Shown here piece by piece: positions 1-64,000 of a stretch of 64,000 bases of DNA. Source of the DNA: Turritopsis dohrnii (Eukaryota; Cnidaria; Hydrozoa; Anthoathecata; Oceaniidae); contig BQMF02000820.1 in NCBI GenBank assembly GCA_027922465.2, positions 1-64,000 on the forward strand, given 5' to 3'. Position 1 is the stretch's first letter; every line of letters begins with the position of its first letter. Both the position numbers and the translations under genes were made by a program. The notes beneath the pieces were generated by a model that worked only from the letters and a program-made list of their open reading frames with translations, searched no databases and had not been told where the DNA came from.

Positions 1-1137
1 GATTTATGATAGCATCTATTTACTTTACTTATATTTTTATCTTTAATGAATTTTATCAAATTTTGACGTTTTCAAATCCCTTCCCCTTCTCACTTTTGGC
101 GTAGTTTACGAGATTAGACCAGCTTTAGTCCTAACTGCCAACATGATAGTACTTGCAATTCTTCGAGTGTTTTCTTTTACTTACACTTTTAATTCACAAC
201 TCCTTAGTCTTAACTCTCTAATGGTTTTACGTTTTTGTTTTTTATTTCACAGTCCACATCAGTACTTGACACTGCGTATTTAATATGTATATATTACGTT
301 ATTCATGATATGTATATATTTCAGACCTTCTCTACCAAATAAATTACATAAAATAAGTAAATAAATAAATAGTTGTGTGGTTATGGTAATCAAATGTTCT
401 GTAATCAAATGTTCTGATTCGAGAAGAAGTATTGGTGACTGACTATAAAATTTGATGATGCCTATCACTATGGATTATAAAACAGGAGGATTTGATTTTG
501 CGAAGGAAAATTTCGATTTATCTCAGCGAAGACAATGACTTTAACAATCAACCCTTGTATTCCACATTCGGCACGTACGAAAGAAACAGTCAAACGTTTT
601 CACTATAATAATGCTGACGGGTTGGAGGAAAAACTGATATTGTATATAATTTTTAAAAAATGCAAAACGAAATGTAATTTCTTTCGGAGTGACAGAATCT
701 CAGACAAAGCCTCTTATAAAAAATTACGAGCTTTCTCAGATACTCATTTTCATTCGCAAAAAGCAAACGTATGAGTCAGGCATGAAAATAGTTCAAGAAT
801 TTAATTTGAAGCTTTGTCAATATACATGCACCACTCAATGAAACGTTAGTTCGTGAAAAAGACTATAAATGGATGACAACAGAAATAAAACAGCAGTTGG
901 GATGCTATTTGAAACCAGAGTGGAAAAAAGGGTAAAAAGAAAACCGAACCTACACCGTAGTATTCTCCAGAACAAGTTCAAGAATCAAAGAAATTTTGTG
1001 TCTAGATTTAAAAAATGTTATTCAGCAAAAACATATCAGTGAACACAACATTTGTTAAACATGGAAACAATGTAGCAGATACGCTTAATATGTAATTTTG
1101 AAGTTACACCCAACAGCATACGAGAAAAAAATATCTA
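1..1137. other. Non-coding stretch, no gene seen
   Basis: AT-rich DNA. Short open frames on both strands have no recognisable domain, no convincing start context and no repeat partners within the window. Confidence 0.5.
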
Positions 1138-1612
1138 CCTTAGTGGCCCTTATTTGGCCGGCCCTAATTATTGGCCGGCCCTTAATTGGACGGCCCTTAA
1201 TTGGCCACGACCAAATTTTGGATTTGGCCAATTAGGGCCGAAATTTGGCCACAAGGATAAGAAATTGGCCACTTTTGAAAACATAAGACTTTTTAATGAG
1301 TTTTTTACCGAATACCTTTGACGAAAGTTTAGCATTTCCTGAATACGAGTACGTGATACCTTAAAATATATGTTGACTATGTTTACTCTAACGCTCACTT
1401 AACATGCCAGTCTGTCAAAGTTGACATCGCCGATGAAAATTCGAAGTTTCTGCTTCATTTTAAAAAGTGGCCAATTTTCACTCGTAGGGTCATTTTGCTG
1501 CGGCCCTTAATTGGCCGGCCCCAAATTGGCCGGCCCTAAATTGGCCAGCCCTTATTTGGCCAGCGACGAAAATTTTGGCCATTTAGGGCCGGCCAAATAA
1601 GGGCCACTAAGG
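1138..1612. mobile_element. TA-flanked MITE with GGCC-rich inverted ends
   Basis: The two ends are perfect inverted copies for at least 30 bp, beginning CCTTAGTGGCCC and reading TTATTTGGCCGG further in. The dinucleotide TA lies directly outside each end (1136-1137 and 1613-1614), as for Tc1/mariner-type insertions. Inside, the motif GGCCGGCCCTWAWT is repeated several times near both ends in inverted arrangement. No coding capacity is seen, so this is a non-autonomous element of 475 bp. Confidence 0.8.
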
Positions 1613-2410
1613 TATTTTAAATTGTAATTGCGCAATTTTGTACAGAAATTCGTCATAGAATAAATGGACCTCCATTACATTCTATCATTCTAATGACGTT
1701 GTTTCGACGTCGTTTTACGTCATGTGCCGGCTGGGTGGTGACTACAAAAAGCAGTCGAGCAGTACAACTCTACAATGATGGGAGAGTAAGTTTTCCAAAA
1801 TAGTAAATTGTTTAACGGAAATTGTGCCCTTTCGTACTATCCTTACTTTACAAAACTGCAACCAAAATATAAACACTTCCAGAAATGGCAAATCTTAATG
1901 CTTACCGAGAGTTCACTCTGTAACTTTCAGATTTCAAAGATTCAGTTTCAATGACCTCCCGAAAGTGATTTTAAGAAATTGAAAGCCTTGGTCAAAATAT
2001 ATTTGTTGAGTAAATTGGGTTTTCCAGTTTTTATATTGCTTACTGCGGAAGTTTTGTTTAAATTACACATTCACAATGAAAATAATATCTCAACCACTCA
2101 GTTAACAGACATCAAATTTTATTCTACAAGTATAGATTAAATTCATGTTTTTGTTTAATATTTTTGTTTCACAGGCATTCTATTAATAACAGTTGGAAAT
2201 ACTTCAATTGACAGAAAAACCTTGTCTAAATATTACCAATAATAATAATAACAATGATAAGCTTAAATTTTGTCGATCTGTTTATGAGGATATAATGCTT
2301 ATAATCAAAATCAAATACTTATTAATGAAAATGCATAATATTTCTGTTTCAGTGTCAATATCATTGTAGTTTGCTTGCAGTCATTTTTATTCATTTCGTT
2401 GTAGAAGAAT
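1613..2410. other. Non-coding stretch, no gene seen
   Basis: AT-rich DNA without a supportable coding region or repeat. Confidence 0.4.
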
Positions 2411-2425
2411 TTGGGAATGGGAACA

Positions 2426-2935
2426 TAATGTCCCGATATGTGCCTTAATTTTTATGTTCCATAAATTGTCCCATTAAGTGTCTCGTGTATCAGACGTTAA
2501 CTATAAAAGGAAGAACACACTGCTATCCTTTGATTCAACACACAACCATATGTTCACATTTCAGACAATATCAAAAGCTTAAAAATAAAACGTAAACACA
2601 TATTATTTTCAAGTTGATTATGAAAACATTTTGTCCCGCTACATGTTAAATTTGACATAGCCTGTTGTTAGCAAAATTGAGACATAGCAGGACACCTCAA
2701 AACCATCTTATATGGGTATCTTTGATGATATTAAGGCAAATAACCCTCATTCATTTACCGGGACAGAAATTGTCCCGATAAGTACCACTGTCCCGATAAG
2801 TGACAAAAAATATATACCGGTGTCCCGCTATATGCACATGCACAAAAACAACAACAACAACAACAACAACAACCGGAGACATAAAAAACCCTACGCTTTA
2901 TATTTCTTTCTTAAAGATGAATTCTCATAAATTTT
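2426..2935. repeat. Dispersed TGTCCCG-TA repeat cluster and CAA microsatellite
   Basis: The motif TGTCCCGATAAGTG or a close variant (TGTCCCGATATGTG, TGTCCCGCTACATG, TGTCCCGCTATATG, TGTCCCATTAAGTG) occurs at least six times between about 2430 and 2836, the last three within 70 bp. An (AAC)n microsatellite follows at about 2846-2872. This looks like the interior of a non-autonomous repeat, but I could not define its ends. The open frame across it (2712-2930) is probably accidental. Confidence 0.5.
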
Positions 2936-4166
2936 CCCAAACCTTTGATTTATGTATTACACTCTGAAATCACACGTAATGGTCGTGCTCCTGTGCACCT
3001 TATTTCTTTGTTGGCAATTATACAAAATTGCACAACTTTTTAAGTAACTACCAAAGAACACTTAAACACATTAAAAGGAGTTGGTATCCGACTTAACAGC
3101 AAGACTTCGGAAAAGTGTATAGTAAGGAAGAATATTTTTGAATGATTTTTGTTATACTCTTTTTCCGGACAATTGCGACTTCTTCCGTGTATAAAATATT
3201 TTCCTGAATTACCTTTGCCTTTCTTACTTGCAGAAGTCGTAATTTAATGTTATGAAGAGGGCCATGAAAAATATTATTTTTATTGCCTAATACATGTGCA
3301 ACAGCTTGGATGGATAGCGGAGGAAATCATTAAATAATGGATGCACCTATAAATATTTTTCAAAGCAATGAATAATGATAAAACATAAACTAAGGAATTT
3401 CTTGACATTAACACAAACAGTTTATTAGAGTAAAGTTGATAAGTAAAGGAAGATCTGAATAAAATTATGAATTCAAATTTGGTTTGTTAGTTTAATGTTT
3501 TATATAAAACTCAAGTTTTACACAAAGACTTACATCAAAATCAATCAAAACTCATTTTCAAGTTGTTTGTTTGATCCCATACTTGTAATATAAGAACTGC
3601 ATAAGTAATTTGAACTCATAATGGCCTTACTTCATGAAATATTACGATAAAAATTTTGCTATGGAGCATGTTAATATCAGTTTGAGTTTTGTGAAACATG
3701 AACCCTGGAAGATGACTAACAACTCCTAACGCAAAACTAAAGTAAAGTTTCAAATTTTGCTTTTCTCAACATAAATTAGTTGGGAAATTCAATATAAAAC
3801 TGATTTGAAAGTTTAAGAAGTTCAAATAATCGGATTATTAGACTAATAGAAGGTGATTCAGTACTTAATGAGATTCCAATGGCAATTACATTTGCTAAAC
3901 AAAAATCACTTTGTAAAAATACTCTAAGTCTGTTGGAGCCATAGAATATGAAGTTTCTTACAAACAAAAAAGCTATAAGCCGATCAAAATTAGGAAGTGG
4001 TCTTCCAACTTTCCGCATTGGCCCACTCACATTAACTCAATACTAACAAACTTAACTAGGATCAAAGAAAAATTAATGATCATCAGTGACATTGATTAGA
4101 ATGTGAGGTATTTTTAAACTTATAATTTCTGTATGATGCAATCCCACTTTCATAGACCAAAACTTT
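2936..4166. other. Non-coding stretch, no gene seen
   Basis: AT-rich DNA. The minus-strand open frame at 3776-4030 has no recognisable domain. Confidence 0.4.
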
Positions 4167-4330
4167 CAGCGGCGGATCTAGAGGGTGGTCGCAACTTGTA
4201 CAGAAGCGCATTTACATAATTTTTGAATTCAATCTATATTATCAATGGGATTATCTGAACGTTTATTTTGATGGCTAGATTGCTAACACTCTTCAACACA
4301 AGTTGCGACTAACCTCTAGATCCGCCACTG
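4167..4330. mobile_element. MITE copy A, CAGYGGCGGATCTAGAGG family
   Basis: This 164-bp element has inverted ends reading CAGCGGCGGATCTAGAGG on the left and the reverse complement of CAGTGGCGGATCTAGAGG on the right, and the match continues into GTCGCAACTTGT. It is flanked by a perfect 5-bp duplication, ACTTT, at 4162-4166 and 4331-4335. It is the most diverged of three short copies in the window (others at 13554 and 33495). It has no coding capacity. The CAG..GG ends suggest mobilisation by a hAT-like transposase, but the 5-bp target duplication is shorter than the usual 8 bp. Confidence 0.85.
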
Positions 4331-5219
4331 ACTTTTGAAGAGGCGTTTTATACCATTAAAACTGCACTATCTTCTAAAACAGCTCCCCTTATTTCTCTCA
4401 AAATATTCTTAATCAGATCTTACCTCATTGTTACGTACATTGAAGTAAAACTGATTCTTAAGTAACCCAAAGCTTGTTAGAATCAGACTTGTTGCTGAAC
4501 AAGTTAACACTTAACAATCCGTCAATCTATTTTTGATAAATATTTATGGTAGCAAATCAAAGTTGGAACGAATGTTGTCATTGAAAAAGACTGTTCTTAA
4601 GATATATGACTCCACTAGCACTCCTGATTTTAATCAAACGATAAAATATTTTTTATAATCAGCATGCAAAAAGAGAGACCTTGAAGATTAACTGCTGGCG
4701 CTTCTTAATTTACTTACAACGCCTTTTTTTGTAATGTATGAAATTCGAATTACCTAATGAGATAAGACAGCACTATAATGGTGTGGAATCTGACTACCTT
4801 GAACCCATTGTCGCGTAGCTATTAACCCTGAATTAAATTGCTAAAGTCATTATGTGATATTAGTGGATCTTTCTAAGTCAAATCTTCAATGCGTAGGGAT
4901 AATTAGTAACTGATTAGTTTGCCTAAAAATATCGGATGAAAATAATTTTTAAAACAATTTTTGACTAACCAATTTAATTGGATGAATGTTTTGACCACTA
5001 TGAAATTGCACAATTCCACATTATAAAAATTAGAAAACAAAGAAAAGCTTATTATTATTAATTAACACTGAAAAGTAAAAGGAGGCTTCGGAAAAGTTAG
5101 GACCAATTTACATAATCTAAAATTCATTTATACAGGATTAGGAACTTAGTATAAATAAAGGTTAAGCCAACAGTTGAGGCTCACATGCAGTGAAATTTGT
5201 CTTGAACAAAGAAAGAATC
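4331..5219. other. Upstream flank of the secreted-peptide gene
   Basis: AT-rich DNA with no coding region seen. The 5' leader and promoter of the gene starting at 5220 should lie in its right part, but I cannot name a specific promoter element. Confidence 0.35.
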
Positions 5220-6366
5220 ATGAACACTTTTACAACGTTGTTGTTGGTAGCTATGCTAATGTCTTTCGCAAAAGCAAAAGGTGAGTTCACTGTTCGTATT
5301 CACAAAGGATTTCAATTAGAAGAAAGTTGTTTCATTTCCAAATCTTAAGTCATTGGCGTTTGTAATAATGTATTTTAATCCATTCTAGCGCCGAAATGCG
5401 AAAGGGATGCTGCTAATGCCTGCATTGTGGCGGGAGACGAACGAGTGCAGACAAGTAAGTGTTTTTGAATTATTTCTGCTTAATAGCAAATCACATCATT
5501 CAATAATAAGAAGTAACAATTATGTCACGTTGTTGGTTTTATCATTTTATGATTTATTAATGTAAAATCCATAGCTGCTATTTCTTTAACTCTTAGGTGC
5601 ATGGCAAAACTTGTATGATAGTATCTATGAAGATAATAAGGAAGGTGAGGGATTATTTCGACGTGTTAAGGTTTATTTAATCCCTGAATTTATTTTAAGA
5701 ACATTTCCCCTTGTTATTACATATTTCCAATTTTCAACAGATATCGAAAATGAAATTGCTGATGTCATCAAAAAGGTGATTTCAAAACACCAAGGTAAGT
5801 TTTTTTACGTCAATTGGCAGATATTGACAGATAATGGAATCAACATATGTATAGTTCAAACTGAACTACGCACTTCTCAAAAACAATTTCGAATGCAAAT
5901 GACTATTAAAAGAAGTCCAATTGCATGGAGAGCATCTAACTACTTTCCAAAATGCATACACAAGTACTTTAACAGGGAAAGGATTTGATAGGTACAACAT
6001 ATTTCTTTAGCATAAAGCTATTATAAGGCACAAAGCAGTTACGCTTGAGACCATAAATTCAATTGGAGACTTATCTTTAGATAGCGCAGTTTATTTTAGT
6101 TATTTGCTGTATTTGATAGATTGTCATTTTACCGTATTGGGTCGCCGGCCATGGTGACATTTATAAAATTATCATTCTTAAAAAACTTTCTTAGCTATAT
6201 ATTTTCAGTACATGTGCTTTTACAATATTTTGGATGCAATGAGCATTTTTGGCTTATAAGAGATTTGTTGAAAAGCCTTTGTCTAAAATATTTTTCATGT
6301 TTCTTTTTAGACGCTCCTACCAACAATCGTCGCATGAATAGAGGAGGAGGGAGTAGCTTTTATTAA
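5220..6366 (+). CDS. Five-exon gene for a small secreted peptide (94 aa)
   Basis: I reconstructed this gene by splicing. Exons are 5220-5280, 5389-5454, 5597-5644, 5741-5794 and 6311-6366. Every intron begins GT and ends AG, and all four interrupt the codon after its first base (phase 1), so the 285 bases form one open frame of 94 codons plus a stop. Exon 1 encodes a typical signal peptide (MNTFTTLLLVAMLMSFAKA), so the product should enter the secretory pathway. The mature part has only two cysteines, both in exon 2 (KC and AC nine residues apart), then an acidic stretch, a predicted amphipathic helix from exon 4 (DVIKKVISKH) and an Arg/Gly/Ser-rich tail ending SSFY. I do not recognise the family. 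An AATAAA-type signal lies near 6573 and a further 3' UTR intron end is possible near 6477. Exon-sized units in one phase are typical of animal secreted proteins. Function is unknown. Confidence 0.75.
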
Positions 6367-7043
6367 TGAGGATCGTTTACTTTTTCCATGAGATACATGT
6401 AAGTCGTAAGTTGTTGAACAAGTCATGAAATAAGTAATCTCAAATCAATGCATCATAGCATTCTTTTTACTTTTAGGTGATTCCAAATCAAAAGATAAGG
6501 ACACGCAAGTCAATGCACCTATAGTTACTATATTTACACACAAAAGATCTTTGGATATATAATCATTCGCACTTGGAATAAACTATTTAATTATCAATTC
6601 ATATGTAGTTTTCTATTTGTTTTCTCAAATGCCGTAACAAGTCAGAGTTGAAAACGAATTTGTTATAAGATTGCTAGAAATGGTCAACTACTAGGCATGT
6701 GTTCAAAGGTAGTCCATGCAGACGGAATTCTACTTGACAATTTTCAATATTCTGCCTATGCCTTATCGTAGTTTGTTGACCTTTGTTACACTGGTTTTTC
6801 GTGGGTTGTCTTTGGCTCCTTGGTGCAATGAGCAGTGTAAGAAGATCTGGCACTCCTTCTTAGGGAAATTACCTTTAACCGGTGTTTCCTCTTTTCAAAT
6901 TCCTTACCGACAGACTAGTATCCCGGGTAAAAACTTTTTACCGAACTTAACTTCGAAAACATTAGGTCAAATCCACCATTCCCTGCGTGTACGTACCCCA
7001 TGATGAAAAAATAAATCATAGAATCGCAACTCAAAAACATCCC
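6367..7043. other. 3' flank of the secreted-peptide gene
   Basis: Probable 3' UTR and polyadenylation region (AATAAA-like near 6573), then non-coding DNA. The open frame at 6716-7003 has no recognisable domain. Confidence 0.35.
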
Positions 7044-7090
7044 AGGCGGCGTCGCTCGCCACCCTTGTTCAGTATGCGTTGTGTCGCAGA
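7044..7090 (-). mobile_element. Helitron 3'-end remnant, minus orientation
   Basis: The sequence GGCGGCGTCGCTCGCC followed by CCCTTGTTCAG and TGCGTTG is the reverse complement, with few changes, of the GC-rich 3' end of the tandem Helitron family at 62108-63975. Only this terminal piece can be aligned by eye; the inverted GC hairpin is degraded. Confidence 0.5.
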
Positions 7091-9204
7091 ATTTAACTCT
7101 TGCAAAAGTTTCTTTTCAGGCATTAATTTTTTAATTCATTTCTTACATTCAGAAAATTTAAAACAGAAACAAATAGCAACATGGCTCAGAATATATATTC
7201 ATACGCAGAAGAGAAGTAACTTTAATGTAAAAAAACGCAATATATAACTCAGAACCGTTAACCCAGACGTACAAAACCAAACATTGAATAATATTACAAA
7301 AATGATACCTTCCAACTTTTTCTTTTGTTCAAAAGTTACTACTGGACTGCAACCATTAATGAATTTTTGAAATGATATATTTAGTTCTTCCCAAAACCAT
7401 CAACATCATGATTAAAACCATGAGTTTCATTTCTTTGTGCTTTTTTTATTATTGCCTAAAAGAATAATATTTCAATTGTAATACCGAAAATAAAAAAAAA
7501 CAAAACAAAAAACAAAAAAAAAAGGAAATTCAAGTACGCATTTATCCTAAAAACAATAACTAAGAACAAAAATTTACACAGAAGATAAAAAGTCACAAAT
7601 AAAATCATACAGCCAAAGTTATATACCTAGGCATAGTACGTAAACGATTACCATAACACAAAATATGCATAAACGCGATAAAATATAAACTTAAGAAAAA
7701 TACAGCCAACAACGCTTATTTTTGGTAGGATAGTTTCATTGCACAGTCATTTAAATTACATAATCCATTCTTATCTTAAGTAACCCTCTCAACATTATAA
7801 CCCATCATGTGCTTCATTTCTATTTTAACAGATGATAACATTCAAAAAACATATACAAAAAACCTAATCATGCTATGACGAAATCTAAAGAAAAACAAAA
7901 CAAAGTAAAAGGAACTTTGAAAATATATTAACCTTAAAAATAATAATTAAAAACACAAACGTAATGACAGAATTAGTATAGCTGAAAAATTTTTAACATA
8001 TGAAAACATTCGTGGAGCCATTTTTTATTTCCAGTTCAAAGCTCCTGTCTGCGCTGGAAAATTCAAAACACAACAGTAAACATCCCTCTTATCCTTTATC
8101 TATCCACTAATACTAACTGTGTTATAACTAAATAGATACTATCTTAACTTTACCTTTCAATACCAATTCACATCAATCATCATGACAGTAAACAATATTG
8201 ATCATGTTCTGTAGCCATTATCAAACACTTCTAAACTCTTTTACTTTCTATATTTCATACCTGTAAACAAATTAATAACACTCGATTAACTTTCCAGCAT
8301 ACTTTCCTATTGTAAACATACACTTTCTATTTGTTTTCTACTGCAATTTCACTACCATTTTTATACAGTGAAAGACATAAAAATGCTTTCTTCGTAACTT
8401 CATAACTGTGGAGCCATTTTGAAATAAATAAAATGAGGAACAGTTCGTTACCAAAACAAATCAGTAACTGCTCGTGTAGGACCTGCATCTTTATGATTTG
8501 ATCGTTTTAACTCTGTTTTTATTCTCTTTTAACGCTGCATTTATTAAATCCGTTTGACTCATGTACTTACGTATATTACTTTATATCTTTTCCAAACAAT
8601 TTTCCACCGAAAAAAAGTAAAACCATTTTCACCAAAATAAACATCATCCTTTCTTCAACTTCATCTACACTACTTCTGTACTTCTGCACTCCCATAACTA
8701 TTTGATAACTATAAAAAGAAATTCGTAAAATCAGCACGACTTTCTTCCACTCGTTCTTCGTTTGGTTTTCATCTGAAAAAACCTATATATAAAAAAAAAC
8801 AAACATCTGTTCAAAAACTCACCTACGCATGTGTGCTACCTGCTAACTAATCACTTTTATTAATCTAAAATACAATAACAGTAAAAGTTAAACAATAAAC
8901 AGTTTCATAATAACAATACCTTCGTATGTATACAAACCTGTTTCTTCGTGAAAACAACTGCGATAATGAAAATCGGTTATTAACGAACTAATTTTTTGGA
9001 AATCGGCAACCAATCAAATTGGAGAAAAAATAATTTCTTGCGTTTTGATTGGTTTAAAAATTTAGACGTCACATTTAGATTACGTAACATAAAAAAAGTG
9101 TCTATCGCCTCCGCGTGGCTTTACGACGAAAAGGGAAAAAATAAGAAGGTTTTGACCGTGAGAAAAAAACCAAATATATCACTCTCTAAAATAAAAGTGT
9201 GACA
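7091..9204. other. AT-rich non-coding stretch
   Basis: A-rich tracts occur (about 7490-7525). The stretch around 7390-7560 resembles the duplicated sequence at 26118-26822 (runs such as AAGAAAAACAAAAC and a downstream TCAAG-TACGC-TTA-CC motif). No gene is seen. Confidence 0.35.
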
Positions 9205-9771
9205 CACAACGCGAATTAGTATAATAAGACTAGTAACTGGCGTAAAAGTTTTTTACGGCTATAATTTCGAAAAGGATGTGACGGAAACAGGTGACGAAAA
9301 ATTAAATCACCGAATCTCAATAAGAGACCGTTCCCATGTTGTAGAGCTTGAAAAACTGATCAAAAAAATGTATGGGATCGTTTCGCTACGACCAACCGTT
9401 GGAGAGATATCATCAATCAAAGATTTTGATGACGTCATATCCGCAGTACCAAATAAAATTTAGGTCCAAATGTTGCGTTACCCCATCACCCGTGTTGCCG
9501 ACCCTAAAAAACGTCAGTTATCGTTATTGGTTCTCGAGATATTTCCCCAAAAACGTCGCGTTCGATTGGGGATGCAATGCCATGGTTCCCCCGTGATCAT
9601 AAAAACATCTGACGTCAAATGCCACGTGCTATTATACTAATCGTGAATGTGTCTTGCGTGGTCGAACTGCCGCTATATGACCACGATTAAGAAGATTTTG
9701 ACCATTAAAAAAACAAAAACACAACACTCTCTAAGTTAAATGTGTTACACACTACGCGGATTAGTATAATA
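9205..9771. repeat. Interspersed repeat with ATTAGTATAATAAGA ends
   Basis: The end motif CGCGRATTAGTATAATAAGA occurs at about 9212-9232 and 9755-9774. An inverted counterpart, TTATACTAATCGTGAATGTG, starts near 9632. The block TACTAATCGTG, then GAATGTGTCTTGCG, then ACTGCCGCTATATGAC recurs at 26959-27003, so this is a dispersed family. The interior has a CRE-like palindrome TGACGTCA near 9431. No protein is recognised in it. Confidence 0.5.
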
Positions 9772-10582
9772 AGATAACTTCGAATGAAAGGCAACTTTTG
9801 CATTGAAATGTCATTGTGCGTTCTGGTGCTTAGACATTCATTTCTTCCCATCAATCAATCTTTGTGCGATTTCAATCTCTTGAAAAGTGTGTTGAGAACA
9901 TTTTTGAACCAGGTTTTTGTTTTTGATCCTGACTATTCATGTACTTGTAAAAGTCAATAATCCATCTTGCGTTAACGGTTTGAATATTTTTAATTTAGCA
10001 TCAACTTCCCGGGGATGAATTATTCAAACTCATAGAAATTGTGTTTTATTAACACGAAACTATATCTGCTGTCTGATATTGCCTGAAGATGTAAAATACT
10101 ATATCTGCACAAAATGCAACGAAATAAATGACGAAGCGTTCCTCGGACGAAAATTTGTTTTGTCATATTGTTTGCCGCAAATACGTTGACATTTACGAAA
10201 GGACTAACGTGAATGAAATTAGTTTTTAAAGGAGAACGGAGGTCAAAAATGTTTTTTTGCATAAATCTTTGCCAAGTCTCATAAGAAATCATGAGATAAC
10301 ATTAAAACTTCCAGAGATGTATGAAAAATGCGTAAAAAAAACTAATTTCTTTCTACAACAGTCGCTGTCATTCGCATTTCGCAAGGACGTCATGTGAATG
10401 GAGAAAGTTAAGTGTATTAGTGTTTAAATAAAATTCTTTTGTACACAGCTTCGTTCATTCAGAGGTACCAAAATTAACTTCAAGCTTGTCAAAAAAATGA
10501 GTACGTCATCTACCTATCTATGTTATTTTTTCATTAAGTATGTCGAATTTTCTTTCGTATTTCACATACACGTGGTCGCTTA
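9772..10582. other. Non-coding stretch, no gene seen
   Basis: AT-rich DNA. The minus-strand open frame at 10020-10292 has no recognisable domain. Confidence 0.35.
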
Positions 10583-11276
10583 AGCTTGGTTCCCATTTGT
10601 GGTTTAATCGCATTGATTGGCGTTAAGCAGGTAGATTTAAGTCAAATTAGGTTTTTATCTCCAGTGGAAAGTTTTTGGCCTTTTGACCCTGAAATATTAA
10701 CACTGTTAAACGCGAACAAAATCTCCAAGTTGGAAACAAAATTTTTTGATTTCCAAAATGAAGTAAACGCCGCGTTTAAATACTCATTTCGTGAGATCAA
10801 AAGAAGCCGACAAAAATCTTATTGTGGATGAGAAACTACATTGCAGACAAAAAATGCTACTCACTTCACGAAGAAGAATTATTGTCTGAAGAAGTACGTT
10901 TGTACCATTGTCTTTATGACAAAACTCAAGAGAGTTATAAAGAAAATGATGCTGCAAAAAGTAATTGCGCGTTGTCGCTGAAAAGGTCGAACTTACAAAC
11001 TGCGAACCCAGAAGTTGCATTTTTTATTTTTTTGATTGGATGTTTCTATTTCTTCTTCTGGCTCTTCTCAAAAGCATCAGCAACAATAAATACTCTTCAT
11101 CTTGTTCTTCTATCTCTACAGTAAACACTTTTTATTTTACAACACGTTTAATTTCTGGGCTTAATTTCGTTTCAAATGGAAATGTTAGCAGGTATTATAC
11201 CGAATAAAATTAACGCGATTCTTAAAAATAAAATCTGTAAAATAAACGCGATAATACTACAAATGGGAACCAAGCT
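10583..11276. mobile_element. Harbinger-type non-autonomous element
   Basis: Inverted ends start AGCTTGGTTCCCATTTGT on both sides and stay similar into TTTAATCGC / TATTATCGC. A TTA trinucleotide lies outside each end (10580-10582 and 11277-11279), the usual target duplication of PIF/Harbinger elements. The 694-bp interior contains overlapping accidental frames but no transposase. A related element with ends AGCTTGGTTTCCAAT lies at 15064-15657. Confidence 0.75.
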
Positions 11277-11782
11277 TTAATATTCATAAGAAGATGTTTT
11301 TATTCATAATGAATAGTTGCAGTCTCCTTCATTTTAAAGAATGATCAATGCTAAGTCGGCATTGTCTATGAAAATATAAAGACACGGTAGAGAGCGACCC
11401 TTCTACCTCATTAATTACTCATAACTACTCATAACATGCAACACGTGCGTCGCAATGCATTGTTGTCAAAATAAGATGATGACGGGCGGTTAAATTACTA
11501 TTTAATACGGCAATTATAACAAGGATTTTGAATTTTATTCGTAATTTCTCCTCTTAACTTTTTGAATAAGTAAAGGAAAACATAAATAATTTTAAATAAG
11601 CTATACTTTAATGAAGTATTCCCAAAATGTTTTTAGTGGCCCCCTGATATTAGGCAAGCGAGTTAAAAAACATCGAGAACACAATTATTTATTTTATGAA
11701 TACCGTTTCTTTGTTTTACTTACAAACAATGGCCACTTTATTTATTTATATCTGCTACACATAGTGATATTGTAGGGATTTA
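11277..11782. other. Non-coding stretch, no gene seen
   Basis: AT-rich DNA without a supportable coding region. Confidence 0.35.
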
Positions 11783-12241
11783 CCTTAAATGATCGAATAT
11801 GCGCACTGGGCGCTTATTTAAAAATTCAATTTTTAGAGGGGGCGCTTATTCGAAAGGGGCGCTTATTCGAGTAGGGGCGCTTATTTAAAATACTGTGTTT
11901 TTGTTAAACTTTAATTTTTTTGTATCATAAATAGTAAGAAAATATATAAAGGTTTCGAGTAATATTTACAGAAACAGAAGATATATACAGTGAATATTTC
12001 TTTTTTAAATGTCTTCTACATCGATCTATATCGAAGCTATATTCTTTTAAATACTTGTTGTTTTCTATTGTACAAAAACTCAAATAAGCGCCCCCTTTTG
12101 CTCTTATTTATGTACTCGAATAATCGCCCAGGGGCGCTTATTTGAGTAGGGGCGCTTATTTCAAAATTCACCTGAAAGGAAGGGGCGCTTATTCGAAAGG
12201 GGCGGTTATTTGGAAGGGGGCGCTTATTCGATCATTTACGG
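11783..12241. mobile_element. TA-flanked MITE with GGGGCGCTTATT repeats
   Basis: Inverted ends read CCKTAAATGATCGAATA, then WGCGC, on both sides, with TA directly outside (11781-11782 and 12242-12243). Next to each end are several copies of GGGGCGCTTATTYGA in opposite orientations, about three on the left and five on the right. It is a 459-bp Tc1/mariner-type non-autonomous element. Related GCGCTTAAT motifs appear near 50420-50510. Confidence 0.75.
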
Positions 12242-13553
12242 TATGTACGAGTTGGCAGAGTTGCTCATAAATAAATCCCTGCAATGTCCTTAGAAAACGT
12301 TACACCGACCAACGACAGGGGCGGATCTAGGATTTTTTAAGGGTTAGGCAAATTTTTTTTGCCAAACACACATAAGGGCGCAATCGATGAAATTTACGCC
12401 AGTTTACGCCCAATCTAATACATACTTTTCGAAATGTAAAAAATATAAACTCGAATTCATTCGTTCTAACGTAAGGAGTGTTATAATGCAAGCCTGTATT
12501 GTTGCACTAATGGAATAAGGGAAATAAAGAAAAGAAAACTAATTGAGTATGAATGGAATGTATTGAACTACTTTATGTAGGCAAAAATAATATTTTCTGC
12601 CAGATTGGAGGTTAAGTAAATAACCAATAAATTACTTCATCTGTTATCTTCTTCATTTTCTTGATTGCTTGTACATGAACAGGAAGAATCCATCAAATGA
12701 AAACATACTTGTAATGAATCAAATAAATAAATTTTCTATCACCTATACCATGATAGATTGGAGCACTCAGATAAATACATGATATTTCATCTATGTACTG
12801 GTCAAGATGGTCAGATAGAAAGAAAAGAAAAGAAATAATGTTAAGAAATAGAGTAAAATGACCAAAATCAAAGTTACAGATAAGCTCCTTGATCATCATC
12901 CGGCAGCAAAATAAAAACAGATTTTTGCACTAGGCGTTCACCAAAAATCAAATAGTATACCCTATGGTTAAATAATTAATGTCAACCACAATATAGCAAA
13001 AGATGGTGTTTCCAGAAATCCCTGAGACAAGTCCAAGAACCTATATATAAAACTACACAACAGATAAATTATGTACTGCTTCCTCTTAAATAAGAGCTAC
13101 AACATTTTTTCCAGAATTTAATGTAGCATAGGAAACAAGAAGTCAAACTAAAACATTATGAAATTACCTTTTTCAAAAGAAGACATAACATAGGTTTTTG
13201 TAAAATGAAAGAATAACTCCAAAGATGTTAAAGTGTTCCTTCATCCAAAATGATATTTCGAGGGATGATAGAATGCACAAAGTTGTTTCAGAAGTCTTAG
13301 TATTTGGAAATTCTGTTTCCTTGGGCAGATATTTTGATTTAAAAATCATAAAATCATACAATACATAATTATGATGTATAATTATGTATAAGAATAAGAT
13401 TTTTATTCTTTGTTTATGTGTGTAAACTCTCAATATAATTATAACTTTATTTTCTTATCACTCACGCTCTTTCTCTCTATAGTAAATTAAAAAGATATAG
13501 TATTAAATGATAACTTGCGATGAGAAGTTTAACCTATACACTATCTTATTATA

Positions 13554-13718
13554 CAGTGGCGGATCTAGAGGTATGTCGAAATTTGTGTAGGAGAGTGTTA
13601 GCAATCTAACCATAAAAGAAAAGCGTCCAAATAATCCCATTAGTAATATAAATTGAATTCACAAATTATGTTAATGCTCTCCTACACAAATTTCGACATA
13701 CCTCTAGATCCACCACTG
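13554..13718. mobile_element. MITE copy B, CAGTGGCGGATCTAGAGG family
   Basis: A 165-bp element with near-perfect inverted ends: CAGTGGCGGATCTAGAGG, then TATGTCGAAATTTGTGTAGG. It is flanked by the 5-bp duplication TTATA (13549-13553 and 13719-13723). It lies inside the larger 12316-15001 element, so it inserted later. Its sequence is very close to copy C (33495-33658) but with the interior inverted. Confidence 0.88.
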
Positions 13719-14509
13719 TTATATACATCATAAAAAATATGCATTGCATAAAGTGAATGTAAGATTTCGAAAATTAAATACATATTTTATCTCAGAAACT
13801 GGAAGTAAGTAATACTAACAAGAGGCTTTTTGATCTCTATCATATTGGTTCATATCATTTTGGACACAGGATCCTTTTAAAGTTCTTTAATTCAAAACCA
13901 GACAGTCATCTCGAACCAAGAAAAATTATACTGAACTGTACAAATAAGTTACCAGGTAGAGATACTGGTGCTAAAAAAACCATGCAGCTGCCTACGCAAA
14001 ACAACTCAGAAAAATAACAATGACTTTGTGTATTATAAACTCAGTCATTCAAACGTAACTCCATAACATTTACAGATGCATTTTTGGTTAACAGAAACAG
14101 ATATATACCAAAAATATTTATATATATTAATCAATAAAGAATAGGCTTCGGTTCAGTTGACACAAACAAACTTATTATACATAGCTGAGCTAATAATTAA
14201 CTGTCAACGAATTATGGTGCTAATAATCCATGCTAATCATTTATATTACATAAAATAATAAAACACTTGCTTAGCAGCCACAATGTTTTCATTTCGTAAA
14301 AGCAAAAGAAGAGACACAACTCGAAAAAAAAATGCTTTTCCTAGATTTTGAAGTCAGTTTTCAACAGATGTATTAAGTGAATTCAAAATTTCCTAATTAA
14401 TACTTCATTATTGCTATCAAAAGCTGCAACGATGTTTTCTAGCGAATCCATGTTGAACTGGGTCTAATTCGAAGGTCCCCCACGGTCGTTTTGTGCAGAT
14501 TTGGTGACC

Positions 14510-14671
14510 ATTCATTCAATAAAGTGTGTAAACCCATGGTTGTACCTTAGGCAAATTTTCTTCTGGTTCATTCATTTAAGGTGTGTAAACCCATGGCTCC
14601 TTAGGCAAATTTTCTTCCAGTTCATTCATTAAAGTGTGTAAACCCGGGGCTCCTTAGGCAAATTTTCTTCG
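14510..14671. repeat. Three-copy tandem repeat, about 54 bp unit
   Basis: The unit contains TTCATTCAWTAAAGTGTGTA, then AACCCATGG, then CTTAGGCAAATTTTCTTC. It is repeated three times with small indels, within the 12316-15001 element. Confidence 0.75.
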
Positions 14672-15063
14672 CCTAAGGTGAGCGTTAGGCACTAGTCTGT
14701 GTTGTCAATGTGACTATGAGAAGGCGTTCTCGGGGCAGAGATCACTACCTATAAACTCAAGCTGTAAAAAACATTAATTTTTAACATCATGGCGCGCGCC
14801 GCGCCTCTCGCCGGGAGAATAATAATCCTATTTGGGAAAGAAAGGATCGGGCGGATTGGATGCGGGAATCTCTTGATATTTTCGATTATTGTCTGATTAT
14901 TGTAATACAATACCTTTTTCATACAGTTTTATGAAAAACATTATTTAACTGATTTTGGGTTAGGCATTTGCCTAAGTTGGCTAACCCTGGATCCGCCCCT
15001 GAACGATATAGGCATCTGAATTAACGATTTGATACAAGAATAGAGTAAGAATGTCTAAAGTAA

Positions 15064-15657
15064 AGCTTGGTTTCCAATAAAAAAAAATTATCGTGCGATC
15101 GTCGTGCAACAAATGTTGTGCGACTTGTCTCACGACCTTTTGTTGCACGACAGTCTTGTTTCCATTACACGATGTCGCATGGTTTGTTTACAAATGATTG
15201 GCGAAAAATTCAAAATATTATTTCAAATTGGACAAGCTTTTGCTGTTAACTTGTCAGCTTTCTCTTTGTGCAACGTTTTTAAGCTTCTTAAAACGTAGAA
15301 GAAATATGCACAGAAAGAGAAAGCACTCTTGCTGGGTTTGCAGACTGTTTTAAAGTCGTTCAGTAACAGGAGCATACCACACTTTTTTAGTATCCGAACT
15401 CAGTTTCATGATCGTGAGTTGTTTCTTTTTATCAATATCTGCAAATGTCACCCAACATGTTTGAGCACTTGCCATTGCAACTGTAGCACGACTGTCGTGG
15501 AATTTTTTCTATCTCTACGACATTGTTGTGCGACATCAAAAAATGTTGCACGATCTTCGACATGTTGCACGACAAGTATTTCCATTACGTCGTGGGACTG
15601 TAGTACGACTGTAGTGCGACGATCGCACGATAAAATTTCTTTATTGGAAACCAAGCT
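15064..15657. mobile_element. Harbinger-like MITE rich in TCGTGCGAC repeats
   Basis: Inverted ends start AGCTTGGTTTCCAATAAA and continue to ATCGTGCGATCGTCG on both sides. The flanks are TAA on the left (15061-15063) and TCA on the right, so the 3-bp duplication is probably mutated. The 594-bp interior carries many direct and inverted copies of GTCGTGCGAC / GTTGCACGAC. No transposase is seen; the open frames across it are artefacts of the repeats. Confidence 0.65.
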
Positions 15658-16640
15658 TCAGTGTTCAGTTGGATAACTAATTAAAGTTTTTTTGTGTAGT
15701 GGACTCGTTGATGGCTAAACACCTCTGCCATTTTCTTCCAAATCTGAGGTTCTTCGTTTGAACAAATTCATCGACTTGCAAATGTCTTTTGCACATTTAA
15801 CTATTATTTCGCGATTTCTTGCTAGCCAAGGAATTTTTCATTTTCCGTGGTTAGATCCAAAGATAATAAAGACGGTCTACTTTGTTGTGACATAGTGAAA
15901 CTTTATATGGTTGTGTAAGTTAAAACTTAAAGTCATTGTTAAAAATTTCCAATCCCAAACGGTTTTTTCAATAAGTTTTTATTCAGAGTACTTTTTTTAT
16001 CAAAATATTTGCAAATCTCAGATATAACAAAGTTCCATGTAAGATAGGCAAACACTATTTTAATCATTTCAGAAATGTCATCTCTTCTCCATATAACGGA
16101 TATAGTTCTCCTCCAACAGAAGTTAGAGAAGATGTGTTAAGACCCTTTATGTTTTAATGCCTTTTTCACATCATCTCTTATTTAGAGATGAACTGAAATA
16201 CGTTCTTATGTTCGCATCTGTTGACTGCTTCAACATTATACCCCAGCAGACTTACCCCATTCAAAAATTAAAGATCTGATCGTGCTCCTCTCCTTCATAA
16301 TGGAAAAGGACTTCTGCATGTCTTTGTACAGCTCTGTGCATCTCAAACATTGACTTAGTGTGTGCATTTTTTGCTCTTCCACCGGAAGTTTTTTCCACTT
16401 TTCCTCGCCAAAGAATATACTGTAATCTGATTTTATTTATGTTTTCTCAAAAACTGTGCTAACTCACGCCCTTATATGAAAGTTTATTCGATGAAAATTG
16501 TCTCTTGAAATATACATATCGTTCGTCTTGCTTAGTACCGTCATAATTAGCATTCAAACAAACTAGCCATTGTTTGGTAAACAAAATAACCAGAAACTTA
16601 AACATTTTTAATATGAGAAACAGAGTCGAAAAGTTTCTAT
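15658..16640. other. Non-coding stretch, no gene seen
   Basis: AT-rich DNA with no open frame worth calling and no recognised repeat. Confidence 0.35.
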
Positions 16641-16645
16641 ATATA

Positions 16646-16677
16646 TTTCGACCTTACTTCCCAAAGGTCATCATCAG
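16646..16677 (-). ncRNA. Hammerhead-ribozyme-like core downstream of Penelope ORF
   Basis: On the minus strand the conserved core CTGATGA is followed by T, the stem arm GACCTT, an 8-base loop, the perfectly complementary arm AAGGTC, and GAAA. This is the order of the hammerhead catalytic core (CUGAUGA, stem II, GAAA). It lies about 110 bp downstream of the decayed Penelope coding region, where such elements are known to carry hammerheads in their terminal repeats. Stem III would be an AU-rich mini-stem; stem I pairing is poor by eye, so activity is doubtful. Confidence 0.5.
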
Positions 16678-16789
16678 TATGAAATATTTTCTACAATAAA
16701 ACGTATAAAGACATGATAAAAAGTTGATAAAAGGTTTCTATGGTTACATATATACATAAAAGAAAACAATAAAAGGTAAATAGGTTCAG

Positions 16790-17739
16790 TTGAAAAGCTT
16801 CAATGGCACTGATTTCTCTTGCGCATTTAGTGTAGGTTTTTGTCTTTTATTAGTTATCGCTTCTGTTGTTGCTCTTTTGTAATAGTTACTAAGCTGTTTG
16901 TTGTTGAAAAGGATCGTAAAACCGTCCTTTGTTACTGGTGCGTGCCCGTTCTCCACAGCGTGTGCGAATACGTGTGAATTGTGATATCTTCCACCGTGAT
17001 CTTTGATTCGTTCTGAAAGTCTGCGACTAACCTCTCAAATATATGTCGCATTACAGTTAATCTCGGGACATTCAACTTTATAAACCAAATTGTGTTTGTG
17101 TTCTTTCGTAGTTTTATCTTTAACCGTGAACTGTGAACCAAGTTTTGTACCTGTGCAGCACAATTTTATGACGTAGGTGTCGTCGAATTTTCTGATGGTT
17201 TTCTTCATTTTACTCAACATCTTTTCGCCATCTTTTCCTTGGTATGGAAGCATTAACGTGCTTTCTTTCACCGTTTGCTACTCTTCTATGGTAGAAGGTA
17301 AAGTGTGTTCTGCTGTCACATGTTGTCGAGTGTTTTGTTCATTCTCGACTTTCTCCAAAACTTGATGCCACAGCCAAAGCAGATATTGGTTTATTTTGGT
17401 GAAAGCGAATTTGAGGTGTGATATCTCCTTATTTAAATAAAAGTCGTTGGAACAAATGTTGTAAGCTCTGAGTAATAGGGTACGTAATGTTCCACGTTTC
17501 CATTTCAAAGGGGCAAACGCATACCAACTAAGATAAATGTCATTATCTGTAGGTTTGCGGTGTACAGTAGTTTCGATGCCGTCTGTGGTTTTTATGATCA
17601 GACCATCTAAGAATGATATTTTACCATCTTGCTCAACTTCATATGTAAACTTTATGTTTGTGTGAAAGTTGCAGAGTCGGTGAATTGAACATTGAACCAT
17701 CAAATGTTCAGGAATTTCAGTGACCAGCGTCGGCCTCAA
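16790..17739 (-). pseudogene. Penelope-like element: RT C-terminus and GIY-YIG endonuclease (decayed)
   Basis: The first part (17739-17278) matches the end of Penelope reverse transcriptases: a FLDGLI motif, then TTVHRKPTDNDIYLSW, then a FAPLKWKRGTLRTLLLRAY block. A frame change leads to 17271-17035 with LPYQGKDGEKM, KLGSQFTVKDKT and EHKHNLVYKVECP, ending at YI of the GIY-YIG nuclease. A second change gives an RRLSERIKDH-like block and SHVFAHAVENGHAP down to about 16790. The order RT then GIY-YIG on one strand is diagnostic of Penelope-like elements. The N-terminal RT part is missing, and at least two frame breaks make it a pseudogene. Confidence 0.85.
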
Positions 17740-17966
17740 CCATGGTGTGTCTGATGGGTTGGGAAATTTTTAGATTTTTGGTGCTTTAGATTGGCTAAAA
17801 CGGTCTCTCTGAAACTGCATGACAAAGGAAGAAAAATTAAATATAATATTAAAAATTCTTCCGAAAAAGCTATAAAGGAAGTACAAATGTTTATCTAGCA
17901 TGAATAAAAACTAAAGTAAGGTGATGTTTAAGAATATTATCTATTGTAATAGCCAAAAATATCTAT

Positions 17967-18920
17967 CCTAGATAGATAGATAGATAGTCTTTATTTATAG
18001 TCGATGATTTACAAAATGTAAAATAAGTCAAAACATACTAATAAAATAAGTTTTATATACTAATAAAATAAAATACCATTTCTCTTATAGAGTCCAACAA
18101 TGTAGTGAGAGTAGTCTCGTGAATGATTCTATAAGAGAATATGGTTAGTCTATTAAGACTAATTAAAATCGACTGTTACAAAAGAAAAAATTATATAAAG
18201 CCTAAAATAATATATATAACTAGCACAGACCCTGCATTTACATTGGAGATCATTTTGTTGGTTCAAGGCACTACAGAATTTGTTTAAAGACGTTGCCGAC
18301 TTAATTTCGGTTGGAAGGGGGTACCATAATAGTGAAGCAATATATCCGAAAGTCTGCAGCCCATACTTTTTTGAGTAGACACAAGGTCTCACTAAATCAT
18401 TTGAAGATCTTAAGTTGAGTCCCATATCATTTCTACAGGGGAACACATATTTCATGTAAGAAGGATTCAAATCACATTTTGTCTTGTAGACTTCTTTTAA
18501 TAATAGTCTACAATGTTGTACATGAATACCTTCTTGGTGAGATATGCATCCCAGTTTTGAATGTGAACATGCCCTTGTCAAAACTCGATCTACATTTGCA
18601 ATAGATGTTCTACAACCAAATCCCCAAACCAAAGGGCAATAATTGAACTCGGATGCGATAAATGTCATATATAATAAGTTTCTCTGCTTATCATCCACAA
18701 TATTGAAGATTTTCTTCAGGGCATTAGATTTGAAGCTAGCTCTTTTGCATAGTGTGTTTATATGTTCTGCAAAAGTCAACTGACTGTCAAATTTAATACC
18801 AAGAAGTTTCACGTATTTAGATACAGTCAAAATCTCTCCATTCAAATTTAAATGATGCAAATGCGTAATTTTTGGTTTTCCAAATAAAATAAAATTGCAT
18901 TTACTTGCATTTACTTGCAC
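17967..18920 (-). pseudogene. 5'-truncated LINE (RT thumb and C-terminal part)
   Basis: The 253-codon frame (18920-18159) contains the post-catalytic part of a non-LTR reverse transcriptase: KCNFILFGK, then KLLGIKFDSQLTFAEHI, then a FNYCPLVW block and a C-terminal KF-type end. The catalytic YXDD region is absent, so the copy is 5'-truncated as is usual for LINEs. Downstream the element ends in a short tandem repeat, (GATA)n in plus-strand terms, at about 17970-17989, like the microsatellite tails of CR1/L2-type LINEs. It abuts the C-terminus of the hAT transposase at about 18911-18920, so it probably inserted there. Confidence 0.82.
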
Positions 18921-20800
18921 CTGCTCTGATGTTTGTCAATAAACTCATCTCCAATTAGCGTTAGATTCATTTTATCAACAGCGTCAGTGTGAATATGAAG
19001 AATCATCAAGTTGTTTAAACGTGAATCGGTGGTTGTTGATCTTAGGTATGTTTTGACTCGTTTTAAAGCAGAAAATGATCTTTCGCTGATTGCGTTTGTG
19101 GCTGGCATCACGAGCAGCAACTTTGCGATTTTAACAACTTCACTTAAAAGAGCTCTTTGAGAATGATTTAAATTTTGTAATAACTTGATGAGATCGGTAA
19201 GTTTGAATTTCTTGATATCATAACTAAGACTAGACGCAATAACAGACAGTAATGGTATTTGAACTTTGGCTAGCGATTCTTTGACATCACCATCGTAAAA
19301 ACGACATACTTCTGTGAGATGTTCTTCCCAACTTAGGCTTTTAATAGATTTGGGAAGAACTTCCTGTAAGTTGACATATATTTTGTAATCTGGCTGATCG
19401 AATCTTTGCTTGGTATGATTAATGACAAGATCGAATGCTTCAAAAGATATCTGGCGATAGCGATCTTTGGCTGTATCGTGAAAATGATATGTTTCTTGAG
19501 GATCTTCTGACACTTTGTTGAAGTAATCTGGTAGCTTTCTTTTTTTCGGGAGTTTTGGATCAGATACTCCGAGTTGCGATTTCCAAAGGATTACTCGCTC
19601 CCAAAAAAGATTATACATTTCGTCGCTTCTTGTATTCTTTAAAACGGTAAGCGCCTTCAACACTTGATGCTGTCCCTCTGCTGCTGAAATGTCACCTTGG
19701 AGCGTTTTACTAAGATTGTCCGTTTGCTTCAAAAGAGTTTCGCCAAGACAACAACAAAATACGAAATTGCATTGGGACACACAGTCATTCCTCCTTTAAT
19801 TCGTAATCTCATTTCAGGAAGCTTTACATTCGTAAGCGACCATCTCCAAAGTTCCATCAGCTCATTATAATTTTCCAGAAATGATTCGAGCACTTCTCCA
19901 CGTACAGTCCATCTTGTAGGACAAAATTCGTGAACAGATTTTGAATCGTTCCGGTTGTTTCTTTTATATCTTTCAATTTTGAGTCTCTCTTTGGCGATTT
20001 TTTAACAAGCTTACATATTTCATAAGCTGTTCCAAATGATTCAGTTAGTTCAGCTATATTGTTTATTACATCACTGACAGCTAAATTCAAGGCATGACCA
20101 TAGCAGTGCGTGTATAAACACTTCTTGTTCAACGACTTGGTTTGGGTCGCAACTCCAGATTTTGGCCCAGCCATAGATGAATAGCTGGCGATGTAAAGTT
20201 CTTTGTTTTTCAAGCCATGAAAACAGTTCTTTATCATCCTCACATCGAAGTAAAAGTAACTAGTTGAAATTGGAATTGAATTCGCAATAAGTCTCCCAGT
20301 TTCCTCTAAATGGATGTGATTATCGTGCTAGATATCGAACATTTTGTAAAAGTTTCAACAACATTCTCCGATTTTTTTCCTTAGCAGCGGCAAGACTATC
20401 GTCCGTAATTTCACCAATATCTTTTGAAGTATTAGGTGCAGTTATCAATCATTCAGTGGCCTCTTTATGAGAATCACTGCATTCGTGTTTTGAAAATCCT
20501 CTCCCTGATTCAAGTGCCTTTTTCCAATTTCGGTAACCAGTTGCAGTGAAAACGGTTTCTGCTTTCGTCGACCATATCATGTTACGGCCAACAGCCGTTA
20601 AACAGGTGTGGCAAAACGCAGCATACTTCTTTTGGTCGTAATGTAATCAGGAAAATCTGTCGAACCATTTCGGGTTGAAAGATTTTTGTTTTGGGGTTCT
20701 ACCAAATTTGGTTGATGGAAAAGTAAAGTTACGAGGTTGGTTTGGTTTCGTGGAATCAGTAGTGCCTAATATCGGTTCACCATTTTCTTTTTAGCGATTG
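18911..20800 (-). pseudogene. hAT-family transposase (TTF zinc finger, DUF4371, dimerisation domain)
   Basis: Reading on the minus strand, the region near 20750-20480 has a TTF-type zinc-finger pattern (HTCLTAVGRN, then GYRNWKKALE, then FSKHECSDSH) in interrupted frames. The frame 20243-19857 carries the central DUF4371/RNase H-like part (YTHCYGHALNLAVSD, with SMAGPKSGVA just before). The frame 19780-18911 ends with the hAT dimerisation block (PATNAISERSFSALKRVKTY, then RLNNLMILHIH). This domain order matches the zinc-finger MYM-type/ZNF862-like hAT branch. Frame breaks separate the three pieces, so it is a dead copy. A LINE fragment lies directly against its C-terminal end. Confidence 0.85.
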
Positions 20801-22105
20801 TTATTTATTAGGGCTGGTTCAGCCTGTTGATCTGTTCTTCTAAAAATAAAGTTTAAAATAGTCAATTATTTTTTCGAACAATCAGAAAAGAAGTTATAAA
20901 TAAAACAGTCATTTAATTGTAAAAAAATATTTATATTGACTTACTTTTCAGGTCTTACAAACCATTTTGTTACATCATTTGTCTTTTTTGGCATTTTCAC
21001 TTTTAATACACTTTCGTTTGCTACTCTCTTTTAACGTGAGGCCTTTCTCATTTTCTTTGAAGTTTTCTTTTTATCTCGGAATTGTATGATTTTTTCGATT
21101 TCATCATTTTCATATAGAAGATAAAGGTGAAAAAGATATGAAAGCATTCATTAAATGTGTCTTTATTGTCTTATACTCTCTTATTTATTGTCTTATACTC
21201 TCTTACATACATATATATATATATTTTACACTTACCTATTTTTTCTTTCCTTCAACCATTTTTGAAAAAAATATTGTGATTACAGCATCAACTGAATCAG
21301 TGAGTTACGTGTTGTACTTAAAAGCTATTTGGAATAGCAATAACAGATTTTTTTATATGAAACCACTAAATTGTCGGCGTAACTAAGCATATGCCGTATT
21401 TGTCGTTTATTTCGGCCAAATACCTCAGCGATTGGAGTGGGGAAAAGCGTTGGAAGAGGTAGATGTCAATTTACATTTCTATATAACTACATCTCTTCTA
21501 CTGATGGTAAGGAAGTAATCAACAATGGATGACGCTATTCATCTAGGACTGCCAAACTGAGACCCGTTTAGTGATGTCGACCCAACATGGGTGACGATTC
21601 AACGTTGGAGGTGAGCACAAATGTCAATGTGTTACGCAACAGTCGATGAAATAGAAGGCTACCGTAACCTTTACCTGAAGAGCCTGTTTTTTCAATCATA
21701 AACCTTATGACCGCGAAAATAAACCCACAAGATATTTTTCAAAACAAACATTCGCGACAATTAATCCACGTGAAAGTTTTCAAAAAGTCCTGTTCGCGAA
21801 AATAAATCCAAACAATTTCGCGTATTTTTGAAATCGCGAAAATTAATCTCGCAAAAATTAATCCGATTAAAGTAACACCCTTGTATGAAAAGCAAAAATG
21901 GTGCATTGCATATTATTTTAAGACTGCTCTATTGACATTGATCATTCGACCCCTCCATCTGCTTTAAACTGGTTCCAGTGTAATTACACATGTGACACTA
22001 GTGTCAATGTACAACCATACGGGAGATCTTGCCATTGTCATGATCCAAAATGAGTTGAATAAAAAGGAGGATTTGTTTGTTTTTCAGCCAAAAAAGTAAA
22101 ATCTA
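20801..22105. repeat. Non-coding stretch with CGCGAAAATTAATC repeats
   Basis: About 21705-21865 contains at least five related copies of CGCGAAAATWAAYC, as in one end of a MITE. No inverted partner was found. The rest is AT-rich, and the open frame at 21138-21386 has no recognisable domain. Confidence 0.4.
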
Positions 22106-22524
22106 AAGTCTGTCTCAATATAATTGGCAGTGGAAACAAATTACCTCATAACTTTTGATAGCCACTTCCGATTCCAAAAATTTTATTTTTGCATGTTTTA
22201 GATAATCAACAGCACTATATTTGAATATATTTTTGGTTGAAAAATTCGCGATTTTTAGCGGTTAAATTTGCGATTTAAAAAATAAAGCTTTTTTTCTACT
22301 TAAGCTATAACTTTCATTTCTGCACCAGTGGTTGCCCTGCCTTAGGCAAAGAAAGTTATAAAGTTTGAGGGCAAACCAATGGGTCGTTCAGAAGATATGG
22401 GACACGAAGTACCCCTCAGTAGCGATTTTACGTGAAACATCAAATCTCCAACTTCGGAATCGGAAGTGGCTATCAAAAGTTATAGGTAATTTGTTTCCAC
22501 TGCCAATTATATTGAGACAGACTT
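22106..22524. mobile_element. TA-flanked MITE, AAGTCTGTCTCAATATAATT ends
   Basis: Inverted ends of about 66 bp begin AAGTCTGTCTCAATATAATT and continue to GCCACTTCCGATTCC with one or two indels. TA lies directly outside each end (22104-22105 and 22525-22526). The 419-bp element has no coding capacity. The AAGTCTG start is shared with the 134-bp element at 54184-54317. Confidence 0.85.
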
Positions 22525-22620
22525 TAGGTACTTTAAACCAATGAGAATGCAATATTTCATGATTATTTCTTGCACAATTTGATACGCACTCCCTTCTAGA
22601 TTTTTATTTGCAGAGTAAAC

Positions 22621-22740
22621 ATGGCGACAGCAAAAAATGTTATATCTGCTGAAGAAATGGAAAAAATGATATCTGACGGGCTTACGTATGAGGAAGTTAG
22701 TAAACAGCACCAGAGAAAATATTCTTCCGTTAAGAGCTTA
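22621..22740 (+). pseudogene. N-terminal helix-turn-helix fragment of an integrase-type transposon gene
   Basis: An ATG-started frame reads VISAEEMEKMISDGLTYEEV, then SKQHQRKYSSVKSLS. From family knowledge this resembles the N-terminal HTH of integrase-core transposon proteins common in cnidarian and fish genomes. It breaks off where the opposite-strand Penelope fragment begins, so only about 40 codons are meaningful. Confidence 0.4.
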
Positions 22741-23507
22741 TCGTTAGTTTTATTCATTATGACGACAGACGAGTCCTTATCTCCACTCACAACTACGATC
22801 GATTCGTTTTGCATGAGACGTTTCAGCTTATAGCATGTATAATCTGGAGTTTCATAAATGTTTTTTGACAATATATCACAATAAGCACGTAAGAATTCAT
22901 GGTATTCCTCTCTGTCTTCGTTTGCTATATCTTTGTCGGTTAACTGTGCTAAAGTTTCGAGGTTGGCAGTTAGTCTTTTCTTCACATGTTTATTTTTGTC
23001 TATGAAATTATGTTCTTAACCAAAACTCAACTGTTTAATTTCAATTTCGGAGAGCTGTTGGTACGATAAGTTTATTACCTGAAACTTCGGAAACACAGGA
23101 TCCTTTCAAGTTGAGCAGCTTACGGTTTTTCGTACGAAGTGAAAAGTTTCGTATATGGCTAGTACAGTTTAAGATTCTTCTTCTTAAAAGTTTATAAAAC
23201 ACTGGTCCAACAATGTCACTCAAGTTTGTGGACAAAATATCAAGTTCTGAGGTGAGTTCCTTTAACGTAGTCATGTGTTTTTGACGTGTGAGCATAACAA
23301 TTGTCTTTCCATTTGCCTTTTATCCTCATTATTTGTAAATTGAGCTTGAATTTCAGCAAGTTTTGGAGTAACTCTTAAATATAGGGTTTTCTTGATAAAT
23401 CCGATACTAGCAGCTGTATAATGCAATTTAACTGTTAACTTGAATATCTTGCTGTAGGTGGTGGCAATCCTCTTCGGCAAGTTAAATGTATTCAATCTTT
23501 CTGCCAT
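22735..23507 (-). pseudogene. Penelope-like element: N-terminal part of the RT protein (decayed)
   Basis: Frames 23507-23271, 23295-23041 and 22985-22740 follow each other on the minus strand. They contain YLRVTPKLAEIQAQFTNN, HIRNFSLRTKNRKLLNLKG and SIVVVSGDKDSSVVIMNKTN. The last is the hallmark N-terminal block of Penelope RTs (an ADKG-type segment). The catalytic RT and the GIY-YIG domain do not follow; the sequence breaks at about 22735. A hammerhead-like motif lies just upstream (23564-23588), as expected for a Penelope terminal repeat. Confidence 0.7.
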
Positions 23508-23563
23508 AATGTTTGGGTAAAAATAATAAAAACAACAAGTATTTTAAAAATCAAGCAAAAGCT

Positions 23564-23588
23564 TTTCGATACATTGTATCATCATCAG
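23564..23588 (-). ncRNA. Hammerhead-ribozyme-like core upstream of Penelope ORF
   Basis: On the minus strand: CTGATGA, T, GATAC, a 3-base loop, GTATC, GAAA, then AGC-TTTT-GCT, which can form a short stem III. This order matches a minimal hammerhead core with a 5-bp stem II. The base after stem III is G, whereas hammerheads cleave after A, C or U there, so this copy is probably inactive. It lies 57 bp upstream of the Penelope N-terminal coding region on the same strand. Confidence 0.45.
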
Positions 23589-23632
23589 TGCTATATACAA
23601 GTGATGTTATTAACAGTTATTTGCGTAAAATA

Positions 23633-24256
23633 CAGTGTGTTTCGTAATGTTGGAAATGGAAACTTTAAAGCTGTTTTTTTAAATGAATATACCGAATTTC
23701 AAAACAATTTTTACACCGTTGGAAAGCCATTTTCAAGTTCTTTCAGCTGGTATAGTTTTGTGAAAAATGGAACGGTGGTTTTTGAAAAAATAAGGAAAAT
23801 GTCTTGGAAAAATGTAATTAAATTTTTAATGGTCGATTAAGATGTGAATGAAAAGAAAACATTTTTTAAAACAATGACAGCAATTTGGAAAACAATAAAC
23901 AAATTTCAGCTGTGTGTTCACCAAAAACGTTAAACTTTTATGTTTTAAAATATCAATTTGTGGGTCTCAGCGCAAACATAAAATTAATAAAAAATTTGAA
24001 TGGATTCAGTGTTTTGAAACAATAAGCACGATGTAATTAAACAACGTGTTAATCGACCATTAAAAATTTAATTGCATTTTTCGATGACATTTTCCTTATT
24101 TTTTCAAAAACCCACTTTTTCATTTTTCACAAAAATATACTAGCTGAAAGAGCTTGAAATGGCTTTCCATTGATGTAAAAATTATTTTGAAATTCGGTAT
24201 AGTCATTTAAAAAAACAACTTTAAAATTTCCATTTCCAACATTACGAAACACACTG
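23633..24256. mobile_element. Long-inverted-repeat element, CAGTGTGTTTCGT ends, TA-flanked
   Basis: The left arm (about 23633-23838) and right arm (about 24055-24256) are inverted copies of roughly 200 bp with scattered differences. The ends read CAGTGTGTTTCGTAATGTTG, with TA immediately outside both (23631-23632 and 24257-24258). There is no coding capacity; the open frame over the left arm is an artefact. The CAGTGTGT start is shared with the element at 55433-56036. Confidence 0.82.
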
Positions 24257-24289
24257 TATAATATTGCTAGAAAAAGTCTTATAAAAAAT

Positions 24290-24500
24290 GATTACAGTAT
24301 AAAAGATATGTTATCACCCTAGGGAGCTAAGTCACGCCGTTTCGAAATAAATATTAATTTGGGTCTCGTTTTTGCAATTAAACCCCCTTTTTTTTTATTA
24401 TTGTCTTGTTCTTGCGATCTTGTTTCCACATTACGTTTTGTCTCGCCGATGTATATTTCACCGCATAAACATTTACCCTCGTAAATTTGGCAAGATGGGT
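24290..24500 (-). pseudogene. Penelope-like element: GIY-YIG endonuclease fragment
   Basis: The minus-strand frame contains YEGKCLCGEIYIGETKRNVE, the start of the GIY-YIG nuclease with its YIGET-R pattern, and then degenerates. It is the 3' part of a Penelope copy. Together with the N-terminal fragment at 22735-23507 on the same strand it may reflect an original tandem arrangement, as is common for Penelope elements. Confidence 0.7.
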
Positions 24501-24518
24501 GATTACGTTTCCAAAATG

Positions 24519-25230
24519 GATAGTATGATACAAGAAGGTATTGAAAAAGGAGTCTATGAAACAACTAATGATACAACCATTAGCCATGACCTGCATAACT
24601 TATCGTTAGTGTCAGAAGATTTTGTAAAGTACATAATATTGGCGATAAATGCAAGTTAAGTTAGAAAAAAAGTACAGTCCTTACAAAATTTCCAAATCTA
24701 CTGAGAATAACATTATTGAGCGTATTTCGGTTGAAGTTAACAGCCGAATTAATTATCCATTGCAAAGCATTTTGAACGATTTAGTAGCACGGGATTTAAT
24801 TGACATGTCTAACGAAACAACGAAATTCTGCGTTTCTTAGGTTACATGCAAAGTATGTTTCGTGGAAGCCTGGAATTGTCATTCTAGTTTTAAATTTTCA
24901 GGTGCACTGTTTCAAAACATTCCACTGTAAAATTTTTAGTTAAATGTTTAGAGAAAGGAGACCAGACAAGCGTGCAGAGTCAAAGATCATAAGATACCCT
25001 TACCACTGGACGCCGCAAAGCATTGCACAATGTTGAAAAAACGAGGAGAACTCAAAACACCAGGCACCCTTGGCTTTGATCCTCTCCGTAACCACGAAAA
25101 TCTTCAAACGCTTCGTGAGATACAATTTTATCGAGTGGTTGGTAGTGAAGTGACCATTTTAGATTTGGTGATGCAAGGATCAAAAGTGGCGTTGGAAAAC
25201 GCGTTACAAACCACTTTCAGGATTTAACCA
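24519..25230 (+). pseudogene. Integrase-core transposon protein remnant
   Basis: Interrupted plus-strand frames read MGDYVSKMDSMI (about 24498), ENNIIERISVEVNSRINYPL and DMSNETTKFCVSWVTCKV (24649-24860), then FDPLRNHENLQTLREIQFY (25030-25227). From memory of the family, the SRINYP...TKFCVS...EAW and FG-DPL...REREF blocks resemble the integrase-core domain protein abundant in cnidarian and fish genomes. Several stops make it a relic. The N-terminal HTH fragment at 22621-22740 on the same strand may belong to the same former gene. Confidence 0.4.
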
Positions 25231-26100
25231 TTAACTTGAGTCAAGATATTTAATCGCTAATGAAATTTGTAAATTGTTTTTGTAATTGTACAAGATACAC
25301 TACTTGGGTTATTTAGGTGAATTCACTTGCAAAGGCTCAGTTGACTGACAAAATGTAGTTAAATCGTATAGTTTGACGTATGGCCGACTGAAAAAGTTGT
25401 TTCTAACTTTGAGGCTAAAAATTCATATCTCACGTTGCATATAAAAAATATGTTTTTCCGAAGTATCGGGTGTATTCAAGTTTTAGTCACGAAAAAGAGA
25501 CTTTGCATAACCGAGTCGATTCTTATCCCGTTTGCTAATGATATACAACAACGAAAGGGAGACAGATTAAACATAGCCTTAAGAAAAATATCAACAAACA
25601 GTTTCCTTTACTTGCTGTGACTTCAAAGAAACATTTGCCTGTTAAATTTTAATTTTGAATACCATTATGTTTTAAACACTTTCTCTGGAAAAAATGCTAG
25701 TGTTTGAAATCATTTTCGGTAGCAGTCTCTTTTGGTAAAACTTTTGTGAGTACTTTCCTTTTAAAAAGGGTAGCACGTGTTATAGAAGGCATTGTAACGC
25801 GTTATAAATTTCTACTGAATTACGCCTGATGTTAACTTTCTGATTCATTTCCACCTTGGAGAATGGTTTTTGATACATTATTGTTTACCATAAAAAATAA
25901 AAATGCGCGCTGTGCATCCGCTTTTTTCTCTCTAAAATTAATTGCATCGTTTGAAGATGCAATGCAATGGTTCCACGTGATTAAAAAATCTAACGTCAAT
26001 AATACGGAAAAAAACACTCACGGATGCGATATATATAGTAGTAAAAATTGTGCGTACTGGAAAACAACACAAAGATTAAAATCGCTGTAACTGTTCATGC
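25231..26100. other. Non-coding stretch, no gene seen
   Basis: AT-rich DNA with no supportable gene. Confidence 0.35.
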
Positions 26101-26117
26101 AATCCATACCCCAACGT

Positions 26118-26822
26118 AAACAAAAGCCAAACGCGGAAGTCGTAAAAGTTTCAAAATATGAATTGTAAACAAATTTATACCTTCTTGCGATTTTTCTTTG
26201 CATGAAGGTAAGATTGGATATTAATATCGAATATTGTTCTTTACCAACCTAAAACGTCATTTAAAACCATGATATTCATTTCTTCAATCGCGCATTATTG
26301 TTTTAATTTGTCTTCCCTAAAGGAAAAGTGATGATGCAAAAAACCCTATACATACTATAAGAAAAACAAAACAATCAAACAAAAAAGTTCAAGAGCGTAT
26401 ACTTACCCTAAAAACATTTAATTCTGAAAATGACGTCTCAAAAAATGGCTACAAAAATTTTAATCACGGAACAATGTTGAGAAAGTACACCCAACTGATC
26501 TGAAAAATACAGTAACCGTTACCGAGATTTATCTATATTTTGAAAAGGCAAACCCGTAAGTCGTAAACGTGTCAAAATATGAATTGCAAACAAATTAATA
26601 CCTTATAGTGATCTTCTTTTTACGAAGCTAAGATTGGATATCAATAGAGAATATTGTTCTTCACCAACCCAGAACGTCATGATTTAAAATCCATTTCTTC
26701 AAATTTCATTGTTTTTATTTGTCTTCCCTAAAGGAGAAGTAATGATGCAGAAACCCTATTTATATTATAAGAAAAACAAAACAAACAAAAAAGTTCAAGA
26801 GCGTACTTACCCAAAAACATTA
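26118..26822. repeat. Two direct copies of a roughly 280-bp non-coding repeat
   Basis: Copy 1 (about 26118-26416) and copy 2 (about 26550-26822) share long blocks: TCAAAATATGAATTG, AAGATTGGATAT, TTTGTCTTCCCTAAAGGA, AAAAAAGTTCAAGAGCGTA. They are about 430 bp apart in the same orientation. Parts of the block also resemble 7390-7560. This may be the interior of a non-autonomous element family. Confidence 0.65.
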
Positions 26823-26954
26823 ATAAATCTTCGTGCAATACTTTCGTTACTAACTTTGTTGTCTTGAAATTTCTTACTCTCGTACGTATCATTACCTGCT
26901 TTTCAAAATAGCAAATGAAAACTTGCTGGAAAACGCTACTGCAAGGGTTTGTGC

Positions 26955-27080
26955 TTATACTAATCGTGAATGTGTCTTGCGCGGTCTAACTGCCGCTATA
27001 TGACATTGATTAAGACGATTTTGACCGTTAAAAACGACCCGAAACATTCACTCTCTAAACTAACAACTGGATGCACAGCG
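26955..27080. repeat. Second copy of the TACTAATCGTGAATGTG repeat
   Basis: It shares TACTAATCGTG, GTGTCTTGCG, ACTGCCGCTATATGAC, GATTTTGACC and CACTCTCTAAA, in order, with 9632-9735. It is therefore a second member of that dispersed family. Confidence 0.6.
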
Positions 27081-27097
27081 CGTATTAGGATATACAT

Positions 27098-27898
27098 GGT
27101 GAGTGAAAAAAAAATACTGTTTTTTTCACAAAAACTATCTTTCGATTAAATAATTATATTAAATAATAATTTAATAAATAATTTATTTCTGAATAGAGGA
27201 ATCCTTTGCCTATCTTTTGGTGTATCACTTTTCTAATTTGGTTGAGTAGAAAAAAAGTTATAGACAAAAAACTGGAAGCGGTCCTTGTAAACATCTTTGA
27301 AAAATGGACAAAAACGCCAAGCAAAATGTCTCAAAAGAAGATTTATGTTTTTATTGCAAACCAAAAGGGAACATACACAATTAAATCTGCTAAAACTTAT
27401 ATTTTTGTTATTCTCAATGATAAAGTTAAGTAAAAAGTTTAAACTCTTGTCAACACTTTCTTAAATCTGTATTCACTGAAACTTTTTACAAAAGACTGTC
27501 TTGTATAAAATATTGAGAAATGCCGTAACTACATACAACAAAGGGTTTGGGTATGCATCCAGTTTGCTAGGGTAAATATTACTAAAGAGGTGATTAGACA
27601 ATAAATTGTGTCTTTTGTTTCAATTCCCACAGCCTTTTCATTATCATTATCGAATTTAATCAAAGAGTCGCGCAGGAATACTTTGTTCGACTTTTTTGTT
27701 CATTTTTTGAAGATTTTTACAAGGACCACCTCCAGTTTTTTGTCCATAACTTTTTTTCTACTGAACCAAGTCAGAAGAATGATACACCAAATTATATTTA
27801 ACAGATTTCTCTAATCAGAAACAAAAACACTATCTTTCATATTTATTCAATCTAAAGATATTTCTTGTGAAACAACGACACTTGTTTTGACTCACCCG
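27098..27898. repeat. Large imperfect inverted repeat
   Basis: The left arm (about 27098-27340) and right arm (about 27690-27898) are imperfect inverted copies: GGTGAGT at the left outer end against ACTCACC at the right, and TTTGGTGTATCA-TT against AATGATACACCAAA further in. The two open frames over the arms (27206 and 27608) are artefacts of this. It probably is an old MITE with long inverted ends; no clear target duplication is seen. Confidence 0.5.
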
Positions 27899-27899
27899 G

Positions 27900-29925
27900 T
27901 AGATTTTAGTTTTATGGGAGGGCCATGTTGTGTATCGAGAAAGGGGTCCTAAGGGCGTAATTTAGGGGAGGACATAACGGCAATACCGCACAATAACCAT
28001 CCCTTTTTAATTTTCAATCTTTCAAGTGAAAGCGAAAAAACAAGATTAAGATATCGAATGAACTCAATTTTCAACGCAAGTTGAATAATGGATCAATTTT
28101 CAACTTTAAAATTTCAATGTTAAATTAAAAATGGAATTGAATTAAAAATTAGGGCAAAGTTCAATTTTAACCTGAAAATTTACTTGAAAAATTGAATGAA
28201 CGTTTGATACACGGATGGTTTTGATGAGCGTATGCATTTCTATGGAAATATACACTACACTAAATATACACTATTTCAATAATAATAACAACAACAAAGA
28301 TGTGAGCATAGAATCTGGTAACAGACTTGTGATTAACGGTTTTTCAAAGGGGTCATTCAATGAATATGTAATGCTAATGGGTTGGGTGGTTCTCCGTTTC
28401 TGTTGCGGTAAATAAGGGTTTCTTCGAAAAAAAAAATGTATGTTTTGAATTATAATTTTTTGAAACCGAAAATGAATTCAAACAGATAACTGCCTTTTTC
28501 TAACTCGATTTTTGAAAACTTTGATGTTCAAAGACAGAACAGATAGCTAACAAACGTAGAAAGTAATAAGAAAGTCTGATCTGTGCTTTACTGACACGAA
28601 AAACATATCTATTTTCAAGTGCCAAAGTTCATTGATTCAGTACCATAAAAGTAACTAAAAGTCCCAGTTTTATGTAGACCTACTTGATTAATGTCCATTC
28701 CTTCATCAATTAAGTGATAAAATATCAAAGAAAACGTATTTTAAATGTATGTGATTTAAAACCTTCGAAAATTCAAAAGGCTGCGTTCGTTCATTAGAAT
28801 GTATATTGAGTTTTTAACGGGGACTCGCAGACTCTAAATCGCAGACTAATTGCCATTTCGGCCGGAGGAAGAGGAGGAGGAGAAGGAGGAGTAGGAGTCA
28901 GAGTCCACGGGTGTTTTAATACGGTATTCGCTACCGCTGCTACCGTAATAAAGATGCTAGATATTTGTCTTTGTTCCAAAACATTGCATAAGGAAAAAAA
29001 AAACGTGTTTTTGTCTTTTAAGTAATATGTTTATATCAAGAATCATGATGCATTTTTGGAAAGCTTATTTACATCTCTAAAAGCCCATGTTAAAAATTTT
29101 GAGGTAAACTAAAAATTTTAAATTTTAGAGTGCGTCAATGAAAATGAACCTTGTTGTAAAAAAGTACCTCCATTTGCAAAACGAATTAACTTTGTTTTAC
29201 ACTTTTATAATCACAAGACATAGAGTGGAAAACCCTTTTTTTCGTTTTCAGAATTATTTTCAATTTCTCTAAAACCTAGTTTTCTGTCTTCATTTTTTTT
29301 CGTTTACAAGAGTATAAGTCATGTGCTATTCAAAATTAAAAGATACAAAAAAAGCGTTTTAAGATCTGACCTTTAGCGTATCAGTTAGCCTCAATCTCAA
29401 TCTCCGAGCTCCGAACATCAAACGGGAGTTGCTCTGACACGATAAATGAACACTGAAAAAAACAGCTTCACAGATTTTTCTTTTTTTTGCGTGAACTAAT
29501 TAATTATTTATGACAACGGAATTTTGAAACTTACTTATTGCTAACTTACTTACTTACACAAATCAGCCGCTAATAGAATGTTTTTGGAAAATAAACAGAC
29601 TTCCCAGCCACTTCCTGAAAAAATAGTTCAACCATTGGAAAATTCAGAGTTCCTTTCATCTTGATGTGCAAAGGTGGGTGGTTCAAAAGCTTCAAATTCA
29701 GCATTACATTGCACAGCCCCAAAGCATTTCAAAATCTAGGGGACATCAACGGTCCAGAATATTTGAAAATTCAAACTTTTTTTTGCACTCAAAATTATCA
29801 GCAAATCTGTAATCTTTGATTGGAAATGAGAGAAAAAATATCACACGATATATTTTCCTTTGACGCATTGATCCCTCCTGCTCCCAAAATTTTATTTCTA
29901 AAACCGTCTTGGTACCTGCTTAATT
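27900..29925. other. Non-coding stretch with a purine microsatellite
   Basis: AT-rich DNA. The GGA/GAA-rich tract at about 28861-28895 is a purine microsatellite. No coding region is supported. Confidence 0.35.
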
Positions 29926-29927
29926 AT

Positions 29928-30460
29928 GTTCGGTGGATGATTCGATTGTGTGTTTATATACTGCAGCTTGTTGTCAGGGTGAAAAGTTTGTAGTATACTT
30001 CCCCCCATGTTATGGTTATGTTAAGGTGAAAGATTCATGCCCCTTGAATGGAAAGTGCCTCGTCGAAAGATCAATATATGAAGCTATAGTGACCTCTGAG
30101 GATGACCTATCATATATGGCCAGATAGTCTACATCGGCTTAGCTGAACCGCCTTCAAACAACGTCTCAGCACACACAAAACTTCGTTCAACCACGAAAAG
30201 TATAAAAAAGAGACAGAGCTATCGAAAGAAGTTTGGAGGTTGAAAAGAAATAGCCACTCGTCAAAAGTTAGTTGGCGAACAGTCAGGCAATGTCAGCCTT
30301 TCAGCAGAGTCAAAGTGAAGTGTCATTTATGTTTGAACGGGAACTTGAAATAGCAACATGCCCTGATCATGGAAAGCTGTTGAATTCTAGAACTGAACCC
30401 ATCTTGAAATGTCGCCACGTGAATAAATTCACCCTTAAATTTCATGACTCTAAAGACTGA
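29928..30460 (+). pseudogene. Reverse-transcriptase C-terminal remnant with GIY-YIG-like region
   Basis: A short frame ends in DSCPLNGKCLVERSIYEAIV. It is followed in other frames by YIGLAEPPFKQRLSTH, then SKEVWRLKR, then an HLCLNG segment and, in the last frame, CRHVNKFTLKF. This sequence of blocks (CPLxGKCL, IYxAxV, YIGL..FKxR, LSKxxWxLK, CxLCL, RH.NKF) is a pattern I know from the C-termini of invertebrate retroelement proteins with a GIY-YIG-like domain. At least three frame breaks and several stops show a relic. The catalytic RT part is absent. Confidence 0.55.
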
Positions 30461-30946
30461 CGTATATGACATCAGAATGAAGCCATCGCATTGAACGATC
30501 CGTTAACATAGGCTTCAAACGACGTACGTTCATTTTCAATTGATGATCGCACTAGTGTGAAACTCTGAGTATTGAAATAATTTAATTTATTACTTATATG
30601 AAATATATGAAAAAGTTTGTTCTAAATTAGGGCAATTATTGCAAATTGGGGAAAAGTATATTATAAATTAGCGCATATTACTGCAAATTGGGGCATAACA
30701 ACCTATAACTCTTAAATAATCCCTTTCAAATAATTCGTCTCAAGTACCAGTTTTATTACGAATTGGGGCAAAGTTTACTACTAATCAGGCCAGACACTAC
30801 AAATTGTAATTATTTTTTAATGAAAACAACCTTCAAACAATCATTGATCTTAGGGCTTAAAACAGTGATTTTACAAATAAAATAGATAGGAAAAATCATT
30901 TGATTTAAACTATTTTAATACAGATATAAAAAACATCATAATAAAA
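30461..30946. other. Non-coding stretch, no gene seen
   Basis: AT-rich DNA with repeated AAATTRGGGCA motifs (30628-30790) but no gene. Confidence 0.4.
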
Positions 30947-31140
30947 ATGGTGGTCCTCAGCAAGCAGCAAAGATCTTTGACCATTTCAATAGCAATTCTG
31001 CATGACGATATTTACAAGAAAAGAAAACCGAAAAGATTAAGGCTGAGAAAGTTGTATCAAGAAAGAAAGAGTTCAGGATTTTTTCACGTACTGACAAAGG
31101 AACTGTTCGACCGTGAATACTTTTTTCGCTTGTTATACAA
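30947..31140 (+). pseudogene. PIF/Harbinger transposase N-terminal fragment
   Basis: The frame contains LRLRKLYQERKSSGFFHVLT, then KELFDREYFFRLLY. This resembles the conserved N-terminal block of Harbinger nucleases (a W..R.WL..R...G.F..L...L..D...F...). Only this start survives; the frame then runs into the tyrosine-recombinase fragment. It may be the trace of an autonomous partner for the Harbinger-type MITEs, but that is inference. Confidence 0.45.
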
Positions 31141-31149
31141 GGCAGAATA

Positions 31150-31850
31150 TCCACCCAAGAGTTTGTGAATTGTTAACCGGGATCTTTAACAACAGACCTC
31201 CTAAACCACGGTTTGTGTTTATCTGGGATGTGCAGAAGGTCTTGGATTATTTGAATAACCTACCTTCCAATGATGAATTAAATGTGAAACTTTTAACACA
31301 GAAACTTACAGCTTTGTTAGCATTGACCTCAGCATCTAAGGATCATGAAATTTGTTTCCTAAATATTGAGTACATGGTTAAAACTGAACAGAGCTACAAA
31401 TTTACTTTTGATAAGTTAACGAAGAGTTGGCGCCAGGGAAATCCCCCACTATCTATTGAGTTTACAGCTTATATTGAAAATCCTAAACTATGTGTAGTTT
31501 GCACTTTGGATGACTACCTAAAGCGAACAGCGGAACGTAGAGTTAAAGGACAGACGCAATTGCTTTTAAGTACACTTAGTCCTTATCAGGAAGTCAAAAA
31601 GTCCACCGTAGCAGGTTGGATTAAGTCAGTCCTGTCTGCAGCAGGCATTGACACTAAGTTATTTACTGCACATTCAACAAGGTCAGCCTCTTCTTCTAAG
31701 GCTTCTGTTCTTGGCATGTCTATGCAGGATATTTTGAATCGTGGTAATTGGTCTCGAGAGTCTACGTGGCAAAGGCATTACCATAATTTTGTACAAAGTG
31801 AGTCCCAGGTGTATCAAAAAGGTATAGACCTGGGTAGCGCTTTAAACTGA
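31150..31850 (+). CDS. DIRS/Crypton-type tyrosine recombinase (partial)
   Basis: The open frame runs 31113-31850 (245 codons from its first ATG); meaningful similarity starts around residue 13 (HPRVCELLTGIFNNRPPKPR). A VFIWDVQKVLDYL segment marks the start of the catalytic domain. The motif AHSTRSASSSKA supplies the H..R box, and RGNWSRESTWQRHYHNF the W/H and the nucleophilic tyrosine. The first catalytic arginine, expected in the SASxxHE segment, reads Lys (TSASKDHE), which would impair activity. The N-terminal core-binding domain is missing, and no reverse transcriptase is seen nearby, so DIRS and Crypton origins cannot be separated. GC-rich palindromes follow directly at 31860-31980. Confidence 0.75.
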
Positions 31851-31859
31851 GGAGGTTTA

Positions 31860-31980
31860 CGGCCCGGGAGGGCCGTACTTAGCTAGCGCTAAGAGGTTTG
31901 GAACCCAACATTACTTCGTACAGCGATTTTATTCATAAAATCCTAATTACACTACGGCCGCTGCGCGGCCTTGTGTAATT
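31860..31980. repeat. Cluster of three palindromes 3' of the recombinase
   Basis: Three perfect or near-perfect inverted repeats: CGGCCC-GGGA-GGGCCG (31860-31875), CTTAG-CTAGCG-CTAAG (31878-31893), and a long one at 31945-31980 with outer arms AATTACAC / GTGTAATT and inner arms GGCCGC / GCGGCC. They are GC islands in AT-rich DNA directly behind the recombinase gene and may be its terminal recombination sites or transcription-ending hairpins. Confidence 0.7.
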
Positions 31981-32083
31981 ATGAAATTTCAATGGTACAG
32001 ATTTCATCCTCGTACATGGCCTATGTCAGTTCTTACAAATGATTTAATAACTGAATATAAAGTCATTTGTATTTAATTAAAAC

Positions 32084-32625
32084 AAGATGCTCTTACAGGC
32101 ATAAGGACTTCTGCAAAATCAGCTGAAGCTTGAAAAATGAAATATTTTATGACATTTTTGAGATTCGAAAAAATAAAACCTCGGTGTGTTCGAACCACCG
32201 ACTTTTCTTTTAATCGCCGAATTCCTTACCAACTGCTCCACGGAAGCAACATAGTTATGTACATATATATATAGCATTGTTGACTCTTCTGTTTACAAAA
32301 CGTTGAAAACTTCTTTTTAGTTAGAAAAGAATGATCACAGTCCAAGATAATTATAATTTTCTTCCATAAATTTTCTTTTTTCAAATTAAAATATATATTT
32401 TTTTTTTCTTTAAAATCCATTTAAAATTGATCAAAGAAACTTTTGTTAATCTTTCGCTGACATGCAATGGACGGTGCTTTGGTTGCATGTAAATGCACGC
32501 ACCAAATTCCAAAAAACCACCAGGTTTGGACAGCAGAAAAAAAAGAACAAGATGCCCTTACGGGCAGAAGGATTTCTGCAAGATTTGCTGAAAATGCACA
32601 AAAATGCAAAAAACAGCAGTCTTGA
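32084..32625 (+). repeat. Interspersed AAGATGCYCTTAC repeat, two copies
   Basis: The block AAGATGCYCTTACRGGCA, then AAGGAYTTCTGCAARAT and GCTGAA occurs at 32084-32140 and 32546-32610, and inverted at 53578-53632. The last copy is followed by an A-rich tail on its own strand. Three dispersed copies with A-rich 3' flanks suggest a SINE-like or short retroposed repeat. Confidence 0.55.
32168..32248 (-). tRNA. tRNA-like relic (pseudo-tRNA or SINE head)
   Basis: On the minus strand the sequence has a box-A-like segment (TGGAGCAGTTGGTAAGGA), and 35-40 bases later a box-B-like GTGGTTCGAACAC inside arms CGGTG / CACCG. The spacing matches a tRNA, but the T loop is 9 rather than 7 bases and the acceptor stem pairs poorly. 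It lies between two copies of the dispersed repeat, so a tRNA-derived SINE is as likely as a tRNA gene relic. Anticodon not assigned. Confidence 0.3.
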
Positions 32626-33494
32626 TCGGTTTCCCACTTGTTTCCCAATTATTCATTATTTTGACAAACATCAACTTAAACAAAATGTAAATGTGAATTT
32701 TCGAAACCTTGAGCTGGGAAACTATTTTGATCTATTGATCTATCAGTTTTTTTTAATTCCACTTTTCCTGTTGTTTATTGTCACCTAATTTCAAGTTTAT
32801 GTGCAGGTCTGCATATGCTCAGACCGCCCTGATATCATGTGGTGGGCATCATCACAACAAAGCTGCGCATAGCCGTCTAAACCACAAATGAAATCTCCCC
32901 CTTTCACTTTTCAAAATGTTGACATGTCTGCTTCAAAGATACGAGTAGGCAGGTAACCATCATATACCTAGGCCGGACAGGGTTAGTGGGAGGGGCGGGT
33001 GTAAGCAAAATATATTTGTTCACACCCAATCTCATGCAAACGCTATTACGAACGCCGTTGTTTTATATAACACCGCCTCTTTTGGTCCAGTTATTGAAAA
33101 GTTCATATTTTAGTTAATTTCTTCGGGTTCGAACATTTTCCCCTCAAATTACTTGAACAAAAAAGAAATTATGTACCAGCGGATACGAAAAAACAAAAAC
33201 AAACAAAAGTAACAATTTGATATCATTTTTTAAAAATTTTGATACAAATATAAATTAAATGAGTTCTTTCATGGCTATTTACTCCAAAATGCGAGAGACA
33301 AAATGAGTTGACGGTTTATATCGTAAAGATATCATCATTAAATCAGATCTTCATTTTGGAAACAATAATCCGGTTTTCCGATTGTTGCAACAGCCTTCGT
33401 AATCATTATCTTGAATACATCTATGCAGGAATTTGAACCACTTCATCAATGTCTTCAAAGTTCCGTGTGTAACGAACAAACGAGCTGCACACAG
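32626..33494. other. Non-coding stretch, no gene seen
   Basis: AT-rich DNA with no supportable gene or repeat. Confidence 0.35.
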
Positions 33495-33658
33495 CAGTGG
33501 CGGATCTAGAGGTATGTCGAAATTTGTGTAGGAGAGCATTAACATATTTGTGAATTTAATTTATATTACCAATGGGATTATTTGAACGCTTTTCTTTTAT
33601 GATTAGATTGCTAACACTCTCCTACACAAATTTCGACATACCTCTAGATCCGCCACTG
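33495..33658. mobile_element. MITE copy C, CAGTGGCGGATCTAGAGG family
   Basis: A 164-bp element with inverted ends CAGTGGCGGATCTAGAGG, then TATGTCGAAATTTGTGTAGG. It is flanked by the perfect 5-bp duplication CACAG (33490-33494 and 33659-33663). It is nearly identical to copy B at the ends, with the interior in the opposite orientation. It has no coding capacity. Confidence 0.88.
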
Positions 33659-34078
33659 CACAGTAGTATACATTGTTACATATAAATGATATACAGCACG
33701 GTCCATTATCTGTTCATCTGTGTCGGAGGTTATATCTGGTATGCATGCTTAAAACATCGATCGAAATTCAAGTTCGTGCATCAAGAAAAGTTCTGTCATG
33801 TTCATATCAAGCGTCATTAAGTTTTGTTGTTTATTTTCATTTTACCTGTTATCGTACACAACCAAAAAGGTTAAGATGGCTGTCTAAAAGAGAGAAAAAA
33901 TACCTATCATATTGAAAGTATATACAATAACAATCACAGTTAATCTTTCACATACATTTTAGCATCTTTTCTGGAATCCCCTTCGAATAACATGTAGAAC
34001 CATGAATGCGAATACAATACGGCAGCTTTAATCAACAATATCATTTCGTAATAAACGTCACATTTTGCTTCCACATAG

Positions 34079-34320
34079 TTCGCCAACATTTTGACCAACA
34101 TCGGCTGACCAACATGTTGGCCAACAATGTTGCCCGGTTTGCGTTAGGCGCCAACATGCTCAAGAAGGAAGAAAAAAAATCTCAAAAAATGTTAGCCAAC
34201 ATTTATTAAATATTTAATAAATGTTGGCCAACATTTCCGCCAGAATTTGCATGTAGTAGCATGTTTGTCGGTTTGCGCTGGGTAACCAACATGTTGGCCA
34301 ACATTTCGACCAACATTTTA
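34079..34320. repeat. CCAACATGTTGGCCAACA repeat cluster
   Basis: About ten copies of CCAACAT or GTTGGCCAACAT occur in direct and inverted orientation, including the 12-bp palindrome CCAACATGTTGG twice and a central AATAAATATTTAAT-like palindrome near 34205. This looks like a MITE built from short inverted motifs. Outer ends are not clear. Confidence 0.6.
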
Positions 34321-34749
34321 GCTTTAGAATGTTTTAATTCGAAATTTTTGAAATTCGAACTCCATATCGAATGTTCTTAATTGATTCGAATGTTTATACA
34401 CACCCACCCACACACTACACACATACACACACAGCCACAGGATCTTGTCAACAGCGTACCATAGTCATGTGCAACCTCCAATATTTCATATAAATAAAGA
34501 ACTTCAATTAATTAAATTACAACCTTGAATGCAAATCAAACATTGCTTAAATAATATGCTTTACCTTCTTCACTATTTGTGCATCAATAAAACAAGGTAA
34601 TAGACCAGTATTAGAAAATGATTTGAATAACTTACAATGAATTGGATAAATAATTATACATCAAATATGAATTACACAAAAAGTGCCTAGAAAATATTGA
34701 ATTGCTGAACATTAATCATTTTATTAAGATTTAAAACAAAACAAAATTA

Positions 34750-36453
34750 AATTGAAATTTTTACCTTGATTGCATCATGGTCTGAGAATAAAATGCACTT
34801 TACCATTGTCTCAAGCTCTTTTTGATATAAACATGATCAAGTAGTGACCCATCAATATAAGTTGGCTCAGATACAACCATCTCGTAACCGCTAAGAATTT
34901 ATGAAAGAGTATCATTAGATGTAAAATAATCAATATTCACATCACCAAGCAGAATGTCAATATCAAAAGAATGGATGTAATTAGATAACTTATTGTAAAA
35001 AAGTTGCATTGGTTCACCATGTTTCCTGTACAGCACCGCAATTCCGACCAAATCACTGCAAAAAACTTTGTTTTAAAACGTTAACATATAAAAAGCCAGA
35101 TTCAGTTCAGCATGAATAAATGTCATGATTTTTTAATCTAATTGCGAAGCTCTAATGTTTATCATCTCCAACAGAAAACATTAATTCAAAATGCAGTAGC
35201 TCATATATCTCAGGCCAATCATCATGTTACGACATTTGTGTCTCAGTAAGACATAAAACATCACTCTCTACCAATTCAGTTACACAAGCAATATCTTTTG
35301 CATGCAATGACAGTAAACGAGTATTCAGCATACTGATACTTAAAGAATTCGGACACAATGGTTCAAGTGTTTCTAACCGTGTCAGTGGACAAGCTTGTCG
35401 CATCCGTTCATATTCCGTGAAAGCTCTTTTTTCGGCCTTTATGGCTTTTTTTGTCAAACTTTCCAGTTAAAAACAAGCCAGATAAACTTGTAACTCGGCT
35501 CATTGCAACGTACATTTGGCCAGGATTAAATTGCCTTTGTGTAAATCAAAACCAATAACAGCTTCAGGAACACTCAAACTCTGCACTTTATGAATACTAG
35601 TAGCCCAAGATAAAACTAAGGGAAACTGCGTTCTTGTTATTACGGGTGATTTGGTCGCTCTTTTGTTGATATTTTTTGTCTCAGAACGTTAAAATTGGTA
35701 CGCACTTATGGGTCACAGCATATCTGTCAGATGCCATTTTCATAATTCCAGCATTTTCATCAAGAAATTTAACATAAAGTTTTGTAAACTTACTACCAAT
35801 CGTCATACAATTGAATACTATGCCCATTTGGCCATTAACGAGTTTGTCCTCTATATCTATGTTCGATGTAAGTATCACTTTAGCCCCAATTTTCGAAACA
35901 AGTTTCGTCGGTAGACCACCGGTTTCAGTGTGTTTTGTGTGATCTGAATACTTACACCAAATATCTCACATAATCGCATATGAAAATTTTTGAATAGTTC
36001 ATCGGAAACCATGGATATTTCATCAGTTATCACAGCAGACACTTCCGAAAGTTTATTACGCAGAGATGTCCTCACTTTGTCGCTTAATGGTGCATAACTT
36101 TTACCATAAATACCAAGGCCGGTAGTACCTCAAATGTTTACAGCAGCTACACCTGTAGGTGCCAGCAATAAGACTCTTGGTTTTGCTGGATCTGTTGCTT
36201 TGCGAAGTAGGACCTTTGATACAACATGATATATAGTTTTCAATAAATGTGATTTTCCGCAACCACCTTGGCCTGTTAAGAAAATATGCAATGACTCTAT
36301 GTCTTTGAATTTCTTACAATTTCTTCTCTTGAGAAGTTGCCTTGACCATGTTAACGATATCAAAAATTTCTCGTTGTTTCTTATTAAGGGATCGAATCTT
36401 GTCATTTAGTACATTATCATCTAATACATACTGCCTTTCAGGGACAATCACTG
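34750..36453 (-). pseudogene. Helitron, 3' half: PIF1-like helicase plus AP-endonuclease-like domain
   Basis: From 36453 down, the frame gives LNDKIRSLNKKQREIFDIVN, the typical entry of Helitron helicases. After a frame change, 36300-36130 carries the Walker A motif GQGGCGKSHL and LLLAPTGVAAVNI; 36075-35990 has Walker B (AVITDEISMVS). 35878-35690 has the C-terminal KLVNGQMG block. The final part (35457-34750, several breaks) has ISMLNTRLLSLHAKDI...ESDVLCLTETQMS and, in another frame, LLGDVNIDYF, the signature of the endonuclease domain found at the C-terminus of Helentron-type Helitrons. Many stops show it is dead. The matching 5' half is at 46550-49523; a LINE separates the two. Confidence 0.82.
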
Positions 36454-36827
36454 ATGTTTATTTGTTTTTTTTATTTATTTTTATTTATTCTTTCTTTAAT
36501 GTTGACAAAAGTGGAATATATACAATCAAACTAAAATAAACTCCTTAGAAAATAAAATAGCAATAATGCTAATTGAAGTCAACAGTCGGTTAAAATAGCA
36601 CAACTTTCCAAAACAAAAATTGAATTTGTAAACTCGGCCCATCCCAAGGTCTCTTGGATATGGTTACCGCTTAGTGAGAAATTAAAATCTTAAGAATATC
36701 TCTACTTGGATGGTTACGCTAAGGAATAATAATGATTAAAATACAAAATACTTAAAATATATACAACAATAAATATTAATAAAAACAGCAGGCAGATATT
36801 AGACCACATGGAAAGGTTTCTGAAGCT

Positions 36828-37060
36828 ACAAGCCCCCACAAAATATTTGGGAAAAACCCCTCCCCCCTGATCTCAATGTTGTATGAAGTGCTGCAAGGCC
36901 CCCAACTGCTTATCTTCACCCCAGAAACATTCTGTTGTCTTTCAACATAAACAACATTGAATTTGGGGGCAGGGGGGACCTGTCATCTCCACTTGCAGGG
37001 GCATTTTCCCTTTTAAAACCATTTTTTTAAGTTTTCCCAATATATTTCGTGGAGGGTTGT
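36828..37060 (+). repeat. Left 233-bp terminal direct repeat
   Basis: Identical base for base, as far as I can compare, to 41002-41234. The unit itself has imperfect inverted ends: ACAAGCCCCCACAAAATAT, then TTGGGAAAA at the start, and ACAACCCTCCACGAAATAT, then ATTGGGAAAA as the reverse complement of its end. An inner perfect inverted pair TCAATGTTGT / ACAACATTGA can form a hairpin. C- and G-runs make it unlike the surrounding AT-rich DNA. Confidence 0.9.
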
Positions 37061-37403
37061 CTGAAAATTTCAAACTGAAATGCTTGATTGCTTGGCAACC
37101 GTGTGTGATAGGCCTTTGATTTTTGGTTCTGTAAACTACCATTGACATTGAAATTGCAGTGATAAAGAGTTTTTCGAAAAATCCATAATGGCGGACTTAA
37201 TTGTGACGTTTTGGCATTACACCATGTGGATCTTTTTTTTGTTGCAAAACATAAACAGTTCTTCGTATAACTAAATTGTCTGGATCATTTAAAAATAATA
37301 TTCGTGTCTCTCTCTTTCTCGAAAAACGTCTCTTTCTAAAAAAAACCCTTTTCTTTCAAATGTAAACAAAACAAGTTAGCAGTTTGATATTTCCCCCCTT
37401 TAG
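37061..37403. promoter_or_regulatory. Upstream region of the transposase gene
   Basis: Non-coding DNA of 343 bp between the left repeat and the transposase start. It contains one CCATGTGG (37222-37229), a motif found three more times upstream of Rep (40701-40708, 40867-40874, 40875-40882). It should hold the transposase promoter; no TATA box can be singled out. Confidence 0.4.
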
Positions 37404-38504
37404 ATGAAAAAAGCATATAGAAAAATTCCTTTAGAAGTGTCTATACACTTAAGATATCTGCATCAGGACAGGAACATGTCAGGAAAAGAACTTTGCAAGA
37501 TGTACCCAATGTATTCGTCGTCAACTATTTATCGACATTGTAAGAAGGCTATTCTGTCAGGCGAAGATCACGACAAGCGACACAACAACAAGGGACGTCC
37601 ACCCAAACTGACTGAAAGAGATAAGCGTGCTCTCATTCGTGAAATACCGAAGTTGCGAGATGGTGTTGGTGCATTCACCGTAAAGAAACTCCGTGTAGCT
37701 GCTGACATACGAAAAGACTTACACGACGAAACTGTCCGTCGATTTTTGCACAGCGAAGGTTACAAATATTATCATTCTCGAAAGAAAGGCCTGCTGACAG
37801 CGAAAGACTTGAAATGCCGCTCCGAATTCTGCAGAAAAATCAAAAGAGAGGGAGACATGGACTTTTGGAAGAACAAAATCGCTTTCTACCTTGACGGTGC
37901 TGGGTTCCAACACAAGTACAATCCCCTCGACGAAGCCAAGTCGTGCAGGACAATGGCATGGCGTAAAAAAGACGAGGGGCTTGAGCCGAAATGCACAGCT
38001 AAAGGTAGTCATGTTGGTTCTGGTGGTCGGGTTGCACACTTCATGGTTGGGATTAGTTATAGTAGAGGGGTAGTCCTGTGTGAACAGTATTTCGATCGAA
38101 TAAATGGTCAAAAGTTTGGGAAGTTTATAAAAGACCATTTCCCGTCAACATTTGAGAGATGTGGAAACCCACAAACACGAATGTTTTTGCAAGATGGGGA
38201 TCCTAGTCAGAACAGTAAGGCTGCCAGAGAGGCACTCGCTGAAGTAGGTGCAATTAAGTTTGATATACCAGCAAGAAGTCCTGATTTAAATCCTATAGAA
38301 AATGTTTTTAATTACGTAAAAGATAAGCTACATGAACAGGCTCTTACAGAAAATATAACTTTTGAAAGTTTCGAAATGTTTTCGGCTCGTGTTAAACTAT
38401 GTCTTCATAATGTGCCCATCAATTATATAAACAAAACTATAGAAAGTATGTATAAACGGGTAGATATGATTATACAAGCCAAAGGAAAACGTATCAAATA
38501 TTAG
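37404..38504 (+). CDS. Tc1/mariner-IS630-type DDE transposase (DD34E)
   Basis: A 366-codon intact gene. The N-terminal about 110 residues form a helix-turn-helix DNA-binding region, with the pattern SSSTIYRHCKKA (residues 38-49) and then an RPPKLTERDKRAL linker (residues 65-77) typical of Tc1-like proteins. The catalytic RNase H fold follows: D164 in IAFYLDGAGF, D264 in FLQDGDPSQNS, and E299 in SPDLNPIEN, with exactly 34 residues between the second D and E. All three catalytic residues are present. Such enzymes excise and insert DNA at TA, in agreement with the TA at the element borders. It should therefore mobilise the whole 4.4-kb unit by acting on the ends of the 233-bp repeats. It converges with the Rep gene. 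Length is normal for the family. Confidence 0.93.
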   Translation: MKKAYRKIPLEVSIHLRYLHQDRNMSGKELCKMYPMYSSSTIYRHCKKAILSGEDHDKRHNNKGRPPKLTERDKRALIREIPKLRDGVGAFTVKKLRVAADIRKDLHDETVRRFLHSEGYKYYHSRKKGLLTAKDLKCRSEFCRKIKREGDMDFWKNKIAFYLDGAGFQHKYNPLDEAKSCRTMAWRKKDEGLEPKCTAKGSHVGSGGRVAHFMVGISYSRGVVLCEQYFDRINGQKFGKFIKDHFPSTFERCGNPQTRMFLQDGDPSQNSKAAREALAEVGAIKFDIPARSPDLNPIENVFNYVKDKLHEQALTENITFESFEMFSARVKLCLHNVPINYINKTIESMYKRVDMIIQAKGKRIKY

Positions 38505-38830
38505 AAGGCAGCAGAAATAAACTGCACTACACCGCGGAGAATGAAATACAAGGTTGATGTCTTGCGCGGAATATCTCATCATCAAAACAATCGTATTTAT
38601 TAATCGCTCAAAGCTAATACTTCCGTTGAGAAACAGTTGTGGTCTCTTGAAGTGCAGTTTAAGTCGCTGCCTTGTATATTATGTATGTCATACGCTTTGT
38701 TTACATTTTGTTTATGGACTTGCGTTTAGTTACGACTGCTTCTTAGGACTTCTTGTCAGTGTAGGATGGCTCAAACGAAACAAAATGTGATGTAACAAAA
38801 ATAAAAACAGAAGTAAACAGAAGTGTTTCA

Positions 38831-39054
38831 CACGTTACACACGTTACACACACGTTACATTTGTATTTTGGTTGACTTTCCACTAAAATACTTTGTTTTG
38901 GAACACGTTACACACGTTACATCAACTTTTTTAAAAAAAACAAACATATCTCTTTTTATAAAAAAAAATGGTGTAACGTGTGTAACGTGTGAAATTCTCT
39001 ATAGATTTCTTATCAGATCAAAGTGTAACGTGTGTGTAACGTGTGTGTAACGTG
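38831..39054. repeat. Symmetric array of ten 9-mers between transposase and Rep
   Basis: Five CACGTTACA at 38831, 38840, 38851, 38904 and 38913 are followed by five inverted TGTAACGTG at 38972, 38981, 39024, 39035 and 39046, grouped 3+2 and 2+3 about a centre near 38946. They sit between the 3' ends of the two converging genes. The array is too regular for chance. By analogy with iterons of CRESS-DNA viruses it may bind Rep, or it could form a large cruciform that blocks read-through between the genes. TGATATTAC (39060-39068), one base from the geminivirus nonanucleotide, lies 6 bp beyond the array. Confidence 0.9.
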
Positions 39055-39083
39055 TAAAATGATATTACTAATTAAAAAAGAAC

Positions 39084-40436
39084 TTATAGTTCTCCCAGAA
39101 GAACCAGGTCTGCAAAACATTTGCCACACGGAACCATTTCTTTCTGCTCGTCTACAGGTATTTGTTTGAAAAAGTCAAATACACACCATCTCGCTGCCAT
39201 CATATCATTCTCGATGCTGTCGGTGGTGTTGTACGGACCTTGGTATGTAATGCGTGCCTTTCCTGTAGCCACCACTGGCACGTCACTCGATATACACAGA
39301 TCAGCTGCATAATGATTCTTTGGTGATGGCAAATGCACAGTCTGTCCTTCCAACAGCAACAACAGCTCTTTCCACGCAATCATCTCCTTATTCCATCGGA
39401 AATCGTTAAGAAAGATGACTTCAGCATTTTCGACGCCAATCCACGCGTACTTATCATTAGACGGATTAATGAAACATGAGAACAAAAATTCTAACGGCCT
39501 GAACAGGAATGTTTTGGCACAGTTAGCTGGGCCAACAATCATGACATTTCGGTTTTTGCCACGACCTTTCGTCAACAATTCACGCATCGCAGTGGCAAAA
39601 ATCACTGGATGGACCTTATTTTGTCGAAGGACTTCATCTGCACACGTAAACCATTCACCCCTGCAACCAGGAACGCAATCACCCTGTGCACGTTCTCTCA
39701 CTATTTCCATCCTCGACTTCTTCTTACGAGCCAAACAGGCATCTGCTGTCTCCATTCTCCACGTGCTTGTAATGAGTTCCTGCAGTGACTTACTGCTACG
39801 TGACAAAACAAAGTTGGCCAATTCCTTTTTACCAGCCTCCTTTTGCTGTTTGGCTAAAGCGAAAAGCTCGGTGTCGGTTTTGATGTTGTTTTCCACCAAA
39901 AACTCTCCGACATCAAGATTAGAAAGTCTTCGAGTCTTGGTCTTTGGCTGACTTGAGGTCGAAGCATCGTTATTGTTTTGTTTATGTTTTTGTTTGTATG
40001 CTTTCATGCACTGTTTTGTTTTTGGAGAGCCAATCTCTTTCAAATTTGGGTGGGTGGTACTGTGAAATACATGTTGATCATATTTCGTAACGTATTTATA
40101 CGCAGTATAATAATTTTCATGCCTGTTCGAAAAGTTCACATTTATGCCATGAGTCGCATTCAAATTATTTCTGACTGCGTTCCATCTACGTGGTCCACTT
40201 AATTTTAAGGACACATGATAGTGTTCGCCATGTTCAACATGTGGTTCCAGGGCACAAGCCCAGTACTCCACAGTAGATTTGCTCTTTCCAGTTGTGTCGA
40301 ACGCACTCTGAACTACCTGACCAAAACTTTCTCGACTGGGGAATTTGTCACGGTCAGCCTGACTATAAGTTACGAGGTATGTACGACGAGGTTTATAACA
40401 TTTGTCTGCTTGGAAGTCTTCTTGCGAGTCATTCAT
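39084..40436 (-). CDS. rep: CRESS-DNA-virus-type Rep: HUH endonuclease plus SF3 helicase
   Basis: A 450-codon intact gene. The N-terminal HUH endonuclease domain has motif I at residues 20-26 (YLVTYSQ), the metal-binding HUH at 72-74 (EHYHVSLKL) and motif III with the nucleophilic tyrosine at 115-118 (YVTK). A basic, Ser/Asn-rich linker (about 130-170) leads to a superfamily-3 helicase: Walker A at 282-289 (GPANCAKT), Walker B at 320-326 (VIFLNDF) and motif C around 367-374. One active tyrosine and an SF3 helicase are the mark of rolling-circle Reps of circular single-stranded DNA viruses; Helitrons have an SF1 helicase instead. At 450 residues it is longer than most circovirus or geminivirus Reps. 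All key residues are kept. It should nick an origin in the circular form and start rolling-circle replication. No capsid gene is present. Confidence 0.92.
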   Translation of the reverse strand: MNDSQEDFQADKCYKPRRTYLVTYSQADRDKFPSRESFGQVVQSAFDTTGKSKSTVEYWACALEPHVEHGEHYHVSLKLSGPRRWNAVRNNLNATHGINVNFSNRHENYYTAYKYVTKYDQHVFHSTTHPNLKEIGSPKTKQCMKAYKQKHKQNNNDASTSSQPKTKTRRLSNLDVGEFLVENNIKTDTELFALAKQQKEAGKKELANFVLSRSSKSLQELITSTWRMETADACLARKKKSRMEIVRERAQGDCVPGCRGEWFTCADEVLRQNKVHPVIFATAMRELLTKGRGKNRNVMIVGPANCAKTFLFRPLEFLFSCFINPSNDKYAWIGVENAEVIFLNDFRWNKEMIAWKELLLLLEGQTVHLPSPKNHYAADLCISSDVPVVATGKARITYQGPYNTTDSIENDMMAARWCVFDFFKQIPVDEQKEMVPCGKCFADLVLLGEL

Positions 40437-41001
40437 TTTGTTTTATTTTAGGTTTTGTTTACGTTATTTACTTAAAGTTTTGTTTACAAATATATGATAG
40501 GTATTTCTTCTGTTTATATTATTTTTACTTGTAGTAAGTACTTGTACAGTTATGACTATTTCTATCTTATAACACTTGCAATTTTTCACTTGTAACAGCT
40601 CAAGAGTTTTGTAGAATTTGAAATTCCCTCCAAAACTTTGTTTGTTTTCATGTGACAGATCACAAATGCAAAGGTGTGAAAAATTCAATATGGCTGTCAA
40701 CCATGTGGCAAGTGACATGCATGACCTTTTTAAACTTATATGGGATACAGTAACATCTCAAATTTGATGGTATAAACATTTGTTTATCTTTTTTAATAAT
40801 ACTGTCTGCAATCCCCTATGTCAGCTTTGCTGTGGTTCATCACATGAAAATAAATATGGCTGCCATCCATGTGGCCATGTGGATCTGTCTTGGAGCTATT
40901 AAGTCTTCATTAAGTGCCTGTGTGTTATTGGAAAGCAACATTTGGAATTCTTTTTAATATTTTGTAGGTAAACCTCTGTTTATTTGTTTTTTTGAATTCA
41001 G
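40437..41001. promoter_or_regulatory. Upstream region of Rep with iteron-like repeats
   Basis: This 565-bp stretch has two copies of a 23-bp repeat beginning AATATGGCTGYCAWCCATGT (40687-40709 and 40853-40875), with a further CCATGTGG directly behind the second (40875-40882). The direct repeats upstream of Rep resemble iterons that bind Rep next to an origin. In the circular form this region, one 233-bp repeat and 37061-37403 make one 1.1-kb divergent promoter/origin region. Confidence 0.6.
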
Positions 41002-41234
41002 ACAAGCCCCCACAAAATATTTGGGAAAAACCCCTCCCCCCTGATCTCAATGTTGTATGAAGTGCTGCAAGGCCCCCAACTGCTTATCTTCACCCCAGAA
41101 ACATTCTGTTGTCTTTCAACATAAACAACATTGAATTTGGGGGCAGGGGGGACCTGTCATCTCCACTTGCAGGGGCATTTTCCCTTTTAAAACCATTTTT
41201 TTAAGTTTTCCCAATATATTTCGTGGAGGGTTGT
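41002..41234 (+). repeat. Right 233-bp terminal direct repeat
   Basis: Identical to 36828-37060. TA follows at the outer edge (41234-41235) and there is no TA at the inner edge (CAG before ACAAG). Same inner inverted pair TCAATGTTGT / ACAACATTGA. Confidence 0.9.
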
Positions 41235-41268
41235 AGACGTATTCCACGTTTTGCATGTATGTTTTGCA

Positions 41269-44200
41269 TTACCTGCAGGGACAGTTTGTCGGTACCCAAT
41301 TTTTGATTTTCTGCTTAAATTCATTGATACTAGAGGATTCCTGTATTTCTAATGGCACTAAAGACCATATTTTAGGGGCTAAGTATGATACGGTTTCTGT
41401 TCCCCACTGAACAGTTTTTGGATTAATGTTATTATTCTCGCGGGTTCCTCTTAACTCGTAAGTGGGAACACGAAAGTCAAAAATCTCTGTAACGATTTCA
41501 GGAGAAAGGCCTTTTTTAGCCTTGTACACTTCAGTAGCTAAAAATTGAAGGTTTTTATGATGTATTGTTACAGGATTATTTCTTTGCAACAGTTCTTGAA
41601 AATTAGTCTCAAAATCGTTATAGATAATCCTCAATGACCTTTCTTGGATCCTATTAATGCGGTTATTTAGACCTCTGCTGTGATTCATCCAAATCAGGGG
41701 GCAGTAGCTGAACGGGGAAGAAACGTACGAGGTCATGAGTAATTGCTTTTTCTCAAGGTCCATGTAGGGAGCAACTCTACTAAGTGCGTGTAATTTCCGT
41801 GAAGCTGCATCACAAAGATTAGAAACATGTTTCTCAAAAGTTAATTTTTTGTCGATTGTAACTCCCAATAACTTTTGAGAATCACTGTTACGAATCCAGC
41901 TGTCTTTAACAAGAAGAGACGCATCTTCATTTACGTTTGATAAAAAGCTGCATTTATCAGAGTTAAATTTCATGCCATTATCTAAACACCACTGGGATAT
42001 GACAGCAGCTGTTTTTTCTAACTTTTGAAAAATATCTATGTCATTTTTACCGCAAATATATGGTGTATTGTCGTCAGCGTAGCTTGCAATGTCTACCTTA
42101 TCAGTGAAAAGAAACAAATCTGCAAGAAAAATATTGAAAAGGAGGGGACCTAAAATTGATCCTTGTGGTACTCCGCTTTCTACCTCTATCCAATCACTGT
42201 AAGCGAAGTTTATTTTCACTCTTTGTTCTTCCTGTAAGGTAACTACGCAATAGTTTTAATTATTTAGTGTCACATCCATAGGCATGAAGCTTTGCGATTA
42301 ACAAATCGTAATTTAACACGTCAAAAGCTTTGGATAAATCTGTTAGTAGGGCTGCGTGATGTACCTTATTATCAAGGCTTTTCTTACATTTTTCAAGCAT
42401 TGCTAATAAACAATACTGAGTATTAAAGCCTTTCTGAACCCACATTGATATTTCGAGAAAAGCAAATTGAAATAATCTTCAAGTTGTTCGTGCATGCTCC
42501 TTTCGTGAATCTCCGATAAATTAGGTAAAATGCTCACAGGTCGATAATTTTGAACATTTGATCTGTCACCTTTTTTGAAAGCAGGAGTGACATTACTAGG
42601 TTTTAGTCTGGGTGGAAAATAACACATATCATACCAGGCACGGCGCCACTGGGGGGGCTGGGGGGGCTGAAGCCCCCCCCCCCCCCCCCCCCCCCCCCCC
42701 ACATTTTTGATGAGTTAAAAAAATTTTTTTCACTGTTTCATTTTCACAACAAACAAAGCAGAAAACACAAAAGAGAAGATAATAATAGTATAATTAACGT
42801 TTTCTCATTACTTTCGGCAAGTGCGTATTTTCATTCATTCAGTAGCTCACTTTCTGCAATACAATGTCTTCACGGTCTTTGTATTACACAATTTATGCTT
42901 ACGCAAAGGAAATTTCATATTAAGTAGCGTTAGAAGTGTTGTGTAACATCAATATGTTCAATATATACAGTGTTAATCGAAAAAGCAAGTGAATAGACCT
43001 CTTCTGAATATTTCTTTATCGAACTTCACCTCGTTTTCAGGTCTATTAATAAAAACGTAAGTATTTTTGACGTTGTTATTTTATTTTGTGCTCTTTTGCC
43101 ATCGAGTAATAAAGTAATTTGCCGGATTTTATGTCATAGTGAAATTTGTACTTGTACTTGTTAAATTAGTTATCACCGCACAACCCCGAGGTATATTTCT
43201 GTCGTTTCCATTGGTTGTTTTATAAATGAGACTAGTGACTAAAATATATAACTAAAAAACATTTGCCATATTGCACTTGTCACCGTATCATAACCCTTAT
43301 TTGGTGCAAAAATCTCTTCCATATAATTAAATAAAGTGTCTTTATATTTATTTGAATAAGTCTGGGGAATGCGTTTTTAGACGTTCAAGAGGGTGCAATT
43401 TCAAAATTTTCTTCGCGTCGGACCCAACCATGGTGGGTCCTCCTACGTCACTATACCGAATGTTAAGCCCCCCCCCCCCAAATTCAATTTCGTGGCGCCG
43501 TCTCTGTAAAATTGTTTAACAAGACACTATCAAATATATCACAGTTTTCTTTTATCAGTTTTGTAGGTATATCAGAATCCTGTGAAGCCTTTTGCGGAAC
43601 TAACCTCTCTATTGCTTTTCGAATTTTCTCTAAGGAAGTATGTTTGAAAGAAAACGTTTCGCCCGTTGAATGAAATTCTTTTATTTTCTTTATGCTAGGG
43701 TGGTTTTGGTATTTTGAAATAATTTTAGAAATTTCGTCATGGGCTCCTTCGCAATCCTCTGTAAGAAGCTTTTCATTCAAAGAAATTCCTAGATTAGACA
43801 CAATACTTGTAAAATAAACATTAAATTTATTGGCAACATCTCTTTCATTGCGCACAATCTCACCATTTTCCACAAGTGTAAAGTTTTCTTTTATCAGAAC
43901 TTTATCCGAAAAAAGAGGTTTAATGGTTTTCCAAAATTTTTTAGTGTCTGTTATACTTTTTATATTAACATTATTATAGTAGTCCCGTTTCGTTTTCCTG
44001 AGAACATTGACGCACTTATTGCGCTGTTTCTTGTATTCAACCCAGCTTAGATCAGTCTTGCATCTAAGGTATCCATTTTTTAGTCTCGACCTATTCATAA
44101 TAGCTTTTTTCATTTGTTTGTTCATGAAAGGAGCATTATTACCACGTACGTATTTGCATTTTCTAGGGGCATGATTGTCCAGAACATTTAAAACCTTTTC

Positions 44201-45089
44201 AACGGTTTTCTCCATGTCTGTGCCAAGAAAGCCTTTGATATCAAGTTTTCCCATTAACTCCCCTCGAAATTTTTCATTACAGTAATTTTTATGGTTTCTG
44301 TAATAGACTTTATTCGAACCACATTTGGTAAAATGCGTTATCATAACCGTTAAGACTAGCTTATGGAAATCTGAAAGGCCCGTTTCTACCGTATGTGTGT
44401 CCTGAAAACTGAGGACTGTTTGTAACAAACAGGTCCATACATGATGGATTATCTGGATTTTAAAAGCATGTTTTGTCCTTTACAATGTTATGCAAAGCAT
44501 ACAGTTGGTTAAACTCGCTAAAAACAGGGAGAGAAGTTTCGGCATTAAAGTCTCCGAGAAGGAGGATATTATCATAACTTCCAGAATTTAGGTCCAATTC
44601 ATCTGCGAGAACCTTAAGATGACTCTCAATCAAAGATCGTTTTGGATTATACGAACAGCAAAGAAGCCACTTCTTTTTACGTAGGTTTATTTCAACAAGT
44701 AGATAATCAGCTGATTTGCAGGGAATATCCTCACGGACATATAAAAGCAGGCCTCCTCCACTCGCGTCTCTGTCTAATCTGAAAGGCTTACTAAAACCTC
44801 TCATATGAAACTGATTTTCCGGAAAACTGCTGTCGAGTTTAGTTTCAGAGATCAAGAGTATGTCTAAATTTTCATTTATTATTGATGAGAGCTGTTCAAA
44901 TTTGTTTCTTAACGAGTTGATATTGAGTTGACCAATAATAACCCTATTAAGATGTTTAATTCGAAAATTTTGAAGAGTTTTATAAATGTCAGTCTCATCA
45001 TTAGACATATTCTCGTTTTCGTTTATTAAGACCTCGTTTGAAGTGGATTTCGCAGATTTGGAATTGTTTGGATCAGTATTGGTGCACAT
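41269..45089 (-). pseudogene. LINE ORF2: AP endonuclease and reverse transcriptase (interrupted)
   Basis: Residues from 45089 give an APE-type endonuclease: IGQLNINSLRNKFEQL, LDILLISETKLD, RDASGGGLLLYVRED and ILLLGDFNAE. A frame change near 44440 leads to 44428-43484 (TGLSDFHKLVLTVM, then the linker, ending LLNNFTE). A MITE (42635-43506) interrupts here. The RT continues with FPPRLKPSNVTPAFKKGD, LTDLSKAFDVLNYDLL, GVPQGSILGPLLFNIFLADL and the catalytic ASYADDNTPY, then KLLGVTIDKKLTFEKHV to the end at 41269. Domain order and motifs fit the CR1/L2/Rex group. Frame breaks plus the insertion make it inactive. Confidence 0.9.
42635..43506. mobile_element. hAT-like MITE inside the LINE RT gene
   Basis: An 872-bp insertion between two parts of the reverse transcriptase. 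Its ends read CAGGCACGGCGCCAC and, inverted, CAGAGACGGCGCCAC, followed by G/C runs at both ends. The flanking 8 bases match only in part, so the target duplication is eroded or the borders are off by a few bases. A run of 28 C lies at 42673-42700 and a shorter one at 43469-43480. The LINE protein resumes in the expected place (LLNNFTE to YDMCYFPP). No coding capacity. Confidence 0.75.
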
Positions 45090-45273
45090 ATCTGCCTGAC
45101 AGTCCGAATCAGAAGGGATTATTTTATCTAGGGAAAAATCTACCTGCTGTTCAGCTTGTCAGCATTGCTTTTCAATAGAACGTAAAAAATTTCTGAGGAG
45201 AAGTTTTGTACCTTTTTTGTTAGTATGTAGCTTACTTCCATTCAGATGCATTGGAGGGTTCACGTTTTCGTGA

Positions 45274-46523
45274 CTAATAAAACAGATATTTTGGTCTTTG
45301 CATAACTTCTGTACGACTTTGTTGACTTATCGAAGACACTTTTACGGTGGTGTGATCCGAAGAACATGCAATAGGGAGATCAAAAATTGATTTGGCTGTT
45401 CCGATCGGTTCTTCATTTTCACATAAATTATTAGTTCCACAATGGAGTATTAAATAGTCAGGCTTTTCTCTAAGCGTTGGTTTCACGTATTGTTGCATGC
45501 ACGATATTTTAGCTCCAGAAAAAGACTTCACTATAACTTTCTGGGTGTTATTTAAGTTCTCACTGATTTTCCAACCATTAACATGTTTCAACATACTGTC
45601 TCCAAGGACATAAGTAACGGGTTTCTTTGAGATAGTTCGATTGTTCAATGAGTTCGTTTCTTCCATCAACGTCGTTTTCAGATATACTGCCGTCGTGATC
45701 CGTATAATTCGCTAGGTTTTCTAATCTATGTTTTAAAGGTTTTGTCGGATATTTGTTTTAAGTTGTTATTCATCGATGATGGAATTGTCGATATATATGA
45801 CGTATATTTCTCTTGAAGCATCTTTCTTGCGTTAACTAATTGCTCGTTCAATGATTTCTTTTTATTGATAGACTCGTCATTACAATCATTAGGACTAATG
45901 TCACTCGCAATTCCCATGGGTTCTTGAGATTCATCAGAAATATTTTTATCTAAGATGTTTGTTCCCATAGCAACATGACAGTTACAAGAGCCATGTGTTG
46001 AATTTTGTGAAATATTTTGTGTCAATAACGTTTCCAAAATTTTATCTTGCGCTACGAGTTGAGACCTAAGAGAATGAATGTCCCCTATAAGGTCCTGTAT
46101 ACGATCACGAAGAATATCGTTCACACTATCGCCATTATATCAAACCTTTGAGTTAACGTCACCTTTACGACGACATTCATTCTTTGATGTTGTAATTTCG
46201 GAATGTTCTGAGAACTCGTCTATAAATTTCATAACCTCTTGTATGGAACTAACAGAAGCGTCCAGGTCGTCCCCTTCACCTTTCATTTTCAGAATGTTTT
46301 GTTCGACGAGTGCGTCAAAACGAAATTTATACTGTGAAATGTCAACATCGAATCCTCTCTCCTTTATAAAATTAAAAATACCATGAGTTGTTGGTCGCTT
46401 TCGTCTTTTCTTTCGAATTTCATCCACCGCTTCAAGTATCTTTTCTTTTATATCATCAAAACAAAAACTGTGATTTTCATCTTGGTGAATACTTTCGCTC
46501 ATCACGTCTGTCATATCCACCAT
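45274..46523 (-). pseudogene. LINE ORF1: coiled coil and SGNH-esterase-like part
   Basis: ORF1 starts at 46523 (MVDMTDVMSESI), about 20 bp inside the LINE 5' end. The first frame (to 46140) has a basic RKKRRKRPTTHGIFNFIK segment followed by FRFDALVEQNIL, like the small winged-helix-like domain of cnidarian CR1/L2 ORF1 proteins. 46124-45726 has a heptad-like stretch (RDRIQDLIGDIHSLRSQL). 45669-45274 has VTYVLGDSMLKHVNGWKI (the GDS serine block) and LILHCGTNNL (block III), the marks of an SGNH hydrolase/esterase. Such esterase ORF1 proteins are known from CR1-group LINEs. Stops and frame changes separate the three pieces. Confidence 0.75.
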
Positions 46524-46549
46524 CTTGAATCCCTTGAATCTTGAATGTT

Positions 46550-49523
46550 GCACATGATGTATCTTGCAATTCTTCCTCATCAGACATGTCATTGTTAGTA
46601 TCTTGAACAGCCTCGTTCTCCTGTTGTGCAAATGGATTGTGATTAGCACCAAGATCTGCCCTGTAGTTTTGGAAAGCGTCATCTACTAGTTCATCATATG
46701 GTTCAATCTTTGCTTTATTTTCATTTATTATGTCCAGAACACCAGGTTGACCAAGCTTTTCGACATACGTGTTGTGTAATAGTTCTTCCTCTGATCGAAA
46801 AGAATAGTACATAAATAGCAAATGATGAGCATATCTCTCTGGCTATGTGTCTGTTTGGAATGTGATACCTTAAAACTGCACGGATTTTCCTGCATTTTAA
46901 TTTAGATTTACTTTTCATCAATGGTACAACAGGGGGTGTGATGACTGATGATTTTCATCCATTAGCAATCCGTTCAAAATTTCGGGATGGTTATCATTTT
47001 TGTTGCTGTCAGTGGGCTTAGATTCCAAGTAATAATGTGCCAAAAACTCAGCAAAAAACATGTTATTCAGAGTTGCAAACTTTCCAATTTTGAAAGAATT
47101 ATCAGGTCCGTCAAGGTAACGATCTAACATGTTTGTTTTGAAAATATCTGTATTTTCATCAGGAAGATTATTTAACTCCTCTTCAGATCTACAAATTCGA
47201 AACATTGCTGATTGCTGATGACTTTTGGGAATGTTTTACGCAACCACAATTCAGGCATTACATGATACATAGCTTCTTGCACAGAAGGTCTTTTACAGGA
47301 ATATGCTTTTGCAATAGTAAGCAGGTCCCCTTGTGATAGCAATGTATATTTTTTACGTTGGTTAGGGTTAACCTGTATAAATATAGTTTTAATAATAATA
47401 ATAATAATAACAACATTCTCTTTTACAGGAATATGCTTTTGCAATAGTAAGCATTTGTTCAAATTTGTTCAAGTTATTGGACTTTGCCTCATCCAAAGCT
47501 TGTTTCATTGCTCTGGAGCAATCATCTTCTGCCTTTGAAAGATATTTACACATGCATGTTATGGCTTTATAGTGATTGAAGACAGGCTGAATGTCCAAAT
47601 TTGCTTCTCATGCAGTCAAACCTTCTGCAAAGTAGCTGTTGACAAAACAAGAATTTGGTGGGCGTCTAAGGTGAATTTCAAAGTCATCATTTTTAGAAAT
47701 TATGCCGAGTTTATCCAAAGTTTCTGAAATAGTTCCAGCATCTTCATAATTATCTTTCAATGGATCAACAACATTACGCCTCTTAGGACATAGGTTTTCG
47801 ACGATATAACTTTTCACAGTATCTAACAGTGTTTTGCTACTTTCTAACATTGCTTCTTTGTCATCAGGGCTCACCTCAACAGGAAGTGGACTAGAAATTA
47901 TAGTGCGATCTGTTAAAAAATGACAATTGTATCTGCATGTACTATATTTGCAATTGCGACAGATTTTTGAGTGAATATGTACTTGGTATGACTTTACCAT
48001 CTCAAACAATTGTGGTTCTAATTCTGGATCAGGCATGTCATGCGATACCATCAACAAATGCAATATAATCATCCTTAGTAGCTTCCGTTAATGCAGGTGG
48101 GTCTTTTATCTAAATGAATACATGAACATGTGGGCTTCCACGTACTTGAAATTCAACCCTTATTACGTTATACTCAGCCTTTTCTAACGGACCAGATAAG
48201 ACAATTTTCTTGAGAAATGTTTCCACTCCATACTGAAAATGCCTTGCCAGAAACACAGGATTCATGTTCAATATTTCACGTCTTTCTTGGTATGTCATGT
48301 TTTGAATTTCATCATCCTGTAAATTCAGTTTATACAATTTTGACAGTATAGAAGGCAACTCGAACCACCTTAGATCTGCACATGATGATATCAAGAAAAA
48401 TGTTGGAACACCAAGTTGTTTCACCATAGCTAATACTTCAAGCAAAAATCTTTTCCAATATGCTGGGGTGCCTTTAATTTGGTTCATGAAGTTAAATGCT
48501 TCATTATTAGCAATGAAAGTCCGAACAGTTTCGCTAAATTACATCCTGATAATTTCTTCATTGCAATATTTATTTTACTATGTAAATTTGTCAGCTGAAG
48601 GACATAATTAGCAAAAAATACATAATCAGCATCAGAAGAAAATTTTTGAGTATAATTTAACAATCTCTGGTTAAAGTACTTCACAAGCGAAATTTTCATT
48701 TCCCTATCAACATCATCGTATCCAAATCTGTCAAAAGGAAATAGGTGTGGAAAAGCCATCTCTTCACAAAATTTATCTGTGTAAATTTGAATTAAAGTAA
48801 TACCTTCACCTGGTGCAATAGTAAATGTGTCTTCATTGATATGAATAGGTACTTTGGAGGCCATTACAGTTTCATTAGTAGCAGTTCTGGTTGCGTCTAA
48901 TGAATTATCATTCTCTTCATCTATTCCCTGTGAATTGCTTGAGTTCATATCAATTGGTTCATTCCCATCCTTAAAGCTGATCAGTTCTTCAAAAAGACCA
49001 TTCATATCAACAATAAGATTATTGTATAATGGGTTGTGTTCCTTCAAAAAATTTAAAGATCTCAGAATTAGCTCGGGTCGCACAGGTTCAAAGTAGCCAT
49101 GTCCACGGTACATAAGTTTTCTTTTTAATTTCAGCAAAAGTAAACCATTACTGTCAGCTGGTCTTCAGTCTCAATTGGTACATTACAAATGGCTGCTTTT
49201 ACTTTTGGAAAATTGCCTTTGAGTAGAATTACAACTTTCTTGAAAAGTATTCGTTTCGTTATCAAAACTTTCTCCAATCGGTTGATGTCAGAAAGATCGG
49301 ACGGGAGATTATCAATTTCCAGATGTTCTTGGATGTTCTTTCTTTTTAACATTAGATGACAAGTTTTAGAGATGCATTCGCAACCATCAAAGCTTTCTAC
49401 AAGTGAAAATGCAAAACTACTAGAAATAGTTGCATAATTGGATTCGTTGAATAAAACAACAGATCGTTTGTACAAACAACGATTAGAAACAACACATACG
49501 TAATAAGGTCCTTGAATAATCAT
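46550..49523 (-). pseudogene. Helitron, 5' half: N-terminal domain and HUH Rep domain
   Basis: From 49523: CVVSNRCLYKRSVVLFN and ISKTCHLMLKRKNIQ form the cysteine-rich N-terminal domain (DUF6570-like), then INRLEKVLITKRILFKKVVI. 49137-48484 continues with LMYRGHGYFEPVRPELI and EMAFPHLFPFDRFGY, the entry of the Helitron-like N domain. 48487-48110 carries GTPAYWKRFLLEVLAMVKQL, PTFFLISSCADLRWFELPSI and the HUH motif GSPHVHVFI. 47598-47460 has HYKAITCMCKYLSKAEDDC, the region of the nucleophilic tyrosines. 47205-46550 is the spacer before the helicase. Each piece is in a different frame, so the gene is dead. The helicase half is at 34750-36453. Confidence 0.85.
47289..47453. repeat. 35-bp direct duplication around a (TAA)n insert
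   Basis: The same 35 bases, containing TTTTACAGGAATATGCTTTT, occur at 47289-47323 and 47419-47453. The 95 bp between them include (AAT)n at about 47392-47410 and GGTTAGGGTTAACC. The duplicate falls in the Helitron coding region and repeats the residues LTIAKAYSCKR. A small insertion with a long target duplication, or a repair event, would explain it. Confidence 0.8.
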
Positions 49524-50124
49524 TCCCTTAAATGTTCTAACTCGATTTGCAGCTTTAGTGTCTCATCCAAAGCAATGGTGTCGGGTAATAGACCTTTCCC
49601 GAGTTTATTTTTTATCAAGCTCCGCCTCGTTTTTGTAATGGTTAATATGGTAACGAAATGTCACGGGACTCATTTCAGTAATGTGTTATAAGTGTAATAG
49701 TTGTGATGATGTTAATGATTGAGCACAAGAGATTCGGTTGTCATAGTAAAGCATATTGAAAACGAGGCGGAGTGTGATAAGAAATAAACTTGGGAAAGGT
49801 CTATTGTTGTATTTCATTTTTAAACGGCGCACTAAAATTATGAAAGACACTAACTTATCAATGAATCGATATGGATCTTGTTGTACCACCGATGTCTTGC
49901 GTGGTAAAGAAAAGCCCGTACGTTGGAGGAATCTACGTTATCGGCAAAAGAAAACGAGAAGTTGGCTTGGCTATCCTAGCGCGTTATATGGCTGTGACAC
50001 TCGATTAAAGAACTGCTTTTGTCCTACTCGTGCAACTTCAAAAAAGCTCGAAAAGTACTCTCATTTTGATATGAAAATAATTAATTCCCGCGTTGCCAAG
50101 TTTCCTTCATTATGCTGAAATATA
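49524..50124. other. Non-coding stretch upstream of the Helitron
   Basis: An inverted pair is visible: GGTAATAGACCTTTCCCGAG (49583) against CTTGGGAAAGGTCTATTG (49788). A GAGGCGGAG-type motif lies inside both arms (49618 and 49761), so about 49570-49810 may be a MITE. No gene is supported. Confidence 0.4.
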
Positions 50125-50352
50125 CCAAGTGGGCACACGACGTCTTTAAGACCTCTCACTTTAATCGTAAAATGGTCGTTTGGTCGCAGGTACGTCTGAA
50201 AATGAGTCGTTGTTACTATGTCGTTAGGACGTCATCGAGAGTGTCAGTGATAATGTAATTGGGACGTCTTTTGAGATTCCTACTTTGCGACCCTTTTGCG
50301 ACGTCTTGGCAAGTCTCTACAACGTCTTTACGACGTCTTTGTGCCCGCTGTG
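50125..50352. mobile_element. TA-flanked MITE with ACGACGTCTTT repeats
   Basis: Ends read CCAAGTGGGCACACGACGTC and, inverted, CACAGCGGGCAC, then AAAGACGTCG. TA lies outside both (50123-50124 and 50353-50354). Several GACGTCTT motifs repeat inside. 228 bp, no coding capacity. Confidence 0.65.
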
Positions 50353-51364
50353 TATGTTCAACTAAAAACCATGGTTTCTTCAATATTTTATGTTTTGCTG
50401 AATTAGCGCCCAGTTTCAGTTTTGAACCCGCGCGCTTAATCGGAACGTGGGCGCTTATCACAAAATTTTTTCTAAACCTGGGGGCTTAATAAGAAGGATC
50501 GCTTAATTGAGTCCGGTCTTAGCAGCTCATAGACAAACACGAACTATCTTTTAACTACAAAGGAATGTAAATGCGATAATACTCCACAATAAAACAGGAA
50601 ATAGGTCGGACGTCACGAAAAGATAAGAATTTTATGTAATTTATAACAAATTGTCTTTGATATTATTTTCCGTTTTATACAAAAAGCCATTTGAAATAAT
50701 TAAGCCGGTAGTGTTTTGCAGACACCAGGCGATGTAAAATGTTATCAAGCTTTAAAGGAGGTGTTAACTATATTCACAGTATTCGTAAAGATGACCTTCA
50801 GATGTTTGCATCAACTTATTGTAACATTAACTATATACAAACTTAAAAATAATTAAACCTGCTTAGCTTCTTTTATTGTCAAAGCAACTTTTCAAAGAAC
50901 TACATCAAAATCCTAAAAGTACAAAACCAAAAGCGAAAGGTAATAGACTTTTCCTGAATTGAAGTTTAAGGGACAATATTTCAATAAAACAAAAACAGAC
51001 ATTCTCATAGGCATTTAGAACACTGTTTAAAGTAATTCTAAAGCAAATGGCATTGCATTGAGATAACTGTGGTATGTATTCTTGAGATTTCTATTAGGGT
51101 TATCTTATTCTGGTATTAGTGCTCGGGAAATCATGAATTCAAGCTGGTATAATTTTTTCTTCTCTAAAGACAGGTGTGAGAAAGACAGGTGGATGCTTTA
51201 TTAGTGTGCGATTTTGGAAAACAGGGGAAAATATGATACCCTCTTACGTTTTGTGCAGTTACACATACTAATGGAAACATAATTTCAACATGAATTAAAA
51301 CAATCACTAAATAATTTCGACATAAACAATTCGTTTCTGTTCATTGGACTGACGATGCCAACTT
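50353..51364. other. Non-coding stretch, downstream flank of the cationic peptide gene
   Basis: GCGCTTAAT-type motifs at 50405-50510 recall the MITE at 11783. A minus-strand AATAAA (51202-51197) is a plausible polyadenylation signal for the peptide gene ending at 51365. Confidence 0.4.
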
Positions 51365-51688
51365 CTATTTCTTGCCACACCCTTTTGGTTGACAAACTTT
51401 CTTCCTCTTCTGCCCTCGAAAGGGGCCCCATTTAAAAGTCACTACCACTCGCTTGCATGAGCAACCGAACGGCCAGTTATGCCGGACAGCGCCTCTTATG
51501 ATCCGTCCAAATCTAACCAGACCGAAGTCGTGAACTAGATCTTTTAAATCGTCAAGCGTTTCATCAATTTCAGCAGCTTCATTATCCTCATCAGAACTTG
51601 ATATATCTTCTCTTAGTTGATAACAGTAAACAACTTGAATCAATACAAAAGTGATAAAAATGGTGGTTAGTTTCATGTTATATTTCAA
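51365..51688 (-). CDS. Secreted cationic four-cysteine peptide precursor (107 aa)
   Basis: An intact, single-exon frame with a clear precursor layout. Residues 1-22 are a signal peptide (hydrophobic core TTIFITFVLIQVVYC). Residues about 24-54 are an acidic pro-region rich in D and E (SSSDEDNEAAEIDETLDDL). The C-terminal half is strongly basic (RFGRIIRGAVRH, then FKWGPFRGQKRKKV) with four cysteines in the pattern C-x-C ... C ... C near the end (GCSCKRVV, VCQPKGCGKK). Acidic pro-part plus basic mature part is the usual build of cnidarian antimicrobial-peptide precursors, where the pro-part neutralises the mature peptide. I do not recognise a named family. A secreted enzyme inhibitor or other small bioactive peptide is possible. 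An AATAAA lies about 165 bp downstream. A second ATG (codon 5) could also serve. Confidence 0.7.
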   Translation of the reverse strand: MKYNMKLTTIFITFVLIQVVYCYQLREDISSSDEDNEAAEIDETLDDLKDLVHDFGLVRFGRIIRGAVRHNWPFGCSCKRVVVTFKWGPFRGQKRKKVCQPKGCGKK

Positions 51689-54183
51689 CGATATGATTTT
51701 TAAAAAGAGTTTTGATAGACTGCTAGTAGATATTGTTAATCAAAAAGTCTGAATTTTCGAGTAGTACATCAATATATTTTCTTCTTGTCTCAATCAAATC
51801 AAAATCCACGATCTGTTTAAATTTTTTTAATCTCACAATTATCTATTATGACAATTAAAGTTGAATCTACACTATGAATTAATTCTTGAGGAGAAATTAA
51901 AAAGATTAATGTTCCATCCAGTTTATTTTCATGTTCTCGCATAATTGGATTTCTGCGAAAGCAAGAAATACATTACAACCGGCTCTGTTTTTCTTTTTCT
52001 TCTTTTTCTTACTGTCCAAACCTAGCGGTTTTTTGAAAATTCATGCGTGCGGTTACATGAAACCAAAGCTCCGTGCCATGCATGTCAGCGGGAAGAAACC
52101 CTTTTAGATTTACCAAGGATTTACACAAGTGGATTTTTAAGATGAAAAACGAAAATATGTGATCGTGTTGAAATATGTGACGCTCATTTTCAGCACAATG
52201 GCTTTTATTATGTTCGATGTTCTTATTAATGTATTGTGTTCACGCACGTGGTTTTTATAACGCATGTTATTCTTTTTAGTTTTTTCGTTCGTTTGTAGTT
52301 TTTATAAGAGAGAAAAACGTATTCGTTGAACTCTGTGTGTCTGTTTTTATCAGATCGTTCTGTTCTAACTAAAACAAAATTCTCAACGTTTTGTAAACAG
52401 AAGAGTCAGAAAGGTATATATTTGTTAGTTTTTAATGGAAACATGTCTTGAGATGTCTTGAAAAGCCTGAATGAAAACATCTTTGTTTTTTTCATATATA
52501 GGCTGTTATGCTTTTTAAGCTCTGGATACTTAAGCTCAGCTCAGTTTCCTGTTAAGTTCCAACATCAAAAACGATTGTCTACTTTCTGCACCACTTACTT
52601 TTAATGTTTGATGTTTTAATGTTTTTAATATTTTATATCAGTTTTTAAGTTATACACTGTCGATAATGTCCCTTATTATGAATGGCTTTCCTAATCAGCG
52701 AATTAAACCACCTTCAACTGTAAATTCAGTGCACATGAAACATGATACAAAACTTTCCTTTCAGTTATATAATTTATGTGTGTGCTGGAGCATACTATAA
52801 GTATACGTACGTATAAGTATACTTTCAAAATCTTTATTTACTTTTTGTGTTTTCAATATTGAGAAATCCATTCATAATTAAGAAGATTGACGGTACATAT
52901 CACATGTTTAAAGAGTACGTTTAACATACGAAATCACTGATATCTGAAAAGATCAATAAAAGGTTAATATTTTGCTCCCCAGAAATATAGGATGTTTATG
53001 TCATCACACAGTATTGATTGCACTTTCCCAATGCCCTGGAGTGCCTATGAAATCAGAAATGCAATACCGTGTTGTAAATATCATTCAACCTTATTTTCAA
53101 ATTTCTTTAAGAAATTTTATAAACAGGCCACGAATGTCAACTTAGATTAAGAATGTTTGTGAGTCTATGCCATATCAATCAAACTAAAACAAAAATGTCT
53201 GATTTCAGTTATATGTTGATTTTGGTCTATGTAGTGTATTTTGCATGACCAAAATCTGTGTGCCTTTTCGTGCTTGTGATTTAGGAAGATTGACACAAAG
53301 TTATCAAATTCAGAAATTCATATCTTTTAGAGTTTATGAGTTATGTGCACATTCATTATGATATCTGCAAGGATCAATATAGCCTTGATATTGTTTCGTA
53401 CCAAAAAAATAAGTAATCCAGTTTATTGGCAGTATATACATTACAAATCTCAGATGTGTCAGTTATCGTTTGACAATGTCTTTGGGTAGTACATGATTAG
53501 AAATGTGATGTTTTATTTTGGAAATCATATAACCTCTTTCACATTTTTAGTCACATGGTCTTTTATTTTTCATTTTTCAGCAGATTTTGCAGAAATCCGT
53601 TTGCCTGTTAGGGCATCTTGTTTTATTTATTTTCTTTCTTAGGAAATGCCAGTTGAAAATATCCATAAACGAAGATAAAGATTGCATACCAGCCAAGTTA
53701 GGACAATGATATATATATCTTTATCGCTCATTTGTTCCAGTCGCGAAAAACCTACTGAAGACTCCCTGTAACTTCTGTAGCTGTTATTTTGGGTTCCTTG
53801 GTTCCACTTGTATTAGAGTCATCATTGTGAATTAAAGTGTTCTTCGGCCAAATGAGTCATATAAATAAATAGATGGATATTTTTAAAACTGGATACTACG
53901 CTAAATGTTTCAGTTTCAGAAAAATTCTAATCTAACCTGAAGTACCTATTGATGTCAAAAGAGCAAAACAAACATTAACACAGCTACTAACCAAATATAT
54001 CGATAGCTTGAGAGAGAATTCGAAGAAATCAATATTATGACTCGTTCACGTGTATATAGTTGATTCGATTGTGTTGCATGTGATATGATTGAAATATTTC
54101 TGGGTCAATAATCCCAACATCTCAATCCCACCGTTAAATATATAAAAAACACGACATTATCACGGCATTTTGGTTATAAGCTA
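51689..54183. other. AT-rich non-coding stretch
   Basis: No gene is supported. An inverted copy of the AAGATGCCCTTAC repeat lies at 53578-53632. The region just above 51688 should hold the promoter of the cationic peptide gene. Confidence 0.4.
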
Positions 54184-54317
54184 AAGTCTGTTCAAAAAAT
54201 ATGTGGACTGATTTCAGCTTTTATATAAAAACCAGGCTTAAGGGAATTGATGTAATTTGCTAAATCTGGTTTCCACATGGTAACTGAAATTAGTCCACAT
54301 ATTTTTTGAACAGACTT
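54184..54317. mobile_element. 134-bp TA-flanked MITE, AAGTCTGTTC ends
   Basis: Inverted ends of about 35 bp begin AAGTCTGTTCAAAAAATATG and continue TGGACTRATTTCAG. TA lies directly outside (54182-54183 and 54318-54319). It shares the first seven bases of its ends with the element at 22106-22524. Confidence 0.85.
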
Positions 54318-54690
54318 TAAATCATCCTGAAGTATTCCGCCACGCTAAATAATCCACACCTGGATAAAAGAATTAAAAAACTACTTTAACAATTTCCGAA
54401 ATAAATCTGAAATCATAGACAAATGCTGACACAGTATAACCATCCTAAAGCCAAGTCAATGGCGTCTCTATATGGCATTTTTTGTGATGACGTTCTATTT
54501 ACTGATGGCGACACAACATGGATATCTATTGAAATAATAATGAAAAATTGAAAGAGCCTCCTAGTAACTTTATCTTTATCGGGTTGACAATGGCAACACA
54601 AAATGCTTTATGAGCACATAAAAAATATCATAAAATAAATAAAAATAAATAAAATAAATTTTTGCCGACATTAGCATTTAATGTAAATAC

Positions 54691-56308
54691 AGTGTGTCCG
54701 AGAGAATTTCTGTCTGAGATTTTAACAGCTCATAATTTTTCACATATATATAAGATTTCAGCAATTTTTACACCATTCGATAAGATTTCAGTCATAGATT
54801 TTAAAAATATACATTTTGTTCTCCAAAACCTTTTAGTTTGGAAACAATTAAGGATTTTACCATGAAAAAATCCAATGATCTACTTAATGGTTAACTAACA
54901 CATCTTTCAATAACAGCATTCAAAGGTCATTATCAAAAGCAATAACAAGTTGAGTGACTGTAAAACACAAGAGTCACTAAAAACAAAACTTTAAGCTGTC
55001 TCAACATGTCACCCGTTTCTCTGGGCACACCGATTTGCTCTTGCTGTCATAAAGAGTGGCGAATAAAATTTTGGATTTTGTCTAAGATTATTTGCTGCGT
55101 CAACAATTGTGGGGAAATGTTTTTGTAGCAACTAAAGATTGCTCATATGATGTCAAAAAATTTTGTAAATTTTGTCTCACAATCTTTAACTTTGTGATGA
55201 GATTATAATTTTAGTGTGTTCAATAACATGTTCTTAATAAACGAAAGAATAATCGCACGTAAAAACTTACTTTTATTAACCATTAAGGGGTTAATGACTG
55301 CGACAGTTTTAAGAAATCGTTTTTACTACAAAGGTGTTGGACTAAATTATTTAAAATATAGGTTTTTAAATCCTTGAAAGAAATGCTATCGAATGATGTA
55401 AAAATCTCTAAAATCTGATATACAGTGTGTCTCAAAATGTCTTATCCACCAACTTTCAAGGCGTATTTCTCATTACATGTCTACTAAAATATTGTGAATT
55501 TTATATCACATGAAAGAGCTTTTCATGCTCTATCTATTAATATAAAATGTTTACCAAAATATTTGTTCTTCGAAGAGATATTGAAGGAAAACTCAACGAT
55601 TTGGTTCATTAAATTCTTAAAAGTCAATTAACTGACCTTTTAATGAAGTAATTATCATTTGTTCTGCTGGTGAAACCTTTAGAAAGTTTTAAGTATAGCT
55701 TTGCGTATTAATTTCCCATAACAACTAATTCTAAAAATTTCAAATAAAAATTTTTTACTGCGTGATGATTTTAATTTTTTTTTATTGTGTTTAAAAATGG
55801 CCTTCATTGTAAAATGAGCTAATTGACTTTTAAGAATTTAATGAACCAAATCCTTGAGTTTTCTTCAATATCTTTTCGAAGAACAAATATTTTATCAAAT
55901 ATTTTATATTAATGGATAGAGCATGAAAAGCTCTTTCATGTGATATAAAATTCACAATATTTTAGTAGACATGTAATGAAAAATACGCCTTGAAAATTGG
56001 TGGATAAGATATTTTGAGACACACTGTATTTCAGCCTCAAAGGAGTCAGTTAGTTACAAATTGATGTTATTGTGTTATTTAATGTATTGCATTGTTAACT
56101 TGGTTAATTGACTTTTAAAAATTTAACGATCAGTTTCAATTTTCTTTCTTCCATATTTCATTATCCTTTTCCCCTCCATGTGCTAAAAATACATTAGAAA
56201 AATTTTTGTTAGAGCTTTCTCCTAACATAAGAATTATTATATTTCTAAAAAGAACTTTGCTAAAAAATAAGATACATTTTCTGGTTCCAATCATTTTGAG
56301 ACACACTG
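54691..56308. mobile_element. CAGTGTGTC-type elements, nested long inverted repeats
   Basis: The inner element (55433-56036) has inverted arms of about 200 bp, ends CAGTGTGTCTCAAAATGTC / CAGTGTGTCTCAAAATATC, and TA outside both (55431-55432 and 56037-56038). A matching start, TACAGTGTGTCC, lies at 54689 and a matching end, CATTTTGAGACACACTGTA, at 56292-56310. An outer related copy may therefore enclose it, or two truncated copies lie side by side. No coding capacity. The family resembles the element at 23633-24256. Confidence 0.7.
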
Positions 56309-56468
56309 TAGAACGTTCAAACATGTTAATGTTGTAATTATCTTTCCAAAGGTGTCGTAAGCGGTAGACACTCTTTCAAAACAAATTCCACATAGAAAAC
56401 AAAGCTTTTGTTTTAAACACGTCGCCGACTTCATTGCAGGTGCGATTGCTAAATCCCCCTAATACTTT

Positions 56469-56993
56469 TTGAACGCGGCGATTGATATACTGTCTTCTGG
56501 AGAGATCGTGTGCTTGGTATCAGGGGTGGATACCTCGATGAACATCGCAGTGAGTGTGACAATCCTCGTCTTGAATCTAATAACGGTAGTCATCCAGAAA
56601 GGTGCTTCTATTTTCGATGTGAAAAAGCAGAAAAATCATGATATCTCGTGCGTTGCGCAGACAATTCTAAACGGTCTTCATGTGCTTATATCAAAGACCT
56701 ACGAAGACGGTATCATCTCTCATTCTGACTTTACTCAAATTATAGCGGAGAAACAGCGTTACACAGGTATGAAGCGAGATCTGCGAAGACGATCAAGGAA
56801 GGTGATGAAGCAACTCTATGAACATCAGAAAGAAGAACTTTTGGAACTTGGAAGTAAACAAGGTCGTGAAAAAATCGCAAAAGCACGTGACCAGTTCAGG
56901 TGCCCCGAGGCACCTGTTATATGTTGTATGAGACACTTATGTTTTGTAAGTTTTGTATCAACATCAGGCAGAGTCCCAAGGGGGTACATCTGA
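56469..56993 (+). CDS. Unrecognised open frame, probably transposon-derived
   Basis: The frame (174 codons from its first usable ATG) starts with a moderately hydrophobic stretch (SMNIAVSVTILVLNLITVVI). It then becomes charged and helical (LHVLISKTYEDGIISHSDFT, then MKRDLRRRSRKVMKQLYEHQ). The ISHSDF-T..EKQRY..MK pattern is of a kind I associate with helical ORFs in cnidarian transposons, but I cannot name the family. No start or splice context supports it as a host gene. It lies between MITEs and a LINE fragment. Confidence 0.35.
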   Translation: MNAAIDILSSGEIVCLVSGVDTSMNIAVSVTILVLNLITVVIQKGASIFDVKKQKNHDISCVAQTILNGLHVLISKTYEDGIISHSDFTQIIAEKQRYTGMKRDLRRRSRKVMKQLYEHQKEELLELGSKQGREKIAKARDQFRCPEAPVICCMRHLCFVSFVSTSGRVPRGYI

Positions 56994-57309
56994 TGGACGC
57001 CCTCTTCAAGTTTTGATCTAGTGATTTGCTCGCGCTTCATACTTTCTGCAACAGATGTATCTATGTGCTTCAACCCTAAGAACTTACCGAATTGTCCATC
57101 AAAAAGCACTTCGACTGGTGCTAAACCGTTGAACAAAGATAAGGTCATCTTTCTTATAGAAAACACTTCCAACCTGACTTCAAGTAAGTGGAGACATTTA
57201 CTTGAACCTTCAACTAATACCTACTACAGCCAACCTCATACCCTACGATCTCACCCATTTTAGTATCAATCTCCACACCTTCTGGCGATGTATAAATGTG
57301 TCTTGATGC

Positions 57310-57645
57310 TTTCCTCGAGAGTTTACAAACAAGTCTCTCATGAACATTGTTGAGCGTATTCTCAAATCTTTAGATAGAGGAGAAATTGCATGTGGCATAT
57401 TTTTAGACTTACTAAAAGCTTTTGATACAGTTGATCACAAGATATTACTTGCTAAACTTAGATATTATGGAATACGTGGAAAAGCCTTGGACTGGTTTAG
57501 ATCTTTTTTGTGTAATAGGAGCCAGTATGTTTCGATTGGCCTTGTAAATCTCGCTATTCGAAAATTGTATATGGTGTTTCTCAAGGTCCAGTTCTTGGAC
57601 CGTTGCTTTTTTGATTTATATAAATGACATACATAGGGCAGTTAG
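57310..57645 (+). pseudogene. LINE reverse-transcriptase fragment
   Basis: The frame contains IVERILKSLDRGEIACGIFL and LLKAFDTVDHKILLAKLRYY, RT motif A with the catalytic aspartate. After a frame change it has GVSQGPVLGPLLFLIYINDI, motif B. Both ends are cut: it stops before the YXDD motif and runs straight into the Helitron sequence at about 57646. It is therefore a short fragment next to, or inserted into, that element. Confidence 0.85.
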
Positions 57646-59793
57646 GTTCTCTTCTATTTTCCATTGGTTTAACAGCCTCCCCTGGTGCAAGAATAACATT
57701 TTCAGGTTGGGGTATGTTAGAAAGAAGCATGGTTTCTGTAGCACCTACTCTATACTTATCTAAAGGGTTATCCGATTCCTCAATATCAGCAGGACTGTTT
57801 TCAATGGGTATATCAATAGGTTCAGTCAGAGACAGAAGATTAGCTGGTATTTGACCGATGTCAATTGCAATATCATGATATAGTCGATTATTTTCTTTGA
57901 GGTATTGTAGGGCAGCTCTAACCTTTTCAGGCGATACAGCTTCAAAGAAAACATGTCCTCTGTAAGCTAACTTACCTTTAAGTTTTAACATAACAATGCC
58001 ATTACTATCAGCTCCTTGTGGCAATGTACTTGCTAGATTGGCAGTATCTATTGGAACATTACAAATACTGCCTTTTATTTTTGGCATTTGCCCTTTTGGC
58101 ATAATTGCTACTTTTTTAAATAAAATTCTTCTGGATATGATAACCTTCTCAAGACGGTTTAAGTTGACTAAATCATTTGGAAAGTCATATATCTGAAGTT
58201 TATTCCAAACAGCTTGGGCAGGAATTTCAGATTTTAATAGTTTTTTGTGACATGTAAGACATATGTAAAGCTTTCCATCATAACTTATTACCTCATGATA
58301 AAAATTAAACATCTTATTGTCATACTTCTCCCTGCTGAAAACTACAACAGATCTGCGATAAAGGCAGCGATTACAAACTACGCATAATGAAGAATGGGCC
58401 TTCATGTATCATTGCAGTAAATTTGGCTATCCTTTCAATGGAGCTTTGGTCAGGTTTACCACATAAGCCTTGAGCTTTCTTACTGCTTCTAGCAATTACT
58501 GTATTTGAGTAATCAAGTCGCCTTTTTAATTTAATGGCATTATCTTCAGGAGTTCTAAAGATTTCCTTACGTCTTTCATATTTTCTCTTTTTGATCTGAT
58601 CATGTTTCGGAGAACCAATTATTTCTGTATACCACGCTTTCTCTTTTTGATCTGATCATGTTTTGGAGAACCAATTATTTCTGTATACTTATCACGCTTT
58701 CTCTTTTTGATCTGATCATGTTTCGGAGAACCAATTATTTCTGTATACTTATCACACTTTCCCTTTTTAATTGCATCATGTTTAGGAGTACCAATCATTT
58801 GTGCATACTTACCACGATTAGCCAGTTTAATTTCATCATGTTTTTGAGTTCCAATAATTTGAGCAAAATGCACTTTGTTTAATTTTTTTTTCCGGTTTTT
58901 ATTGATAGAATCTAAAATCTTTGAGGAATCAATATTACCCTTAACTTTTATATACTGCATTTCAAATTGCATATCTTCAAAATCTGAAAAATGTTTTGCA
59001 TATTCAGTCCTAATGTAGGTTTGAATATCATTTAGAGACTTAAAAGACAAAAGAACTGATTTGCCATCATTAACAAAGCCTCCACTTTCATTACGGCTGT
59101 GTGAATCAAATAAAAAAAATGATTTTTTGGTCCATATTAAAGCAAAGCTAAATCCTCCTGTCATAAAAATAAGGCCATTACCAATATCACCACCTAAATT
59201 GTGATTTTCAAAGATATCTCTTTGTCCTAGCAGTCCAAAATAATATATAAGTTTTTTATCTCAACAGAGCTGTTTTCCATCTGTATGTTGCATGGCAATT
59301 CTTCCATTGTCAGTGGCTGATCAATTCCTAATTGTTTAAACATCTCATCACCTTTTTCTAACACGTAATCTAAGTCAAAGGATTTCCATACTGAAACCTT
59401 TTTAATTGTTGAAAAGCAAATAGCGTACAGTGTCATACACATACATTGAATACCAGCAGTACTACTAAATTTGAAGTCTCCTTGATGGAAAGATCCCAAC
59501 ACAACTTTGTGAAGAAATTGTGATGCAGGGGGACCTGGGTTACATTCAACATCGCCAGCTAATAATAAAAGCGACAACTTCAAAAATGCCACATTTACAT
59601 TAAACTTCAGTGTCAGAATATAAAAAAATATCATACGCAATTGGATGAATATCAGAAAATTATTTAAATTAGAGTCATTCCAATCCTGAAGATAAACAGA
59701 GGTACCACTTTCCCTTATTCTACTGGAAGAGAAACAACCTACCCTCACCCTATAGTCCTTTTCTTCTAAACTTATCATTTCACAACAGAGCAC
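57646..59793 (-). pseudogene. Second Helitron, 5' part, with 2A motif and cysteine-protease-like region
   Basis: The frame from 59793 carries LLLLAGDVECNPGPP, a 2A ribosome-skipping motif (D-V-E-x-N-P-G-P), about 90 residues in. Then VLGSFHQGDFKFSSTAGIQC follows, with a Q-C pair fitting a cysteine-protease nucleophile. A slip in an A run near 59237 is followed by GGDIGNGLIF and SFFLFDSHSRNES, with the likely catalytic H in DSH. Together this resembles the C76/OTU-like protease region seen in some transposon proteins. A tandem PKHDQIKKRKRDKYTEIIGS repeat (58585-58860) comes next. Then 58405-57660 has the same cysteine-rich N-terminal domain as the other Helitron (CVVCNRCLYRRSVVVF, LNRLEKVIISRRILFKKVAI). 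HUH and helicase parts are missing. Confidence 0.78.
58585..58860 (-). repeat. 66-bp coding tandem repeat (22-residue unit)
   Basis: About five copies of a 66-bp unit encode KYTEIIGSPKHDQIKKRKRD and variants (KYAQMIGTPKHDAIKKGKCD, HFAQIIGTQKHDEIKLANRG). Units nearest 58600 are almost identical at DNA level; those near 58860 are more diverged. One unit (near 58630) lacks four bases (TTAT), which causes the frame break before the next domain. Confidence 0.85.
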
Positions 59794-62107
59794 AACCTTT
59801 TAAACCAAAATTAACTGAACAGTTTAACAGTAAACTTAACCTAAATTGACTAAGTAACCAGTAACTTTATAAAACCAACGTAAACAGCATACCATTTGAT
59901 TCATACCAGGGTAGAATAAGCAATGAATATAAACAGCAGTGAGTAATCCTGGCACAAATTTAAAAGTCACCTATTGCGGCTCCTTTTGCCTTCTTCACTT
60001 GTGCACGGAGATTAAGTCTTTGGAAGTCCGGGGGTACAAAAACAAACTAATTATAAACAGTTTATTTTTAAAAAGTAGTTTATATTCATAAAATGAAACA
60101 CTATCAGCACATAAAACGTCAAAGTGAAAAAGGAAAGCCGCAAAGCAAATCTTATTTGCAAATTTTAAACACAGTTCATCAGAATCAAAATATGTACCTC
60201 CTGACTCAACTAGCCTCCAGAACAGATGGTACAAAATCGAGGCTAAGTGTGCAAAAGTTTCCTGATGACGACGACGACGACGACCACGAAACGTGTAAAC
60301 CAATATATCACACTACTCCGTAAGTGTGATTTAAAAAATAGATGTCTTTATTTTATAGATGTCTTTATTTAGCATTTCCAAACCATCATGCTTATCTCAT
60401 CATTTTTAGTAAACATTTTGTAAGTGATGAGGATGAGGATATCTTATCGACACAGCAAAAAGACACAAACTTCTTTAGGTAATGGGCAAGTTCATTGTGC
60501 ATTCACGCGGATAAAATAGTTCACAATAACAATTCACTCGTATAAAATAGTTGTAAGTAAAACTAGCATGTAGCTTTAGCTAAAAATGCCCCCGCGCTCA
60601 ACTATCCAATTTGTACACACAGAAAGCTATACATTGCAAGATATACAACGGAAATAAAAACAAATTTTTGTCTGAAAACAAATGTTTTGGTTTATTGTGG
60701 GCCTGGTAAGTGGCATACTTATATTTCGATAAGGCCAGTTTTTTAGGAAGCCTCAAAGCTGCACAACACTCACTCAAAATCGTTTTAGAACTGTCTTGCA
60801 AGATGAGTAGCATTGAGGCTCCAGCAATAGCACTTGTAACTTTTAATGCATCGAGACAGGCATAAAATAACCCCCTTCATTCAAAGGTTGACATGATGGC
60901 ATCAATTAAACTTCAGGACAATCTCGATAATTGCGGTACTTCAAAACCACTTTGGAATATGTAAACTAAATAGATCTAAACTTAAACAGATGTTACTAAA
61001 ACTTAAACTTAAACAGATGTTGCTTTTTGTCATCTCCTAAGCCTAAGTTACACTGATGTTAATATACCTTTCAAAAAGTGTAAATAAGGCTTAACAAGTA
61101 ATATCAGAAAGTATTTGCTACAAACAAAAGAAATGTGTGATATACGTATTTCATAATCAAAATAAGATTTGTTAAAGAAATTATGTAAGAGCCAAAAGAA
61201 AAAAAAAACTTTTTCAAAAAAAATTAAAGCGAAAAATCCATTAGGACTTTACGTTTCAAACTTTAATTCAAAACAAAAAATAGCCAACGTTTACATAAAA
61301 AAACAAGAAAAGAAATTTAAACAAGTTTTAGTGATCATGATCACACTAGTGGAGGACAGTTAAAGAAGAAAATCACAAAGAACAAGAATTTGTAATCTGG
61401 TTTTCTTGCATACACAGAAATCCAATTAAAATGGCAAGATGCGCCAAAAACCATTGAATAAAATCTATTGAATGAAAGATTTAGAGCTAAAACATATACA
61501 AAAGTAAAATGTATGGTTGGCAAAATTTCAGATTTCATGATGTGCTTCAAAATCCTTGTTGTTCACTTCACTAAAATAACGCAAAAGAAATATAAAAAAT
61601 GTTTTAATTTTAGCATACGAACTTCCTAAATAACATAGTATAATATAATAATAAATTAGGAAAGAGATACGAAAAAACATTCTGTCTCCCACTTACAGTA
61701 CCATATTTTGATATGGGAAAAAGGCAAAATCAGCTAATAATTGTATACCACCGTGTAACATCAACACGAAAAGCTGGAGGATGATGAGGATGATGAAGAA
61801 TAAGAATAAAATCGGAAACTGACATTGGCCTATGTCGTAAAACTACTATGCCTCCTCGCTCGCTTAAGCTCCCTGCGGGGGCAAAAACAAACAGTATTAA
61901 ACTGATTCACAATAAATTAAAGTTATACAAAGACTCATCAAGAAAAAGACTTTCCATGAAAATTTTAAAAATCCTTTTGCCGATTAAAAATGTTTATTTG
62001 GGCAAACAACTTTATGCAGAAAAGTATAACCATAAGCATATTTGTTTAGCTGGATGATCGAAAAATCCAAGCGTAAATCTTTTTGCCGAATTTTTCACCA
62101 GGAAGTA
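59794..62107. other. Non-coding stretch with small microsatellites
   Basis: A (GAC)n tract lies at about 60263-60283. Other open frames (59995, 60093, 60598, 61341, 61848) show no recognisable domain. No gene is supported. Confidence 0.35.
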
Positions 62108-63117
62108 TCTATATATTAATAGCCGATTCTCCGTCTGTTTGTTTGTTTGTTTGTCTGTCACGCAAAATGGTAGATTGAGTTGTGAGCGAAATTATTTCTT
62201 TTTTTGTGTGCGACGTGAGTTCGAAACAAATACACTGCAACCCCAATCGAACGTGACTTTTTTTGGCTGGTGAACCAATAGAGATAACGTTTTGTTTTTA
62301 TTATTATTGTTAGTTTTATATTCCAAGGACCACCGTTGACTTGGCTTTGAAAGCAATACATCAACTAAATACAAAGAAACTAACTGATTAAACATTTTGG
62401 ACAAAAAGCAGCAGTAGCAGAACGTGGCAGCATGTTCGGTTTGCCAGTGTATCCTAACGCTTTCGTGACTGTCTGAGACGGGTGAACTTTTTTTCGAGCA
62501 ATCAAAATATTTAAAAACCGATAAAAAAAGAGAATCATGAAACAAAATATTTTTTTTTGCTTTTCTCTTAATAGTTGTCTTAATTTCTTTTAATCGATTT
62601 CTTTTAATCTATTTTAATCTGATCGAATGTTTTCTATTCAATTCATTCATTTAGCACGTGCATTTTTTTCTCCTCCCGTGTGATCTTTTTAAGAAGAAAA
62701 GCCATTTTTTCACCTACTTCTGACAGCACCCATGTTAGAGCGCGTAAAACAAAAGCTTATAATAAGTTGAAAAGTTTTTTCTCTCTGCGTTTTGAGTGTA
62801 TTGTTAAACTGATATTCGATTGGTTTAAAATCGTAAATAAAAACCACGTTAAGTTCACGTTCGGAATGCATTGTGTAAAGCAAGAAAGTCTACTAACATT
62901 TTAAATGCGACCGCGACAATGAACGGCTGAGTTAAGAACATGCAAGATTTGAAACACCAGGAACGTATTTCTCTTCACGTGCAAACGAGCTTTATTTAGC
63001 GATAAAGCCAGCAGCAAAGGAAGTCCTATCGCTGGTTTTAAGTGCAATAATTTGGAGCAGGTGGTGATACAACGCAAGCTGAACATGGGCGGCAAGCGAC
63101 GCCGCCTTGGCGGCTAG
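62108..63117 (+). mobile_element. Non-autonomous Helitron, tandem copy 1
   Basis: Starts TCTATATATTAATAGCCGAT, followed by a TGTT microsatellite and CACGCAAAATGGTAGATTG. It ends with the hairpin GCCGCC-TT-GGCGGC running into CTAG. This is the Helitron layout: 5' TC, 3' hairpin, CTRR end, insertion between A (62107) and T, no target duplication. 1010 bp. The open frames inside are not genes. Confidence 0.85.
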
Positions 63118-63975
63118 TCTATATATTAATAGCCGATTGTCTGTCTGTCTGTCTGTCTGTTTGTTTGTTTGTTTGTTTGTAAGTCACGCAAAATGGTAGA
63201 TTGAGTTGTGAGCGAAATTATTTCTTTTTTTGAGTGCGACGTGAGTTCGAACCAAATACATTGCAACCCCAATCGAACGTGACTTTTTTTGGCTGATGAA
63301 CTAATAGGAATAACGTTTTGTTTTCATCATTATTGTTAGTTTTATATTCCACATTGACTTGGCTTTGAAAACAGTACATCAACTAAATACGAAGAAACTA
63401 ATTGATTAAACATTTCGGACAAAAAGCAGCAGTGGCAGAACGTGACAGCATGTTCGCTTTGCCACTAACTCTTGCCTGACTGTCTGAGACGGGTGAACTT
63501 TTTTTTTGGGCAATCAAAATGTTTAAAAACCGATAGGCAAAAAAAGAATATCATAAAACAAAATGTTTTTTTTTTTGCTTTTCTTTTAATAATTTAACTT
63601 CTTCTATTAATTGTTAAGCGTTCTGATCGAACGTTTTTTTATTCTATTTATTCATTTAGCACATGCCTTTTTTCTCTCCTCCCGTGTGAACTTTTTAAGA
63701 AGAGAAACCATTTTCTCCCTGTTTGATAGCACCCATGTTAGAGCGCCTAACTTTTTTAAAACAAAAGCTAATAAAAAGTTGAAGTTTTCTCTCTCTACGT
63801 TTGAGTGTATTGTTACACTGATAAAAGATTGGTTTTACCAGAGGTTGTGACTTCGAATCTGCTTCTGGTTAAACACAAGTTGTACAAGCCGTTTATAAGG
63901 AAATTTTACGTTTATTGATACAGTGATACAGAGCAGATGGACATGGGCGGCGAGCGACGCCGCCTTGGCGGCTAG
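63118..63975 (+). mobile_element. Non-autonomous Helitron, tandem copy 2
   Basis: It begins immediately at the CTAG end of copy 1 with the same TCTATATATTAATAG start, a longer TGTC/TGTT microsatellite (63138-63180), and the same interior blocks with small indels. It ends GCCGCC-TT-GGCGGC and CTAG. 858 bp. Confidence 0.85.
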
Positions 63976-64000
63976 TCTATATATTAATAGCCGATTCTCT
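63976..64000 (+). mobile_element. Non-autonomous Helitron, tandem copy 3 (cut by window end)
   Basis: The sequence TCTATATATTAATAG starts directly behind copy 2. The rest lies beyond the window, so the array continues. Confidence 0.85.

What the first reader, a model, noticed from the sequence alone, without database searches (positions are those of the whole stretch)
36828..41234. Hybrid element joining a CRESS-virus-type Rep with a Tc1-like DDE transposase
One 4.4-kb unit carries an intact HUH/SF3-helicase Rep with all motifs, and an intact DD34E transposase (D164, D264, E299). The ends are direct repeats, and there is a TA at each outer border. Rep gives rolling-circle replication; the transposase gives TA-targeted integration. 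Seen: the two genes, the repeats, the TAs. Known: what each family does. Inferred: that they work as one system. I know of no named element class with this pair.
Basis: partly seen in the sequence, partly recalled or inferred. Interest (0 to 1): 0.95.

Follow-up and report, generated by a model that had tools for sequence, protein, structure and literature searches.

The report
Transposon carrying a virus-like replication gene
This is a multi-copy mobile element that carries both a cut-and-paste transposase and a virus-like replication-start protein between long direct repeats, which suggests that it can copy itself as a DNA circle and also insert into chromosomes.

Summary
In detail: two intact convergent genes (a DD34E Tc1/IS630-type transposase and a HUH/SF3 Rep) lie between identical 233-bp direct repeats with TA at both outer borders. 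It is not chance nesting. In the window's own genome, 24 of 25 stretches with Rep (window included) hold both genes, on opposite strands. Ten of 23 loci have flanking direct repeats of 101-258 bp. One locus is a tandem pentamer, (repeat-interior)5-repeat, with TA only at its outer ends. The repeats carry their own inverted ends, as in KolobokP. Of 16 repeat-interior junctions displayed, 15 read CAGA/TCTG instead of TA. Between the genes lies a hairpin of inverted iterons, different by family, in 13 of 14 loci examined. I infer that Rep amplifies a roughly 4.2-kb circle and that the transposase inserts units cut from concatemers at TA. Circles, replication and empty sites were not shown, and the transposase alone could not be searched genome-wide: the server answered only twice. 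Partial precedents: KolobokP (architecture), a truffle Rep-plus-transposase element, RepE1 cressviruses (Rep).

The parts
36827..36828 (.). TA at the left outer border (target-site dinucleotide)
   Evidence: TA at both outer ends in six of nine loci where I looked at both ends
36828..37060 (.). Left long terminal direct repeat (231 bp without the TA letters), with its own inverted ends ACAAGCCCCCAC... / ...GTGGAGGGTTGT
37060..37065 (.). Interior (INT) left terminus TCTGAA, inverted match of TTCAGA at 40997-41002
   Evidence: CTGAA / TTCAG kept in other families
37404..38504 (+). Tc1/IS630-type DD34E transposase, 366 aa, intact
38826..39059 (.). Hairpin with ten inverted iterons (five ACACGTTA, five TAACGTGT): proposed rolling-circle origin
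39084..40436 (-). HUH nuclease plus SF3 helicase Rep, 450 aa, intact
40997..41002 (.). Interior (INT) right terminus TTCAGA
41002..41234 (.). Right long terminal direct repeat, 100% identical to the left one
41234..41235 (.). TA at the right outer border

Best explanation
The unit is an autonomous member of a diverse family of eukaryotic replicon-transposons. Shown: Rep and transposase genes, convergent, between long terminal direct repeats (LTDRs) that have their own inverted ends; TA outside and CAGA/TCTG inside; iteron hairpins between the genes that differ by family; apparently lone LTDR copies and multimers elsewhere in the genome. Inferred: Rep nicks the iteron hairpin and copies a circle of one LTDR plus the interior (4174 bp here) by rolling circle, giving (LTDR-interior)n concatemers. 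The transposase recognises LTDR ends, pairs two that face outward, and inserts LTDR-interior-LTDR units, or whole multimers, at TA. The internal LTDR ends lack the TA flank and carry CAGA/TCTG, which may protect the composite from internal excision. Recombination between LTDRs would release circles and leave solo LTDRs.
For: The pair on opposite strands in 24 of 25 stretches with Rep. Flanking direct repeats at ten of 23 loci, the window among them. Pentamer with TA only outside. The same internal junction in families whose Reps are about 45-49% identical to the window's. Inverted iteron hairpins in 13 of 14 loci examined, with iterons that differ by family. Uninterrupted Rep matches covering at least 430 residues in 14 of 102 rows. 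LTDR copies with sharp ends: 38 of 40 scored matches cover 1-233. Catalytic residues kept in homologues. Rep and transposase distances correlate over contig-matched pairs.
Against: No circle, replication intermediate or transposition was observed. No empty site was tested genome-wide: the server was busy for every flank query. The transposase was not searched genome-wide either, so solitary transposase copies are not excluded. Unequal crossing-over can also make a pentamer. At 13 of 23 loci no repeat pair of 80 bp or more was seen around the genes; two of these (C423, C67), near-identical to the window, show one LTDR in what could be fetched and are at least 9.9 kb long. No CRESS nonanucleotide (NANTATTAC) occurs in the unit. 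Copy L023 has lost the iteron array. Tree-based co-divergence is weaker (r 0.40, 311 of 20000 permutations) than the identity-based one.
Confidence: 0.66

Rival explanations
1. Cointegrate model: the circle integrates because the transposase carries out replicative transposition of its single LTDR, which leaves the circle flanked by two LTDR copies and a TA duplication. Rep only keeps up the circle; concatemers are not needed.
For: The product, LTDR-interior-LTDR inside one TA pair, is the same as seen. Apparently lone LTDRs with sharp ends exist.
Against: Tc1/mariner transposases cut both strands at each end in the known cases (recalled), so cointegrates are not expected. The pentamer needs an extra step.
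Confidence: 0.16
2. Chromosomal model, as proposed for KolobokP: the element moves by ordinary cut-and-paste, and multimers and solo LTDRs come from unequal crossing-over between LTDRs. Rep acts in cis on the chromosome (for example nicking that provokes recombination or copying), without a free circle.
For: Multimers and solo repeats are explained this way, among others, for KolobokP (PMC9587614, abstract and passages). The units of the C19 array are near-identical in one place.
Against: Inverted iterons at a hairpin that differ by family are what a replication origin has. Many homologues sit on contigs of about 3.9-5.4 kb (65 of 192), near one unit, though repeat-broken assembly gives the same.
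Confidence: 0.13
3. Endogenised cressvirus with a RepE1-type Rep whose capsid gene was replaced or lost; the transposase belongs to a host transposon that captured it, and the two do not cooperate.
For: RepE1 cressviruses with capsid-like genes are reported from a sea anemone and seawater (PMC11071296, section 12). The Rep nuclease domain fits CRESS Reps.
Against: The pair is convergent, recurs across deep divergence, and shares borders and junctions within one unit.
Confidence: 0.04
4. Chance nesting or an assembly artefact at this locus.
For: Two identical repeats could in principle be an assembly loop.
Against: Seven further loci whose two repeats were looked at at both ends (four of them with TA on both sides) and one pentamer, with different flanks.
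Confidence: 0.01

Closest known systems
KolobokP (Kojima and Bao 2022, PMC9587614; abstract and passages read)
   Same: Interior flanked by long terminal direct repeats that have their own short inverted ends; solo repeats; multimers (LTDR-INT)n-LTDR; DDE transposase in the interior.
   [quoted passage not shown] here a Tc1/IS630 transposase, TA borders, a HUH/SF3 Rep and an iteron hairpin. The phrase 'Rep protein' does not occur in that paper's main text.
Geminivirus-like transposon of Tuber melanosporum (Liu et al. 2011, PMC3198968; passages and section 8 read)
   Same: A ssDNA-virus-like Rep and transposase ORFs in one repetitive element.
   Different: Geminivirus-like Rep, 37-bp TIRs, no obvious target duplications, interrupted or truncated ORFs, fungus; no LTDRs, iterons or transposase family stated in the section read.
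RepE1 cressviruses (preprint PMC11071296; passages and section 12 read)
   Same: Small elements whose Rep resembles papillomavirus E1, one apparently circular (Cress4414), one from a sea anemone with contigs joining it to cnidarian sequence; names such as Cress4479 presumably give the length.
   Different: They carry capsid-like genes; no transposase is reported in the section read. Sequences were not compared here.
DENSOV_HM of Hydra (Repbase entry, as cited in PMC3198968)
   Different: No transposase reported in that section; sequence not available here.
Teratorn (PMC10175614; passages read)
   Same: Transposon-virus fusion; its authors propose that rolling-circle concatemers give units flanked by two transposon copies, which then integrate by transposition.
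   Different: 180 kb, herpesvirus plus piggyBac; unrelated genes.
Tc1/mariner and IS630 transposons
   Same: Transposase fold, DD34E triad, TA borders, inverted ends.
   Different: Those carry one gene between two inverted ends (recalled); here there are two genes, long direct repeats and an origin-like hairpin.
Helitrons (recalled)
   Same: HUH Rep plus helicase in a eukaryotic transposon.
   Different: SF1 Pif1-type helicase, no DDE transposase, no TIRs or TSD (recalled).

Membership tests
Tc1/mariner-IS630 superfamily (transposase) | DDE_3 domain with Tc3-type HTH and DD34E triad | tested here: met
   Pfam above cut-off; D/D/E in 119/120/119 of 121, spacing 34 in 118; Mos1 and Sleeping Beauty top folds; IS630 model E 1e-21 but 77.7 bits, below its cut-off of 100
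Tc1/mariner-IS630 superfamily (element) | TA target-site duplication | tested here: inconclusive
   TA on both sides in six of nine loci with both outer ends looked at; duplication not proven, no empty site
Tc1/mariner-IS630 superfamily (element) | Single gene between two simple inverted ends | tested here: not met
   Two genes, direct repeats with nested inverted ends
KolobokP | LTDRs with own inverted ends, solo LTDRs, multimers | tested here: met
   Inverted ends; LTDRs; multimer; apparently lone LTDRs (40 of 347 candidates scored)
KolobokP | Kolobok transposase | tested here: not met
   Transposase is Tc1/IS630 type
KolobokP | His-Me finger nuclease | tested here: inconclusive
   No Pfam match in six small ORFs of the unit at E 0.1; shorter ORFs were not scanned
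Cressdnaviricota (CRESS viruses) | HUH nuclease with motifs I-III plus SF3 helicase | tested here: met
Cressdnaviricota (CRESS viruses) | Capsid gene | tested here: not met
   Only the Rep and transposase ORFs of the unit have domain matches; six smaller ORFs have no Pfam match
Cressdnaviricota (CRESS viruses) | NANTATTAC-type nonanucleotide at a stem-loop | tested here: not met
   Absent from 36828-41234 on both strands; the hairpin has an AT-rich loop
Helitron | Rep fused to SF1 (Pif1-type) helicase | tested here: not met
Tuber Rep-transposase element | Geminivirus-like Rep and 37-bp TIRs | not testable with these tools

The most novel reading that the evidence does not exclude
A distinct, widespread class of eukaryotic mobile DNA, a replicon-transposon, that couples rolling-circle replication by its own HUH/SF3 Rep at a family-specific iteron hairpin to TA-directed insertion by its own Tc1-type transposase. 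The concatemers rebuild the paired long repeats, and the TA-less CAGA/TCTG internal junctions keep the composite from falling apart. By gene content it sits between RepE1 cressviruses (capsid in place of transposase) and DNA transposons.
Probability: 0.5. Interest if true: 0.95.

Novelty: new variant of a known kind. Interest (0 to 1): 0.86.

Why it matters
It would be a eukaryotic DNA transposon with its own replication origin and initiator, explaining how a cut-and-paste element multiplies and how composite long-repeat transposons keep both repeats (a question raised for KolobokP). It also gives a concrete sequence case for virus-transposon traffic: a comparable Rep stands beside a capsid gene in RepE1 cressviruses and beside a transposase here.

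Tried and rejected
Rejected: chance nesting; Helitron; Kolobok transposase.

Led nowhere: IMG/VR scans with Rep, with a Rep alignment and with a transposase alignment gave no relatives; GTDB genome contigs none; phage records none; plasmid records were not searched; Rfam none at gathering threshold in 36000-42000; sequence search of the PDB only weak matches. Ten searches of the open-licence PMC library did not show this element in the titles and abstract starts listed, nor did the passages of the five papers I opened (PMC3198968, PMC6668415, PMC9587614, PMC11071296, PMC10175614). So absence from print is not established; Repbase was not searchable.

Results against or weak: co-divergence by tree distances is weaker than by identity. 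Contig-length matching is indirect; matches under 2.6 kb are chance because both genes cannot fit, and one 4093-bp Rep length matched two transposase clusters. Hairpin z-scores use only 20 crude two-letter-block shuffles. The empty-site check against the stretches held gave no spanning match, as expected since those stretches are other loci. My notebook entry miscounts 25 of 26; the correct count is 24 of 25.
Full report
What is there. The unit spans 36828-41234. Two 233-bp direct repeats, identical at all 233 positions, enclose a transposase gene (37404-38504, +) and a Rep gene (39084-40436, -), which converge on a 579-bp intergenic stretch. The outer borders are TA on both sides. No other copy of either gene, and no other strong match to the repeat, lies in the 64-kb window.

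Recurrence in the same genome. The window is the first 64 kb of contig C820 of a 436-Mb assembly. A Rep search gave 102 match rows (94 of 124 candidates scored); 14 rows cover at least 430 residues with no stop. I fetched 27 stretches, 24 of them chosen for a Rep row, mostly the top-scoring ones, so not a random sample. With the window, 25 stretches matched Rep and 24 of these also held the transposase, on the opposite strand; L016 has Rep only. The 25 stretches are 23 loci (three cover the C19 array). Three pairs share flanks and may be alleles or duplicates: L018/L019, L021/L022, L015/L016. Direct repeats flank the pair at the window, C112 (125 bp), C466 (184), C156 (233), C286 (245), C701 (244), C406 (258 aligned columns, running a little past the repeat end), C54 (101) and C9 (245) and in the C19 array (203 bp): ten of 23 loci. 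The other 13 showed no repeat pair of 80 bp or more around both genes in the stretches held. The transposase was not searched genome-wide, so this count starts from Rep alone.

Borders. Where both outer ends were looked at (nine loci), TA stands on both sides at six: window, C466, C156, C286, C9 and C19. At C701, C112 and C406 one end is changed or truncated. The C423 and C67 copies have different flanks, each with TA at the one end seen, and share at least 9.9 kb at 99.5%; they are a larger variant whose other end could not be fetched. The junctions between repeat and interior differ from the outer ends: of 16 displayed for eight loci, 15 read CAGA or TCTG where the outer ends have TA (the exception is a truncated repeat at C112), and so do the ten of the C19 array. 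The families concerned have Reps about 45-49% identical to the window's, C156 excepted, which is a close relative. The two repeats of a copy differ at 0 of 233 (window), 0 of 184, 0 of 245, 0 of 245, 1 of 244, 4 of 125 and 30 of 233 positions; C406 and C54 stand at about 97%. So several insertions look recent and C156 old.

Multimer and lone repeats. On C19, six repeats spaced 4058, 4065, 4058, 4058 and 4058 bp form (LTDR-interior)5-LTDR over 20,500 bp, with TA at the two outer borders and CAGA/TCTG at the five internal repeat-interior steps. With the window's repeat as query, 40 of 347 candidates were scored; 38 of these 40 cover positions 1-233. Apart from the window, C67 and C423, 17 of the remaining 36 lie in sets on one contig with spacings of mostly about 1.9 kb (C635, C761, C127, C461, part of C175; others 1.4 and 3.0 kb). 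Spacings near 1.9 kb are too short for both genes, so these are probably non-autonomous multimers; the other 19 stand alone among the 40.

Origin-like hairpin. Between the two stop codons lies an inverted array of ten iterons around an AT-rich loop (38826-39059). Folded as DNA, 38800-39075 has z -10.2 against 200 shuffles. I examined 14 of the 22 loci with both genes; 13 have such an array, with iterons that differ by family: CACGTTACA (window, C423), CACGTCACC (C466), CGCGTTACC (C383, C112, C19, C54), ATGCGTCGC (C286, C701, C406, C9, four copies each), CATGTCACA or GGTGTGACA (C271, C547); C156 has lost it. So the 13 are about five iteron types, not 13 independent cases. Loops of three types share a pyrimidine run (TCTCTT), a lead for the nick site and no more. 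A changing iteron beside a changing Rep is what one expects of initiator and origin; this is inference from known rolling-circle systems.

Elsewhere. Two Rep searches and one transposase search of 5.8 billion proteins gave 393, 378 and 1509 homologues, of which the best 120 each are listed; the only organism named in the listings is the octocoral Paramuricea clavata. Of 73 listed transposase clusters with longest contig of 2.6 kb or more, 16 have exactly the longest-contig length of one of 192 Rep clusters (null mean 1.5, maximum 8 in 5000 draws); of 23 at 10 kb or more, 6 do (null mean 0.02, maximum 1). Distances of Rep and transposase correlate over 15 pairs, the window among them (r 0.53, 3 of 20000 permutations; without the window r 0.52, 5 of 20000), more weakly on trees over 16 pairs (r 0.40, 311 of 20000). 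Of the 192 Rep clusters, 65 have a longest contig of 3.9-5.4 kb, consistent with a discrete unit of that size, circular or repeat-collapsed.

Mechanism. Shown: the anatomy above. Inferred: Rep starts rolling-circle copying of a 4174-bp circle at the hairpin; concatemers present LTDR-interior-LTDR units whose outward ends the transposase cuts and inserts at TA. Teratorn's authors propose the same step for herpesvirus concatemers (PMC10175614, passages). Why internal ends are not cut is open; CAGA/TCTG in place of TA is my candidate.

Comparison. KolobokP has the same long-repeat architecture with other enzymes (PMC9587614, abstract and passages). A truffle element joins a geminivirus-like Rep with transposase ORFs (PMC3198968, section 8). 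RepE1 cressviruses have a comparable kind of Rep with capsids (PMC11071296, section 12). None of these, as read, has all the features. Because the parts have precedents I rate it a new variant of a known kind, and keep the reading as a new class open.

Noticed in passing
window 41269-45155 (-): A non-LTR retrotransposon with RVT_1 and Exo_endo_phos matches lies just right of the unit; the unit sits about 35 bp downstream of its RT stop codon, so other copies of this LINE may serve as empty sites.
   Followed up: partly
window 48484-49161 and 57581-58405 (-): Two DUF6570 (Helitron-associated, recalled) fragments, one at E 2e-17, one weak and below cut-off.
   Followed up: no
window 36130-36405 (-): PIF1-like helicase fragment of 91 aa, below the Pfam cut-off, near the left border.
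   Followed up: no
window 31095-31850 (+): Tyrosine recombinase-like ORF, Phage_integrase match below cut-off, perhaps a Crypton or DIRS relative.
   Followed up: no
window 51365-51736 (-): Small secreted-looking cationic cysteine-containing protein with an apparent signal peptide and acidic pro-region, no Pfam match; may be an antimicrobial-type peptide.
   Followed up: no
L009 3609-10000 with L029, and L010 3590-10000 with L030: Larger variant of the window's element (at least 9.9 kb shared at 99.5%) at two sites with different flanks; the extra sequence beyond window position 37345 was not identified.
   Followed up: partly
G000 C635, C761, C127, C175, C461, C28: Repeated LTDRs at spacings of mostly about 1.9 kb (others 1.4 and 3.0 kb): probable non-autonomous multimers.
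   Followed up: no
L015 about 2426 and 3765: Two LTDR outer ends face each other with reverse-complementary flanks (GAGCAGGCACTCTA / TAGAGTGCCTGCTC), suggesting a local inverted duplication.
   Followed up: no
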